A stretch of DNA of 44,654 nucleotides. Source: a virus. Made by a program: the position numbers and the translations under genes. Under the pieces are notes generated by a model that was given only the letters and a program-made list of their open reading frames with translations, searched no databases and was not told where the DNA came from. The stretch lies in the IMG/VR virus record IMGVR_UViG_3300025009_000180, positions 1-44,654 of that record; one strand, written 5' to 3'. Shown here piece by piece: positions 1 through 44,654 of the stretch (within the stretch, counting starts at the first letter, position 1; each line of letters begins with the position of its first letter).

Positions 1-1
1 G

Positions 2-52
2 GTTAGATTTTCAAGTTTAATCACAGATGAAAGAATTATAAATTGGGAATAA
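2..52 (+). CDS. C-terminal end of an upstream gene (partial)
   Basis: An open frame runs from the left edge to a TAA at 50-52 and encodes the last 16 residues of a protein (ending ERIINWE). It lies on the strand of the following operon, 44 bases before the next gene. It is too short to recognise; it could also be chance open frame. Confidence 0.35.
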   Translation, partial: VRFSSLITDERIINWE

Positions 53-96
53 AGTTTACTCCAAAGTTTCTTTTAATAATTAAGAAAGGATAGTAA

Positions 97-282
97 ATGA
101 AAAATATAAAATTAATCAAAAAAGATGGAGTTAATTTTCTATGGTTCACTTGGTTTAATAATAAAAAATACTCTATTATTTGGGAAGTTGATTTTAAAAA
201 TATATGGTGGATTCCTAAATTTATAAATGAAAAACATACTGTTCATTGTGGATGGTTATTCTTTCAAATAGGGATTTGGTAA
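97..282 (+). CDS. small tryptophan-rich hypothetical protein
   Basis: A 61-residue protein starting at ATG behind an AAGAAAGGA ribosome binding site. It is rich in aromatic residues (seven Trp), with KKDGVNFLWFTWF near the N-terminus and a basic character. No signal peptide or clear membrane span is visible. I do not recognise the family. It is the first complete gene of the plus-strand early operon and is followed 47 bases later by the zinc-finger gene. Confidence 0.6.
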   Translation: MKNIKLIKKDGVNFLWFTWFNNKKYSIIWEVDFKNIWWIPKFINEKHTVHCGWLFFQIGIW

Positions 283-329
283 ATCATCAAAAAGTAAATA
301 AAAATCATAAACTAAAAGGAGAATAAAAT

Positions 330-865
330 ATGAAAGTTAAAATTATACAATCAACATATGATGATTATTGGTATAGTAAACATATCGAAGAAGAATTTGA
401 AGTGAAAGAATATAATACTTATGATTATAAAATTGTTGATATTAAATCAGAATATTATAATAAATATATTTTGATAGAAGATTGTGAAATTGTAAAAGAT
501 AGTGAAGTAAAAGAAAACAAAAATAATTCTAACTATAAAACAAAATTAGAAATGTATCACATCAAATTACAAGACTATGAAATAAAAGTTGTCTGCAATA
601 AATGTTATAAAAATGGTCAAGTTGACGAAAAGTGTTCTGAATGTGGTGGAAAAGGTATACATAATAAAACTAAACAAAAATGGGAAATTTCTAAGAAATT
701 AGTTTCAATAGATAAAATTGATAGGGATATGAAGATGGTGAATTAAGATATTGGAAAGATAAAGATTCTTTCTTTTATGAAATGGATAAATTATTACATT
801 TTGCATATCAAGATGCTAATAATGAATGTAAGAGAAGGAATAAAGAATTAATAGAAAATAATTAA
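330..865 (+). pseudogene. zinc-finger protein with an apparent frameshift
   Basis: The ATG at 330 follows AAAAGGAG and opens a 138-residue frame that stops at 744-746. It carries two Cys pairs (CNKC and CSECGGKG, residues about 89-108) resembling a DnaJ-type zinc-finger knuckle. Right at its end another frame opens at 725 and continues to TAA 863-865 with protein-like sequence (EDGELRYWKDKDSFFYEMDK). The two frames join into a coherent protein of about 178 residues if one base is added in the GGG at 724-726. No slippery heptamer is visible, and the second frame has stops just upstream (TGA 719, TAG 722). A one-base deletion or sequence error therefore fits better than programmed frameshifting. 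Function unknown. Confidence 0.6.
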
Positions 866-950
866 TTATAGAGCGATATTGCAAAAAAAATTTTATATAA
901 AATAATTATAATCTAACATATTTATTTTATAATAGAAAGGAGAGATTATA

Positions 951-1136
951 ATAGAAAAACTTTTAAAATCTTTGACAGACCAACAAAAACAAATATTAAA
1001 AATTGCTACTAATGCAATATATTTTAATGATAACTCAGATTATTTATCTGCTTTATGGGATATAGTTTATGAAATAGCAGGGAAAGAAATTAGAGAATGT
1101 GATAGTGAATTATTTAATTTGTTAAATTATGATTAA
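951..1136 (+). CDS. small hypothetical protein with probable AUA start
   Basis: An open frame of 61 residues (EKLLKSLTDQQKQILKIA...) ends at TAA 1134-1136. There is no ATG, GTG or TTG near its beginning. The strong site AAAGGAGAG at 936-944 is followed at normal distance by ATA at 951, directly before GAA AAA CTT, where MEKLL would be expected. I therefore place the start at ATA. The protein is acidic and probably helical, of unknown function. It lies 46 bases upstream of the MazG-like gene and is probably cotranscribed with it. Confidence 0.6.
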   Translation: MEKLLKSLTDQQKQILKIATNAIYFNDNSDYLSALWDIVYEIAGKEIRECDSELFNLLNYD

Positions 1137-1182
1137 TTCTAATAGTAATTCTATAATAATATTATGAAAGGAGAAAATTATA

Positions 1183-1506
1183 TTGATTAATAAATTAGTA
1201 CAAGAAGCATATAAAAATGCAGTAGTACATGGATGGTTAGATAATCCAAGAAGTTTTGGTGATATTATTGCATTAATACATAGTGAATTATCTGAAGCAT
1301 TAGAAGAATATAGAAATAAAAAATCATTCACAGAAATTTACTATAAAAATGATAAACCTTGTGGTATTCCTACCGAATTTGCAGATGTAATAATTAGAAT
1401 ATTTGATGCTTGTGGAGAGTATGGAATTGATTTAGAAGAAGCAATCAGAATAAAAATGGAATATAATAAATCCAGACCATTTAAACATGGTAATAAGAGA
1501 ATATAA
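1183..1506 (+). CDS. MazG-like nucleotide pyrophosphohydrolase
   Basis: A 107-residue protein of the all-alpha NTP-pyrophosphatase superfamily, which hydrolyses (d)NTPs to (d)NMP and pyrophosphate. Visible family features are HSELSEALEEYR (the metal-binding ExxE helix, residues about 30-41), EFADVIIRIFD (ExxD of the second metal helix, about 63-73) and the short length typical of phage MazG-like proteins. The start is TTG, set by GAAAGGAG ten bases upstream. Several other nucleotide-metabolism genes share the operon (carbamoyltransferase, ThyX, dATP/dGTP diphosphohydrolase, nucleotidase), which supports a role in dNTP-pool control. Substrate preference cannot be read from sequence. Confidence 0.85.
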   Translation: MINKLVQEAYKNAVVHGWLDNPRSFGDIIALIHSELSEALEEYRNKKSFTEIYYKNDKPCGIPTEFADVIIRIFDACGEYGIDLEEAIRIKMEYNKSRPFKHGNKRI

Positions 1507-1523
1507 CTAAAATAAAACAAACT

Positions 1524-1568
1524 TACTAGATATAGTAGTAATTTTATATTTACACACTATATCTAGTA
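1524..1568 (+). terminator. intergenic hairpin, 13-bp perfect stem
   Basis: TACTAGATATAGT (1524-1536) is the exact reverse complement of ACTATATCTAGTA (1556-1568), with a 19-base loop. It sits in the 126-base gap after the MazG-like gene. No U-run follows, so it may be an RNA processing or stability element rather than an intrinsic terminator. Confidence 0.45.
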
Positions 1569-1632
1569 TCAAAATCATGATAAATGTTCGAATTGGTTTT
1601 AATATAAAATAAAATTATAAAAGGAGATAAAT

Positions 1633-1989
1633 ATGAAAAAAATACTTAAAAAACAATTAGAATTATTTAATAAAATTGAAAAACAATTTAATGAATTTCA
1701 AACTAAACAATTAAATAAATCTAAAATACAAATATTTAATAATTGTTATGAAATAGATTTTTTTAAGGGTATATATAATATTATAGAATGTCAAAATCAT
1801 CCAAAAGAAATATCTTTTACAGAAAAAGAACTTGATATTTTAAATAATATTGAGTGGCCTGAATTAATTGAAGAATTGCATATTTTTTATTTAAATTTAG
1901 ATCAAAAATATTCATTTACAGGGTTAAATACTGCTCAAGAAACTATTGATTTTATGAAATTTTATGTAAAAGAACAGCAATCACAATAA
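1633..1989 (+). CDS. hypothetical protein
   Basis: A 118-residue protein starting at ATG behind AAAAGGAGAT. It is Lys/Asn/Glu-rich. Its N-terminal 30 residues are a probable amphipathic helix or coiled coil (KKQLELFNKIEKQFNEFQTK), followed by a mixed segment. No catalytic motif, signal peptide or membrane span is visible. It ends only a few bases before the ribosome binding site of the aspartate carbamoyltransferase-like gene, suggesting translational coupling. Family not recognised. Confidence 0.6.
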   Translation: MKKILKKQLELFNKIEKQFNEFQTKQLNKSKIQIFNNCYEIDFFKGIYNIIECQNHPKEISFTEKELDILNNIEWPELIEELHIFYLNLDQKYSFTGLNTAQETIDFMKFYVKEQQSQ

Positions 1990-1995
1990 AAGGAG

Positions 1996-2970
1996 ATGAA
2001 TATTATCCCTATCCAATCAAGATGTATAAACTCACAACAATATTCCCTAGAAAACCTAATCCACTTATGCAAACTAACAGATAATATCAGAAATATTGCA
2101 TCTACTTCAGAAGGTTTAAAATATTTAAAAACAATTCTATCAGACAAACGTGCTATCTTATACTTCAAACAAGCATCAACACGTACATTCTTATCATTCC
2201 AAAATGCGTGTCACATATTAGGCATCTCATGTTCTGAAATACGCGACACAAGCACTTCCTCAGAAGTTAAAGGAGAAACAGAACTCGATGCAATTAAAAC
2301 TTTCTCTCAATATGTAGATTTAATTATAATGAGGCATCCATTTAATGATTTTATCTATGAAATATCTAATAATTTATCTGATAAAACAAGAATAATTAAT
2401 GCAGGTTCAGGATCGGATCAACATCCAACACAAGCATTACTTGACTTTTATACTATTTATAAATATGGATTAGAAAATAAGAAAATTGCATTTATTGGAG
2501 ATTTATTAAGAGGTAGGACTGTTCGTTCATTAGCATTATTGTTAAATTTAATTCCATCAATTAAACTATATTTTGTTGCTCCTGATAAATTTCAAATTAA
2601 GAATGATATATTAGAACAATTAAATGTAGAATATAAATTAACTGATGATTTTGAGAAGGTATTGTCTGAAATGGATGTAGTTTATATGGTTAGATTACAA
2701 GATGAATATAAATATGAAGGAATTAGTGAAAACGAAATTATAGATACGAATAAATACAGTATAAATAATAGTAATATAAATAAAATGAAAGATAATGCTA
2801 TTATACTTCATCCTCTACCACGTAGAAATGAAATCAGTGTTGAAATTGATAAAGACAAACGTGCTAAATACTGGCAACAATGTGAAAACGGAATGTGGGT
2901 GAGGGTTGCTTTAATTTGTGATATGTTTGGAATAAATGATATTAAGTTATTAGAGAAAAGAATTTATTAA
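1996..2970 (+). CDS. pyrB: aspartate carbamoyltransferase catalytic-chain-like enzyme
   Basis: A protein of about 324 residues matching the catalytic chain of aspartate carbamoyltransferase, which condenses carbamoyl phosphate with aspartate in pyrimidine synthesis. Visible motifs in order are ASTRT (60-64, phosphate loop; STRT is kept but the usual following Arg is Phe), the 80s-loop SSEVKGET (88-95, with the active-site Lys), HPTQALLDFY (143-152), DLLRGRTVRSLALLL (169-183), VRLQDE (232-237) and HPLPRRNEI (272-280). Length is normal and no PyrI regulatory chain is adjacent. The ATG at 1996 abuts AGGAG, so initiation may really be at ATT 2002 or ATC 2005. The gene lies in a phage early operon with other nucleotide genes. 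The fold assignment is firm; aspartate as substrate is likely, though another carbamoyl acceptor is possible. Confidence 0.85.
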   Translation: MNIIPIQSRCINSQQYSLENLIHLCKLTDNIRNIASTSEGLKYLKTILSDKRAILYFKQASTRTFLSFQNACHILGISCSEIRDTSTSSEVKGETELDAIKTFSQYVDLIIMRHPFNDFIYEISNNLSDKTRIINAGSGSDQHPTQALLDFYTIYKYGLENKKIAFIGDLLRGRTVRSLALLLNLIPSIKLYFVAPDKFQIKNDILEQLNVEYKLTDDFEKVLSEMDVVYMVRLQDEYKYEGISENEIIDTNKYSINNSNINKMKDNAIILHPLPRRNEISVEIDKDKRAKYWQQCENGMWVRVALICDMFGINDIKLLEKRIY

Positions 2971-3005
2971 AATATAAATATAAATATAAAGGAGAATACA
3001 ATTAT

Positions 3006-3200
3006 ATGAGATATGAAGATATTGAAATTGGAGATATTGTAGATGTTTATATTGAAGGTAATCAAACAGAAAGAGTAATGATTATTAGTAAAATATCTGA
3101 CACTAAAAAAGTATTTGGATTAAATACTAAATATGAACATGTAATAATAAATCCTGAAACTGAAATTGAATATGTTATTGCTAATATAAATACATTATAA
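3006..3200 (+). CDS. small hypothetical protein
   Basis: A 64-residue acidic protein starting at ATG behind AAAGGAG. It begins MRYEDIEIGDIVDVYIEG and contains TERVMIISKI, a pattern of short beta strands reminiscent of small SH3-like barrel proteins in phages, but no family can be named. It follows the carbamoyltransferase by 35 bases and precedes the next small gene by 15, so it is surely part of the same operon. Confidence 0.6.
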   Translation: MRYEDIEIGDIVDVYIEGNQTERVMIISKISDTKKVFGLNTKYEHVIINPETEIEYVIANINTL

Positions 3201-3215
3201 TAAAGGAAAATTATT

Positions 3216-3446
3216 ATGTCAGATATAAATAATAAAAATATAAAAACATTTGTATTTATATTAGAAGCTAGAATGTATAATGGCAAAGAAACAATTTCAA
3301 ACATTAACGAATTAAATAAATTATTAGGAGAAGGATGGTCGATATTAAGTGTAAATCCTATGGGTTCAGCAGGTATGGGTACTGGTGCAAATAATTTTCC
3401 ATATTCTTATTTTGCGTCAACAATATTACTTCAAAAAGCAAATTAA
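3216..3446 (+). CDS. small hypothetical protein, DUF4177-like
   Basis: A 76-residue protein with ATG behind AAAGGAAA. The C-terminal half has the layout of small phage proteins of the DUF4177 type: a strand-helix unit with LNKLLGEGWSILSVNP, a Gly-rich turn (MGSAGMGTG) and a last strand ASTILLQK. The family call is by eye and tentative. It is the last gene before a 180-base gap with a new promoter, so it probably ends the first transcription unit. Confidence 0.55.
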   Translation: MSDINNKNIKTFVFILEARMYNGKETISNINELNKLLGEGWSILSVNPMGSAGMGTGANNFPYSYFASTILLQKAN

Positions 3447-3561
3447 ATTTAAAAAAATAAAATATCATAAGCAATTTTGTCATTTATCATGATTTAAAAA
3501 GAAAAAAACATAAAATTATTAAAATATGAATCTTTAAAACAAAATATTAAAACAAAAATAG

Positions 3562-3592
3562 TTGACTAAATTGATTCTTTTTAGTATATAAT
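3562..3592 (+). promoter_or_regulatory. sigma-A promoter
   Basis: TTGACT (3562-3567) is followed 17 bases later by TATATA (3585-3590), or 19 bases later by TATAAT (3587-3592). It lies about 40 bases before the HNH-repeat gene, in a 182-base gap without a gene. The gap also holds CATTTATCATGAT (3481-3493), a 13-mer that recurs in this window. Confidence 0.7.
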
Positions 3593-3628
3593 ATTTCTAT
3601 ACAACCTTAAATTAAAGAGGTGGAATAT

Positions 3629-4708
3629 ATGGAAATAGAATATACGAAAGAACAATTAATTAAAGCAATAAAAATTAAACAAAAAGAATTAGGCAGAACT
3701 CCTACTTCATATGATTTTGAGAATATACCAATAGGTGCATTTTATAGAGTATTTAATTCTTGGAATGATGCTTTAAAACATGCTGGATTTAAACCAAATT
3801 TAGAATGCAATAAATATAACAAAGAAAAATTAATTAAAATCCTCCAAGAAACAGCACAAAAATTAGGTAGAACACCTACTACTAATGATATAAAAGATCC
3901 GTCTAAAAATATATTTATTTATACCTTTGGAAGTTGGAATAGTGCTTTAAAAGAAGCATGTCTTAAAGTAAATCAAAAAAGAAAGCGTAAGAGTATAGGA
4001 TTTGAAAATATTACAAAAATAGAATTAGTAGACATGTTGGCAGAATTAATGAAAAATAATGATAATAAATTAACATTTGCTATAGTCGATAAAAGTAATA
4101 AATTCCCAAGTCTAACATTTATATTAAAAATTTTTGAAGTTACAAAATGGAGTACAGTAATAGAAATAACTAAAGAATATCTACATTATAAATCTAATAA
4201 TATTGATATTCCTTTAAATTATTTTGAAAAATATATAGAAGTACAAAAAGAAAAAATTACAGACGAAGAAATATTAAATATGTTGAAAAATGAATTAGAA
4301 AGATTAAATACTACTTCACAAAAAATATTTGATGCTAAAAGAAATAAAAATGTATTTGCTTCTTCTTTCATAAAAAGAAGATTTAATACCACATGGGGAG
4401 GATTATTAAATCTTCTTAATGTACCTTATAATAAATATGAATATAGATCAAACAAAAATAGAAGACAAGAAATTATTAATAGTATAAATAATGGAACAGA
4501 TGATAAAAAATTTAATAAAAATGAAATTATATTAAATATATTAAATGAAATTAAATGTCTTGAAGGCTATAATTACGATGAAATTAAACTTGAACTAAAT
4601 GGAAAATTTATTATGAACTTAGAGAAATTTACTAATCAATTTTACAATAAAATCATTGATAAAATATATGATACAATAAATAAAAATTTTAAAAAGGAGG
4701 AAAATTAA
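3629..4708 (+). CDS. protein with homing-endonuclease-associated repeats
   Basis: A 359-residue basic protein. Two clear N-terminal repeats of about 50 residues share LGRTPTS/TxxDF...F..W..AL..AG (LGRTPTSYDFENIP...FNSWNDALKHAGFKPN, then LGRTPTTNDIKDPS...FGSWNSALKEACLK). A weaker third copy lies near residues 215-265 (FKRRFNTTWGGLLNLL-like). This is the DNA-binding repeat known from HNH and other homing endonucleases (HNH_repeat family), but no HNH, GIY-YIG or LAGLIDADG nuclease motif is visible. It may be a DNA-binding protein or a degenerate homing protein. I chose ATG 3629, since the in-frame GTG at 3620 overlaps the AGAGGTGG ribosome binding site. It has its own promoter upstream. Confidence 0.75.
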   Translation: MEIEYTKEQLIKAIKIKQKELGRTPTSYDFENIPIGAFYRVFNSWNDALKHAGFKPNLECNKYNKEKLIKILQETAQKLGRTPTTNDIKDPSKNIFIYTFGSWNSALKEACLKVNQKRKRKSIGFENITKIELVDMLAELMKNNDNKLTFAIVDKSNKFPSLTFILKIFEVTKWSTVIEITKEYLHYKSNNIDIPLNYFEKYIEVQKEKITDEEILNMLKNELERLNTTSQKIFDAKRNKNVFASSFIKRRFNTTWGGLLNLLNVPYNKYEYRSNKNRRQEIINSINNGTDDKKFNKNEIILNILNEIKCLEGYNYDEIKLELNGKFIMNLEKFTNQFYNKIIDKIYDTINKNFKKEEN

Positions 4709-4822
4709 ATATCATTAGGCGTTAGAGGTTTTGTTGAACATCTAATTAATGAAATATGTCTTGATAGTTACCATCATTTAGTAGATTGTGTGAAAAGAAA
4801 ATTAAAAAAGAAAAATAAATAA
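4709..4822 (+). CDS. 37-residue basic peptide with probable AUA start
   Basis: Immediately after the stop of the previous gene, AAAGGAGG (4693-4700) is followed eight bases later by ATA 4709, which opens a frame of 37 codons ending at TAA 4820-4822 (SLGVRGFVEHLINEICLDSY..., then a very basic KRKLKKKNK tail). No canonical start is present. A strong ribosome binding site with no other start at the right distance supports AUA initiation. The product is a small basic helical peptide of unknown function. Confidence 0.5.
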   Translation: MSLGVRGFVEHLINEICLDSYHHLVDCVKRKLKKKNK

Positions 4823-4844
4823 GAAAGAAAGGAGGAAATAATTT

Positions 4845-5057
4845 ATGCAATACACAATAAGATCAGATAAAGAATTCTTTAAACAATTTCAACAATTACA
4901 AAATAGAATAGAAGAATTATCTTATCTATTTCAAAATCCAAATACAGAAGCATCAGATATAGAAATTATAAAATGGCATGATATAGCAACTAAACTGCAA
5001 AAAGATTTATCTAAATTAATAATTGAAGCACAATTTAGGTTTAGTTTAAAATTGTAA
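4845..5057 (+). CDS. small hypothetical protein
   Basis: A 70-residue protein starting at ATG behind AAAGGAGG. It is predicted mostly helical (FKQFQQLQNRIEELSYLFQ and a second helix after a turn with NTEASDIEI), like a short helical hairpin. There are no Cys and no membrane span. Family not recognised. It is embedded in the early operon between other small genes with the same strong ribosome binding sites. Confidence 0.6.
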   Translation: MQYTIRSDKEFFKQFQQLQNRIEELSYLFQNPNTEASDIEIIKWHDIATKLQKDLSKLIIEAQFRFSLKL

Positions 5058-5090
5058 TATGATAATAAATCTATAGAAAGGAGGGTACAT

Positions 5091-5282
5091 ATGAATAAGA
5101 TTCATTTAGAAGCAGACATATTATCTATGTTTGCAGAAATGAATAAGGAAGAAGGTGCTGAAAAAGAAAGAAAAAGAATTGCTGAAAAGTTAGTGGATGA
5201 TGGTTATTGTTGTATTAAATTTCGTATTGCATGTACTGAAAATTGTGTAAATTGTATGGAGAGATATTTAGAAGGTAAGTGA
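5091..5282 (+). CDS. small Cys-containing hypothetical protein
   Basis: A 63-residue protein with ATG behind AAAGGAGG. The first half is a charged helix (EMNKEEGAEKERKRIAEKLVDDG). The second half holds five Cys (CCIKFRIAC...CVNC), so it may bind a metal. Family not recognised. It lies in the early operon, followed by another Cys-pair protein. Confidence 0.6.
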   Translation: MNKIHLEADILSMFAEMNKEEGAEKERKRIAEKLVDDGYCCIKFRIACTENCVNCMERYLEGK

Positions 5283-5319
5283 CAATAAATATATAATGAT
5301 ACATAAAGGAGATACATAT

Positions 5320-5475
5320 ATGCCAAGAGGTTTATTAATGGGTAATATAAATTGTCCAAAGTGTGGAGAATTAATCATTAATCCTAAAGTTTCTGATATT
5401 AATAGTAATAGAGATCATATTGTTATTTGTAAATGTGGCAATTGGTTTGTAGTTGAATGTAAAAAATTAAAGTAA
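5320..5475 (+). CDS. 51-residue zinc-ribbon protein
   Basis: A 51-residue open frame with ATG at 5320 behind AAAGGAGAT. It has two Cys pairs, CPKCGE near residue 12 and CKCGNW near residue 37, spaced as in a zinc ribbon (knuckle, about 20 residues, knuckle). Such small zinc ribbons are common in phage early regions and may bind nucleic acid or protein. Partner and function are unknown. Confidence 0.6.
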   Translation: MPRGLLMGNINCPKCGELIINPKVSDINSNRDHIVICKCGNWFVVECKKLK

Positions 5476-5515
5476 AAATTAAAAATATTAGAAAGGAGAG
5501 ATACATTATATAAAT

Positions 5516-5734
5516 ATGAATAATTTAATATGTCCGTTTTGTTTGCAAGATATTTCAAATGGTAATCATGCTTGGAATTGTGAAATGAATCCTGTGAATA
5601 TTAATAATGGTGAATTTCAATTGAATAATCATAAACATTTTAATAATTTGTTTACGAATTCTAAAAATCTAAATGAAATAATTGAAAATCCAAAAATTAT
5701 AAAAATTGATATCCCACAAACTCTTGATTTATAA
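5516..5734 (+). CDS. small zinc-finger protein (CxxC...H...C)
   Basis: A 72-residue protein with an N-terminal CPFC, then HAWNC, giving a C2HC-type finger in residues 6-24, followed by an Asn-rich tail. The ATG at 5516 lies 17 bases after GGAG (5495-5498), which is long. The in-frame ATA at 5510 would sit at 11 bases, so AUA initiation is possible here too. The 3' end of the gene forms one arm of a hairpin (5711-5747). Function unknown. Confidence 0.55.
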   Translation: MNNLICPFCLQDISNGNHAWNCEMNPVNINNGEFQLNNHKHFNNLFTNSKNLNEIIENPKIIKIDIPQTLDL

Positions 5735-5747
5735 GGGTTTGTGGGAT
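5711..5747 (+). terminator. hairpin overlapping the end of the preceding gene
   Basis: ATCCCACAAAC (5711-5721) pairs perfectly with GTTTGTGGGAT (5737-5747) across a 15-base loop that contains the stop codon of the C2HC-finger gene. There is no U-run directly after it, so it is either a weak terminator or a 3'-end stabilising structure. Confidence 0.5.
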
Positions 5748-5817
5748 CGGATTTCGTGATAAAAGTCATGTTTTATGATGAAATTTAAAACTATATAAAA
5801 AAGGAGAATATTATTAT

Positions 5818-6021
5818 ATGATACCAAATATTAAAAATAATGATAGTATTATTCCATATATTCCTAAATGGTATAAAATTAATGCAGATACAATCGAAAC
5901 ATTAGAAGATGTTAAAGAAATTATTCGTTGTATGGATATTCAATTTAATGAATATTCTGAACTTAGTAAATTACCAGATAGATTTAAAATTGAGTTAAAT
6001 AATAATAAAAATAATTCTTGA
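5818..6021 (+). CDS. small hypothetical protein
   Basis: A 67-residue protein starting at ATG behind AAAAGGAG. It has an N-terminal Pro/Ile-rich stretch (MIPNIKNNDSIIPYIPKWYK) and then an acidic helix (ETLEDVKEIIRCMDIQFNEYSEL). No family is recognised. Its TGA stop lies inside the -35 element of the next promoter, so regulatory and coding sequence overlap. Confidence 0.55.
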   Translation: MIPNIKNNDSIIPYIPKWYKINADTIETLEDVKEIIRCMDIQFNEYSELSKLPDRFKIELNNNKNNS

Positions 6022-6046
6022 CAGAATGTTAAAATAAATGTATAAT
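6018..6046 (+). promoter_or_regulatory. consensus sigma-A promoter
   Basis: TTGACA (6018-6023) is followed by exactly 17 bases and TATAAT (6041-6046), a perfect consensus. It overlaps the stop codon of the preceding gene and begins the unit that includes the membrane protein, ThyX and nucleotidase genes. Confidence 0.85.
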
Positions 6047-6078
6047 ATAAATAAACTTATAAAAAGGAGGTGATTTAT

Positions 6079-6261
6079 ATTTACATCCCTTGGTGGGTAT
6101 TTCTAATTATATTTATTTGCTCAGGTTTTGGTTATGCATATTATATTAATAGTAAAGCATATCATGATTATGACTTTATGACACCTATGTTATGTATGGC
6201 AATAATTGTAGGGACCGTGTTAATAAGTATTGCGTTTTTGATTGGTAAGTTTTTGTGTTGA
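6079..6261 (+). CDS. small two-span membrane protein with probable AUU start
   Basis: A protein of about 60 residues with two hydrophobic segments (WWVFLIIFICSGFGYAYYI and MLCMAIIVGTVLISIAFLIG) separated by a short polar loop, so it is probably an inner-membrane hairpin. The in-frame GTG at 6070 is part of AAAGGAGGTG and cannot be the start. ATT at 6079 lies eight bases after GGAGG and is the likely initiator. It is the first gene after the consensus promoter. Function unknown; I see no evidence that it is the holin, since lysis genes lie at 21-23 kb. Confidence 0.6.
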   Translation: MYIPWWVFLIIFICSGFGYAYYINSKAYHDYDFMTPMLCMAIIVGTVLISIAFLIGKFLC

Positions 6262-6314
6262 TGTTGATGGAAAAGTAAAATAATAAAATATAAATATTAA
6301 AGGAGAAATATGTT

Positions 6315-6725
6315 ATGAATACAAAATTACAAAAAATAACTAAAATGTTACAGGATGAAACACAATTACATATTTATAATATGAAGAAAATTGAACAAGA
6401 ATTAATTAATCAAGAAAAAAGTATGAAAAATGTTGATTGGAATATTGCAACAAACAATATTATTGCTGACAGTATCACTATTAAAGAAAATGGTGAAATA
6501 GTTTTAACAATAAATCAAGATGGTATTAAATTAACACCAAATAAAATAAATGAATTAAAAGAAGAAAACGAGGCAGATAAATTTATTAATTTTCTTTTGG
6601 ATTTAGATAAAAGAATAACAAAACTAGAAAATAATAATTTAGATAATGATATGAAGAATATTAGCAATAAAGTAGGAGAAAATATTTTTAATAGTTTAAA
6701 AAGAATGGATGTAAATATCAGATAA
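6315..6725 (+). CDS. hypothetical coiled-coil protein
   Basis: A 136-residue protein with ATG behind AAAGGAG. It starts with a long charged helix (TKMLQDETQLHIYNMKKIEQELINQEKS), has a short beta-like middle (GEIVLTINQDGIKLT) and ends with another heptad-like helix (LLDLDKRITKLENNNL). It probably oligomerises. No family is recognised. A hairpin follows its stop codon. Confidence 0.6.
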   Translation: MNTKLQKITKMLQDETQLHIYNMKKIEQELINQEKSMKNVDWNIATNNIIADSITIKENGEIVLTINQDGIKLTPNKINELKEENEADKFINFLLDLDKRITKLENNNLDNDMKNISNKVGENIFNSLKRMDVNIR

Positions 6726-6733
6726 ATAATATA

Positions 6734-6763
6734 TTAAGGGTATTATATTAATAATACCCTTAA
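6734..6763 (+). terminator. intergenic hairpin
   Basis: TTAAGGGTATTA (6734-6745) pairs perfectly with TAATACCCTTAA (6752-6763) around a six-base loop. The downstream sequence is A-rich rather than U-rich, so termination would be weak. It sits just upstream of the next ribosome binding site. Confidence 0.5.
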
Positions 6764-6787
6764 TAATAAATAAAAAGGAGGTATTAT

Positions 6788-7018
6788 ATGATAACTTATA
6801 ATAAAAATGGTGAACCAGAATTAAATGAATATGTTAGAAGTATTAGAGATATAGAATATATTATGGGAAGTTTGAATGATGAATTCATGGAATTACATGA
6901 TAGAGAAAAAAAAATTACAAATAAGTTTAATGAATTAAAACAATATACTGAAGGGTTAGAAGAATTGCTTGATAAACATGAAATTAACTATGAATATCAA
7001 AATATTGATATATTATAA
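6788..7018 (+). CDS. small acidic coiled-coil protein
   Basis: A 76-residue protein with ATG behind AAAAGGAGG. It is almost entirely a charged helix (RDIEYIMGSLNDEFMELHDREKKITNKFNELKQYTEGLEELLDK), typical of a short coiled coil. Family unknown. It is followed after 16 bases by the ThyX-like gene and is presumably cotranscribed. Confidence 0.6.
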   Translation: MITYNKNGEPELNEYVRSIRDIEYIMGSLNDEFMELHDREKKITNKFNELKQYTEGLEELLDKHEINYEYQNIDIL

Positions 7019-7034
7019 AAAGGAGAAATAAAAT

Positions 7035-7790
7035 ATGAAAGTAACATTATTAAATCCAGAACAAATCAAAAATATATTTAAAGAATGGGGATCATTCGCA
7101 TGTGAATGTTATGCAACTCCTCAAAAGTTTGCAGAAAAAGTAGGTAATAGTTGTTTTGAATCAGGTCATTATAGCGGAAGTAGAACTGAATATATTAAAT
7201 TTAAAATTGAAGGTATTGATCGTGGAATTAGTGAACAAATCATGCGACATGAAATAGGGGTAAGACAATTTCCTATAAGTGAATATACATATGATGAAAA
7301 TCCTAACAATATTATAAAAAATCTTAAATCATTTAGATATGTAGATATGAATGATTTTGATTATACTACGCCTATTACTATTGATAAGATACCAGAAGCA
7401 AAAGAAGAATATGATAGAATCAACAATGAAATAAACAAAAGTAGAATTAAAATTAAAGATATTTTAATTAATAACAAAGTAAAAGAAAAACAAGCAATAG
7501 AAGATTCTAATTATATTTTACCTAGAGCAACAAATACTACTTTAACTATTGGATTTACAATTGAAGCATTAATCCATTATATGCATAAGAGGTTATGTGT
7601 TAGAGCACAGGATTTACATAGAAAAGTTGCTATAATGATGAAAGAAGAAGTAATTAAAGTATTGCCACAATTAGAAGATAGATTAGTGCCACAATGTGAG
7701 TATCTATTATGGTGTCCAGAAGGTGATATGTCTTGTGGAATTAAACCTACTAGAGATGAATTAATGGATGAATTGTTTAAAATGAAATAA
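7035..7790 (+). CDS. thyX: flavin-dependent thymidylate synthase (ThyX-like)
   Basis: A 251-residue protein resembling ThyX, which methylates dUMP to dTMP with FAD and methylene-tetrahydrofolate. Recognisable blocks are CFESGHYSGSRTEYIKFKIEG (from residue 40), IMRHE (69-73), SFRYVDMNDFDYTTP (99-113), LPRATNTTLTIGFTIEALIHY and RLCVRAQDLHRKVAIMM in the C-terminal half. The signature RHRx7S is altered: RHE replaces RHR, the serine is one residue further (S82), and about 15 residues separate it from the SxRYV block. It may be a divergent but active enzyme or one with changed activity. The operon context of nucleotide enzymes supports a role in thymidylate supply. Confidence 0.8.
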   Translation: MKVTLLNPEQIKNIFKEWGSFACECYATPQKFAEKVGNSCFESGHYSGSRTEYIKFKIEGIDRGISEQIMRHEIGVRQFPISEYTYDENPNNIIKNLKSFRYVDMNDFDYTTPITIDKIPEAKEEYDRINNEINKSRIKIKDILINNKVKEKQAIEDSNYILPRATNTTLTIGFTIEALIHYMHKRLCVRAQDLHRKVAIMMKEEVIKVLPQLEDRLVPQCEYLLWCPEGDMSCGIKPTRDELMDELFKMK

Positions 7791-7818
7791 TAATATAAAT
7801 AGAAAGGAGTAAGAATAT

Positions 7819-8277
7819 ATGAGTAATTTAGATGGTAAAATGAGTGATACTGGACAAAGAATAAATTATGGTGAAAATGCAGCACAAAGAGAACCAGATA
7901 CAGATAAAGGCAGACCAGATTTAATTACTCCATTTGCTTTGACAAGATTATCAAAATGGTATGAATTAGGAAGTAAGAAATATGGAGATAGAAATTGGGA
8001 AAAAGGAATGCCATTTTCAAGATATGTAGCTTCATTAGAAAGACATGTAATTGCTTTTAAAAAAGGTGATGAATCTGAAGATCATTTATCTGCAATTGCA
8101 TGGAATGCTTTTGCTATAATGCATCATCAAGAACTTGATGAATTGCAATGGGATGATATGCCACATTATTTAAGTAAGAAAAATGAAAAAGTTGAGGAAA
8201 TAAAAAAGATAAGAAAAGAGAATTGTTTAGATAAAATTGGAATTGAATGGAAACCGAAGGAGGAAATTTATGAGTAA
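7819..8277 (+). CDS. dATP/dGTP diphosphohydrolase-like protein (DUF5664 type)
   Basis: A 152-residue protein with the conserved block of the dATP/dGTP diphosphohydrolase N-terminal family. The pattern starts GRPDLITPFALTRLSKWY, continues with GSKKYGDRNWEKGMPFSRYVAS and SLERHVIAFKKGDES, and ends DHLSAIAWNAFAIMHH. These are all-alpha metal-dependent enzymes related to MazG; the cyanophage MazZ protein belongs here. The expected reaction is purine dNTP to dNMP plus pyrophosphate. The start ATG lies behind AAAGGAGT. Its end overlaps the start of the deoxyribonucleotidase by eight bases, which couples them translationally. No PurZ-like gene is in the window, so nothing here implies a base-Z genome. 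Confidence 0.8.
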   Translation: MSNLDGKMSDTGQRINYGENAAQREPDTDKGRPDLITPFALTRLSKWYELGSKKYGDRNWEKGMPFSRYVASLERHVIAFKKGDESEDHLSAIAWNAFAIMHHQELDELQWDDMPHYLSKKNEKVEEIKKIRKENCLDKIGIEWKPKEEIYE

Positions 8278-8845
8278 AAAATTAACATTGTATATAGATA
8301 TCGATGAAGTTATAGCAAAATTCCTAGATAAATTATGCACAGAATATAATTATAAATACAATACAAACATAAAAATATCTGACATTAAAACATGGTCATT
8401 AAATACATATATGGATGGAGATAAAGCATTTGAAATTATTAATAGTCCAGGATTCTTCGGATCATTAGAACTAATTGAAGGAGCAATAGAAACAATAGAA
8501 AAATTAGTTAATAATGATAAGTATGAAGTGTTTATTATTTCTAGTCCTTCAAATGAATTTAGTGTATTTGAGAAATATTTATGGATTAGGAAACATTTAC
8601 CATTCTTTGATATTAAAAATTTAATATTGGTTGGGAATAAAGGTGATTTGTTGAGTAGATTGAATGGTGAAGGTGGTGTATTGTTTGATGATTGCCCTGA
8701 ATATATAAGAAAGTTCAATGGTGTGAGTGTGGTTATGGATAGAGCTTATAATAGGGAATTGGTTATTGGTATGGATTGTGATTATAGGGTTAGTGAGTGG
8801 AGTGAATTTTATGAAGTTGTTAAAGGATTGGAATTAAATAAATAA
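8270..8845 (+). CDS. 5'(3')-deoxyribonucleotidase (HAD superfamily, NT5C-like)
   Basis: A 191-residue HAD-fold phosphatase. Motif I is IDIDEV (residues 9-14, nucleophile D10 and D12), motif II is in VFIISSP, and LFDDCPEYI is the acidic motif near the C-terminal third, the layout of the NT5C family that dephosphorylates deoxynucleoside monophosphates. I chose ATG 8270 behind AAGGAGG; an earlier in-frame ATG has no ribosome binding site and lies well inside the previous gene. It could act on the dNMPs produced by the upstream diphosphohydrolase. Codons in its last third are richer in G than in neighbouring genes. Confidence 0.85.
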   Translation: MSKKLTLYIDIDEVIAKFLDKLCTEYNYKYNTNIKISDIKTWSLNTYMDGDKAFEIINSPGFFGSLELIEGAIETIEKLVNNDKYEVFIISSPSNEFSVFEKYLWIRKHLPFFDIKNLILVGNKGDLLSRLNGEGGVLFDDCPEYIRKFNGVSVVMDRAYNRELVIGMDCDYRVSEWSEFYEVVKGLELNK

Positions 8846-8897
8846 ATGATTAGTTATAAAAAATATAAATAGAATATAAAAATAAATTATTTAGGAG

Positions 8898-8941
8898 AAC
8901 TTGCAAGTTTTATGGTGTAGCTACACCTCCTGACGAGGAGG
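8898..8941 (+). promoter_or_regulatory. three adjacent RNA palindromes masking a ribosome binding site
   Basis: In the leader of the Bro-N gene lie AACTTGCAAGTT (8898-8909), GGTGTAGCTACACC (8914-8927) and CCTCCT-GACG-AGGAGG (8926-8941). The last hairpin locks the AGGAGG of the next gene in a six-base-pair stem with a tetraloop. The second and third share CC (8926-8927), so they are mutually exclusive. This looks like a translational switch. Confidence 0.7.
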
Positions 8942-8951
8942 ATATTTAAAA

Positions 8952-9581
8952 ATATTAAATAATAATGAATTAATAATTTTTAATAAAGAAGAATTTGGTG
9001 AAATAAGATGTATAAAAATTGAAAATAAATTTTATGTTGCTGGAAAAGATATTGCTAAAATATTAGGTTATAGTAATCCAACTAAAGCTATTATTCAACA
9101 TTGCAATAATATTATAAATTATAATTTAAATACAAACAGAGGAAAACAAAATACTAATATAATTTGTAATGATGATATTATTTTGTTAATACAAAAATCA
9201 CAAATAAAATCAGTAAAATATAGACAAAAAATTATTAATTGGTTAATTAAAGAAAAAATAATACAAGATAAAATAGTTTTAAAAATAAAAGACGAAATAG
9301 AATTTTTAGACATGTTAGAAAAAGTATTAAAACCTTTTAAATATACTTGTATTAGACAATATTTAGTGTGTAATAGTAAATATAAAATTGATTTATATAT
9401 AAAAGAATTAAATATTGCTATTGAATATGATGAAAGAAATCATAATGGTTATACATATAAACAACATAAAGGTAGGCAATTAAAAATAGAGAAAGAATTA
9501 GGATGTAAATTTATTAGAGTTAATGATAGTAATGATAATTTTTATAACGTAGGATTAGTTATGAAACAATTGATAGCATAG
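8952..9581 (+). CDS. Bro-N antirepressor-like protein fused to a nuclease-like domain
   Basis: A 209-residue protein counted from ATA 8952, the only start-like codon at normal distance from GAGGAGG (8935-8941). The N-terminal 90 residues match the Bro-N domain (FGEIRCIKIENKFYVAGKDI, then AKILGYSNPTKAIIQHC). The C-terminal third has KIDLYIKELNIAIEYDERNH followed by GRQLKIEKELGCKFIRVN, a PD-(D/E)XK-like pattern seen in DUF559-type and phage homing nucleases. It may be a homing nuclease guided by Bro-N or a two-domain antirepressor. Expression is probably restricted both by the hairpin hiding its ribosome binding site and by a weak AUA start. Confidence 0.7.
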   Translation: MLNNNELIIFNKEEFGEIRCIKIENKFYVAGKDIAKILGYSNPTKAIIQHCNNIINYNLNTNRGKQNTNIICNDDIILLIQKSQIKSVKYRQKIINWLIKEKIIQDKIVLKIKDEIEFLDMLEKVLKPFKYTCIRQYLVCNSKYKIDLYIKELNIAIEYDERNHNGYTYKQHKGRQLKIEKELGCKFIRVNDSNDNFYNVGLVMKQLIA

Positions 9582-9626
9582 ATACATAATAAATACATAA
9601 AATAAATAAGGAGGATATATAATAAT

Positions 9627-10355
9627 TTGAACGATACATATTTAGAAACATTTACAAATGAATGTAATGAAGATTGGTGGTTTAATTACAATATAGAAAA
9701 TGATATGGGTATTATATGGAGTAACGATGATTTAATTATTGATAAGAAATTCTATATTTTTGATGGTATCCATGACCCACAATTAGTATTAAGTGATGAA
9801 GAAAAAATTTGGGTAAAGGATATGTGGGAGAAACATTCTAAACCTAAAAGTATATATTTAAATTTAAACACTAAAATCCAAAAAAATAAAATTACATATC
9901 TTGAAAATAATTATTGTCCTATATGCTTAAATCAAAAAACAGAATTTGAAGATCATCATTGTATTCCTGCATCAGAAGGTGGAAGTGATGATGTAGTTAA
10001 TATGTTACGTATTTGTAATAGTTGTCATTCATTAATAACTAGAGGATGTATTGAAGATATACATCCAAGATATATGACAGCAATATATCATCAAATATAT
10101 TTATATGGAATTAATTTTTATAAAATGAACCCATTAAATAATAAAAGATATAAAAATAAAGACCAAGGACTTTATGAAAATCGTCCTTATTTTAAGCAAA
10201 TTATTAATGATTATGATAATTTAAATAAAGATGAACAAATAGAAATAAATAATAAAATTAAAAAAGAAGCATTATTTTATTATAAATATTATAGAAGTAT
10301 TGCAAAAGGAATAATTGATAATCCAATAAATACCAGTCAAGATTTAGTTAGTTAA
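9627..10355 (+). CDS. HNH endonuclease
   Basis: A 242-residue protein with a zinc-bound HNH fold: CPIC (97-100), FEDHHCIP (107-114), GGSDDVVNMLRIC (118-130) and CNSCH (130-134), giving the usual Cys4 site plus the catalytic DHH and N125. It starts with TTG 12 bases after GGAGG. It lies between the Bro-N/nuclease and the Xis-like gene. It is most likely a free-standing homing endonuclease, although a packaging-type HNH cannot be excluded; no terminase is nearby. Confidence 0.85.
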   Translation: MNDTYLETFTNECNEDWWFNYNIENDMGIIWSNDDLIIDKKFYIFDGIHDPQLVLSDEEKIWVKDMWEKHSKPKSIYLNLNTKIQKNKITYLENNYCPICLNQKTEFEDHHCIPASEGGSDDVVNMLRICNSCHSLITRGCIEDIHPRYMTAIYHQIYLYGINFYKMNPLNNKRYKNKDQGLYENRPYFKQIINDYDNLNKDEQIEINNKIKKEALFYYKYYRSIAKGIIDNPINTSQDLVS

Positions 10356-10382
10356 ATAATACATATAATATGGGTGATGAAT

Positions 10383-10568
10383 ATGGAAATATATACTATT
10401 CCACAACTTGCTAAACTACTTAAAAAAAGACAACAAGACGTTTATAAAATGGTTTATTCAGGAGAAATTGAATCATTTAAAACTGGTATAAGGGGGTTAA
10501 GAGTAACGCAAAAAGCAATAGAAGATTATATTTCTAGAAAAAATACAATGAGATATTTTAATATTTAA
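10383..10568 (+). CDS. Xis/MerR-type helix-turn-helix protein
   Basis: A 61-residue DNA-binding protein with the excisionase-family pattern: YTIPQLAKLLKKRQQDVYKMVYSGEI, then FKTGIRGLRVTQKAIEDYI, a winged helix-turn-helix with the basic wing. ATG 10383 is preferred over the in-frame GTG at 10374, which is part of GGGTGATG. It directly precedes the integrase remnant, the usual Xis position, so it is probably the excisionase or an integration regulator. A terminator-like hairpin follows. Confidence 0.75.
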   Translation: MEIYTIPQLAKLLKKRQQDVYKMVYSGEIESFKTGIRGLRVTQKAIEDYISRKNTMRYFNI

Positions 10569-10576
10569 AGGGAAAG

Positions 10577-10620
10577 GGTATACTGTTATCGAATTAATAG
10601 TATACCTTAATTTCTTCTTT
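10577..10620 (+). terminator. rho-independent terminator
   Basis: GGTATACTGTTA pairs with TAATAGTATACC (one G-U pair) around a short loop and is followed by a T-rich run (TTTCTTCTTT, 10611-10620). It separates the Xis-like gene from the integrase remnant. Confidence 0.6.
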
Positions 10621-10636
10621 AGATAAAAAGGAGAAA

Positions 10637-11673
10637 ATGTATGTGGCAGAAATCAGAAAGATAAAGAATGAAAAAAATGCTTGGACAATTGTTGTTTTTT
10701 TAGGTCGGGACGAAAACGGTAAAAAAATTACCAAAAGTAAAAAATTCAATGGTACAAAACCTGAAGCGAAACAATTTGCCACTATATTTGAAACACAACT
10801 TAAACAACAAAGTGGCAATTTAGATTGTACTATGTTTTTGGAAGATTATTTAAAATATTGGCTTGAAAGTATTAATGGTGAAATAGATGAAAGAACATTA
10901 GAAACTTATACTTATCATGTCAATAGATTAATACCTATTATTGGTAAAATTAAATTAATTGATCTTAGACTTTTATTATTAAGAGATAAATTAAAACATC
11001 TTAATGATGAATTAGCACCTAAGACAATTAAAGGTATTTATGGTACTTTGCGTACAGCAATAAGGAAAGCTATAGAATGGGAATTAATCAATAAAGATGT
11101 TACCCAAGGTTTAAAAGCACCTAAGAATGTTAGGAAAGATAGACAGGTATTCGTTTAAGTGAATGTTTAGGATTAAAATGGAGAGATTTAGATTTTTCTC
11201 AAAATACCATTACTATTCAAAGGGCAATAAATACTAAAACACGTACATTAAAAGATGGCACAAAAACCTTTAATAGTTTAAGAACAATTATCTTAGACAA
11301 AGGTACAATAGAGGTTCTTAAACAACATAAAGAAAATATTAAAGTTAGACCAATTAAATTTGATGAAACTTTAATTTTCAATGAAGATGATAGACCAGTA
11401 AGAGCGTATGCAGTAAATATTTGTTTGAAGCGTATCTTAAAGAAAGTTAACTTACCTGATATGAGAGTTCACGATCTAAGACATACAGCAGCATCTATTA
11501 TGTTGGATTCAGATTTCTCACTTGCAGAGGTAGCTTATTTACTTGGTGATACCATCGAAACAATAACTAGAACGTATGCTCACAAAGTTAAGAAGAGTCT
11601 TAATATTATTGATTCGATACAGTCCAAATTAGAATCTAAGCAATCCAAACTAGATTCCGTAAAATCCAAATAA
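10637..11673 (+). pseudogene. int: tyrosine integrase, broken by an internal deletion
   Basis: The first frame (10637-11158, 173 residues) holds an N-terminal arm-binding domain and a core-binding domain (ETYTYHVNRLIPIIGKIKL...). It stops at TAA 11156 after RKDRQVFV. The catalytic domain continues in another frame from about 11145: TGIRLSECLGLKW (first catalytic Arg), HDLRHTAAS (HxxR), YLLGDTIETITRTYAHK (catalytic Tyr), to TAA 11673. The usual 50-60 residues between the core-binding domain and TGIR are absent. The junction carries a single ACAGGT that encodes part of RQV in one frame and TG in the other, as expected for a deletion between two ACAGGT copies. The integrase is therefore probably inactive. 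The start may be ATG 10637 or GTG 10643. Confidence 0.85.
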
Positions 11674-11700
11674 TTTAGACAGTCCAAATTGTTGTCCAAA
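11622..11700 (+). repeat. TCCAAA direct repeats, probable left integrase arm sites
   Basis: TCCAAA occurs at 11623, 11644, 11665, 11683 and 11695 (spacings 21, 21, 18, 12), mostly preceded by AG, CA or GT. The array overlaps the 3' end of the integrase remnant and lies just left of the tRNA-like core. Two further copies lie to the right of the core. This arrangement is typical of integrase arm-type sites in attP. Confidence 0.55.
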
Positions 11701-11745
11701 TCCTTTAAATATAAAGTGGTCTGAACCGTTATATTTAAAGGATTT
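11698..11745 (+). terminator. terminator hairpin after the integrase remnant
   Basis: A perfect 17-base-pair stem (11698-11714 with 11729-11745) has a 14-base loop that itself contains GGT-CTGA-ACC. T-rich sequence follows on the plus strand. It would end the integrase transcript before the attachment core. Confidence 0.7.
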
Positions 11746-11758
11746 CTAGTTTATTTTA

Positions 11759-11786
11759 GGCAGGTTCGATTCCTGCCAGGCGTGCT
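11759..11786 (+). other. probable attP core: 3' end of a tRNA gene
   Basis: GCAGG-TTCGATT-CCTGC (11760-11776) is a canonical T-arm (5-bp stem, TTCRANY loop). It is followed by CAGGCGT, which fits the 3' strand of an acceptor stem. No 5' half of a tRNA is present, so this is not a tRNA gene but the piece that restores one on integration. It lies directly after int and between TCCAAA repeats. The tRNA identity is uncertain; Arg is a guess. Confidence 0.75.
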
Positions 11787-11912
11787 CAAAAACAATGAAT
11801 TGAAACTATACAGAAACACTGAAAAACCTAGTAATTACAAGGCTGAGACTAATCTTTAGAAGAAGTTAAGGTAAAATTAATTCATCCCTAAACGTCCATA
11901 GTAATCCCACTT

Positions 11913-11930
11913 GTCCAAACGGATTCCAAA
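11913..11930 (+). repeat. TCCAAA repeats, probable right integrase arm sites
   Basis: GTCCAAA (11913-11919) and TTCCAAA (11924-11930) repeat the motif found left of the core, 11 bases apart and about 130 bases right of the tRNA-like core. Together with the left array they would form the P and P' arms. Confidence 0.5.
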
Positions 11931-11937
11931 TGAAATG

Positions 11938-11972
11938 ACCTCTAAGCATAGAAAACTTAGAGGTTTAATTTT
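11938..11972 (+). terminator. rho-independent terminator
   Basis: ACCTCTAAG (11938-11946) pairs with CTTAGAGGT (11956-11964), followed by TTAATTTTTA. It marks the end of the plus-strand early block, facing the minus-strand zinc-ribbon gene that ends at 12003. Confidence 0.75.
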
Positions 11973-12002
11973 TATAATAATCTATTATATTCCTGTAAGT
12001 AT

Positions 12003-12467
12003 CTACTCAGCATCTACCAAAATTTCCACGCAACTGTCACACAATTTTTTACTGATATTTTCTCCATCGTACACACTTCCATACTGTCCTTGCTGATTAA
12101 TATACCATATCTGTTCATCCTCACCAAAAACATAGCCACACTTATCACACCTAACCGGAATAGGTTTGCTCTCCGCACAACAAATAGAGATTATCTTATT
12201 ACCAAATTCATCTCTATATTTAACATCTACAACCGTAGTATACAAATCATCAGTAAGATTGGTTACTAAAATGATTTCTTCGATAGGTATGTATACTCTA
12301 CAATCTTTATCATATTCATCCATCAAGATTAAATCATTCTCGGTAACTTCATAGTTAAAGTCATAATAATTAAAAGTGATTCTTGATTCTCTGGTAGTTA
12401 CTTCTACTTTATGATTAACGAATTGATTGAGGTGATTGAGATTTGGGATTGAATTTAAATTTAACAT
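12003..12467 (-). CDS. zinc-ribbon protein, paralogue A of a duplicated pair
   Basis: A 154-residue protein. The N-terminal part is beta-rich and acidic, with NLTDDLYTTVVDVKY in the middle. The C-terminal part has a zinc ribbon: RCDKCGYVFGEDEQIWYIN (Cys pair) and KKLCDSCVEIL (second pair). It is clearly homologous to the protein at 33530-34027 over its whole length (shared NLTDD(L/F)Y, CxKCG, IWxIN, YGSxYD, CDSCV). The ATG follows AAAGGAGAG. A promoter with two ATTGCTAAAC repeats precedes it, and an RHH gene lies upstream in the same direction. Function unknown; a transcription or host-takeover factor is a guess. Confidence 0.7.
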   Translation of the reverse strand: MLNLNSIPNLNHLNQFVNHKVEVTTRESRITFNYYDFNYEVTENDLILMDEYDKDCRVYIPIEEIILVTNLTDDLYTTVVDVKYRDEFGNKIISICCAESKPIPVRCDKCGYVFGEDEQIWYINQQGQYGSVYDGENISKKLCDSCVEILVDAE

Positions 12468-12523
12468 AGTTGCACTCTCCTTTAAATTATTATTTATAAA
12501 GTAAAACTAATCTCTACAAACAT

Positions 12524-12564
12524 AGTATAAAGGATTGCTAAACAATGTACAACATTGCTAAACA
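12524..12564 (-). promoter_or_regulatory. promoter with direct-repeat operator for zinc-ribbon gene A
   Basis: Read on the minus strand, TTGTAC (12552-12547), 17 bases, TATACT (12529-12524). The -35 region is straddled by two direct repeats ATTGCTAAACA (plus-strand 12534-12544 and 12554-12564, 20-base period), one of them inside the spacer. They look like operator half-sites on one DNA face. Confidence 0.65.
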
Positions 12565-12565
12565 C

Positions 12566-12595
12566 GTAAAAATAACCATATTAACTGATATGGTT
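12566..12595 (-). terminator. terminator of RHH gene A
   Basis: AACCATAT (12574-12581) pairs with ATATGGTT (12588-12595). Read on the minus strand the hairpin begins four bases after the RHH stop codon and is followed by TATTTTTA. The RHH and zinc-ribbon genes are thus separate transcripts. Confidence 0.65.
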
Positions 12596-12598
12596 AGA

Positions 12599-12784
12599 TT
12601 ATTCTCTCTTTTTGTAATAATCCTTAAGAATACCATCTTTTTCTTCTATTCCTACAATCCTTTCCATTTCTATCCTTATAAAATCAGATAAAGTACGTTT
12701 ATGATATTCCGCAATTTTTTCTAATTTATCTTTAAATCTTGGTGTTACTCTTATTCCTATTTGAACCTTTTTTGTTGTAGTCAC
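12599..12784 (-). CDS. ribbon-helix-helix DNA-binding protein A
   Basis: A 61-residue protein of the Arc/MetJ/CopG ribbon-helix-helix class: strand KVQIGIRVTPRF, helix KDKLEKIAEYHK, turn RTLSDF, helix IRIEMERIVG, then a charged tail. An in-frame ATG at 12802 lies between the -10 box and the expected transcription start, so it cannot be used; GTG 12784, seven bases after GGGAGAG, is the start. A similar 50-residue RHH protein lies at 34185-34337, also upstream of a paralogous zinc-ribbon gene. It is probably a repressor of its own and neighbouring promoters. Confidence 0.8.
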   Translation of the reverse strand: MTTTKKVQIGIRVTPRFKDKLEKIAEYHKRTLSDFIRIEMERIVGIEEKDGILKDYYKKRE

Positions 12785-12804
12785 ATAATCACTCTCCCAC
12801 ATAT

Positions 12805-12833
12805 ATTATAAACCGATATGTATTATCTATCAA
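12805..12833 (-). promoter_or_regulatory. proximal promoter of RHH gene A
   Basis: Minus-strand TTGATA (12833-12828), 17 bases, TATAAT (12810-12805). ACATAT and ATATGT, inverted around the -10 region (plus-strand 12800-12822), form a possible operator. Confidence 0.75.
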
Positions 12834-12845
12834 TGTGAAAGGTTT

Positions 12846-12917
12846 ATTTGTTAATAGGATTTGTTAATTTAATAGATTTATTAATATTATAATACAATAA
12901 AAGAATAGATATGTCAA
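12846..12917 (-). promoter_or_regulatory. distal promoter and direct repeats upstream of RHH gene A
   Basis: Minus-strand TTGACA (12917-12912), 17 bases, TATTAT (12894-12889) gives a second promoter. Between it and the proximal promoter are two direct copies of ATTTGTTAAT (plus-strand 12846-12855 and 12859-12868). A 23-base stretch upstream of it (12928-12950) recurs upstream of RHH gene B (34444-34466). Confidence 0.6.
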
Positions 12918-13049
12918 GTAAATTTATAATATATTTATTTTTATATTCTAATAGATTTTTGTTTATTTTTTATTTAGAGTGGAAAGGGATAATTTTTTAA
13001 ATAATTTTACAAAATTTAATAAAAAATAGGTATATTTTTTATGTCAATA

Positions 13050-13058
13050 TGATATAAT
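13050..13058 (+). promoter_or_regulatory. extended -10 promoter for the DGQHR gene
   Basis: TGATATAAT (13050-13058) is an extended -10 element (TGnTATAAT). No good -35 is seen. It lies about 65 bases before the DGQHR-type gene and is divergent from the RHH promoters. Confidence 0.55.
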
Positions 13059-13121
13059 TATGAATAAGATAGTTAAAAGTATTTAAATTGATTAAATTAA
13101 CAAATAGGAGTGGAGAATGAT

Positions 13122-14312
13122 ATGAGTGTTGCAGAGAAGGAGATAGGGAGTATGGATGTTAGTGGAGTAGATATGAATAAGGAATGGGAATTTAATGATG
13201 TGTCAATTACAACAATTAATAATGAAATCAGTTGCTACAATTTTAGTATCCCTATGAATTCACTTTCACAGCTTTATACTGCAAATACAATTCAATATAA
13301 TTATGAATTACAGCGCGGATGCAAATTAAATAAAAAGAATCAGTTAGTTCCGATATCTAGTGCTGGTAAAATTCGTGAGATATTTGAAAGTATAAAGAAT
13401 AAATCATTTTTTGGAAATGTAATTACTTTATGTGTTTTACGTGAAGAAGGGGAAGAAAATCCTATTGATTGGGATGAAAGTAATAATACAATTACTGGAA
13501 ATTCTGGAATTTTTCTACTTGACGGCCACCATAGATGTATGGCGTTTAAAAAAGTATGTGATATGTGGAATAAGTATAAAGATAAACAAGGATTTAATTT
13601 AGTTAATCCTGAATTATGGAATATACCAGTTCATCTTAGGGTGCTGACTACCAATCAGGCGAAAAAACTTTTCTCAGAATATTGTAAGGGGTTAAAAGTA
13701 AGCAAAGTCAGACAGGAATTTTTAGATGTTAATACGCTTAAAAATGATATAGTTTCTCAATTAATGGAAAAATCTGAATTACGTGGGAAAATCGAGACAT
13801 ATGCCACAAACATAAAATCTAGTGGTACAAATAATAACATTGTGACCTTCAGTTTATTAAGCACAGAAATACAACGATTATTTGCTCCCAAAACATCTAA
13901 TGAAGTAAAAAATATTGCGGAATTTTTAATTAAATTTTTCAATGCTTTAGTGGAAGAATTTTCCTATTCGATGGGTTGTATGTCAATAGCAGAACGCAAG
14001 CAAGCAAGATTATCTGACATTTCTATTGAATTAATGACATTTTATGGATATATGTCTATGGCAAGAGTATTATATGAAAAAGATCAAAAAGGAGAAAATA
14101 TAGAAGAAAATATTAGAGAATTGAATAAACCAATTCAGATAAAAGATTGGAATGGAAGATTTTTAAGCAGGGAAAACCCTTTGTGGAATCATATTAAAAA
14201 AGCTGATGGAGGCATAATAAATAATTCATCTATGCAAGGTTATATGAGAAAAGTTTTTACCTTGTTTGCTAGTGATAAGGATAGATTTTATGAATTGGCA
14301 AATATGATTTAA
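13122..14312 (+). CDS. DGQHR/DndB-like protein
   Basis: A 396-residue protein with GIFLLDGHHRCMAFKKV, a variant of the DGQHR motif found in DndB-like proteins and in many phage and island proteins (ParB/sulfiredoxin-related fold). The N-terminal part has the beta-strand layout that precedes this motif in the family (YNFSIPMNSL...). The C-terminal part is helical. DndB itself regulates phosphorothioate DNA modification, but no dnd genes are here. It could interact with host modification or restriction. ATG 13122 is used because GTG 13110 overlaps the AGGAGTGGAG ribosome binding site. It is the only sizeable plus-strand gene in the right half, with its own promoter and terminator, so it may be an acquired moron. 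Confidence 0.65.
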   Translation: MSVAEKEIGSMDVSGVDMNKEWEFNDVSITTINNEISCYNFSIPMNSLSQLYTANTIQYNYELQRGCKLNKKNQLVPISSAGKIREIFESIKNKSFFGNVITLCVLREEGEENPIDWDESNNTITGNSGIFLLDGHHRCMAFKKVCDMWNKYKDKQGFNLVNPELWNIPVHLRVLTTNQAKKLFSEYCKGLKVSKVRQEFLDVNTLKNDIVSQLMEKSELRGKIETYATNIKSSGTNNNIVTFSLLSTEIQRLFAPKTSNEVKNIAEFLIKFFNALVEEFSYSMGCMSIAERKQARLSDISIELMTFYGYMSMARVLYEKDQKGENIEENIRELNKPIQIKDWNGRFLSRENPLWNHIKKADGGIINNSSMQGYMRKVFTLFASDKDRFYELANMI

Positions 14313-14317
14313 TTGAA

Positions 14318-14349
14318 ATACCCTACTTAGAATTAGATAAGTAGGGTAT
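14318..14349. terminator. bidirectional terminator between convergent genes
   Basis: ATACCCTACTTA (14318-14329) pairs perfectly with TAAGTAGGGTAT (14338-14349). AATCATTTTTAAT follows on the plus strand. It separates the DGQHR gene from the convergent DUF723-type gene that ends at 14358. Confidence 0.75.
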
Positions 14350-14357
14350 AATCATTT

Positions 14358-15620
14358 TTAATCAACAACTAAATTTCTAGTATTATATAATTTACCAAAA
14401 TCATAATCCTTTTTAAACTTACTAGTTTCATATGTACTATTATCAATATCAAAAACTACCCTATGAAATCCTTCATCAAATAATAATTTAGAATCATTAA
14501 TTATTTTAAAAATCATTACATCTGAAGGTAATTTATCTTTTCTAGATATTATTCTTATTTCTTTCCAATTTCTGTTTAATAAAAAATATGTTCTCCTTCT
14601 TTCATTTTTCTCAAATTCTTCCATTGTTTTTATGCCAAATGTTACACTTAACCAATGTCCAGAAAAATCTGTTTCAATATAAATTTTATCATTAGGAAAC
14701 GCAATATCCATAAAACATATATTATTATTTTCTTGAAGTGGATAATTTAATTGACCATTTAATAATTTACAAACATATCTTTGTTGTTTAGAACTAGTTA
14801 TTGAATTATTATTATATATAGATTGTGCATATTTAATTTTAAATTCTTCTGTTTTAGAATAATTATCCACTCCATATTTATCTAAACATGTTTGTTTTAT
14901 TCTTTCTTTACATTCATCTGTTTGTGTATAACTTTCTACTCCGTATCTATCAAGAGATGTTTGTCTAACTTTTTCTTTGTATTCATCTGTTTTTGAATAA
15001 TGTTCTTCACCATATCTTTCTAAAGTAGTTTGTTTTATTTTATCTCTAGTTTCTTCTAATTGCCATATATGATTTACTCCATATTTATCTTGACATGTAT
15101 TCTTATATCTTTCCTTAAATTCATCTGTTTTAGCATAACTATCAACACCATATCTTTCTTCCATTGTATCTCTTGTTTTTTGTAATAATTCTGGTGATTG
15201 ACCACTATACATAACTCCATGATTTTCTACCATTGAATTTATAAATTTCTCCCTTATTTCTGGAATTTGTTGAGTTGATCTAACATTATAATTATTCATA
15301 TTGCTTTCAATTATTTTTATATACTTATGTTCTTCACAACAATCTTTAACAAAATTCCTTTTTAAAGTTTTATTATATTCTTTTACTTGCTTCCAACATA
15401 TAGTTAATTTACCTTCTTCAAAACAGTAATCACACAACACAGGTATTTTCAAATCACTACTAGGAGGTAAATCTTTTATTTTTACTTTGATTGTTGTTCC
15501 TCTTTTAACTGTCCAATTACGAGATGAATTTTTAGTTCTAGGTATTTCGTATCCTAAATTTTCAAAATGCTTAATATATTTATTATTTAACACAACTCTA
15601 ATTTCTTCTTGTAACAACAT
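14358..15620 (-). CDS. DUF723-repeat putative endonuclease
   Basis: A 420-residue protein. The N-terminal 90 residues contain a possible zinc knuckle (VLCDYC...CCEEH). The middle (about 105-265) has six repeats of about 24 residues with the pattern T..ERYGV..Y..T.E.KE...QT, the DUF723-type DNA-binding repeat of phage homing proteins. The C-terminal third (SSKQQRYVCKLLNG...CFMDIAFPNDKIYIETDFSGH...RRRTYFLLNRNWKEIRI) resembles a PD-(D/E)XK/Vsr-like nuclease with D and E-x-D residues. I infer a homing endonuclease. It starts at ATG behind GGTGATGA and probably shares a transcript with genes upstream on the minus strand. Confidence 0.65.
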   Translation of the reverse strand: MLLQEEIRVVLNNKYIKHFENLGYEIPRTKNSSRNWTVKRGTTIKVKIKDLPPSSDLKIPVLCDYCFEEGKLTICWKQVKEYNKTLKRNFVKDCCEEHKYIKIIESNMNNYNVRSTQQIPEIREKFINSMVENHGVMYSGQSPELLQKTRDTMEERYGVDSYAKTDEFKERYKNTCQDKYGVNHIWQLEETRDKIKQTTLERYGEEHYSKTDEYKEKVRQTSLDRYGVESYTQTDECKERIKQTCLDKYGVDNYSKTEEFKIKYAQSIYNNNSITSSKQQRYVCKLLNGQLNYPLQENNNICFMDIAFPNDKIYIETDFSGHWLSVTFGIKTMEEFEKNERRRTYFLLNRNWKEIRIISRKDKLPSDVMIFKIINDSKLLFDEGFHRVVFDIDNSTYETSKFKKDYDFGKLYNTRNLVVD

Positions 15621-15697
15621 TCTTCATCACCAAATCCTTCCGATAGATTTTTATTTTAGTAATCTTTCAATTGCTTATTCCGATAAAAACACCATAA

Positions 15698-15732
15698 AAC
15701 AAAAAGAAGAGGGATTCGGAATTATCCCTCTT
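15698..15732 (-). terminator. rho-independent terminator (minus strand)
   Basis: Minus-strand AAGAGGGAT pairs with ATCCCTCTT (plus 15707-15715 and 15724-15732) and is followed by CTTTTTGTTTT. It terminates transcripts coming from the small zinc-ribbon gene at 15855-16112. Confidence 0.75.
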
Positions 15733-15777
15733 ATCAGCAAATCAGCGTCCCAATTTACCTATCTTTTTCACAAAAAC

Positions 15778-15808
15778 AAAAAAGAGCAGAAATTAATCCA
15801 CTCTTCAA
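15778..15808 (-). terminator. second terminator (minus strand)
   Basis: Minus-strand AAGAG and CTCTT bracket a short loop and are followed by TTTTTTG. It lies between the preceding terminator and the stop of the 85-residue gene, forming a tandem pair. Confidence 0.55.
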
Positions 15809-15854
15809 AATAAACTTAAATATTAAATTAAATTTTATAACCCAAACAACCACC

Positions 15855-16112
15855 CTAACCAAACAATTCCCTACCACACATCATACAATACCCAATTCTC
15901 ACCTCATCCAAAACTCTCATCCCTATATCATCACACTCAAACAAACTCAAATTATTATTCTGAAAATATAAGAAATATTCTTTATCTTTGAAGTTAGAAG
16001 ATGTAGATAGGGTAGAGGATGTATAATTAAAGGAGGACATTAGTATAGACGACTGAGAGCAATATTCACATTCTTCTGTAAATTCTAATTCTGATTTTAG
16101 TGTATTATTCAT
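15855..16112 (-). CDS. small Cys-pair protein
   Basis: An 85-residue protein with CEYC near residue 15, a Ser/Thr-rich middle, then a strand-rich segment (YFLYFQNNNLSLFECDD) and CMMCGRELFG at the C-terminus. The two Cys pairs probably bind one zinc. This arrangement (knuckle, short beta domain, C-terminal CxxCGRxL) is widespread in small phage proteins of unknown role. The start is ATG behind AAAGGAAG. It ends before two tandem terminators, so it is the last gene of its transcript. Confidence 0.6.
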   Translation of the reverse strand: MNNTLKSELEFTEECEYCSQSSILMSSFNYTSSTLSTSSNFKDKEYFLYFQNNNLSLFECDDIGMRVLDEVRIGYCMMCGRELFG

Positions 16113-16198
16113 TTTTATACTTCCTTTGTTATGTTAATTTATATTATTAATCTAATAAAAATATCTAATAAAAAACAATAAAATTCTAATTTGGACGA

Positions 16199-16314
16199 AT
16201 TAACTTTTCGTCATAAGCGAAAATTAATGAGGACAATCTTAATATTATAGAATGAAATGGAACGTAGCGAAACGTAAGTGTAGCGAAGTGTAATGAAATT
16301 CTATAATATTAAGA
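16199..16314. ncRNA. structured non-coding element with 17-bp inverted repeat
   Basis: The gap 16113-16594 has no convincing gene. It holds hairpin 1 (ATTAACTTTTCG with CGAAAATTAAT, 16199-16228, one bulge) and hairpin 2, a perfect 17-bp inverted repeat (16237-16253 with 16298-16314). The 44-base interior of hairpin 2 has two tandem imperfect 15-mers around GTAGCGAA (16264-16271 and 16279-16286). GC is higher than in the surroundings. It may be a structured RNA, a small inverted-repeat element or a host intergenic repeat. Strand unknown. Confidence 0.45.
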
Positions 16315-16594
16315 GGATGCCTTTGGCAAGCAAAAGTTTTATTTATGTTTAATCTATATTATTCAAAATTAAGTTGTTTTATTTTTTGTTCGTGCAAGCA
16401 CTCCAAAAAAGTAAAAGCAAAATTTTTCACTTGGTTTAATAGAGCGTTATTTATTTGGGCAAAAAATGTACAATCATATATAGAATATTATTTACTGTGT
16501 ATTAATGTATCTATAATTTATCATAAGGTCACTCATTAAAGTAAAAATTAAAAGTATGATTATCTTTGTAAGTGAATTATTAATAATAAAATAT

Positions 16595-17515
16595 CTAAAT
16601 ATCCTGTTCTAAAATTCTTTGTTCTTTTAATTTTTGCCGTTTAATTCTTTCTTCTTGATTTTCATGTCTTTCTAATTCTTCCATAAATTTGTAAGTTTCT
16701 ATCATTTCCCTTATTTTTCTAATTTCATACTTCCTGCTAAATTCTTCATTATATTTTATATTAAATATATTTAATAAAAATTTTTTTGCAAGATGTGTTG
16801 GTTTAAACATTCCTATTAATTCAATAACATGCAATATATTTAAAGGTAATCTCCAACAATTATGATCGCAAAAATATTTATAATTATCATCTTTATCTAA
16901 TTTAATTTCAAAACTTTTACCACAAAATATACAAGTTAAATTCTCAAAAAACCAAGAAAAATCATATTTATAGATTTCATCTAGACAATCATCTTTTAAT
17001 TCATAATATGTTTCTTTATAATTTATTTTGTTCTTTAAAAATTCAACATCATGGTTTACTATTGCTCTGATTATTTCATTATCGCTTTCACAAAAAGGAT
17101 TAGTCTTTTGTTTGACTACTTTTATTTTAGGATTTTTATTTTTAGTTACAATATTATTAATTCCTTTTTCTTTTTCTTGTTCTATTTGTAAATCTAATTT
17201 AGTTTTCTTTTCTTTTGCCGATATACTAACATTATATCCTATATTATCTTCATAACATTTATAATCATCCATATATTTTTGTTCTATATCTTTTAATTCA
17301 CTTTCATTATTTACTACTCTAATAATTTCAAAAGTAAATACATCAATACCAAACTCATTAAAGTCATTTTGTAATTTATAAGAATGATGTTTATCTGCGA
17401 TTAAATCTTTTAAATGTTGATTTAATCTAATAGGCATATTTTTACTACTACCAATATACATTTTATTATTAATTTTATTTGTAATTTTATATATTCCTGA
17501 TACATTATTAATCAT
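16595..17515 (-). CDS. GIY-YIG endonuclease
   Basis: A 306-residue protein with an N-terminal GIY-YIG nuclease domain: GIYKITNKINNKMYIGSS (GIY 7-9, YIG 20-22), then NMPIRLNQHL with the catalytic Arg region and HHSYKLQNDFNEFG. The middle is Lys-rich, with a possible zinc site (CIFCGKSFEIK...CDHNC) and a charged C-terminal helix. This is typical of free-standing phage homing endonucleases (SegA-like). The start ATG follows AGGAGG. It lies downstream of the helicase in the minus-strand block. Confidence 0.9.
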   Translation of the reverse strand: MINNVSGIYKITNKINNKMYIGSSKNMPIRLNQHLKDLIADKHHSYKLQNDFNEFGIDVFTFEIIRVVNNESELKDIEQKYMDDYKCYEDNIGYNVSISAKEKKTKLDLQIEQEKEKGINNIVTKNKNPKIKVVKQKTNPFCESDNEIIRAIVNHDVEFLKNKINYKETYYELKDDCLDEIYKYDFSWFFENLTCIFCGKSFEIKLDKDDNYKYFCDHNCWRLPLNILHVIELIGMFKPTHLAKKFLLNIFNIKYNEEFSRKYEIRKIREMIETYKFMEELERHENQEERIKRQKLKEQRILEQDI

Positions 17516-17564
17516 TTTATATTCCTCCTTGATTATTCAAAATCATAATTATATATTATTGATT

Positions 17565-17620
17565 TATACAGATTTTATGGATAAGCCTATATAAAGAGGG
17601 TAATCCATATTTTCTGTATA
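17565..17620 (-). terminator. hairpin after the helicase gene
   Basis: TATACAGA...TATGGAT (17565-17582) pairs with ATCCATA...TCTGTATA (17603-17620), interrupted only by a 3 x 3 internal loop. It directly follows the helicase stop codon on the minus strand. No strong U-run; it may stabilise or attenuate the transcript before the GIY-YIG gene. Confidence 0.5.
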
Positions 17621-19117
17621 TTATATTGATAATTTATAAATCATCCAATAAACTTTTCTATAATAAGGATTTTTAGAATTATCATCTAATTTTTTAATAT
17701 TATTAGTATGGGATTTGATAGTATACAATAATTTATTTTCATTAAAATAAGCATTTAATATAGATATAGATTTTTGTATTCTACCTCTTTTATCCTTTAA
17801 ATCTATTTTTTCAATTAACTTCTTTTGCTCTTCTTTAAATAATTTCTTACCAACAATGGATTCTAAATATTTTTCTAATTCATCTATTTTATTTTGTTCT
17901 TCTATTACTCTATAAAAATCAATACCGAAAATATTTTTCAAGTATTCACAATAACCATACTTACCAAAATCCTTTATTAATTCAATTTCTTTTAAATCTT
18001 CTTCACATTTAAAAACCATTAGACCATTTATTTTCTTGGTGCTTTTATCATTTTCTTTAACTACAGCATCATAAACTATATTTGAAAAATCATATTGACG
18101 AGGAAATTCTAATATGAATTCTTTGATAGTATGTTTCTTTAAGAAATTAGCCATCAATAATCTTTTCTTTATTTGTGTTTCCTTACCACCTAGAAAATTA
18201 TTACTTATTATTTTTATATATAAATTTATATTATCATTTTCATTTTGAATTCTTTTTCTTCCTATACATTGAATTAACGTACCTGTATCTTCAACTTCAC
18301 ATACTATGTGTTTTAATTCTAGATCAATTAAATTCACTCCTGCATCCATACAAGTAGTAGTTATTAATATTAAATCTTCAAATTTTTCATTAGTGAGCAT
18401 ACTTTTAATTTTTTCTTTATCAACATATTTATAATAATCACTATTATTTTTACTACAATTAAATAAACAATTATCTTTATATTTTTGATATAATTCATAT
18501 GCTTTCTTTGCAGATTGAATAAAGAATATTGCTTTTTCTTTTCTTTTAATTATTTCTTCCATAAAATTTTCAAATGTATCATCATTATAGAAAAAAGATA
18601 AACTATTAATAAAATTAAATTCAATTGGTAATTCATAATCTATAGTTTCTATACCTTTAAATTCATTAATATATCTTTTCATATCATCACCTGTAGCACT
18701 CATAAATATTTTTGTAACAAACTGTTGACCTAATATTAAATCAAGTGACATATCAGTAGTTTTTGAAAATGCTGCATCACTCATAAAATAATGAAATTCA
18801 TCACAAACAATATATTGATATTCACTTAAATCATTTTTATATCTATGTAGTTCCTTATATTCTAATTTTTGATATGTCTTAATATCAATAATATCAGTTT
18901 TATTATCTCTAGTAATTTCATCAATAAATTGTTCAGTACAATTGCATCTATGTATTAGCATTAATATTCTTTTATTTTCTTGTTTTGCAATATTATATAA
19001 CGAATTTTTAATTAACCAACTTTTCCCAATTCCTGTCCCTGCTTTTACAGTAATACAATCTCCTGCGCCCCATTTTTCTATTTCTTCTATTGTTACAACA
19101 TCACTTACTCTTAGCAT
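17621..19117 (-). CDS. DEAD/DEAH-type SF2 helicase
   Basis: A 498-residue helicase-like ATPase. Visible motifs are Walker A VKAGTGIGKSW (24-34), motif Ia region ILMLIHRCNC, Walker B-like YIVCDEFHYF (DEFH, 106-109), motif III MSATG (139-143), motif V region ITTTCMDAGVNL, and motif VI LIQCIGRKRIQ. The C-terminal 150 residues are helical and Lys-rich. Proteins of this build are common in clostridial phages; a role in DNA or RNA unwinding during replication or expression is likely but unspecified. ATG follows GGGAGG. The leader GCATTTAATTATG is nearly identical to that of the next gene upstream, suggesting duplication of the initiation region. Confidence 0.85.
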   Translation of the reverse strand: MLRVSDVVTIEEIEKWGAGDCITVKAGTGIGKSWLIKNSLYNIAKQENKRILMLIHRCNCTEQFIDEITRDNKTDIIDIKTYQKLEYKELHRYKNDLSEYQYIVCDEFHYFMSDAAFSKTTDMSLDLILGQQFVTKIFMSATGDDMKRYINEFKGIETIDYELPIEFNFINSLSFFYNDDTFENFMEEIIKRKEKAIFFIQSAKKAYELYQKYKDNCLFNCSKNNSDYYKYVDKEKIKSMLTNEKFEDLILITTTCMDAGVNLIDLELKHIVCEVEDTGTLIQCIGRKRIQNENDNINLYIKIISNNFLGGKETQIKKRLLMANFLKKHTIKEFILEFPRQYDFSNIVYDAVVKENDKSTKKINGLMVFKCEEDLKEIELIKDFGKYGYCEYLKNIFGIDFYRVIEEQNKIDELEKYLESIVGKKLFKEEQKKLIEKIDLKDKRGRIQKSISILNAYFNENKLLYTIKSHTNNIKKLDDNSKNPYYRKVYWMIYKLSI

Positions 19118-19148
19118 AATTAAATGCCTCCCTTATCATGTATTTTCC

Positions 19149-19427
19149 CTATCTCTTACTTCTCAAATAATCACACAAATATCCTTTTACAATTTTCAAT
19201 ACAATATTTTTTGATTGACCAAACTTTTTAGGATTAACTTGAATATCATTATTTTGAAAATCTTTAAATAAACTAATTAATTCTTCTTTAATCCCTTCAA
19301 AATGAAGAAATACTTTTGCTTTATTACCACGTTTCTCAACAATATCAAATCCAACAATCTCATAACCTAAATAATTCAAATAAGCACAAAAATTTGAATC
19401 AGAATATCTGAATAAAACTTTTTCCAT
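19149..19427 (-). CDS. small protein, possibly DUF5659-like
   Basis: A 92-residue protein (MEKVLFRYSDSNFCAYLNYLGYEIVGFDIVEKRG...). The layout of a short strand, helix with LxxLGYEI, and a beta strand with F.F resembles the small DUF5659 family, but the call is tentative. GTG 19439 overlaps AAAGGAGTG, so ATG 19427 is used. It lies between the methyltransferase and the helicase on the same strand, with a terminator separating it from the methyltransferase. Confidence 0.6.
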   Translation of the reverse strand: MEKVLFRYSDSNFCAYLNYLGYEIVGFDIVEKRGNKAKVFLHFEGIKEELISLFKDFQNNDIQVNPKKFGQSKNIVLKIVKGYLCDYLRSKR

Positions 19428-19467
19428 AATTAAATGCACTCCTTTAATAATTTTTTGTTAATAAAAA

Positions 19468-19500
19468 ACAAAAAAGAGAGGACATAATAATCCTCTCTTA
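19468..19500 (-). terminator. rho-independent terminator (minus strand)
   Basis: Minus-strand AAGAGAGG and CCTCTCTT form an 8-bp stem followed by TTTTGTTTTTTATTA. It ends the methyltransferase transcript. Confidence 0.8.
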
Positions 19501-19535
19501 AACTAAAATATGTAAATAATTATATTAATAATCTA

Positions 19536-20297
19536 TTAATTTAATTCCCTACTTAATTTTAATTCTTCTAATCTCTTTTGTCCTAATTCAAAATATTTAT
19601 CATCATTTTCAAATCCTATGTAATTTCTATTAGTATTAATTGAAGCGACAGCAGTAGTAAAACTTCCCATACAATTGTCTAAAATTAAATCATTTTCGTT
19701 TGTATACGTATTGATAAGATATTCTATTAATTCAACAGGTTTTTGAGTAGGGTGGATTAAATCATGACTATAAACTCTATTGAATTTAATAATAGATTTA
19801 GGATATCTTGTTGTACTACCTCCTGTAGATACATGATTAAATTTACCATAGTTAGTTTGTTCTTTTTTGTGAGAACCATTTTTTGCAGATGGGGTATGTC
19901 CTTGTGTCATTTGTGGATTATATATAGGTAATTTTTTATAGAATATTAAAATATTCTCATGTATTTTTAAGGGCATTTTTTTAGCATTTAAATGCCCTGT
20001 ACCTTGTTCTTTCTCCCAAATCCATTCATATTTTAGTAATTTTAAATTTGAAGCACCTAATATTTTATCAAATGGAGTTTGTGCAAATAAAGCAATACAT
20101 CCATTATCTTTTATGATTTTTTCATATTGTTCCCATAATAAATTTAAATCTATTATTGAATCCCATTTATTTTTTGTAGTTCCAAATGGGAGATCGCAAA
20201 TAATACAATCAATACTCTTATCATCAATCAAACACATACCATTTTCGCCTATGCAATTTTCTTTATAAACTTGATTAATTTTTAACATATTATTCAT
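19536..20297 (-). CDS. DNA methyltransferase, N6-adenine or N4-cytosine, beta class
   Basis: A 253-residue SAM-dependent amino-methyltransferase. Motif IV is CDLPFG (34-39, a DPPY-type variant) near the N-terminus, followed by TKNKWD. Motifs X and I are at the C-terminus (HPTQKPVELIEYLI 182-195 and LDNCMGSFTTAVA 206-218), which is the beta-class order. No restriction endonuclease is adjacent, so it is an orphan enzyme, probably protecting phage DNA from host restriction or acting in regulation. The long middle region with GKFNHVSTGGSTTRYPKSI is common in the phage and prophage DLPFG/DLPYG subgroup. Target sequence unknown. Confidence 0.9.
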   Translation of the reverse strand: MNNMLKINQVYKENCIGENGMCLIDDKSIDCIICDLPFGTTKNKWDSIIDLNLLWEQYEKIIKDNGCIALFAQTPFDKILGASNLKLLKYEWIWEKEQGTGHLNAKKMPLKIHENILIFYKKLPIYNPQMTQGHTPSAKNGSHKKEQTNYGKFNHVSTGGSTTRYPKSIIKFNRVYSHDLIHPTQKPVELIEYLINTYTNENDLILDNCMGSFTTAVASINTNRNYIGFENDDKYFELGQKRLEELKLSRELN

Positions 20298-20358
20298 TCC
20301 ATCCTTTTTATTTTATTTTATCTACAATCATTTATCCTTTATTTAAAAATATATAAAA

Positions 20359-20423
20359 ACTAGATGCAGAGAGAAAGGATGACTCTCTTTTTGATAAATG
20401 ATCAGTCTATTAATGCATCTAGT
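20359..20423 (-). promoter_or_regulatory. nested hairpins upstream of the methyltransferase
   Basis: ACTAGATGCA (20359-20368) and TGCATCTAGT (20414-20423) form an outer 10-bp stem. Inside lies AGAGAG (20368-20373) with CTCTCT (20383-20388) followed by TTTTT on the plus strand. On the minus strand the outer stem is followed by TTTTTATAT. The two structures compete at one base, so this may be an attenuator or a bidirectional terminator in the methyltransferase leader. Confidence 0.5.
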
Positions 20424-20440
20424 AAAATTATCAAATTTAA

Positions 20441-20477
20441 CAAAACAAAAAGGAGAGACTAATAAATATCTCTCCTT
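20441..20477 (-). terminator. rho-independent terminator (minus strand)
   Basis: Minus-strand AAGGAGAGA pairs with TCTCTCCTT (plus 20450-20458 and 20469-20477) and is followed by TTTTGTTTTGTT. It ends transcripts coming from the lysis and tail block. Confidence 0.8.
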
Positions 20478-20746
20478 AATCAAAAATAAACACCATTATT
20501 TCACCTAAATTAACCACTCAAATTCCTTCAACCTACATTTTATCCTAATCAAAATTAACTCTCGAAATAACCGTGAAATATCGCTATATTATTAATATTC
20601 CAAATATATCCAACCTATAAACCCTTATAATACAATAGTTTATAAGCTATGTAATTTTATCTAATTTCTACTCTATATTAACCTCAATCTAAAAAATTAT
20701 AACCAAACAACAAATTTATATAGATATATTTACCTTAACCTAAAAT

Positions 20747-20775
20747 TTGACTTCCTACTAAATATATACTATAAT
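20747..20775 (+). promoter_or_regulatory. near-consensus promoter in a gene-free gap
   Basis: TTGACT (20747-20752), 17 bases, TATAAT (20770-20775) on the plus strand, opposite to all neighbouring genes. A strong hairpin with a T-run follows 40 bases after it. Confidence 0.75.
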
Positions 20776-20781
20776 AATATC

Positions 20782-20873
20782 TAACATAATATTAACTTCG
20801 CAAAATTAACTTTCAGCAAAAATACGTTAGAACTGGGTATCCATCTTATCTAACGTATTTTTGCTTTTTAATT
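20782..20873 (+). ncRNA. predicted small RNA of about 90 nt
   Basis: From the predicted transcription start near 20782, the sequence has no ATG-led frame and runs into a perfect 17-bp hairpin (20815-20831 with 20849-20865, loop 20832-20848) followed by TTTAATTTTAATTT. Promoter plus terminator define an orphan transcript in the 700-base gap 20298-20999. The 5' part is AU-rich and single-stranded. No homology is known to me. Targets could be host or phage mRNAs; alternatively this is only a bidirectional terminator. Confidence 0.6.
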
Positions 20874-20999
20874 TTAATTTAAAAATAAAAGTGTCAAGTA
20901 AAATTACTTTGTCCCCTATTTCCAATTAATTGCCAATTATTTTTCATTTTGAAAGTGGGGGAGAAGCGAGAGGAGGCAATGTATAAAAGGTAAAGGACT

Positions 21000-21353
21000 C
21001 TATTCTTTACCCATATTCCAAATCTGATTCAAAACTGGTTCTGCAATCAATTTAACCATATCTACAGTAATAAATTTCTTTTCTTCTTCAGTTAATTCAT
21101 TAGCATTATTTAATTTATACATTACATAATTAATCCAATATTTTTTAAAACCTTCTTCGTTTTTTGCAACAAAATCAAATTTTAATACATCATTAAGTAC
21201 ATCTAAAATTATAGGTTGAATAGTCGCAAGTACTAATTCTATGTTATCTGTAGTAGGATTAGATTTCTTTCCTGTGTAAAATTTGTAGGCAAAAGTGACT
21301 AAACCAAATAATATGATTAATAATATTGAAATTGTTGAAGTATTAAATTCCAT
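21000..21353 (-). CDS. holin-like protein, one membrane span (LLH type)
   Basis: A 117-residue protein with one N-terminal membrane segment (ISILLIILFGLVTFAYKFY) followed by a soluble helical domain (NIELVLATIQPIILDVLNDV...). This resembles the LLH holin family, which has an N-terminal anchor and a long soluble tail. ATG 21353 follows AAAGGAGTGATTCAC; the in-frame GTG at 21362 is part of the ribosome binding site. It sits in a lysis cluster with another membrane protein, a lysin and an XhlA-like protein, so it probably times membrane permeabilisation. Confidence 0.65.
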   Translation of the reverse strand: MEFNTSTISILLIILFGLVTFAYKFYTGKKSNPTTDNIELVLATIQPIILDVLNDVLKFDFVAKNEEGFKKYWINYVMYKLNNANELTEEEKKFITVDMVKLIAEPVLNQIWNMGKE

Positions 21354-21370
21354 GTGAATCACTCCTTTTG

Positions 21371-21862
21371 TTAATTAAATTCATTTCCTGTGTAATTATT
21401 AGAATTGTTATTATTGTCTGTATAAGTATTATTATTTATATTGTCATTATATGTATTTTGCATAGAATTATTTAATATTGATTTATTGTCAATTTTTTTA
21501 TTTATTCTATTACTTTTTAATCCACTAATATTATTTGGAATTGCTTCAATCATATCAAATACTTTTTTAACTCCTGTTGAACCACTACTTAATAATAAAC
21601 TAGTAGCAAGATAACTTTGCCATTTATAATTAAAATTAACATCTAAATAATTAAATAAACTCCAATTACCTTGCCAACAGAATAAATATCCTATAATTAC
21701 AACAATAATATATGCTATATACCATTCAAAATAATCAGGTAATCCTTTAATCCTATTCATAATAGCTTCAAGAGTTTTAGTTGCTTGTTCTGCACCAAGA
21801 GATATCATACCCAATACAATAAATGGAATAATTAAATCTACTATATTACTTACACTTTGCAT
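21371..21862 (-). CDS. membrane protein with Asn-rich tail, probable holin
   Basis: A 163-residue protein with hydrophobic segments near residues 5-24 (SNIVDLIIPFIVLGMISLGA), 48-66 (YIAYIIVVIIGYLFCW) and a weaker third at about 82-97 (YLATSLLLSSGSTGVK). The last 50 residues are strongly Asn/Thr-rich and low complexity (NNNTYTDNNNNSNNYTGN). It lies immediately downstream of the lysin gene on the same strand, the usual position of a holin or holin partner. The ATG follows GAGGTGATTTA. No named family is recognised. Confidence 0.6.
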   Translation of the reverse strand: MQSVSNIVDLIIPFIVLGMISLGAEQATKTLEAIMNRIKGLPDYFEWYIAYIIVVIIGYLFCWQGNWSLFNYLDVNFNYKWQSYLATSLLLSSGSTGVKKVFDMIEAIPNNISGLKSNRINKKIDNKSILNNSMQNTYNDNINNNTYTDNNNNSNNYTGNEFN

Positions 21863-21877
21863 TAAATCACCTCAATG

Positions 21878-22744
21878 CTATTTAATTAATACCATATTAT
21901 TTATATTATCCCATTGAGCAGTTTTACCTAAATTCTCTACAATTAACTTTACGGGAGCAAAACTTTTATCATTTACAATAATTCCATCTAATTCTTTATT
22001 ATTGACTATAATTTTCACAGGTATATTATGAATATCAATTGTTTTAGTATTATTATTATAAGATAAATTATTGCTTAATAAATTTACTATATCCTTTAAT
22101 TTAACATATGTAGAATCATTTATGATATAATTTTCAACATAAACTTTTTTATCATTAATATTTATATTTAATGAATCCTTTGTATTTAAAATTGCCATAT
22201 CAACATCTTCCTCCTTATTTTTATCATTCGTATTAGGATTATAAAAAATAAAATAACATGCTGTTTGTTTACGAAAAATATCATATGATGCTTTAGTACG
22301 TGTAATAGAATTAGGATCATTAACTAGAATTTGTTGATTGGATTCATCTACTGCGTACAAAACTATATAATGACCATTACGTGTAAAGTATCCGATCCCC
22401 ATACTTGCTACAATTAAAGCATTTCCTTCACTTAATGCTTTAATTGCTTCGTCTGTTGAAAATGTTTGTTTGAATTTTAAATTATAATATTTAGCAGCAA
22501 ATGGGAAGAATCCCCAATCTGTGCCTGAATTGAATGTCCTATATCCATTTTGCACAACAAATTCTGAAACTGTAGGTGGATCAATATTGGGGTTAACAAA
22601 TGTTGCAGCAACCATTGCCATGCTCGTACTTCCACAACCTGATGATGCTATAGTCTGTTTAGGATCGTTGTGCGAACTAAATTTAATTGAACCCCATCTA
22701 GGATCGTATTGTAAAAAATGTACAGGTTTATTAATTTTAAACAT
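21878..22744 (-). CDS. endolysin: C39-like cysteine peptidase with a stalk domain
   Basis: A lysin of about 288 residues. Residues 8-175 are a C39-type papain-fold domain: ASSGCGSTSMAM (catalytic Cys about 37), GHYIVLYAVD (His about 125) and VNDPNS (Asp about 143), as in peptidoglycan peptidases of clostridial phages. Residues about 195-288 form a copper-amine-oxidase-N-like stalk domain (YVKLKDIVNLLSNNLSYNNNTKTI and APVKLIVENLGKTAQWD), a known cell-wall attachment module of clostridia. The ATG at 22744 abuts AAAAGGAG; ATT 22735, nine bases away, is an attractive alternative start. It cleaves the wall together with the adjacent holins. Confidence 0.8.
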   Translation of the reverse strand: MFKINKPVHFLQYDPRWGSIKFSSHNDPKQTIASSGCGSTSMAMVAATFVNPNIDPPTVSEFVVQNGYRTFNSGTDWGFFPFAAKYYNLKFKQTFSTDEAIKALSEGNALIVASMGIGYFTRNGHYIVLYAVDESNQQILVNDPNSITRTKASYDIFRKQTACYFIFYNPNTNDKNKEEDVDMAILNTKDSLNININDKKVYVENYIINDSTYVKLKDIVNLLSNNLSYNNNTKTIDIHNIPVKIIVNNKELDGIIVNDKSFAPVKLIVENLGKTAQWDNINNMVLIK

Positions 22745-22774
22745 CTCCTTTTATTATATTAATAAATTATAAAT

Positions 22775-23200
22775 TTACTTCATTGCCACATAAACTGTAC
22801 CACCTGTAGCAATTATTGAACCTATCAATAAACATATTTGTACATACAATTTACTTTTTCCATCAATCTTAGTAGTCATAATTTGAGTTTCATTATTTTG
22901 CTTGTTTATAATCAGTGAATTAAGACTTCCTAATATTAAATTATTGTTTGTGGTAGATTTAGCATCCATCAATTTTAAATTATTGCTTATTTCTTCTTGA
23001 TTCTTTATTACATATTTCATTGCTTCTTGTTGTTGAACCATACCCACTTCGATCTTTGACAGTCTTTCATCATGGTTAATTATTTTTTCATGAATATCAT
23101 CAAACCTTTCTTTAATTTCAACAGTATCCACAATACCATCTCCTTCCGAAAATTTATCAGTTCTTTCACCAATTCCATTACAATTATTTTCACATTTCAT
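22775..23200 (-). CDS. XhlA-like hemolysin/holin-associated protein
   Basis: A 141-residue protein with a Cys-containing N-terminus (MKCENNCNGIG), a long coiled coil (IKERFDDIHEKIINHDERLSKIEVGM...) and a single C-terminal membrane span (YVQICLLIGSIIATGGTVYVAM). This is the layout of XhlA-type proteins that accompany holins in Bacillus and Clostridium phages, although it is longer than typical XhlA. Its start follows GGGAGG at a normal distance. It lies upstream of the lysin in the lysis cluster. Confidence 0.65.
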   Translation of the reverse strand: MKCENNCNGIGERTDKFSEGDGIVDTVEIKERFDDIHEKIINHDERLSKIEVGMVQQQEAMKYVIKNQEEISNNLKLMDAKSTTNNNLILGSLNSLIINKQNNETQIMTTKIDGKSKLYVQICLLIGSIIATGGTVYVAMK

Positions 23201-23269
23201 ATTGACACAAACCTCCCTTAATGTTATAATCTTAGTATCAATAATACCAGAATTATTATTGATGAAAAT

Positions 23270-23301
23270 AAGAGAGAAGAAGGGAGTATTTCTTCTCTCT
23301 T
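23270..23301. terminator. hairpin, 12-bp stem
   Basis: AAGAGAGAAGAA (23270-23281) pairs with TTCTTCTCTCTT (23290-23301). On the minus strand ATTTTCAT follows. It lies between the tail-fibre and XhlA genes and probably terminates the fibre transcript. Confidence 0.65.
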
Positions 23302-23353
23302 CATATACATATTAAACCAACCATAACCTAACAATTTAAAATAAAATTAATTT

Positions 23354-23420
23354 TAGAATCTCATCATCAAACATCTGCGAGAGCCTGCGAGCACCAGGGA
23401 TGTTTTATTTTGAGATTCTA
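23354..23420 (-). ncRNA. nested hairpin element downstream of the tail fibre
   Basis: TAGAATCTCA (23354-23363) pairs with TGAGATTCTA (23411-23420) and, inside it, AAACATC (23369-23375) pairs with GATGTTT (23399-23405). The loop is GC-rich for this genome and repeats TGCGAG (23376-23381 and 23386-23391). It occupies the 330-base gene-free gap after the fibre gene. Function unknown; it could be a 3'-UTR regulatory RNA or a protein-binding site. Confidence 0.5.
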
Positions 23421-23533
23421 TTTATGTTTAATTAAAAATAATCAAAAATCCTCACACATCACAAACCCTTATAAATCAACACTTTCTAAAATCACAAATC
23501 ATGATAAATGGTTTGTTTTATTTAAATAATTAT

Positions 23534-25111
23534 TTATAAATGCATAGAAGGAGATATTCCTTGTGTAGCAATAATTTTATATATTATTTTATTATCATCT
23601 GTAGTTATTACTTGATCTGAACCTTGTATTATATCAATATTAGTAGTTACACCAGTATTATTACTATTAAATGTTGCATCTTCTTCAGATCTGGCATTAT
23701 TAGCTGTTATAGTTACTATATTAGAATTAACTGTTGATGTATAATCAGATAACGTATTAATAAGAGCATTAATCTTTGAAGCAACCTGCTCTACGGTGTC
23801 GCCAATTACTTCATCTACCCCTTGAGTTATTACAGAAACCGTGGCTGTTATACCTGTGTCATTTCCATTAAAAGTAGCGTCAATTTCTGCTCTAGCGTTA
23901 ATTGCCGTAATAGTTATTATATTAGAGTTAACAATAGCAGTATAATCAATTAGCGTATTAACAAAAGTATTTATTTTCAAAGCAATTTGCTCTGGAGTAT
24001 CACCAATTACTTCATCTATACCTTGGGTTGTTACTACAATATTACCTATTACTCCGGTACTATTTCCATTAAAAGTGGTATCTATTTCTGCTCTTGCGTT
24101 AACTGCTGTTATTATTATGGTATCATTGCTTATTGTGGATGTGTAATCAGATAATGTATTGATAAATGTATTTATTTTTGAAACTACTTGCGTTATAGTA
24201 TCTCCAATTACCTGATCTATACCTTGGTTTATTACTGTAATAGAGCCAGTCACTCCAGTGCTACCGCCATTAAATATAGCATCACTTTCTGCCCTAGCAT
24301 TAACGGCAGTTATGGTTACTATGTTAGAATTAACTGTTGATGTATAATCCACTAGGGTATTAATATAAGAATTAATCTTTGAAGCAACTATATCAGTAGT
24401 ATCACCATTTAAAATATCAATATTATAATCAATCCCATTAAGTGTAATAATAACCTGTCCATCAATAGAACATCCTGCTGTTATTATTAAATCTGTTACC
24501 TCTGCAACAGCAGTTACATTGCCAACTACATCTATATTATAAGGAGTATTATTAAGTTCAACAGTAACTTGTCCGTCAATTAAACATCCTTCTGTGACAG
24601 TAATATTAGTCACTTCGGCAACAGGAATCACATCACCGATGACATCTATATTATAAGAAGATCCATTAAGTGTAAGAGTAACTTGCCCATCAGCAGAGCA
24701 GCCATCTGTAATTGTTAAATTAGTAACTTCTGCCACAGATATTGTATTTCCAATAACATCTATATTATAAGATGTATCATTAAGATTAATTATTATAAAT
24801 CCATCAGTAGAACAATCATCTGTAACGGCTAAGCTGGTTACTTCTACTGCAGCGTTTATGATGGCAGGCATTTGCCCACATAGTTTAGGCAAAGCAAAGG
24901 TCGTAAATCCATCCCCACCATAGGTAGCGCCAAGTACACTAAAGAGCACCTCGTTTCCGCTTATTTGCAGTAGGCTACCATCACAAAGCGCCCATCCATC
25001 CGGAATGTTATTTGATCGCCAAGAAAGAATTGTTCCAATCATTTGTGATTTATTAGTAGCCAAAAATTGTCCTGTTGTCATATCTAACCCCATTATTCTA
25101 TCAATACTCAT
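23534..25111 (-). CDS. tail-collar fibre protein with two families of internal repeats
   Basis: A 525-residue tail protein. Residues 24-85 are a phage tail-collar domain (IGTILSWRSNNIPDGWALCDGS, ATYGGDGFTTFALPKLCGQM). The C-terminus IIYKIIATQGISPS is the usual end of a collar-domain protein. Between them about 410 residues are inserted: four copies of a 38-residue beta unit (starting at E90, 128, 166, 204; GC..DGQV...LN...YNIDV) and four copies of a 67-residue unit (DT..QVASKIN at 237, 304, 371, 438; ITITA.NARAE, TFNGN.TGV). The repeats probably form an elongated beta shaft for receptor contact. The start is ATG behind AAAGGAGGAA. Tandem DNA repeats make it a likely site of recombination. Confidence 0.8.
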   Translation of the reverse strand: MSIDRIMGLDMTTGQFLATNKSQMIGTILSWRSNNIPDGWALCDGSLLQISGNEVLFSVLGATYGGDGFTTFALPKLCGQMPAIINAAVEVTSLAVTDDCSTDGFIIINLNDTSYNIDVIGNTISVAEVTNLTITDGCSADGQVTLTLNGSSYNIDVIGDVIPVAEVTNITVTEGCLIDGQVTVELNNTPYNIDVVGNVTAVAEVTDLIITAGCSIDGQVIITLNGIDYNIDILNGDTTDIVASKINSYINTLVDYTSTVNSNIVTITAVNARAESDAIFNGGSTGVTGSITVINQGIDQVIGDTITQVVSKINTFINTLSDYTSTISNDTIIITAVNARAEIDTTFNGNSTGVIGNIVVTTQGIDEVIGDTPEQIALKINTFVNTLIDYTAIVNSNIITITAINARAEIDATFNGNDTGITATVSVITQGVDEVIGDTVEQVASKINALINTLSDYTSTVNSNIVTITANNARSEEDATFNSNNTGVTTNIDIIQGSDQVITTDDNKIIYKIIATQGISPSMHL

Positions 25112-25149
25112 TAAAAATTCCTCCTTTTATTTTTATATTTATATTAATA

Positions 25150-25911
25150 TTATACTAGTAATACATAATCTCTTTTTGTAAAGAAAATACTTGTTGAATT
25201 TATTGCATCTCCAAGGTATTGTAAAATATTATTAGATGTAGATGGTATTGTTGATATAATTTGTCCTGCAACAGTATTAAGATAATATTTTGTTCCTACA
25301 GTTAAACCAGTAAATTTATCATTTATTCCTTCAAAATAAACAGCAATATCACCTCCTGAAGATACATTTTCTAATATAAAACCATGTGCAGGTTTCGTAC
25401 TATCTGTAGCATTAGCTTTTCTTACACTAACTGTACCTGAATTATTATATATATTTACAAAATCTCCTGCTAATAAATCTTCTGTAGTAGTTTTAATTTG
25501 AAAATCTCCTGCTTGTTCCATTGCTTCAATTGCTATAATTCCTCTTTCAGTTATTTCCTGTAAATTTTCAACTATATCAGGATTTTCTCCATGAAAATAA
25601 ATTTTCTCAGCAGGATACTGAATTATTCCTTTTCCCATATATGAAGCAGTGATAGTTTTACCTTCTTCTGAAGGATTAAATGTCACTATGCTATTTTGAT
25701 AGTTTACTTTAAAGTTTGTTGTTGATATTTCTTGAGCATCGTATACCTCAGTATATCCATCTACGGTTACATGCGAAAATTTGTCTGGTATTTCAAATAA
25801 AACTATTTCATTATTTATTATTTTCTTAGTATCTGTTCTGGGAATATATGGATCATCTACAGTTCCTAATCTCCATGTTATAAGTATCGGATCATTATAT
25901 TGAAATGGCAT
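25150..25911 (-). CDS. tail or baseplate-associated structural protein
   Basis: A 253-residue protein. The N-terminal part has beta-rich segments (ILITWRLGTVDDPYIPRTD, VNYQNSIVTFNPSEEGKTITASYMGKG) as in phage tail or upper-baseplate proteins. A helix follows (VENLQEITERGIIAIEAME), then a beta-barrel-like C-terminal domain (AHGFILENVSSGGDIAVYFEG..FTGLTVGTKYYLNT..GQI) seen in many phage fibres and decoration proteins. ATG 25911 is preferred because the in-frame ATG at 25929 overlaps GGAGGTGA. It lies between the collar fibre and the Ig-like genes. Confidence 0.65.
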   Translation of the reverse strand: MPFQYNDPILITWRLGTVDDPYIPRTDTKKIINNEIVLFEIPDKFSHVTVDGYTEVYDAQEISTTNFKVNYQNSIVTFNPSEEGKTITASYMGKGIIQYPAEKIYFHGENPDIVENLQEITERGIIAIEAMEQAGDFQIKTTTEDLLAGDFVNIYNNSGTVSVRKANATDSTKPAHGFILENVSSGGDIAVYFEGINDKFTGLTVGTKYYLNTVAGQIISTIPSTSNNILQYLGDAINSTSIFFTKRDYVLLV

Positions 25912-25939
25912 TAATTCATTCACCTCCATAAAAACATAA

Positions 25940-25968
25940 AAAATAAACTACCTAATTTTAGGTAGTTT
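25940..25968 (-). terminator. terminator of the first Ig-like gene
   Basis: Minus-strand AAACTACCT and AGGTAGTTT form a 9-bp stem followed by ATTTTTTATG. Nearly the same hairpin follows the other two Ig-like genes. Confidence 0.75.
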
Positions 25969-25992
25969 ATTTAAAATCTTATTTATTTTTAA

Positions 25993-26517
25993 TCAATTTT
26001 CAATATAGATTATATCATCCATATTTCTACTCCTACTATATCTACTATTTGCTTTATCCAAACCATCAACAACTTCATCTTCTACAACAGTAAACTTCAT
26101 TCTAACTGTTTTAGGTAATGGCACATTACTATTAGTATATTCTAAATTTTTACTTACAAACAAGTAATAAGTTTCCCCTACTATCCATTTCCTTGATGGT
26201 GGACTAACCGTTACAACTTTAGGATTATTTTTAGTAATTCTAACTGTTACTTTAACTTTATTCTCACCATTTTCATCAGTTGTAACATAAACATTTTTTG
26301 ATAGATTCCTTGATTTAGGTTCTTTTTCTCTAAATGTTATTGTCCATATTTTTTCTTTTGTTATTGTTCTATCAGCATAATCATTATATTCATTATATAC
26401 TGATTCCGCAACTGAATTTGAATTTGCATATGAAGTATTTGATTGTATTGAGAATAGTAAACCTGATAAAATAAATACCGTTAACATAATAAGATAGTTT
26501 TTTGTTTTTTGATTCAA
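25993..26517 (-). CDS. secreted Ig-like (Big_5/SbsA-type) protein, copy 1
   Basis: A 174-residue protein with a Sec signal peptide (basic start MNQKTKNY, hydrophobic LIMLTVFILSGLLFSI, cleavage near SYANS). An Ig-like domain follows with KIWTITFREKE, NLSKNVYVTTDENG, VTVSPPSRKWIVGETYYLFVSKNL and VRMKFTVV, as in SbsA/Big_5 domains. The start is TTG behind GGAGAGG. It is one of three tandem paralogues, each with its own promoter and terminator. Secreted single-domain Ig proteins in a tail region suggest a lysogenic-conversion or host-surface role; a structural role cannot be excluded. Confidence 0.75.
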   Translation of the reverse strand: MNQKTKNYLIMLTVFILSGLLFSIQSNTSYANSNSVAESVYNEYNDYADRTITKEKIWTITFREKEPKSRNLSKNVYVTTDENGENKVKVTVRITKNNPKVVTVSPPSRKWIVGETYYLFVSKNLEYTNSNVPLPKTVRMKFTVVEDEVVDGLDKANSRYSRSRNMDDIIYIEN

Positions 26518-26548
26518 TAATATCCTCTCCTTTTATAGTAATTTATTT

Positions 26549-26577
26549 ATTTTATCATATAAAATTACAAATGTAAA
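26549..26577 (-). promoter_or_regulatory. promoter of Ig-like copy 1
   Basis: Minus-strand TTTACA (26577-26572), 17 bases, TAAAAT (26554-26549). The spacer end TTATATGA and -10 are identical in all three Ig-like genes. Confidence 0.75.
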
Positions 26578-26611
26578 GATAGTTATTATTGACATTTATT
26601 ATATAATAATA

Positions 26612-26646
26612 ATAATAAAAACTACCTAAAATTAATTAGGTGGTTT
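26612..26646 (-). terminator. terminator of Ig-like copy 2
   Basis: Minus-strand AACCACCTAA and TTAGGTAGTT (one mismatch) are followed by TTTATTATTATTATTA. It is homologous to the hairpin after copy 1. Confidence 0.7.
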
Positions 26647-26671
26647 TAGAATTATTGATATTATTAATATA

Positions 26672-27184
26672 CTATTTAATCATACTATCTTCATCTTCTA
26701 TATTCCTACTGTATGTTTTATTTACATTAATTGCAATATCTTTTTCATCTATAATAGTAAACTTCATTCTAACTGTTCTTGGCATTGTTGTTTCCCCTGT
26801 TATTAATTTAATATTTTTATCAACAAATAAATAATATACTTTTCCTGCAATCCAACCTTTTGATGGAGGACTTAATAACATAGATTTACTAGGATTATCT
26901 GGATTTATTTTAACTTTTGTTCTACTAACTTTATTCTCACCATTTTCATCAGTTGTGACATAAATATACTTAGATAAATTAGTCATTTGCATATCTTCTT
27001 CAAATGTTATTATCCATATTCTATCAGTTGGAATATTTGTTCTATTCGCATATACTGTATAAACATTATAAACATTATTTACTACTGATGTTCCTGCAAA
27101 AACTTGTTTAGAATTCATTACACAAAATAAACTTAATACGCTTAATAATAACAATACTGTTATAAAACATTTTTTTAAACTCAA
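26672..27184 (-). CDS. secreted Ig-like protein, copy 2
   Basis: A 170-residue paralogue of the adjacent genes: signal peptide MSLKKCFITVLLLLSVLSLF with cleavage near VFAG, then RIWIITFEEDM, NLSKYIYVTTDENGENKV, LSPPSKGWIAGKVYYLFVDKN, and VRMKFTIIDEK. After the Ig-like domain a polar tail ends YSRNIEDEDSMIK. The start is TTG behind GGAGAGG, as in copy 1. It has its own promoter (27217-27245) and terminator (26612-26646). Confidence 0.75.
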   Translation of the reverse strand: MSLKKCFITVLLLLSVLSLFCVMNSKQVFAGTSVVNNVYNVYTVYANRTNIPTDRIWIITFEEDMQMTNLSKYIYVTTDENGENKVSRTKVKINPDNPSKSMLLSPPSKGWIAGKVYYLFVDKNIKLITGETTMPRTVRMKFTIIDEKDIAINVNKTYSRNIEDEDSMIK

Positions 27185-27216
27185 TAATATCCTCTCCTTT
27201 TTAGTAATTTATATAG

Positions 27217-27245
27217 ATTTTATCATATAAGATTACAATTGTAAA
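27217..27245 (-). promoter_or_regulatory. promoter of Ig-like copy 2
   Basis: Minus-strand TTTACA (27245-27240), 17 bases, TAAAAT (27222-27217), within the same conserved segment as copies 1 and 3. Confidence 0.75.
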
Positions 27246-27291
27246 GAGTATTATCATTATTAACACTTATTATTAATATTTATTATATATA

Positions 27292-27332
27292 TATCAATAA
27301 AAAACTACCTAAGATTAATTTTAGATAGTTTT
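27292..27332 (-). terminator. terminator of Ig-like copy 3
   Basis: Minus-strand AAAACTATCTAA and TTAGGTAGTTTT pair with one wobble, followed by TTATTGATA. It lies about 90 bases after the present stop codon of copy 3 but directly after the relic of its old C-terminus. Confidence 0.65.
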
Positions 27333-27416
27333 AGAATTATTAATATACTATTCAATCATATTTCTTTCATCTATATTGTGAATATTCTTACTGTGTATTT
27401 TATTTATTATTTCTTC

Positions 27417-27857
27417 TTATTCATTTATTATAGTAAATTTCATTCTTACTGTTTTTGATAAATAAGTTTCACCATTTATTTTTTTTATATTCTTATTTAT
27501 AAACAAATAATATACTTTTCCAGATACCCAACCTTTCGGTGGAGGATAAAGCAATATAGAATATCCAGGACTACTAACTGTATTTCCTTTAACTTTTACT
27601 CCTTTAACTTTATGTTTTTCATTTTTATCAGTTGCAATATATATATATTTAGATAAATTGCTTTTACTTATGTCCATTTCTTCCCTAAACATTATTCTCC
27701 ATATCTTATCGGTTGGCACATCTAATTTTTCCGAATAAACAGTGTATATTACTGAAGATTCTGCAAAAACTGGTTTTGAATTAATTACATAAAACAAACT
27801 TAATACTACTAATGACATTAAAGATACTGTAAAATATTTTTTGATATTTTGATTCAA
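27417..27857 (-). CDS. secreted Ig-like protein, copy 3, C-terminally truncated
   Basis: A 146-residue paralogue: signal peptide NQNIKKYFTVSLMSLVVLSLF with cleavage near VFAE, then KIWRIMFREEM, NLSKYIYIATDKNEKHKV, YPPPKGWVSGKVYYLFINKN, VRMKFTIINE. TTG 27857 is the start by homology with copies 1 and 2; ATG 27917 lies in the promoter. The TAA at 27417-27419 is followed in the same frame by 22 more codons (27348-27416, EEIINKIHSKNIHNIDERNMIE) that align with the tail of copy 2. A nonsense change has therefore removed the C-terminal tail while the Ig-like domain stays intact. Confidence 0.75.
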   Translation of the reverse strand: MNQNIKKYFTVSLMSLVVLSLFYVINSKPVFAESSVIYTVYSEKLDVPTDKIWRIMFREEMDISKSNLSKYIYIATDKNEKHKVKGVKVKGNTVSSPGYSILLYPPPKGWVSGKVYYLFINKNIKKINGETYLSKTVRMKFTIINE

Positions 27858-27888
27858 TAATATCATCCCCTTATTTAGTAATTTAGTA

Positions 27889-27917
27889 ATTTTATCATAT
27901 AAAATTACTTTTATCAA
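27889..27917 (-). promoter_or_regulatory. promoter of Ig-like copy 3
   Basis: Minus-strand TTGATA (27917-27912), 17 bases, TAAAAT (27894-27889). It has the better -35 of the three copies, with the same spacer end and -10. Confidence 0.75.
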
Positions 27918-27926
27918 GAGAATATA

Positions 27927-28316
27927 TTAATTTATTTCATCAAATAAAAAATTTAAATATAATAAATTTCTAGGAGAGATACTTATTTCCCCTAGATCAT
28001 CCAATTTAATTTTTTCAAATTCTAATTCCATTTCAATATTTATTAACTCAGTAAATTCTTTATTAAAATTAATCTTATTTTCACCTATCATTGTAGTACT
28101 ATTATCTTTTTTGTTAATTATAATATTATTATCTACATCTTTTTCAGCATATTTATTAATTAATTTCATTCTATTTTCTTCATATATACTATACTCATCA
28201 ATTATTTTTTTTGTCAATTTACTTAATTTATATGATGTCTTAATAGGAATTTCTTTATCAATTAATTTATTTAAACTTTCTAAAACAATATTTAATTCTC
28301 CAAGTTTTAATTTCAA
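27927..28316 (-). CDS. DUF1617-like phage protein
   Basis: A 129-residue protein with the features of the DUF1617 family found next to siphovirus tail genes: a start like MKLKLGELNIVLESLNKLIDKEIPIKTSYKLSKL, then IDEYSIYEENRMKLINKYAEKD, and a C-terminal segment ending ISPRNLLYLNFLF. It is mainly helical and probably acts in tail assembly, though the family's role is unknown. ATG follows GGAGGAATAAA. It lies directly downstream of the 1401-residue tail protein. Confidence 0.75.
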   Translation of the reverse strand: MKLKLGELNIVLESLNKLIDKEIPIKTSYKLSKLTKKIIDEYSIYEENRMKLINKYAEKDVDNNIIINKKDNSTTMIGENKINFNKEFTELINIEMELEFEKIKLDDLGEISISPRNLLYLNFLFDEIN

Positions 28317-28353
28317 TTTTATTCCTCCAATATTTAATTTTAAGTCATGAATA

Positions 28354-31300
28354 TTAAAATATTACCCAAGAATTATCTAATCTCATTTTTATATTATGCA
28401 TTGTTGTATCAAACCATAAATCATAATTATTTACTGTATTTGTTGATGCAGGATCACCACTGTCAATACCCCTAATAAATATACGATGACTATCTAATTG
28501 ATCTAATTTTCCATGTAAAGTACCTTGAATATTTGCATCACCAACAACACTTAATTGATAAGTTCCTCCTGCTTTAAGTATAACTTGTGTAGTACCTGTT
28601 GTATCATGTAAGCTTATTCTGCCATAATCACCGAAAATCGAAGCCGCTTGTAACCAAACCCTAGTAATGGCACTACTATCAGCACTACTACCAAATAATA
28701 CCATTTGTCCTGCTTCTTTATAATTTATAGTTTCTTTCATAATTCCTATCGCTACACGTTCAAAAGGAGTATAACCTGAACTACCATCCCATCCAGGAGA
28801 AGTATCATATGGACAATTATTAAATAATAATATTGTTCCCCCTGTATTACTACTTGTTGCATTACCTTCAGAACCAATTACTGCATTTAAAAAACCATCA
28901 GTATCATATAACTTTAAACGTCCACCATATGTATCTTTGTATAATTCTGTTATTAATGTACTATCAACATATGTCTGAAATTTTCCAGATATTGTTGCAT
29001 TACTTGCTGTCAATTCCCCTGCCATAGACACTTTAAAGGGGCTGTTTTCATATACAGCATTTCCCAAATAAATTCCATTGCTATCAGCTTTAAATATATT
29101 ATTGCTTGACCCTATTGCAATTGTACTTCCATTAATACTCCCTCCAGTAATAGTTCCACTAGTAATACTTGGAGATTCAATTGTAGTTGCTGTAATTTTA
29201 GTAGATGTTATATATGAAGGAAGAGTGGGTATTAATGGTTGATTTGTAACATTATTCCAACTTATAGTAGCCGAAGATCCCATCGTCACGTTTGAACCAA
29301 CGATCAATGTTTCAATTTGCCCAACTAAAATCTTAGCAGTTGAAGTATCAATTTGATTTGCCTGTATTTTATCAATTTGAGCAGATGATATTTTCGCTGT
29401 TGTCACATCAATCTGACTTGCTTGTATTTTATCTATAAATAATCCTGATATTTTTAGTCCATCTAAAGTTAAAGCATTTGAACCCTTAATTTTAAGAGAA
29501 TCGCAATCTATATTACCAATTATATTTGCACTAGTTGCAGTTAATTGACCTTGAAGATTACAACGGAAAGGTGCGTCAGCATAATTGGCATGGCCTAGAC
29601 TAATACCATTAATACTATTAGCTAAAAATACATCATTATTAATTCCAATCTCCATAAATCCTCTTGATATCAAATCACCATCAGCATTAACATAAAATTT
29701 ATCATTCCAAACTCCATATTCATTTTTCTGTATTTTAATTCCATCAACAGAATTCATAAATATTCTTGAAGTATCTCCTGATTTAGTCAATAGTAGATTC
29801 ATATTCTGGAAATTAGCCCCATCTTTATTTATTAAAAATGTGCCTGATTCATTGGAGATAGTTAAGTTGTTAGAACAGATGATTTGACCTCGAAGTGCTA
29901 ACGCATTTACTCCATTATAATCAATTGCAGTACTAAAATTATTACATCCGTCCCCAGAAATTCCCAGAGAAGAATTTACAAGTCTTAATACATTTAAAGG
30001 ATTATCACTAGAGGTAATTGTTATCCCTTTATGATCTACAATTACCTCATTATTTAAACCACCATTAATAGAATTTTTTGTAGTATCCCAAGCATTATTC
30101 ATTAATTTAGTTACTTCATTATTCGCATTTTTTCCTAAATCCCAATTACCTTTTTCTATACCAACAGTAGTTGCAGTTGATATTGATTTATTTAACATAT
30201 CTATAAATTTATTTTTATCATTTAATATTTCTTTTGTATCAGAAATAATTATTGAAATATCTCCTGATTCAAAATCAAAATCTATTTGAGTTAATTGAGA
30301 TAATACTTTAATATTAAACTTATTATGAATTATTGTGATCTTGTCACCAATATTCAATTTACCCCAATTTCGTTGTTCAGTAACACACTCCATGAAATTT
30401 ATTATCGAACAAGTAATTAGAATTGGAGGATTTTTAAGTTTTTCAAATTCAATTTTTGCCCAATTCATCAAATCATAAGAATTATCAATATTAAAATTTT
30501 CTAAATCTCTTTCAATAATAAATTTATTCAAATAACTTATCTGTTCATTCGTTAAATAATTAGATATAGATAAATCATTTCTCAATGTATCAATTTGACT
30601 TACTGTAGAATTATAACTTATTTGAATAGGAGATATCTCTAATTCTTTACTTGCTATTTGATTATTTTTATAATAAATACAATATTTATTAATAATTGTA
30701 CTATCATTATTAATATTCACATATTCATCATTTGTTATTGAAACATATATCAATCTAATACTTACATTCGTAGCAGTACCACCAAAATTAACTTGATGTT
30801 TAAATTTACTATTTGTTAATACAGGATCGGATATTTTATCTAATAATGTCCAAGTATTAGATGATACTATTTTAGAAACAGGAGTAGTATTATTTGTGCC
30901 TCCAGTCATAGTAGCATTACCCCAACTAGCATTTGAAAATGTAGTTAATACACTTACACTATTTCCAATTGTTCCTGATGTTTTATATGTAATATTTAAT
31001 GTTTTTGTTGTGCTATCAGAATACGCATCAACAATTAATGAATTGTAATTAATTTGAGACACTAATATATTTAATATATCTGTCGTATTTCCAGTATTGC
31101 TAATACTATAAACTTCTGAACCAATAGTTATCGATCCAGCACTAACTGTATCTGTAGTAAATGTTAATATTGCTTTTGCTTTATCACCTAATGAATTAAC
31201 TGATATTGTTAAATTACTATTATTAGATATATTACATAATACAGCATATTTATGTGAAGATAATAATTCTTGTTCATTTGTAAATGCAGAATTATTGTAA

Positions 31301-32559
31301 GTTAATGGTATATCAAAATAAATACCAGATGTTTGCTGTATAGTTAACACATTGCTTTCTATTACTTTTTTATCACTATTTAAAACATCTAATTCATTAT
31401 TTTTTGTGGTTAATTGGTCATTTAAATCACTTTTAGTATATAATAATTTGCCAAATGTGCCTGATTTATATAATTCAATTGTATCTCCAACAGTTTGATT
31501 AGTTAAAGTATCAACAGTGAAACTATTAGTATCTACTATTGTTAATACTTTTCTAATTGAATTATTTCTTGATCTATTAACAATGTAATCACCAATGACT
31601 AGACCGTGATTAGTGATATAAATAGTAGTTTCAGTTGTATTTGTTTCTGTAGTTTTTTCTATTGGTGATTTTGTTAATATGAAATCATCATAATTGTCTA
31701 GGGAAGTTAAAAGATTAGAATCCATATAATCTAAATTTCTATAGAATGAAAAATCATCAAGATAATCTTTACCTGTTATATTTACATCATTTATGGAAAT
31801 ATTATCCTTACCAAATATTCTTGCTCTTGTACAAAAATTATCTAGATCATTAGTTTTGTTTAATGTTTTTAAATATTTCTTCATAGAAAAATGTAAACCA
31901 TTATCTTGACCATAATTTTCTAGAGAATAAAAATTTACAGTTTGATTTACTGTATCCCAAATAATTATTGCTTGAAATGTAGTTGCCATTTCATAGAGAA
32001 AATCTAATTTATTCTTAGATGAGATTGAAAATGATCTATAAATTTCTGAGATTTGAGGTGAAATATAACCTAATGTCCAATCAGTATTTGTTAATATACC
32101 ATCCATATATTGGGATTCATTGTTGTCATCTATATAACTAAATCCACTGCATATATCTGATATTCTTTTTGTATTAGCATCATATGAACGTAATGTTTTA
32201 TATGATAAATTATATCCTAATGAAAAACATGATATATTTTTTGTATCTACATCTTCTGACATATCATCTGGCAATTTATCTATGATAAAATATTCTATGT
32301 AGTTTCCTAGAACTAGTTTTATAAGATAATGTTGTTTGATTAAGTCTATTTTGGGGTTAGGTATTAATGCGTTGTTTTTATCAATTTGATAGGGAATTGT
32401 TACGTCAAGACTATTTAATTGAGACAACTTTAGGGATAATTTCTTATTATAAGAATGTTTAAGTTTTGCTATAATAGTCTTATCTGGTTTACATAGGAAT
32501 AATTGTATTTTTTGGACTGGTTTTAGTAAATCTATTTTATAATCAGTTTCAAATGACAT
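28354..32559 (-). CDS. large tail protein (tail-associated/receptor-contact protein)
   Basis: A 1401-residue structural protein. The N-terminal 400 residues resemble the phage minor structural/prophage-tail (Tal, gp27-like hub) domain: KIQLFLCKPDKTIIAKL, YIEYFIIDKLPDD, NLSYKTLRSYDANTKRI, then FQAIIIWDTVNQTVNFYSLENYG. A middle beta domain (TDTVSAGSITIGSEVYSISNTGNTTDILN) resembles the fibre repeats of the neighbouring collar protein. The C-terminal half has repeated DKIQASQIDVTTAKISSAQI units, GS(S/I)NGSTIAIGSSNNIF and a final receptor-like beta region. It lies after Dit in the canonical siphovirus order (tape measure, Dit, Tal), although about 2.5 kb of regulatory genes are inserted between them. 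Confidence 0.8.
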   Translation of the reverse strand: MSFETDYKIDLLKPVQKIQLFLCKPDKTIIAKLKHSYNKKLSLKLSQLNSLDVTIPYQIDKNNALIPNPKIDLIKQHYLIKLVLGNYIEYFIIDKLPDDMSEDVDTKNISCFSLGYNLSYKTLRSYDANTKRISDICSGFSYIDDNNESQYMDGILTNTDWTLGYISPQISEIYRSFSISSKNKLDFLYEMATTFQAIIIWDTVNQTVNFYSLENYGQDNGLHFSMKKYLKTLNKTNDLDNFCTRARIFGKDNISINDVNITGKDYLDDFSFYRNLDYMDSNLLTSLDNYDDFILTKSPIEKTTETNTTETTIYITNHGLVIGDYIVNRSRNNSIRKVLTIVDTNSFTVDTLTNQTVGDTIELYKSGTFGKLLYTKSDLNDQLTTKNNELDVLNSDKKVIESNVLTIQQTSGIYFDIPLTYNNSAFTNEQELLSSHKYAVLCNISNNSNLTISVNSLGDKAKAILTFTTDTVSAGSITIGSEVYSISNTGNTTDILNILVSQINYNSLIVDAYSDSTTKTLNITYKTSGTIGNSVSVLTTFSNASWGNATMTGGTNNTTPVSKIVSSNTWTLLDKISDPVLTNSKFKHQVNFGGTATNVSIRLIYVSITNDEYVNINNDSTIINKYCIYYKNNQIASKELEISPIQISYNSTVSQIDTLRNDLSISNYLTNEQISYLNKFIIERDLENFNIDNSYDLMNWAKIEFEKLKNPPILITCSIINFMECVTEQRNWGKLNIGDKITIIHNKFNIKVLSQLTQIDFDFESGDISIIISDTKEILNDKNKFIDMLNKSISTATTVGIEKGNWDLGKNANNEVTKLMNNAWDTTKNSINGGLNNEVIVDHKGITITSSDNPLNVLRLVNSSLGISGDGCNNFSTAIDYNGVNALALRGQIICSNNLTISNESGTFLINKDGANFQNMNLLLTKSGDTSRIFMNSVDGIKIQKNEYGVWNDKFYVNADGDLISRGFMEIGINNDVFLANSINGISLGHANYADAPFRCNLQGQLTATSANIIGNIDCDSLKIKGSNALTLDGLKISGLFIDKIQASQIDVTTAKISSAQIDKIQANQIDTSTAKILVGQIETLIVGSNVTMGSSATISWNNVTNQPLIPTLPSYITSTKITATTIESPSITSGTITGGSINGSTIAIGSSNNIFKADSNGIYLGNAVYENSPFKVSMAGELTASNATISGKFQTYVDSTLITELYKDTYGGRLKLYDTDGFLNAVIGSEGNATSSNTGGTILLFNNCPYDTSPGWDGSSGYTPFERVAIGIMKETINYKEAGQMVLFGSSADSSAITRVWLQAASIFGDYGRISLHDTTGTTQVILKAGGTYQLSVVGDANIQGTLHGKLDQLDSHRIFIRGIDSGDPASTNTVNNYDLWFDTTMHNIKMRLDNSWVIF

Positions 32560-32609
32560 TTATTAATTGTTCACCTACTTTTATTATTTATTTGTAATAT
32601 TAGAAAAAT

Positions 32610-32641
32610 ACAAAATAAAAAGACCATTTAAAAATGGTCTT
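32610..32641 (-). terminator. rho-independent terminator (minus strand)
   Basis: AAGACCATTT (32620-32629) pairs with AAATGGTCTT (32632-32641) and is followed on the minus strand by TTTATTTTG. It ends the transcript of the nuclease-like gene before the large tail protein. Confidence 0.75.
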
Positions 32642-32768
32642 AATTAATAATTGAAATAACATAACATAATATATTATTTATTTAATTTGCTTCCTCTAAT
32701 TGATTTTCTTTTTCTTTCTTTTTGTCTAAAACTTTCTTAATTAAAGGTATTGCTTTGGTTTTGCACAA

Positions 32769-33341
32769 TTAAAATAAAATCCATCCTTCACAACTTATAA
32801 AAGTAATATTAGAAGGCAATTTTTCAGTTATTGTTAATTTTTCACCTACAGCTATACCTTTTTTACTTTTATAAACACTAATATATCTAAGCAACTGTTT
32901 TAATGCTTTATTATCAAAATTATACTTCTTTATTTCTACTGGAAATATATCTTCTTTATATTTTACCCATGAATCAGGTAAATGTTCTTTTATAATAAAG
33001 TCTTTAGGTTGTTTTATATAACTATATTCTTTTCCCAAAATTTTGTTAATGTTATTATTAAAATATTCTTGTATTGATAATTCATTATTATTTTCAACAG
33101 AATCTTTTATTAAATAACGATATGCTATATTAGATATATTCTGAAAAGTATAATCATAATTAAAAACATTTCTTATAAATTCCATAAAAATAATTGCATC
33201 TCGATAATTATTATTTTTATTATTCCCTCTCAAACTAATTGCTAATGATAACGCTTCATACTTATCTATGATTTCATTTTCAATCTTAATATACATAGGT
33301 ATATTTTTATCATATAATATTTTAATAAGATTATTTTTCAT
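32769..33341 (-). CDS. PD-(D/E)XK nuclease-like protein
   Basis: A 190-residue protein. The N-terminal two thirds are helical and Asn/Lys-rich. The C-terminal third has DSWVKYKEDIFPVEIKKYNF, KALKQLLRYISVYKSKKGIAVGE and LPSNITFISCEGWI, which fits a PD-(D/E)XK core (D, ExK and the QLxRY helix). The ATG follows AAAGGAG. It is preceded by a promoter and a 12-codon leader. After its TAA the frame stays open for 28 more codons (32682-32768), which might be an old C-terminus. It could act in defence, homing or DNA metabolism; there is no direct evidence. Confidence 0.6.
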   Translation of the reverse strand: MKNNLIKILYDKNIPMYIKIENEIIDKYEALSLAISLRGNNKNNNYRDAIIFMEFIRNVFNYDYTFQNISNIAYRYLIKDSVENNNELSIQEYFNNNINKILGKEYSYIKQPKDFIIKEHLPDSWVKYKEDIFPVEIKKYNFDNKALKQLLRYISVYKSKKGIAVGEKLTITEKLPSNITFISCEGWILF

Positions 33342-33376
33342 AATATTTCTCCTTTTATTTATTTTTAAATAATTTA

Positions 33377-33415
33377 TTAACTAATTATAATAAAAGGACT
33401 ATCTCTAATTTTCAT
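33377..33415 (-). CDS. 12-residue leader peptide
   Basis: A tiny frame MKIRDSPFIIIS with ATG 33415 behind AAAGGTGGTG and TAA 33377-33379. It is the first frame after a consensus promoter and ends 36 bases before the nuclease-like gene. Such strong initiation signals on so short a frame suggest a leader peptide (attenuation or coupling). It could be accidental. Confidence 0.45.
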   Translation of the reverse strand: MKIRDSPFIIIS

Positions 33416-33479
33416 GTAAACACCACCTTTAGATTAATAATATAATATGCAAAGGGTACTACTTTTTTAGACTAAGCAT

Positions 33480-33508
33480 ATTATACAATATTAAAATAAA
33501 TGTGTCAA
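33480..33508 (-). promoter_or_regulatory. consensus promoter
   Basis: Minus-strand TTGACA (33508-33503), 17 bases, TATAAT (33485-33480): a perfect sigma-A consensus. It drives the leader peptide and the nuclease-like gene and lies just downstream of zinc-ribbon gene B. Confidence 0.85.
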
Positions 33509-33529
33509 GAAAAATTAGATATAAAAGGA

Positions 33530-34027
33530 TTAGAATTTACCAGTCAATTCACCAATTTCTCCAACGAATCCAGCAACACAACTATCACAAAAAGATAAAC
33601 TATTAACAATAGAGTTTTCTTCATGATCATCATAATAACTTCCATAATTTGCATTACCATTAATTCTCCAGATTGTCTCATCAGGGGTCAGTATCTCTTT
33701 ACCACATTTATAACATCTAGGATAGATAAATTTTCTTTCTAACGTACAAACGCCCACTATGTAGTCATTAGTTTTAATAGAAACCACATCAAAATAAAAA
33801 TCATCTGTCAAATTACTCACTAAATTAACCTTACTTAACTCAATAGAAGTTAACACACAATCATCATCTGATTGATCTTGAAGTTGGATATATTCATCTG
33901 TTAATTGGTAGGAGAATGAATTATAAACGTAAGTTGCTGATAAGGTGTTGTCTAACAGAGTATGAAAACTAACTTCACATTTCTTGTCATTGAATTGGTC
34001 TAATAAACTATAATTTTTCTTTTCCAT
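33530..34027 (-). CDS. zinc-ribbon protein, paralogue B of a duplicated pair
   Basis: A 165-residue paralogue of the protein at 12003-12467. It shares the acidic beta-rich N-terminal part, NLVSNLTDDFYFDVVSIK, the first Cys pair PRCYKCGKEI, ETIWRINGNANYGSYYDD and the second pair FCDSCVAGF, and ends with an extra EIGELTGKF. ATG 34027 is used; the in-frame ATG at 34045 overlaps the GGAGG site. It has its own promoter, and an RHH gene lies upstream in the same direction, as in module A. Function unknown. Confidence 0.7.
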   Translation of the reverse strand: MEKKNYSLLDQFNDKKCEVSFHTLLDNTLSATYVYNSFSYQLTDEYIQLQDQSDDDCVLTSIELSKVNLVSNLTDDFYFDVVSIKTNDYIVGVCTLERKFIYPRCYKCGKEILTPDETIWRINGNANYGSYYDDHEENSIVNSLSFCDSCVAGFVGEIGELTGKF

Positions 34028-34091
34028 AATAATAAAAACCTCCATTTAATTTAATTATAAGGCTTACAACCAAAATCAACCTTATAATCAT

Positions 34092-34120
34092 ATTATACTA
34101 GAGGAGTTAACTATAATCAA
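34092..34120 (-). promoter_or_regulatory. promoter of zinc-ribbon gene B
   Basis: Minus-strand TTGATT (34120-34115), 17 bases, TATAAT (34097-34092). Repeated ATGGTTAAC and ATGGTTGAT just upstream of the -35, and a GTTAACTAT/ATAGTTAA inverted pair, are possible operator elements. Confidence 0.7.
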
Positions 34121-34184
34121 CCATTGTTAACCATGATATAGAACGATATAGTTAATTTACAACCCAGTACCAACCATATACTAC

Positions 34185-34337
34185 TTATTTTCTTTCATTT
34201 TCTAAATATTGCATTAAAATATACCTAACTAAATCAGGTAGTGTCATTCCTTTTAATTCTGCTAATATTTCATATTCACTTTTAAATTTATTAGTTACCC
34301 TAACAGATATTAGAGCTTTTTGTTGTCTTTTTTCCAT
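34185..34337 (-). CDS. ribbon-helix-helix DNA-binding protein B
   Basis: A 50-residue Arc/CopG-type protein: strand QKALISVRVTNKF, helix KSEYEILAELKG, turn MTLPDL, helix VRYILMQYLENERK. ATG 34337 follows AGGAGTGTG. The pattern ISVRVTxKFK...TLxDxxR...ME matches RHH protein A (IGIRVTPRFK...TLSDFIRIEME), so they are paralogues. It is encoded upstream of zinc-ribbon gene B. A 15-base palindrome lies in its promoter, suggesting autorepression. Confidence 0.8.
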   Translation of the reverse strand: MEKRQQKALISVRVTNKFKSEYEILAELKGMTLPDLVRYILMQYLENERK

Positions 34338-34363
34338 TTTAATCACACTCCTATCCACAATAT

Positions 34364-34392
34364 ATTATATACTAAGTATATGTATTTTTCAA
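34364..34392 (-). promoter_or_regulatory. proximal promoter and operator palindrome of RHH gene B
   Basis: Minus-strand TTGAAA (34392-34387), 17 bases, TATAAT (34369-34364). The palindrome ATATACT-A-AGTATAT (34367-34381) fills the spacer, an ideal place for repressor binding by the RHH product. Confidence 0.75.
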
Positions 34393-34416
34393 AAGTATAG
34401 GAATGAATCTACAATT

Positions 34417-34445
34417 ATATTAACATACTTATCACACAAAGTCAA
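34417..34445 (-). promoter_or_regulatory. distal promoter of RHH gene B
   Basis: Minus-strand TTGACT (34445-34440), 17 bases, TAATAT (34422-34417). It matches the position of the distal promoter in module A, and the upstream 23-base A-rich stretch (34444-34466) is identical to that in module A (12928-12950). Confidence 0.6.
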
Positions 34446-34549
34446 TATATTTATTTTTATATTCTATTCATTTTAAAATAAAATTAGTAAATATCAATTT
34501 AAATTTTCTCAATTATTTAAAATAAAACCTTTCAATTAAATCCAACATA

Positions 34550-34558
34550 TGCTAAAAT
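34550..34558 (+). promoter_or_regulatory. extended -10 promoter of the putative toxin
   Basis: TGCTAAAAT (34550-34558) is an extended -10 element; the -35 is poor. The transcript would start near 34565, with a 5' leader of about 100 bases before the toxin frame. Confidence 0.5.
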
Positions 34559-34664
34559 ATACTCATATAAGCCAATCTTGTAACCTTAATATTCATGTGA
34601 ATTTATGCGAGATTCTTCTATATTCTTTATTCTCATAAGTTCATATGAAAGGAGGGTGGAGGTC

Positions 34665-34766
34665 ATACAAGATTTCTTTAACAATTTATTTTCAACATTA
34701 ATTGGACAATTGTGTTTTTATTACATAATTAGTTCCATAAAAAGAAGAAAGAGTGATCTTAAATAA
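34665..34766 (+). CDS. putative type I toxin, small membrane peptide
   Basis: A 33-residue frame on the strand opposite to the tail genes: QDFFNNLFSTLIGQLCFYY, then IISSIKRR and the charged end KSDLK. A hydrophobic span plus basic tail is typical of type I toxins of Firmicutes and their phages (Fst-like and clostridial types). AAAGGAGG (34648-34655) is followed nine bases later by ATA 34665, the likely start; in-frame GTG 34656 overlaps the ribosome binding site. Leader bases AATCTTGTA (34576-34584) can pair with TACAAGATT at the start codon, which would hide it. A convergent RNA is antisense to the start region through a 21-nt repeat. Assignment is by layout, not homology. Confidence 0.6.
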   Translation: MQDFFNNLFSTLIGQLCFYYIISSIKRRKSDLK

Positions 34767-34851
34767 TCACTCTTGGTTTGTACTTTGAGACATCTGACCA
34801 TGTCTCATTTTTAATTTTATCATACAAGATTTCTTTAACACTAATAATTTT
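34738..34851 (-). ncRNA. putative antitoxin RNA
   Basis: Predicted transcript of about 110 nt. The promoter is TTGCAT (34886-34881), 17 bases, TAAAAT (34863-34858), giving a start near 34851. It contains the antisense 21-mer (34840-34820), the hairpin GAGACAT/ATGTCTC, and a terminator AAGAGTGAT/ATCACTCTT (34749-34774) followed by TCTTCTTTTT. It overlaps the toxin mRNA at the 3' end and pairs with its start region through the repeat. No frame is encoded. Confidence 0.65.
34787..34819 (+). terminator. terminator of the toxin mRNA
   Basis: GAGACAT (34787-34793) pairs with ATGTCTC (34800-34806) and is followed on the plus strand by ATTTTTAATTTTA. Convergent to the antitoxin terminator at 34749-34774, so the two RNAs overlap at their 3' ends. 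Confidence 0.65.
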
Positions 34852-34857
34852 ATTAAT

Positions 34858-34886
34858 ATTTTACCACATATCATATTTAAATGCAA
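34858..34886 (-). promoter_or_regulatory. promoter of the putative antitoxin RNA
   Basis: Minus-strand TTGCAT, 17-base spacer, TAAAAT. Spacing is optimal and both boxes are close to consensus. Confidence 0.65.
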
Positions 34887-34910
34887 GGGGGGTTTATTTA
34901 GAAATATATA

Positions 34911-35036
34911 TTATATTAATATTTTAATACCTAATTTATTAACAATTTGTTCCACAGTTAATCCAGCATTAAACATTTGCTGGATTTCTTTTTTATTTTC
35001 TTTGGTTAAAGTTACGTTACATAAAATTTTAATCAT
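34911..35036 (-). CDS. 41-residue HTH-like peptide
   Basis: A small frame MIKILCNVTLTKENKKEIQQ then MFNAGLTVEQIVNKLGIKILI, with ATG 35036 behind AGGTGGTG. The second half looks like a helix-turn-helix unit (AGLTVEQIVNKLGI). It lies between Dit and the antitoxin promoter. It could regulate the neighbouring loci; otherwise unknown. Confidence 0.55.
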   Translation of the reverse strand: MIKILCNVTLTKENKKEIQQMFNAGLTVEQIVNKLGIKILI

Positions 35037-35080
35037 ATAAAAACACCACCTAATTTTTTTTATTTTAATATTCTATTAAA

Positions 35081-35839
35081 TTAATTTAGTAACTGGAATT
35101 TATAGCGAAATTGAATTGTACATGAACCAACAATACTCAGATTATTAATACTATATTTTAAGAAATATAAATAATTATCGTTGAAATTTCCAAATCTACT
35201 TATATTCAAAGAACTGATAATATCCTCATTTTCACAATCTAAATAAATTTCCTCACCATTTTCCAACCCAGTAAATTTTAATTCAATTCCAGAATTTGTA
35301 TTATTTACTATGCTAAGATCGCCATCTCCAACTTTAACAATTTCCATTTCAGGATATAAATCCACATCACCAATATTTTCAAACTCTATAGTCCCACTAT
35401 CAGTAATTGTATATACTTCAGACAAATACTCACTTGTATAAATATAAGGTGATTTACACAATAATTGAAACTTCACATATCCATTTATTCCAGTATGAAA
35501 TAAACTAGGATCACCTTGATACATCACATAATATATCTTATCTAAATCATCTGAAAATATCATAGGACAATAATAATTTTGATTAAACAATCTTCCCAAT
35601 GCACGTAATTTATCTGAAGTTATATCATCTTCAAAAGCCAAAGTTACATCTAATACTCTTGGAGAAGGTTTTTTTGTTTGATAATATGGTTCATCTCTAT
35701 CTCTAATATTTGTTGTTATAATTTCTCTACTTGGTAAAAATTGTTCTTCATATAATCCACTTTCAACACTACAATTTATAATTCCATAATCTGTTGAATT
35801 TTCTCCGTTAAATGTAAAATATAAACTTGATTTATACAT
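35081..35839 (-). CDS. distal tail protein (Dit)
   Basis: A 252-residue siphovirus distal tail component: YFTFNGENSTDYGIINCSVESG, PSREIITTNIRDRDEPYYQTKKPSPRVLDVTLAFED, LRALGRLFNQNYYCPMIFSDD, IYYVMYQGDPSLFHTG and GYVKFQLLCKSPYIYT are typical of the N-terminal ring domain. The C-terminal part is a galectin-like beta domain. It forms the hexameric hub between tail tube and tail tip. Its position directly after the tape measure gene is canonical. ATG 35839 is preceded by AAGGTGGTGA at a long distance (13 bases). Confidence 0.9.
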   Translation of the reverse strand: MYKSSLYFTFNGENSTDYGIINCSVESGLYEEQFLPSREIITTNIRDRDEPYYQTKKPSPRVLDVTLAFEDDITSDKLRALGRLFNQNYYCPMIFSDDLDKIYYVMYQGDPSLFHTGINGYVKFQLLCKSPYIYTSEYLSEVYTITDSGTIEFENIGDVDLYPEMEIVKVGDGDLSIVNNTNSGIELKFTGLENGEEIYLDCENEDIISSLNISRFGNFNDNYLYFLKYSINNLSIVGSCTIQFRYKFQLLN

Positions 35840-35859
35840 TTATATTAATTCACCACCTT

Positions 35860-35908
35860 AAAAATAAAATATTAAAGAAGATACATAACTGCATATCTTC
35901 TTTAATAT
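35860..35908 (-). terminator. strong terminator between tape measure and Dit
   Basis: ATATTAAAGAAGATA (35869-35883) pairs perfectly with TATCTTCTTTAATAT (35894-35908), a 15-bp stem. On the minus strand it is followed by TTTATTTTTAAGG. Downstream tail genes need read-through or another promoter; I saw no obvious one before Dit. Confidence 0.75.
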
Positions 35909-35918
35909 AGCAATATTA

Positions 35919-38900
35919 TTATATTTTTTTCCCCATACTTTTCATTCCATTAACAATTTCATTAAATACAGTTTTACCTCCATTTTTATCGCCTGTTACA
36001 TTATCAATCCTTAAGTTTAAATTGTACACAGTGTCACTACTTGCTATTGCATTTGCAGGAGTAAAGTTGCTTAAAATATTACTCATATTCATATTAGGTA
36101 AATTAAAATTATTCATCAAATTAGTTGGGAAAGATTTAACTACATCTAAAAAATTAGGTAAATAATCTTTTAATTTGAGCATTGCAGATGTTTGATGTGC
36201 ATCCAATACCATTTCTGGTTCTTCTGGAGTGCCATCTAACCAATGGTATCCTGTTTCTGTATTTAATCCACCAGATTTATACTTTCTACCACTAGTAGCA
36301 TGTCCAGTATATTCCTTACCAGTCATTGAACTTATGAATTTACCTTCTACAACAGAATATACATATATATCTTTGGTAGTATTATATAATATAGGGTCTA
36401 ATATATCTGAATCAGTTTCACCATGATAATATTTATCATCTATTATCAAATATTCACTTAAAGATTGCGGATTAATATTATTAGTATTTAAATCAGAAGG
36501 GTTATTGTTATTATTACTAGTACTAGAAGCATTAGAATATTCAAGTACACTAGGAATAGTAGGTGTATTAATACGAATATCACCAATACTTTTAAATGCA
36601 GTTGCGATATTATTAACATAAGTTGTTACTTCAGTATCAAATTTAACTAATCCTGCTGTAACATTACCATACCAAGTATTAGTTATTTCATCAAAAGTAG
36701 CAGTACCATTAGTTACTGATTCAATTATTTTATCCCATTTTTCTGATTCTAATGTCCAAGCATCATCTAAATTAGTTTTTCTTAATTCTATATCATCGTT
36801 AAATGAATCTTTTTGATCATTAATTGCTTGTTTCTGCAATTCTCTACTTCTATCTAATTTAAATTCTTCTATTTCAATATCTTTCTCATTTAACTCTTTA
36901 GTTAAGTCATTTCTTTTAGATTTTGCTTCATAACTATTATTTAACAATGTTTCATCATATTTTCTTTGAATATCATTACGATCTTTTTGTTTCTTTAGTA
37001 ATTCCTTATCATAATCTTCTGTACCTTGGGAAGTATCTAAATTTTTAAGTTTTGCTTCAACATTTTTATTATACGCATCTAATTCATCATCCAAATTCTT
37101 AATCTGCTCATCGTGATATTTACTAGCAACATCTTTTAGCTCATTTAAACCATCTATTGCTTTATCAAAATTAAATTGCTCTGCTTCTTGATTTAAATTA
37201 TAAAAACTAGTTACAGATTCTTGTAAATCTGAATTCCATTGTTCTAATAATTCATTTCTTTTTTCATCACTTAAACCAGGATTATTAATATCAATATTTT
37301 TTATCTTATCTTTTATTGTATTAATTTCACCTAATGTTACAATTGCTTTTGCTAATGTATTTTTTAACTTACCTTCAACATCATCTTCATCTATTAAACT
37401 TCCTGCAAAATCTAAATCAGATAATTCTGTTTTAAATTTTTTAATAGAATCATCAAAGTTTCTAATTGCTTTTTCAGATATTATATTTTCTAACTTATCT
37501 TTTGTAGATACAATCTCTAAATCAACATCTTGCATAGCATCAGTAAATTGAGTCACTAATGTTCCAGCAGATATTTTTTGTTCTTCTGTTGAATTAGAGT
37601 CATTTAATACAGCATTCCATTTGTCTATCTCATTTTGCAATGTATATTTCTTTGTAAAGAGATAATCCTTAATATCGTTGGTGTATTTATCTAATTGTGC
37701 ATATTCATCATCAGTATTTATATCACCTAATAATGATATATTATTATTTAGATTGCTAATTGGATTATCTAATTGTGATAATTTAATATCTGCATAAGTA
37801 TTAGATAGTTCAATAATTTTATTTTGATTATCCTCAATATCTTGAGTTAGTTTAGTTATCTCAGCATCTAAATCTATCCAAGCGGTACTAGACTTATCAG
37901 ATATCGCATCTCTTTTAGCAATCAATCCATTAATTTCTGCTTGTTTTTGTGCAATACCTTCTAATGCATCACCTTGTTCCACAAAACTATCGGCAATTGA
38001 CCAATCTGTGAAAAAGTTTTTAATTTTCTCATTAGTTTCTTTATAAGCAGTAGATGTCTTATCTAAACCTACTAATTCGTTTTGTAAATCAGAATAATCT
38101 CTTGCTAATACTTTTACTAATGATGAATTATTTTGTAACTCTTCATTATATTCATTCCATTTATCAGGATTTTTTACTTTATCTGTTTTTGCTAATTTAT
38201 CTTGCAATGAAATATAATCAGTTACTTTTTGTTTAAGTGATTTATTATCATCTTCATATGAATAATTTCCATCTGTACCTGAAAGCATATTCATATTATC
38301 TTTAGTATTACTAATATCAAAAGTGAATATATCTTTATATTCTTTTTGCAATATTTTTAAATTATTCTTTGCTTCTTTTATTGATTCTTTATTACCATTA
38401 CTTAATGCATTATTATAAGTTCTGATTGAATCATTAACTATAGTTAAATCTTTCTCATCTCCAAAATTAGTAAGTTCATCTATTTTCTTTCCGCTATTTA
38501 TTGACCTTAATAAATTATCATTAGTTTTTTTGTTATTTATAGCTGTTTGATTATCTTTTCCTAATTCTTTATATTTAGATAAATCAGTATTTGCTATAGT
38601 AACATTTGCTTTATTATCTTCTAGTATTTTCCTATTTGCTATATAATCTTCTAAATTTTTATTTGCTTCTTTATATTCTTTAGAATCCACTCCATATTTT
38701 GCTTTAGCATTATCTAGTGAAGTTATTAAAGTTGATTCACCATCTATATACAATGCATCTTTTAATTCCTTTCCAACTTCTAATACACCTGTTAAAACAT
38801 TATTTACTTTTTCTAATTTGTCAATATAATTATCAGGAGAAGTAGAATTAAGAATATCTAAATCAAATAAATTTTTATCAATATTATATAGTTTTCTAGT

Positions 38901-41900
38901 TTCTTCAATCTGCTTATCTATCAAACTAAATTCATAATCATATCTATCTTTAATTGTTGATTTTAATTTAGTTTCATAAGATAATACTAAATCATAATAT
39001 TTTTTTGCTTCTGCATTTGCTTCATTGTATAAATCTGAACCATTTTTATGTCCTTCTCTTTCTTTTATCCATTTATCAACATTTGCACTTGCTGTTTCTA
39101 TTGCTTTGTTTATTAATTCTATATTTAAACTATATTGAAATAATGACTTTTCTTCTAAAGTCATATTTCCTACACCACTAGCATAACCAGGAATAGGGAT
39201 AATTTTATTACCAGCAAGTATTTCTTCAGTTTCTTTGTTAGGAATTACTTTTGTACCTGTAGGCAATGTTGTAAATTCTGCACCATTATTACCTGAAATA
39301 GCAACTTTTCCATCAGGATAAATTAACAATTCACGACCTTTTTCTGATATTACAGCCATTCCACCAGGATGTGAATTAGTACCAGTTGCACTTCCACCTA
39401 TTTTTTCACCATAATTGTTCCAATTTCCACCACTATCATTTGAATCTTCACTACTAGATGAACTTTTAACTTTAATACTACTAATAATATCTTTTACTGC
39501 ATCTGCAATTTTATTAAATCCTGATTTAGTTATTTCAAGAATATTATTCATTCCACTTTGATAAATAATATTTTGATCATTAAAATGATTTATGGTTTCA
39601 TCATTAGTAATTTTTAAATTTTCACTAGTTACATTTAACTGTTCATTCTGATTATCTTTTTGCATAGTGATAATATCAGAATTAAATTGATCATATATTT
39701 TCTTTCTTTCTTCCTGATTACCATTTTCAGATTCTATTAGTTTATTAACATCTGACATTTTCTGTTCATTAGTTAAATTACCATTATTTAATATGATATT
39801 AATATTAGATAAGAAATTTTGATAATCTAAAAATAGACTTTTCATGGTATCTAAATGAGTGATTAATTGTTGTTGTTCTAAACTTTGTTGCTCTTTTTGC
39901 TGTTCAATCATTTGGTCGCCAATAGTTTTTTCTATATCTAGTTTATCATTTTGATATTCTTCTTCAATATCTAAACCATATTTTTGTTCATCTGATAATT
40001 GTGCTTTAGATTTTGCCAAACTTTCTTTATCAACAGTAAATGCAGTAGTTAACTCTATACCTGAAACAGAGCCTCCACTAAGCATATCAATATTATGCTC
40101 AACTGCTTCAATTTGATTGTTTATTTCTTGCATTGCTTCATCTGTTTGAGATGCAAGTTTATCTAATTTAATTTTATCTAATTGCTTCTGATATTCAGCA
40201 TTTGCTTTAGTATTTTCTTTTACTGCATTTTTAAGATAAATAATTCTATCTGCATATATTTGTGCAGTTTTTGCATCTGTAGTATGAGTATTAGATAATT
40301 TTTCTATTTCATCATTATATTGTCTAGTTAATTTACTAGATGCAGAAATTTGATTGTTTATTAGTGTTAATTTTGTATTGAAATCAGTGCCAGAGAGCAA
40401 ATCAAAATTATATTTAAGATTAGATAATTTATTGTTTAATGGAGTTAACTGTTTATCAAATGCATCAAATTGAGATTGTATTATTGATAGAGAATTAGAG
40501 GATATGGTATTGTTTAGATCGATGTATTCTTTTTTTAATTCTGATAATTGCTGTTTTTTATTGTCTAAATCAATTCCTTGCAATTTACCAGAGTTAATTT
40601 CTGCTGTAATAAGATCAATATTTGCTTTCTTTAGTGTTAATATATTAGATAATGAATTATTCTGTAGAGATAATTCATTTCTATATTGTGATGATGTCTG
40701 AACTAAAGATTCTATTTTTGATTTTGATATTTCTATTGAGTTATTGTACTCTTTTATTCTTTCATCATTCTGATTTAATCCAAAATCTAATAATTCATTA
40801 TCTTTAGAATTAACATTACTTTTTGCTTCAGCAATTTGAGTAGGTAATAAATAGTCTCTTTTTTCTATTAATTTAGCTAAATAATCCTTGTCAAACCATT
40901 TACCTTCATCAATTGCTTGTTCAATATTTGCAATGGCTTGTTCTGTTTGCGCTAATTCTGCTTCACGTTGTTTTAATACTTTTTCATTATTATTTCTTTG
41001 TACCTGTACTTCATTTTTATATGCATATGAAGTTTTAGACATAGTTTCAGATAATGCTTTAGATAAATTGTTTTTATCTTCAAATATTTTTACTATATTA
41101 TCAGATTCATTCCATAAATCATCATACCATTCCTTAGATGCATTAATATTTTCTTTTTCTAATTTTAATATTTCTGCATTAATTTCTTCTTGATGTTTAA
41201 CTCTATCTTCTAATATTTTTTCATATGATAATTCTGATTTAGATAAATTAACAGAAGTGGGGGATAGACTGTATTTTTTAGTATTTTCATAAACATCTTT
41301 AGCATAATTTCCAGTTGTACTACCACCATATTTCTCTAAACCTTGTGTTAAATCTCCACCAGATTTTTGTATTCTATCTACAAGATATTCTACTCCACGT
41401 TGAATATTTAATTCTGGATCAAATGCATTGCCACCACCTACTTCTTTCCAAGTATTACCAGTTATTGTTATAAAACCATTACAAGATGCTATCCATGTTT
41501 TATTTTCAACAGAAGGACACCAAACTGGTTGAGATTCAACTAAATCGTAATTTAATCTAAAATTTGAAGCATAAGTAGTTTTTCTTTTTTGAACAAAACA
41601 TGAATATTGTTTTTTACAATGATATTCATTTCCTAAAATATTATATATTCCTTCTTCTCTGTAAGAATTAATTGTAGATAATTTACCGAGTAGAAATAAT
41701 AATGTTTGTACGTCAATAATTCTATCATAATCAGATTGTTTAAAAGATTCCCAACCTTTATTGCTAATATTACCATCAGATTCTAAAAGTCCTTGCCACA
41801 ATATTTCTGCTTGCTCTTTAGTAATAGATAAAAGTAATTCCATTGACAATCTTTTTTTACCATCTATAAAAATATATTTACTTAATTTAAGTGCTTCTTC

Positions 41901-44654
41901 TCCAGTAATTATCCATCTATACATTCCAGTTTCTTGATTATAATATTCAATATGTTTTAATTCTGAATATTTTAATTCACTTCTGTATTTTTCTACATAT
42001 TTTTTCTGATATAAATCAATATGTCTTCCTCTATTAGTAATAGAACCATCACCAAAAATTGCTCCTAATAAATAAATATACTTATCTGGAATTATTTTTT
42101 CTTTTGAAAATTCATAATCTGAAACTCTTATAATGTAATTTTGACTAGCATTTTTAATATCTGAAGTTTCTTTTAATTTTATTTTGTTATTCCAATATTC
42201 TTTAACAACCCATTTATGATTTGTTGTTACTGTAAAATCAAAACTCTTATTATGCATACGAACTAATTGACCAGGATTTTCATAATAAGCAACAGCTTCT
42301 ACAGATTGCCATTCCATAATATTTTTATCTATATTATAAGATAAAATATATTCTCCTATATCAATTTCATTATAATATTTCCAACCATTTTTAGTTAAAC
42401 ACTTAGTATCAATAGTAACACATGCAGGCATAAATTGCATTAATCCCATTGCACCAGAATCAGTATTAACTATATCTGGATTAAAATCAGATTCGACATC
42501 TATCATACCAGCAATTAAAGCAGGAGTAATACCTAATTTTTGTGCATTTACATTATTTGCTACTGCTTTATTTATTAAGTCTGATAAATTATTAGGAATA
42601 TTTGATACACCATTAATATTGATTGTTGTAGGAGTAGTATTAACATCATTTGTCAATAAATCATAAGGATTCATTGCTTGATTATTAGAATTTTTTATTC
42701 CATAATGTAAATGTGTCGCTCCACCTTTTGCGTTACCACTATCTCCAACATATCCAATTGTTTGACCTGCTAATATTTCTTGACCCACACCTAGTATTTC
42801 ACTAGGATCTGTATTCATATGAGCATAATAATGTTTATTACCTTGAGGATCGGAAATAGTTACACCCCAACCACCTTTAGCACCAGTATTTCCAGCACTA
42901 AGAACTTTACCAGATGTAGTTGAATGTATTTCAGTACCTCTATCAGCAAATATATCAATTCCTTCATGTTTACGAGCACCACCATCTCTTGATGCACCAA
43001 AAGAATCTTTTAATTCTTTGCCTGGAATTGGATTTGGCAATTTGCCATTAGTTGTTGAGAAATTAGATGAAGCAGTTATTAATTTACCATACTCTTCACT
43101 TTGCCCTTTAAGATATGCTATTGCTTTTCTTCTTTCTTCGGATTCTGCATGAATAGCATCTCTACGTTCTTGTGAACCTTTTACTGCATTATCTGAGATT
43201 GATTCTAATTTAGTTATTTCATTATTATATTTTTTTATTTCATTTGTTGTTTTTTCCCATGCTAATGCTTCTGCTGTTTTTGCATTGGTTGTGGAGTTAG
43301 AGGAATCTTTAGCTTTACCAAAATTAGGAGAATTTATTGCTGCTTTTGCTTCTGATGCTTTTTCTTTTAATTCAACATACCCATTTATTTTATTCCGCAT
43401 TGCTGATATTTCATTTGAATCTTTTATATCACTAGAATATCCTCTTTCTTTTTTCCACTCTTCAAATAATTTTTGAGCATCATCCATATTTTTTAGATCA
43501 TCTAATCTACTAGCAACATAAACATCAGTAATATCTTTTTTTGCTTGATCTAATTTGCTAAATAATTCTGTATTATCTATTTCACCAGATTGGTATTGAG
43601 TATATAAAGAATTATTTATTTTTAGATATGCTTCTTGTATTTGTAATAATGTATTTAATTTTTCAATTTCTAAATCATAATCATCTAATCTATTTTGTGT
43701 TTGAGTGGAAACAATTTTTGCTTTTTCTATTTGTAAATTAATTGCACTAGTTGCTTCTTCAATTTGTTTATTTTTTAATTTATTTAATTCATCAACATTT
43801 AATACTAAAACGCCATTAACATTTTCTATTGCGCCATATAATTCATCATTTTTCTCTGCATTTTTTAATGCTTCAATAGCGGCATCATTATTAGATTCTT
43901 TAGATTTTTCTAATAATTGATTGTAGAATTCTATTTTTTCTGATGTGTCAGATGTTGTTTTTTGTATTGATTGGATAGCTTTGTCAAAATTAAAAACAGA
44001 ATCTACTTTATCTTGAATATTTGGTAATTCTAATAAATCACTTTTTAATTTTTCTAAAGTCTTTGGAGCAATAATATCTAAATCTTTAAATACTTTTTCT
44101 AATAATTCAATAGATGATTTTTGTTTATTAGTTAAAGTATCATAATCAATAGAGCCTTTTTTATAATCCTCTAATCCTTTATTATAATCAGCAAATACAT
44201 TAGGTAATTCTGTTTTACTTATTTTGGTTAATATATCATTAAAATCAATATTTTTTAGTTCATCGGAATTATTCAATATGTCTCTAATAAATAAAGTTAA
44301 ACTTGCAGAATCTAGATTTTTAAATTTATCAAATTCAGAATACAATGCTTGAGCACCAGAAGATAATTTTTCAAAATCTTTTCTTGATTCTTCTGTTAAA
44401 GATTTTATCTGTTCTTTTAAAAATTCTATTTTTTCTTCATCTGTATCACTAAAGAAAATTAAATTTTCAAAACCATGTCCCATTCCTGCTAACGTGCTTC
44501 TATTGTTTTTTAAATTTAATAAATCATTTAATTCTTTATTATATTTTTCTATTTTACTTTTATTTTTAGTTAAATTTTCATAATCATTATCACTTGTATC
44601 AATAAAATTGTTTTTTAATTCAGTTTTTTTATCATCTATTTCTTGTTGTTTTAG
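35919..44654 (-). CDS. tape measure protein with M23 and lysozyme domains and an intein (partial)
   Basis: The frame stays open to the right edge (no stop through 44654; residues LKQQEIDDKKTELKNNF precede the ATG at 44483), so the N-terminus is outside and at least 2911 codons are present. Long coiled coils make up most of it. Near 42.7-43.0 kb is an M23 metallopeptidase domain (HEGID, THLHYG). Next comes a lytic transglycosylase domain (ALIAGMIDVESDF, GAMGLMQFMPA | TWKEVGGGNAFDPELNI) split by an intein. Downstream are SHPGGMAVISEKGRELLIYPDGK and EEPEMVLDAHQTSAML, common in tape measures. It sets tail length and digests the wall during DNA injection. Confidence 0.9.
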   Translation of the reverse strand, partial: LKQQEIDDKKTELKNNFIDTSDNDYENLTKNKSKIEKYNKELNDLLNLKNNRSTLAGMGHGFENLIFFSDTDEEKIEFLKEQIKSLTEESRKDFEKLSSGAQALYSEFDKFKNLDSASLTLFIRDILNNSDELKNIDFNDILTKISKTELPNVFADYNKGLEDYKKGSIDYDTLTNKQKSSIELLEKVFKDLDIIAPKTLEKLKSDLLELPNIQDKVDSVFNFDKAIQSIQKTTSDTSEKIEFYNQLLEKSKESNNDAAIEALKNAEKNDELYGAIENVNGVLVLNVDELNKLKNKQIEEATSAINLQIEKAKIVSTQTQNRLDDYDLEIEKLNTLLQIQEAYLKINNSLYTQYQSGEIDNTELFSKLDQAKKDITDVYVASRLDDLKNMDDAQKLFEEWKKERGYSSDIKDSNEISAMRNKINGYVELKEKASEAKAAINSPNFGKAKDSSNSTTNAKTAEALAWEKTTNEIKKYNNEITKLESISDNAVKGSQERRDAIHAESEERRKAIAYLKGQSEEYGKLITASSNFSTTNGKLPNPIPGKELKDSFGASRDGGARKHEGIDIFADRGTEIHSTTSGKVLSAGNTGAKGGWGVTISDPQGNKHYYAHMNTDPSEILGVGQEILAGQTIGYVGDSGNAKGGATHLHYGIKNSNNQAMNPYDLLTNDVNTTPTTININGVSNIPNNLSDLINKAVANNVNAQKLGITPALIAGMIDVESDFNPDIVNTDSGAMGLMQFMPACVTIDTKCLTKNGWKYYNEIDIGEYILSYNIDKNIMEWQSVEAVAYYENPGQLVRMHNKSFDFTVTTNHKWVVKEYWNNKIKLKETSDIKNASQNYIIRVSDYEFSKEKIIPDKYIYLLGAIFGDGSITNRGRHIDLYQKKYVEKYRSELKYSELKHIEYYNQETGMYRWIITGEEALKLSKYIFIDGKKRLSMELLLSITKEQAEILWQGLLESDGNISNKGWESFKQSDYDRIIDVQTLLFLLGKLSTINSYREEGIYNILGNEYHCKKQYSCFVQKRKTTYASNFRLNYDLVESQPVWCPSVENKTWIASCNGFITITGNTWKEVGGGNAFDPELNIQRGVEYLVDRIQKSGGDLTQGLEKYGGSTTGNYAKDVYENTKKYSLSPTSVNLSKSELSYEKILEDRVKHQEEINAEILKLEKENINASKEWYDDLWNESDNIVKIFEDKNNLSKALSETMSKTSYAYKNEVQVQRNNNEKVLKQREAELAQTEQAIANIEQAIDEGKWFDKDYLAKLIEKRDYLLPTQIAEAKSNVNSKDNELLDFGLNQNDERIKEYNNSIEISKSKIESLVQTSSQYRNELSLQNNSLSNILTLKKANIDLITAEINSGKLQGIDLDNKKQQLSELKKEYIDLNNTISSNSLSIIQSQFDAFDKQLTPLNNKLSNLKYNFDLLSGTDFNTKLTLINNQISASSKLTRQYNDEIEKLSNTHTTDAKTAQIYADRIIYLKNAVKENTKANAEYQKQLDKIKLDKLASQTDEAMQEINNQIEAVEHNIDMLSGGSVSGIELTTAFTVDKESLAKSKAQLSDEQKYGLDIEEEYQNDKLDIEKTIGDQMIEQQKEQQSLEQQQLITHLDTMKSLFLDYQNFLSNINIILNNGNLTNEQKMSDVNKLIESENGNQEERKKIYDQFNSDIITMQKDNQNEQLNVTSENLKITNDETINHFNDQNIIYQSGMNNILEITKSGFNKIADAVKDIISSIKVKSSSSSEDSNDSGGNWNNYGEKIGGSATGTNSHPGGMAVISEKGRELLIYPDGKVAISGNNGAEFTTLPTGTKVIPNKETEEILAGNKIIPIPGYASGVGNMTLEEKSLFQYSLNIELINKAIETASANVDKWIKEREGHKNGSDLYNEANAEAKKYYDLVLSYETKLKSTIKDRYDYEFSLIDKQIEETRKLYNIDKNLFDLDILNSTSPDNYIDKLEKVNNVLTGVLEVGKELKDALYIDGESTLITSLDNAKAKYGVDSKEYKEANKNLEDYIANRKILEDNKANVTIANTDLSKYKELGKDNQTAINNKKTNDNLLRSINSGKKIDELTNFGDEKDLTIVNDSIRTYNNALSNGNKESIKEAKNNLKILQKEYKDIFTFDISNTKDNMNMLSGTDGNYSYEDDNKSLKQKVTDYISLQDKLAKTDKVKNPDKWNEYNEELQNNSSLVKVLARDYSDLQNELVGLDKTSTAYKETNEKIKNFFTDWSIADSFVEQGDALEGIAQKQAEINGLIAKRDAISDKSSTAWIDLDAEITKLTQDIEDNQNKIIELSNTYADIKLSQLDNPISNLNNNISLLGDINTDDEYAQLDKYTNDIKDYLFTKKYTLQNEIDKWNAVLNDSNSTEEQKISAGTLVTQFTDAMQDVDLEIVSTKDKLENIISEKAIRNFDDSIKKFKTELSDLDFAGSLIDEDDVEGKLKNTLAKAIVTLGEINTIKDKIKNIDINNPGLSDEKRNELLEQWNSDLQESVTSFYNLNQEAEQFNFDKAIDGLNELKDVASKYHDEQIKNLDDELDAYNKNVEAKLKNLDTSQGTEDYDKELLKKQKDRNDIQRKYDETLLNNSYEAKSKRNDLTKELNEKDIEIEEFKLDRSRELQKQAINDQKDSFNDDIELRKTNLDDAWTLESEKWDKIIESVTNGTATFDEITNTWYGNVTAGLVKFDTEVTTYVNNIATAFKSIGDIRINTPTIPSVLEYSNASSTSNNNNNPSDLNTNNINPQSLSEYLIIDDKYYHGETDSDILDPILYNTTKDIYVYSVVEGKFISSMTGKEYTGHATSGRKYKSGGLNTETGYHWLDGTPEEPEMVLDAHQTSAMLKLKDYLPNFLDVVKSFPTNLMNNFNLPNMNMSNILSNFTPANAIASSDTVYNLNLRIDNVTGDKNGGKTVFNEIVNGMKSMGKKI
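41454..42422 (-). mobile_element. intein with LAGLIDADG endonuclease in the tape measure protein
   Basis: A 323-residue insertion splits the lysozyme motif QFMPA|TW. It begins with Cys (CVTIDTKCLTKNGWKYYNEI, block A), has block B TVTTNHKWVV, two LAGLIDADG-like helices (YLLGAIFGDGSI and LWQGLLESDGNI), and ends VWCPSVENKTWIASCNGFITITGN followed by Thr (+1). The penultimate residue is Gly rather than His. This ending (ITGN|T) is known from other phage inteins. Length is an exact multiple of three, and the host protein is restored in frame. It probably splices and carries homing activity. Confidence 0.9.

Follow-up and report, generated by a model that had tools for sequence, protein, structure and literature searches.

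Judged by architecture, the closest described counterpart of the cassettes considered here appears to be Regp576/EGeRS2, which underlies establishment-gene regulation in the Bacillus plasmid p576, of clade II of the pLS20 family (PMC8708921). Regp576 is a ribbon-helix-helix (RHH) repressor. The establishment genes have separate promoters, each with direct repeats just above its -35; Regp576 binds these, and expression is transient as a result (PMC8708921). A second relevant system is acr-aca, in which anti-CRISPR-associated (Aca) proteins repress the promoters of anti-CRISPR (acr) genes in phages (PMC9410906). Here aca usually comes after acr in one operon, under one strong promoter with inverted repeats and the binding site in its core. 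A third is the MrpR/SPBRE regulon of phage SPbeta, where MrpR, a protein with a recombinase-like fold, is the master repressor (PMC10516654). The logic of a repressor plus an effector is already known, as are the RHH, HTH and zinc-ribbon folds.

Here, we describe by computation the architecture of a group of phage cassettes, the exchange of regulators and effectors among them, promoter DNA that follows the regulator, and a conserved 5' stem-loop. The stretch analysed, referred to below as the window, comes from an uncultivated phage, IMGVR_UViG_3300025009_000180, and comprises 44,654 bases with 25% GC. The phage is large and low in GC, and it is distantly SPbeta-like, since its distal tail protein (Dit, 35081-35839) is 35-37% identical to counterparts in an Alicyclobacillus phage and in Bacillus phages of the SPbeta type; one sister contig is 106 kb. 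An initial annotation had placed in the window two modules, A and B, each with an RHH gene followed by a zinc-ribbon (ZnR) gene, and both are present, on the minus strand:

12599..12784, minus strand: RHH-A, small ribbon-helix-helix DNA-binding protein, 61 aa (profile matches)
12003..12467, minus strand: ZnR-A effector, 154 aa, with an N-terminal beta-rich domain and a C-terminal zinc ribbon (alignment)
34185..34337, minus strand: RHH-B, small ribbon-helix-helix DNA-binding protein, 50 aa (profile matches)
33530..34027, minus strand: ZnR-B effector, 165 aa (alignment)

Module A lies between the integrase/attachment region and a DndB-domain gene, and module B between Dit and the minor-tail/fibre genes. 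The two pairs are paralogous, as the annotation had it: ZnR-A and ZnR-B share 38% identity over 156 aa (E 4e-24), and RHH-A and RHH-B 42% over 33 aa (E 7e-8). RHH-A has a GTG start, with an in-frame upstream ATG possible at 12802. The RHH proteins match Pfam NikA-like (5e-4)/DUF6290, below curated cut-offs, PHROG Arc/CopG-like repressor profiles (about 6e-4 to 5e-3) and phrog_22139 (1.4e-7); these matches are weak but agree with one another on an RHH protein. The two CxxC knuckles of a zinc ribbon (CxxC...CxxC) are present in ZnR, their four cysteines being conserved in five of five aligned proteins and readable in a sixth. The family had gone unrecognised, and indeed ZnR has no family match in Pfam, PHROG, NCBIfam or PADLOC. 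No acr-like family is among the matches to these four collections, and no tie of ZnR or of the alternative effector C (see below) to any defence system was found.

Relatives of ZnR were found only in IMG/VR contigs from one metagenome series (3300024999-3300025011), and none was found in reference phages, plasmids or one-per-species genome contigs. These sister contigs and the window hold 17 related cassettes, each consisting of a small regulator, an effector promoter, a 5' stem-loop and an effector. The effector is ZnR-A (window, G001, G006), ZnR-B (window, G003 = G002 = G004, G005) or C, which consists of two proteins in succession, of 107 aa and 67 aa (C107 + C67), and is present in ten or more contigs; for C107, too, phages and genome contigs yielded no relatives. 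The regulator is one of four kinds of RHH protein, RHH-A to RHH-D, or one of several Cro/CI-type HTH proteins (Pfam HTH_3/HTH_26 above cut-off). Between the regulator gene and the effector gene lie 110-183 bp, and a strong promoter there serves the effector alone. Partners are shuffled. ZnR is found in six distinct cassettes, with an RHH regulator in three and a Cro/CI-type HTH in the other three, so ZnR commonly does without an RHH partner, one of the two findings that the initial annotation had named as refuting its view; RHH-B and RHH-C, for their part, sit before a different effector, RHH-B occurring with ZnR-B in the window and with C in L044 (RHH-B about 92% identical). The layout first proposed, a small DNA-binding regulator beside an effector with its own promoter, in a duplicated unit, is supported; an obligate RHH–ZnR pair is rejected.

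Effectors also replace one another in place. C cassettes take the position of ZnR at the same locus in sister phages, and some sister contigs carry both. In the Dit–tail fibre interval, the window has ZnR-B, while G003 and G005 have C cassettes. A trace of one such event is visible at the end of the ZnR-B gene:

33530..33561, minus strand: recombination junction at the ZnR-B 3' end (94% over 32 bp to G005 6299-6328)

Over its final ~10 codons (...ELTGKF), the ZnR-B gene matches the end of C67 in sister phages, at the 3' side, and homology to the C67 region of G005 extends downstream to 33354. Module B thus looks like the product of effector replacement within an existing cassette.

Both ZnR genes have their own promoter, with 17-bp spacing and repeats at the -35, in agreement with the initial annotation:

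12524..12552, minus strand: ZnR-A promoter, TTGTAC-17-TATACT (sequence)
34092..34120, minus strand: ZnR-B promoter, TTGATT-17-TATAAT (sequence)
12537..12562, minus strand: TTTAGC as a direct repeat (20 bp apart) that straddles the ZnR-A -35; predicted operator of RHH-A (sequence)
34106..34131, minus strand: GTTAAC as a direct repeat (20 bp apart) that straddles the ZnR-B -35; predicted operator of RHH-B (sequence)

The RHH-A operator is predicted from its resemblance to that of RHH-B, because RHH-A is represented by one instance only. The pattern KTTARC-N14-KTTARC, a 20-bp direct repeat chosen after the sites were seen, occurs at both ZnR -35s and nowhere else in the window (expected 0.24). 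In RHH cassettes the -35 is non-consensus (TTGTAC, TTGATT, TTGTAT, TTGTAA); in HTH cassettes it is TTGAC(A/T/G). None of the four RHH subfamilies has TTGACA as its -35, and in each this hexamer lies inside or beside subfamily-specific repeats, which are direct and 20 bp apart for RHH-A and RHH-B and dyads for RHH-C (TGGGTTAAC...GTATACCCA) and RHH-D (TTTGTTATcAC...GTaATAACAAA). No clear repeat was seen at the effector promoters of HTH cassettes. Placed as they are at the -35, the repeats would fit repression by occlusion.

If these sites are operators, their closest match in design is again Regp576. Both would then have an RHH repressor with direct-repeat operators at the -35. Both have separate strong effector promoters and effectors that vary mosaically, and the transient burst on entry described for Regp576 is proposed for the cassettes. 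The direct-repeat architecture of Regp576 is present for RHH-A and RHH-B, whereas RHH-C and RHH-D have dyads. The repeats also differ in placement, those of the cassettes being 20 bp apart and straddling the -35, those of Regp576 TTATCCCnnTTATCCC. Regp576 is one RHH protein for several promoters plus its own; each cassette has one regulator, possibly an HTH protein, and control of the regulator's own promoter is not evident. The cassettes resemble acr-aca in that a small phage accessory protein lies beside a small DNA-binding protein, here a putative repressor, in drawing on several HTH families for the regulator, and in a strong promoter whose core would hold the binding site, given the candidate repeats that straddle the -35 in RHH cassettes. 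Unlike acr-aca, with its one promoter for acr and then aca, they have the regulator first, an effector with its own promoter and interchangeable RHH and HTH regulators; their proteins gave no match to an acr or aca family.

The DNA around the effector promoter goes with the regulator. For 16 non-redundant cassettes, we aligned the part of this promoter that begins 30 bp upstream of the -35 and ends with the -10. Similarity in this part tracked regulator identity (Mantel r = 0.63, p = 0.0002) and showed no relation to effector identity (r = -0.04, p = 0.66). For example, module B of the window (RHH-B + ZnR-B) and L044 (RHH-B + C) have unrelated effectors and promoter regions that are 92% alike, with 47 consecutive identical bases (about 34101-34147 in the window) that contain the predicted RHH-B operator, GTTAAC-N14-GTTAAC around the -35. 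Similarly, the promoters of G003 (HTH + ZnR-B) and L068 (HTH + C) are 91% alike. Where the effector is the same and the regulators differ, promoters are 43-62% alike, no better than unrelated pairs (mean 56%), and the ZnR-B genes that stand behind HTH regulators (G003, G005) have DNA in common with the window only from about the -10 onward. These observations suggest that a regulator brings its operator along when it is exchanged. Linkage combined with preferred recombination in the conserved -10/hairpin/RBS region could be an alternative or additional cause; in that case the operator would stay with the regulator without selection.

Upstream of each RHH gene, the two promoters reported earlier can be read from the sequence as sigma-A-like:

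12889..12917, minus strand: distal promoter of RHH-A, TTGACA-17-TATTAT (consensus match only)
12805..12833, minus strand: proximal promoter of RHH-A, TTGATA-17-TATAAT, with TACATA conserved in the spacer (sequence)
34414..34445, minus strand: distal promoter of RHH-B, TTGACT...TAATATAAT (consensus match only)
34364..34392, minus strand: proximal promoter of RHH-B, TTGAAA-17-TATAAT, holding a 15-bp palindrome at 34367-34381 (sequence)
12928..12950, minus strand: 23-mer upstream element of the module A distal promoter (exact match to 34444-34466; 10 bp upstream of the -35)
34444..34466, minus strand: 23-mer upstream element of the module B distal promoter (abuts the -35)
12846..12868, minus strand: candidate site for RHH-A in the promoter region of its gene, a direct repeat with two copies of ATTAACAAAT (sequence)

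The 23-mer had been singled out because it precedes both distal promoters. It does so with an exact match at both sites, and its four matches at <=3 mismatches (0.08 expected) are well beyond chance; what fails is its specificity to the modules. As a module-specific operator it was rejected, since the same arrangement precedes distal promoters of HTH, Bro and P63C genes, as well as one further gene in G005. For most cassette regulators there is a distal promoter whose -35 either abuts the 23-mer or lies 10 bp below it, and the element is best read as a general, UP-like element of the phage.

The proximal promoter is likewise shared. Nearly all regulators, of either fold, have one with TACATA in the spacer, together with a GGAG-type ribosome-binding site. 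DNA 84% identical to the RHH-B proximal promoter precedes an HTH gene in G001, the 15-bp palindrome has a counterpart before HTH regulators, and the promoter is about equally similar before RHH and HTH genes, so that the palindrome finds no support as an RHH operator. Autoregulation, proposed initially, is not supported: the regulator's own promoter is largely conserved irrespective of the regulator, with a weak dependence (Mantel r = 0.3, p = 0.01), and regulator-specific DNA is found at the ZnR promoter instead. No clear regulator-specific site was seen in the regulators' own promoters, except for the candidate repeats before RHH-A, where two TTAACAAA copies lie at 12847-12854 and 12860-12867. 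A search for TTARCAA as a genome-wide operator was uninformative (45 matches, 31 expected). The proximal promoter is best read as a point of common control, without regulator specificity. By analogy, the TACATA...TATAAT promoter could be a common-control element comparable to SPBRE; both systems belong to large SPbeta-type phages and have repeated promoter elements. MrpR, though, is a master repressor, whereas the cassette RHH and HTH proteins are local and diverse.

At the expected transcription start, effector leaders begin with a stem-loop-forming sequence, typically TTTATAAGG...CCTTATAAA. In the window these are:

12493..12520, minus strand: 5'-terminal stem-loop of ZnR-A mRNA, 9-bp stem (predicted; alone z = -0.7)
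34054..34088, minus strand: 5'-terminal stem-loop of ZnR-B mRNA (predicted)

Taken together, the leaders have a summed MFE of -104, against -50 +/- 7 in dinucleotide shuffles (0 of 300 as low), and three of the eight pairs of the leader stem show compensatory changes; single leaders, such as those of ZnR-A in the window and in G001, are not significant alone. A pattern combining promoter and hairpin finds 13 sites in twelve contigs and loci, all but one of them cassette effectors (12/13). The ZnR-A site of the window escapes this pattern, its -10 and its stem being divergent. Stem-loops at the 5' terminus stabilise mRNA in E. coli and B. subtilis, according to work referenced in PMC3997798.

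The two effector families may have a fold in common. The AlphaFold model of C107 (pLDDT 88) has one helix and eight strands. Foldseek returns weak PH/ChuX-like PDB matches for it (E >= 0.02), and at E < 1e-3 three viral proteins with no assigned function, one of them from Listeria phage LMTA-57. The ZnR model is poor (mean pLDDT 48) and had no significant match in a PDB search; its N-terminal domain shows, within the limits of that model, the same order of helix and eight strands. Five PDB matches (6u9j, 2ph0, 5exv, 2ovi, 3u12) are common to the ZnR N-terminal domain and C107, and a profile comparison of the two found nothing. It is possible, on these models, that the ZnR N-terminal domain and C107 represent one fold.

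We consider it probable that the window holds a mosaic accessory-gene cassette twice, as modules A and B, and that this cassette, in the manner of Aca and Reg(p576) systems, gives a burst of effector followed by shut-off by the neighbouring repressor. In such a unit, strong promoters would drive a small DNA-binding protein, and next to it a separate strong promoter, with the operator of that protein around its -35, would yield an mRNA that starts with a stem-loop and encodes the effector, here ZnR. When phage DNA enters a repressor-free cell, host RNA polymerase would transcribe an mRNA that is protected by its hairpin and translated well, and effector would appear in a burst. Meanwhile the regulator would accumulate, bind the repeats overlapping the effector -35 and turn the promoter off, thereby keeping a strong promoter inside the tail-gene region from staying on. 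Binding at the repeats, repression and timing are what we infer from this arrangement. The effector, in turn, may act against host defence or competing phages, in anti-defence or superinfection exclusion.

It is also possible, if rather unlikely, that these are lysogenic-conversion (moron) cassettes, whose effector is an immunity or superinfection-exclusion protein expressed by the prophage at a level set by the regulator in the lysogen. Accessory genes with their own promoters inside a block of tail genes would suit this idea, as would the distant SPbeta-type affiliation of the phage and the morphogenesis genes around module B. Steady prophage expression is conceivable, moreover, since module A adjoins an attP-like sequence resembling a tRNA 3' end and an integrase gene. 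Yet the integrase in the window is interrupted, and very strong promoters paired with a repressor suggest transient rather than steady expression.

Less plausible still is that ZnR works as a transcription factor of the phage (a zinc ribbon that binds RNA polymerase, for instance), with the cassettes serving as the early/late or lysis-lysogeny switches that the initial annotation had suggested. Nucleic acid and RNA polymerase are common ligands of small zinc-ribbon proteins, and anti-repressor (Bro/Ant) genes neighbour several cassettes. But ZnR has no family match to transcription factors (Pfam, PHROG, NCBIfam) and is replaced at the same locus by C107 + C67, which has no zinc ribbon. A core switch would not be expected to differ between near relatives as the cassettes do, both in number and in regulators. 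One to two of them, with unrelated regulators, lie among the tail genes of each sister phage, and no evidence for lysis-lysogeny control was found.

A toxin-antitoxin pair, with RHH as antitoxin and ZnR as toxin, is very improbable: the RHH gene does lie upstream of a small partner gene as in type II systems with RHH antitoxins, there is a weak likeness of RHH-B to RelB antitoxins (NCBIfam, with an E of 2e-5 that is below cut-off) and a PIN_3-domain gene pair adjoins the C cassette in G003 and L038, but where type II systems have a toxin-binding region and a fixed cognate toxin, the 50-aa RHH-B is a bare RHH core with almost no tail, regulators are exchanged between unrelated effectors, the effector has a promoter of its own at the gene spacing given above, and the exchange of regulators of different folds before one effector argues against a conserved protein-protein antitoxin.

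Returning to the burst-and-shut-off cassette, two elements are undescribed in the open-licence literature that we searched. One is the effector families, ZnR and C, for which the reference collections searched yielded no relatives; the other is that regulators whose folds are unrelated change places, presumed operators included, before one effector module. More tentatively, phages of this group may use interchangeable RHH and HTH repressors, each with its own operator, before a common promoter/5'-hairpin/effector module, and ZnR and C (possibly of one PH-like fold) may be a new protein family for anti-defence or superinfection exclusion. The exchange of regulators points to an off-switch of the plug-in type, which would limit a phage accessory protein to short bursts. 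Natural swaps, of the same regulator with different effectors and the reverse, make regulator-operator pairs directly testable. If our reading is correct, the promoter and 5'-hairpin signature would offer a handle for finding accessory, possibly anti-defence, genes in low-GC phages; regulatory sequences have been used likewise in archaeal viruses (PMC11065993).

Finally, several other features of the window and its relatives deserve mention. The tyrosine integrase (10637-11673) is interrupted near 11158, with its N-terminal part and C-terminal catalytic part in different frames. Just downstream of it, at about 11745-11800 and adjoining module A, GGTTCGATTCCTGCCAGGCGTGC resembles a tRNA 3' end (attP-like). 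Separately, searches for Rfam families and tRNAs gave no match. Divergent from module A is the gene for a DndB-domain (DNA sulfur modification-associated) phage protein (13110-14312; PF14072, 5e-14), and a DUF7487 protein with repeated ERYGVDSY-type motifs is encoded at 14358-15620. The phage encodes an aspartate/ornithine carbamoyltransferase (1996-2970) and a ThyX thymidylate synthase (7035-7790), and three tandem paralogous secreted-protein genes (25993-27917), one with a Big_5 Ig-like match (E 0.0013). The tape-measure protein (35919-44483, 2854 aa) has M23 and SLT domains, the latter split by a LAGLIDADG-containing, intein-like insertion. Among the relatives, Bro/anti-repressor genes flank the cassettes of L014, L022 and L025 and are perhaps relevant to cassette control. 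The pairs adjoining C cassettes, each a small ORF and a PIN_3-domain gene (toxin-antitoxin-like), lie at L038 4665-5376 and G003 60491-61148, the latter preceded by a 23-mer distal promoter.

What the first reader, a model, noticed from the sequence alone, without database searches (positions are those of the whole stretch)
34550..34886. Type I toxin-antitoxin-like locus in a phage tail region
A plus-strand hydrophobic 33-residue peptide is bracketed by an extended -10 promoter and a terminator. A convergent minus-strand RNA has a good promoter (TTGCAT-17-TAAAAT) and a strong terminator. The 21 bases over the toxin start (34663-34683) recur exactly at 34820-34840, so the minus-strand RNA is a perfect antisense to the toxin initiation site as well as overlapping its 3' end. 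The toxin leader can also self-pair with the start (AATCTTGTA with TACAAGATT). Direct repeats plus convergent shared 3' region follow the logic of the pAD1 par (Fst) locus, but the peptide is not obviously Fst. This could be a new family that stabilises the extrachromosomal phage genome or aborts competing infections.
Basis: partly seen in the sequence, partly recalled or inferred. Interest (0 to 1): 0.9.

Follow-up and report, generated by a model that had tools for sequence, protein, structure and literature searches.

The report
Phage toxin gene silenced by antisense RNA
A phage of a low-GC bacterium carries what looks like a tiny membrane-toxin gene kept silent by a small antisense RNA, laid out like the enterococcal par addiction module but with a peptide that does not match par's toxin family and that seems to start at the unusual codon AUA.

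Summary
A 21-nt exact direct repeat (34663-34683, 34820-34840) covers the start of a small hydrophobic, Lys/Arg-tailed ORF and the 5' part of a convergent antisense RNA. None of 20,000 shuffles gave a repeat longer than 17. Two shared hairpins lie between the copies. Repeat + SD + two-way terminators occurred once in the window and in 0 of 127 other loci (1.50 Mb).

Of 30 Fst (par) control loci, 24 have a >=10-nt start-region repeat with its second copy 149-203 bases downstream; here it is 157. The toxin mRNA leader is predicted to hide SD and start. I read the locus as a par-type type I toxin-antitoxin module.

The module sits in a 2.5-kb block between two tail genes; in 8 of 8 related loci read, the next tail-position gene follows directly. 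Transcription and toxicity are untested.

The parts
34530..34558 (+). putative toxin-mRNA promoter: TTTCAA (34530-34535), 17-nt spacer, extended -10 TGcTAAAAT (34550-34558); inferred start near 34565
   Evidence: sequence; 76% identical over 33 nt to the antisense promoter region (I1); not picked up by the consensus scan
34565..34818 (+). inferred RNA I (toxin mRNA), about 254 nt
   Evidence: inferred from promoter and terminator; fold -66.3 kcal/mol, z -5.2 for 34562-34818, 0 of 300 shuffles as low
34574..34587 (+). leader anti-start/anti-SD segment: AAUCUUGUA pairs with UACAAGAUU 34666-34674, ACCUU with AGGGU 34653-34657
   Evidence: mean pair probabilities 0.63 and 0.59; 3 of 300 shuffles of the segment pair as well (mean of shuffles 0.31 against 0.75 observed)
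34592..34649 (+). 16-bp leader stem-loop (two G-U pairs) ending at the SD
   Evidence: pair probability 0.97; 34588-34655 z -3.3; leader+start 34562-34685 z -3.6 on + strand, -1.4 on - strand; 4 of 224 control windows of the same length are as low as -3.6
34567..34573 (+). 5' end of RNA I pairing with the linker between the hairpins (34775-34781)
   Evidence: mean pair probability 1.00, or 0.80 if transcription starts at 34568; 1 of 300 shuffles of the first 12 nt equal, but shuffles average 0.54
34648..34655 (+). Shine-Dalgarno AAAGGAGG
34665..34766 (+). putative toxin ORF, ATA start, 33 aa IQDFFNNLFSTLIGQLCFYYIISSIKRRKSDLK; 36 aa if GTG 34656
   Evidence: best 17-residue hydropathy 1.42
34663..34683 (+). 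direct repeat copy 1, over the toxin start
34749..34774 (.). hairpin 1; terminator of the antisense RNA; overlaps the toxin's last codons and stop; RNA I loop CUUAAAUA begins with YUNR
34786..34807 (.). hairpin 2; terminator of RNA I; RNA I loop CUGACC begins with YUNR
34820..34840 (.). direct repeat copy 2, in the 5' part of the antisense RNA
34736..34851 (-). inferred RNA II (antitoxin), about 116 nt; 83 nt complementary to the 3' end of RNA I plus 21 nt complementary to the toxin start
   Evidence: inferred; its 5' part alone pairs with the toxin start at mean probability 0.98, shuffled versions 0.02 on average and 0.35 at most
34858..34886 (-). putative antisense promoter TTGCAT-17-TAAAAT, extended -10
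   Evidence: not picked up by the consensus scan
32560..35080 (.). block between distal tail protein (Dit) and YomG-like tail gene that holds the module
   Evidence: in 8 of 8 related loci read, the next tail-position gene follows Dit within about 150 bases

Best explanation
A par-type type I toxin-antitoxin module carried as cargo by a phage of the SPbeta-like kind. RNA I encodes a 33-36 residue peptide with one hydrophobic segment and a Lys/Arg-rich tail, presumably a membrane toxin. Its leader folds back so that the SD and start are partly hidden. RNA II, made from the opposite strand, shares both terminal hairpins with RNA I and carries a second copy of the start-site sequence in antisense. 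It would meet RNA I at the terminator loops and then clamp the start with 21 base pairs, blocking ribosome loading. If the phage genome is lost, the antitoxin RNA decays first and the toxin is made, which favours keeping the phage. Shown: sequence anatomy, its rarity, and its match to Fst loci. Predicted: folds and pairings. Inferred: transcripts, AUA initiation, toxicity, differential stability, phage-maintenance role.
For: Repeat far beyond chance. Repeat + SD + two-way terminators: 1 hit in the window, 0 in 127 background loci/1.50 Mb at every repeat length tried, 10-16. Positive control: 24 of 30 located Fst loci (32 tried, 2 not located) carry a >=10-nt start-region repeat with the second copy 149-203 nt downstream, against 166 of 2637 random segments (6%) with one that long; here 21 nt, 157 nt. 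Terminators on both strands. Leader fold over SD and start, z -3.6 on the + strand and -1.4 on the - strand, 5' end pairing. The RNA II 5' part alone pairs with the start at 0.98. The small frame lies behind an 8-nt SD. Type I modules contribute to prophage maintenance in C. difficile (PMC7699646, start of abstract and passages), and SPbeta itself carries two (PMC6563280 section 3).
Against: No convincing homologue, so no conservation test. No canonical start at proper spacing. Promoters not above chance by scan. The detector found 3-4 of 30 Fst loci at repeat lengths 10-14 and 0 at 16, so it is specific but insensitive. Fold evidence is moderate: 4 of 224 control windows fold as well relative to shuffles, start-helix probability is about 0.6, and shuffled 5' ends still pair with the 3' part at 0.54 on average. 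With full RNA II the nested folding program shows only the 3' duplex and no pairing at the start. Transcription and toxicity unknown.
Confidence: 0.78

Rival explanations
1. Decayed par-type module: the architecture is genuine, but the start codon has mutated (ATG to ATA or similar) and the toxin is no longer made.
For: No ATG/GTG/TTG at 4-12 nt from the SD.
Against: Both repeat copies read ATA, so a recent single loss in the toxin copy is unlikely unless gene conversion followed; the frame is intact; AUA/AUU starts with extended SDs have been mapped in a Firmicute at roughly 10-30% of AUG (PMC13009471, passages); 11 of 30 Fst controls have only GTG/TTG starts; a Bro-N gene of the same phage also has AUA as its only listed start at SD distance.
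Confidence: 0.12
2. A convergent-terminator intergenic region with a regulatory antisense RNA but no toxin; the peptide frame is incidental and the repeat is a leftover of a local duplication.
For: No convincing peptide or locus homologue; AT-rich DNA gives hydrophobic frames easily.
Against: The repeat falls on the SD-start region and just inside the inferred antisense RNA; the combination is absent from 1.50 Mb of background and its layout matches Fst loci; the leader fold is stronger on the coding strand.
Confidence: 0.07
3. A type I module used against other phages (abortive infection or superinfection exclusion) rather than for phage maintenance.
For: It sits in a block beside uncharacterised genes, a usual place for such genes (general knowledge).
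Against: No PADLOC match for the peptide or for the four neighbouring block proteins scanned; nothing in the sequence speaks for it over maintenance.
Confidence: 0.15

Closest known systems
par locus of pAD1 (RNA I/RNA II, Fst toxin) and chromosomal par homologues
   Same: Convergent RNAs sharing terminator hairpins, direct repeat at the toxin start and in the antisense 5' part, leader structures over the 5' end and SD, 33-aa toxin with a charged tail, GUG start in pAD1 (PMC7472228, passages); repeat layout and frequent non-AUG starts in 30 loci measured here.
   Different: Peptide has no PxxxG and no Fst profile match; one 21-nt repeat, where 24 of 30 controls have 10-14 nt; two hairpins instead of one bidirectional terminator; [quoted passage not shown] AUA start; RNA II about 116 nt rather than about 40 nt as the review gives it.
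Prophage type I modules of Clostridioides difficile (CD0956.2/RCd10, CD0977.1/RCd11 and others)
   Same: Small hydrophobic N-terminus, Lys-rich C-terminus, AGGAGG SD, antisense antitoxin, prophage location (PMC7699646, passages).
   Different: The three genes described in the passage have ATG starts 7-8 nt from the SD; 'direct repeat' does not occur in the main text of either paper searched; no C. difficile phage record matched the peptide at E <= 10.
SPbeta modules bsrG/SR4 and yonT/SR6
   Same: Type I modules on the phage group whose tail genes this phage resembles.
   Different: No start-site repeat is mentioned in the section read; neither peptide was compared here.

Membership tests
Fst (par) type I toxin-antitoxin family | Convergent RNAs with shared intrinsic terminator | tested here: met
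   By sequence only: terminator-like hairpins for both strands between the repeat copies; transcripts themselves not tested
Fst (par) type I toxin-antitoxin family | Direct repeat at the toxin start and in the antisense 5' region | tested here: met
   21 nt, spacing 157; 24 of 30 Fst controls >=10 nt at 149-203
Fst (par) type I toxin-antitoxin family | Intramolecular structures hiding SD and 5' end of RNA I | tested here: met
   By prediction only: 16-bp stem 0.97, SD helix 0.59, start helix 0.63, 5' end helix 1.00; leader z -3.6, reached by 4 of 224 control windows; not measured in the Fst controls
Fst (par) type I toxin-antitoxin family | YUNR U-turn in an RNA I terminator loop | tested here: met
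   CUUA and CUGA begin the two loops (sequence); short motif, weak evidence, and not universal in the family
Fst (par) type I toxin-antitoxin family | Fst peptide: PxxxG(C) in the hydrophobic part, Trp (Val in pAD1), Pfam PF13955 | tested here: not met
   No P or W in the peptide; no PF13955 match at E <= 10. Own profile of 26 Fst peptides: 6.2 bits, 1 of 5000 shuffles as high, but a chance frame of the window scores 8.2; BLASTP to one Fst peptide E 0.004 for that single pair
Fst (par) type I toxin-antitoxin family | Peptide toxic, RNA II protective, RNA II less stable | not testable with these tools
   needs experiment
Clostridioides difficile prophage type I toxins | Sequence similarity to CD0956.2-type toxins | tested here: inconclusive
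   tblastn of phage records at E <= 10 gave only 11 Pseudomonas records; 36 aa is too short for a firm negative
Type I toxin-antitoxin in general | Small hydrophobic peptide with charged C-terminus plus antisense RNA | tested here: met
   Anatomy only; expression untested

The most novel reading that the evidence does not exclude
The par regulatory chassis (start-site repeat, shared terminators, self-hidden start) has been coupled to a toxin that is not Fst, and that toxin starts at AUA, so its synthesis is gated by start-codon strength as well as by antisense RNA. Regulation and toxin would then be separable modules in type I systems.
Probability: 0.3. Interest if true: 0.68.

Novelty: new variant of a known kind. 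Interest (0 to 1): 0.5.

Why it matters
If true, the layout of par can be recognised without its toxin, by a start-site repeat plus two-way terminators, which would allow searches for type I modules whose peptides are too short and too diverged to find by homology. It would also give an apparent case of a type I toxin starting at AUA, a simple extra brake on a lethal product, and place a par-type module in a tail-gene cargo slot of an SPbeta-like phage.

Tried and rejected
These gave weak hits (best E 0.0038): 31 loci, of which 24 were read were not; the match was not properly located in L118 and L122. In those read I saw none with an SD, a start and a repeat of 12 or more bases in place. One, L113, has a basic-tailed hydrophobic frame, but it begins at a stop codon without a start and has no such repeat. 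I judge them chance. The Acinetobacter DNA match (50 bases) I left as a chance AT-rich match because it covers 12% of the query; not followed further. Near-identical DNA: none for window 19655-44654 in phage records or window 1-24000 in plasmids. Relatives of neighbouring proteins in viral contigs: 1 for Dit, none for the YomG-like gene, the tape-measure part or the 171-aa protein.

Hok-like activation by 3' processing: a first run suggested that cutting the 3' end opens the start helix (0.30); other cut points gave 0.63-0.67, so dropped.

'AUA starts are a trait of this phage': strong SDs before frames of 60+ codons with only AUA/AUU/AUC/CUG at 4-12 nt are 6 of 31 in the window and 26 of 209 in 66 low-GC loci. 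I take that as no clear difference, so only the single Bro-N case is used.

True Fst homology: N-terminal likeness (LFSTLIG here, LFSTIIG in L147) did not stand against window control frames.

Host: not settled. Nearest proteins point to Bacillota (MTase 61% to Paenibacillus, 58% to Clostridium gasigenes; Dit matched in 5 of 225 genomes of the order of C. gasigenes, best 41%; 0 of 198 in another order).

Full report
WHAT IS THERE. The window is a 44,654-base virus record, 25.1% G+C, whose tail genes resemble those of SPbeta-like phages. The distal tail protein (Dit, 35081-35839) matches 64 phage records; among the 30 listed, SPbeta-group phages are 33-36% and an Alicyclobacillus phage 37% identical. 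The next tail gene has a YomG N-terminal domain. Between them lies a 2.5-kb block with the locus under study.

The repeat TCATACAAGATTTCTTTAACA is exact at 34663-34683 and 34820-34840. In 400-nt windows stepped along the whole window no other exact repeat is as long (next 17), and 20,000 dinucleotide-preserving shuffles of 34550-34886 never gave more than 17. Copy 1 begins after 7 intervening bases downstream of the SD AAAGGAGG and covers the first codons of the small frame; copy 2 begins about 11 bases inside the inferred antisense RNA.

Between the copies are two hairpins, 34749-34774 and 34786-34807. The first has a T-tract on the minus strand and the second on the plus strand; 3 terminator-like sites were found in 1 kb against 0.2 expected. 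The outer promoters are extended -10 sites with weak -35 boxes; the scan does not list them and finds no enrichment (14 sites, 10.0 +/- 3.3 expected), so they remain an inference. They resemble each other over 33 nt (76%).

START CODON. By SD spacing (9 nt) this is the only start-like codon. GTG 34656 abuts the SD and ATG 34605 has none. AUA and AUU starts behind extended SDs have been mapped in Staphylococcus aureus at about 10-30% of AUG efficiency (PMC13009471, passages). Of 30 Fst control loci, 11 have only GTG or TTG within 0-20 nt of the SD, 17 have ATG, and in 2 no start was listed because the SD was not placed. In this same phage a Bro-N gene (Pfam E 3e-12) has ATA 8952 as its only listed start at SD distance. 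Across the window such cases are not clearly commoner than in other low-GC loci (6 of 31 against 26 of 209). A search for papers holding both 'type I toxin' and 'AUA start codon' returned none. Both repeat copies carry the same ATA, which argues against a fresh loss of the start in the toxin copy alone.

FOLDING. The leader of RNA I forms a 16-bp stem ending at the SD (probability 0.97). ACCUU pairs with AGGGU of the SD region (0.59), AAUCUUGUA with the start (0.63), and the 5' end pairs with the linker between the hairpins (1.00; 0.80 for the latest start tried). The leader fold has z -3.6 on the plus strand and -1.4 on the minus strand; 4 of 224 control windows of the same length, both strands, are as low. 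Shuffling the 5' end, the leader segment or the linker reproduces the pairing in 1, 3 and 2 of 300 trials, though shuffled 5' ends still pair at 0.54 on average. The 5' part of RNA II alone pairs with the toxin start at 0.98, shuffled versions 0.02 on average, 0.35 at most. With full RNA II the nested program shows only the 3' duplex and nothing at the start. By my reading of the geometry the two contacts cross in the concatenated order, so that program cannot show both.

POSITIVE CONTROL. A Pfam Fst_toxin search of the order of an Enterococcus ureilyticus genome gave matches in 75 of 295 genomes. I read the 30 loci kept by that call and two; 30 of the 32 could be placed. A repeat of >=10 nt from the start region to a point 149-203 nt downstream is present in 24 of 30 (14 of 30 with >=12 nt), against 166 of 2637 random segments with a repeat of >=10 nt. 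Some of these loci are near copies of each other (26 distinct peptides). The present locus (21 nt, 157 nt) falls inside that spacing. A detector asking for repeat, SD and terminators on both strands gave one hit in the window and none in 127 background loci (1,495,635 bases, both strands), but only 3-4 of the 30 Fst loci at repeat lengths 10-14 and none at 16: specific, not sensitive. An earlier version with repeats of 16 or more over 124 loci found only this locus, seen twice because one locus is an excerpt of the window.

TOXIN. The peptide IQDFFNNLFSTLIGQLCFYYIISSIKRRKSDLK has one hydrophobic stretch (17-residue mean 1.42) and a basic tail. It has no PxxxG and no Trp, marks of Fst in the Fst/Ldr review (pAD1 Fst itself has Val for Trp; PMC7472228, passages), and no match to PF13955. 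A profile from 26 Fst peptides gives 6.2 bits; 1 of 5000 shuffles does as well, but among 626 frames of the window one scores 8.2 and another 6.1. So it works like par but cannot be filed as Fst. No convincing homologue was found (see Tried and rejected); the tools warn that near relatives may be left out.

CONTEXT. In all 8 the gene after Dit follows within about 150 bases. In 7 that gene is YomG-like by tblastn or by name; in KKP_3916 it is an unnamed gene. The block in the window holds a 41-aa frame, the module, a small protein with weak Arc/CopG-like matches, a 171-aa protein and a 190-aa protein. The antisense strand is the tail-gene strand, so late transcription would itself run antisense to the toxin; this is an inference.

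FUNCTION. By analogy with prophage modules of C. difficile, reported to contribute to prophage maintenance (PMC7699646, start of abstract and passages), and with par itself, I think phage maintenance most likely. Exclusion of other phages is a rival without evidence here. Transcription, translation and toxicity are untested.

Noticed in passing
8936-9581 (+): Bro-N domain gene of 209 codons whose only listed start at SD distance is ATA 8952 (AGGAGG 8936-8941); a caller limited to ATG/GTG/TTG begins at TTG 9183, inside the domain.
   Followed up: partly
12003-12802 and 33530-34358 (-): Duplicated cassette: small DNA-binding-like (Arc/CopG-like, weak matches) protein plus a CxxC-bearing 154/171-aa protein (38% identical; small proteins); no relatives of the latter found in phage records or viral contigs.
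   Followed up: partly
34364-34445 (-): Promoter-like sites before the small Arc/CopG-like gene (TTGACT-17-TAATAT with TG; TTGAAA-17-TATAAT), with AT-rich dyads by eye, suggesting autoregulation.
   Followed up: no
10637-11673 (+): Integrase-like gene split between two reading frames near 11150 in this assembly (named from sequence by eye, no family search was run on it).
   Followed up: no
35919-44483 (-): The tape-measure gene seems to hold an intein with a homing-endonuclease-like part inside its lytic transglycosylase region (motifs recalled, not tested by a call).
   Followed up: no
20815-20865: Long, very stable hairpin followed by T's (fold z -8.4 for the 124-nt window from 20801; sequence), probably a terminator.
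   Followed up: no
1996-2970 and 7035-7790 (+): Phage-borne carbamoyltransferase of the aspartate/ornithine family and a ThyX-like thymidylate synthase.
   Followed up: no
L128, L139, L141, L144: Four Fst loci whose ATG lies only 3 nt from a perfect SD while an in-frame ATT lies at 9 nt: their start codon may be misassigned.
   Followed up: no
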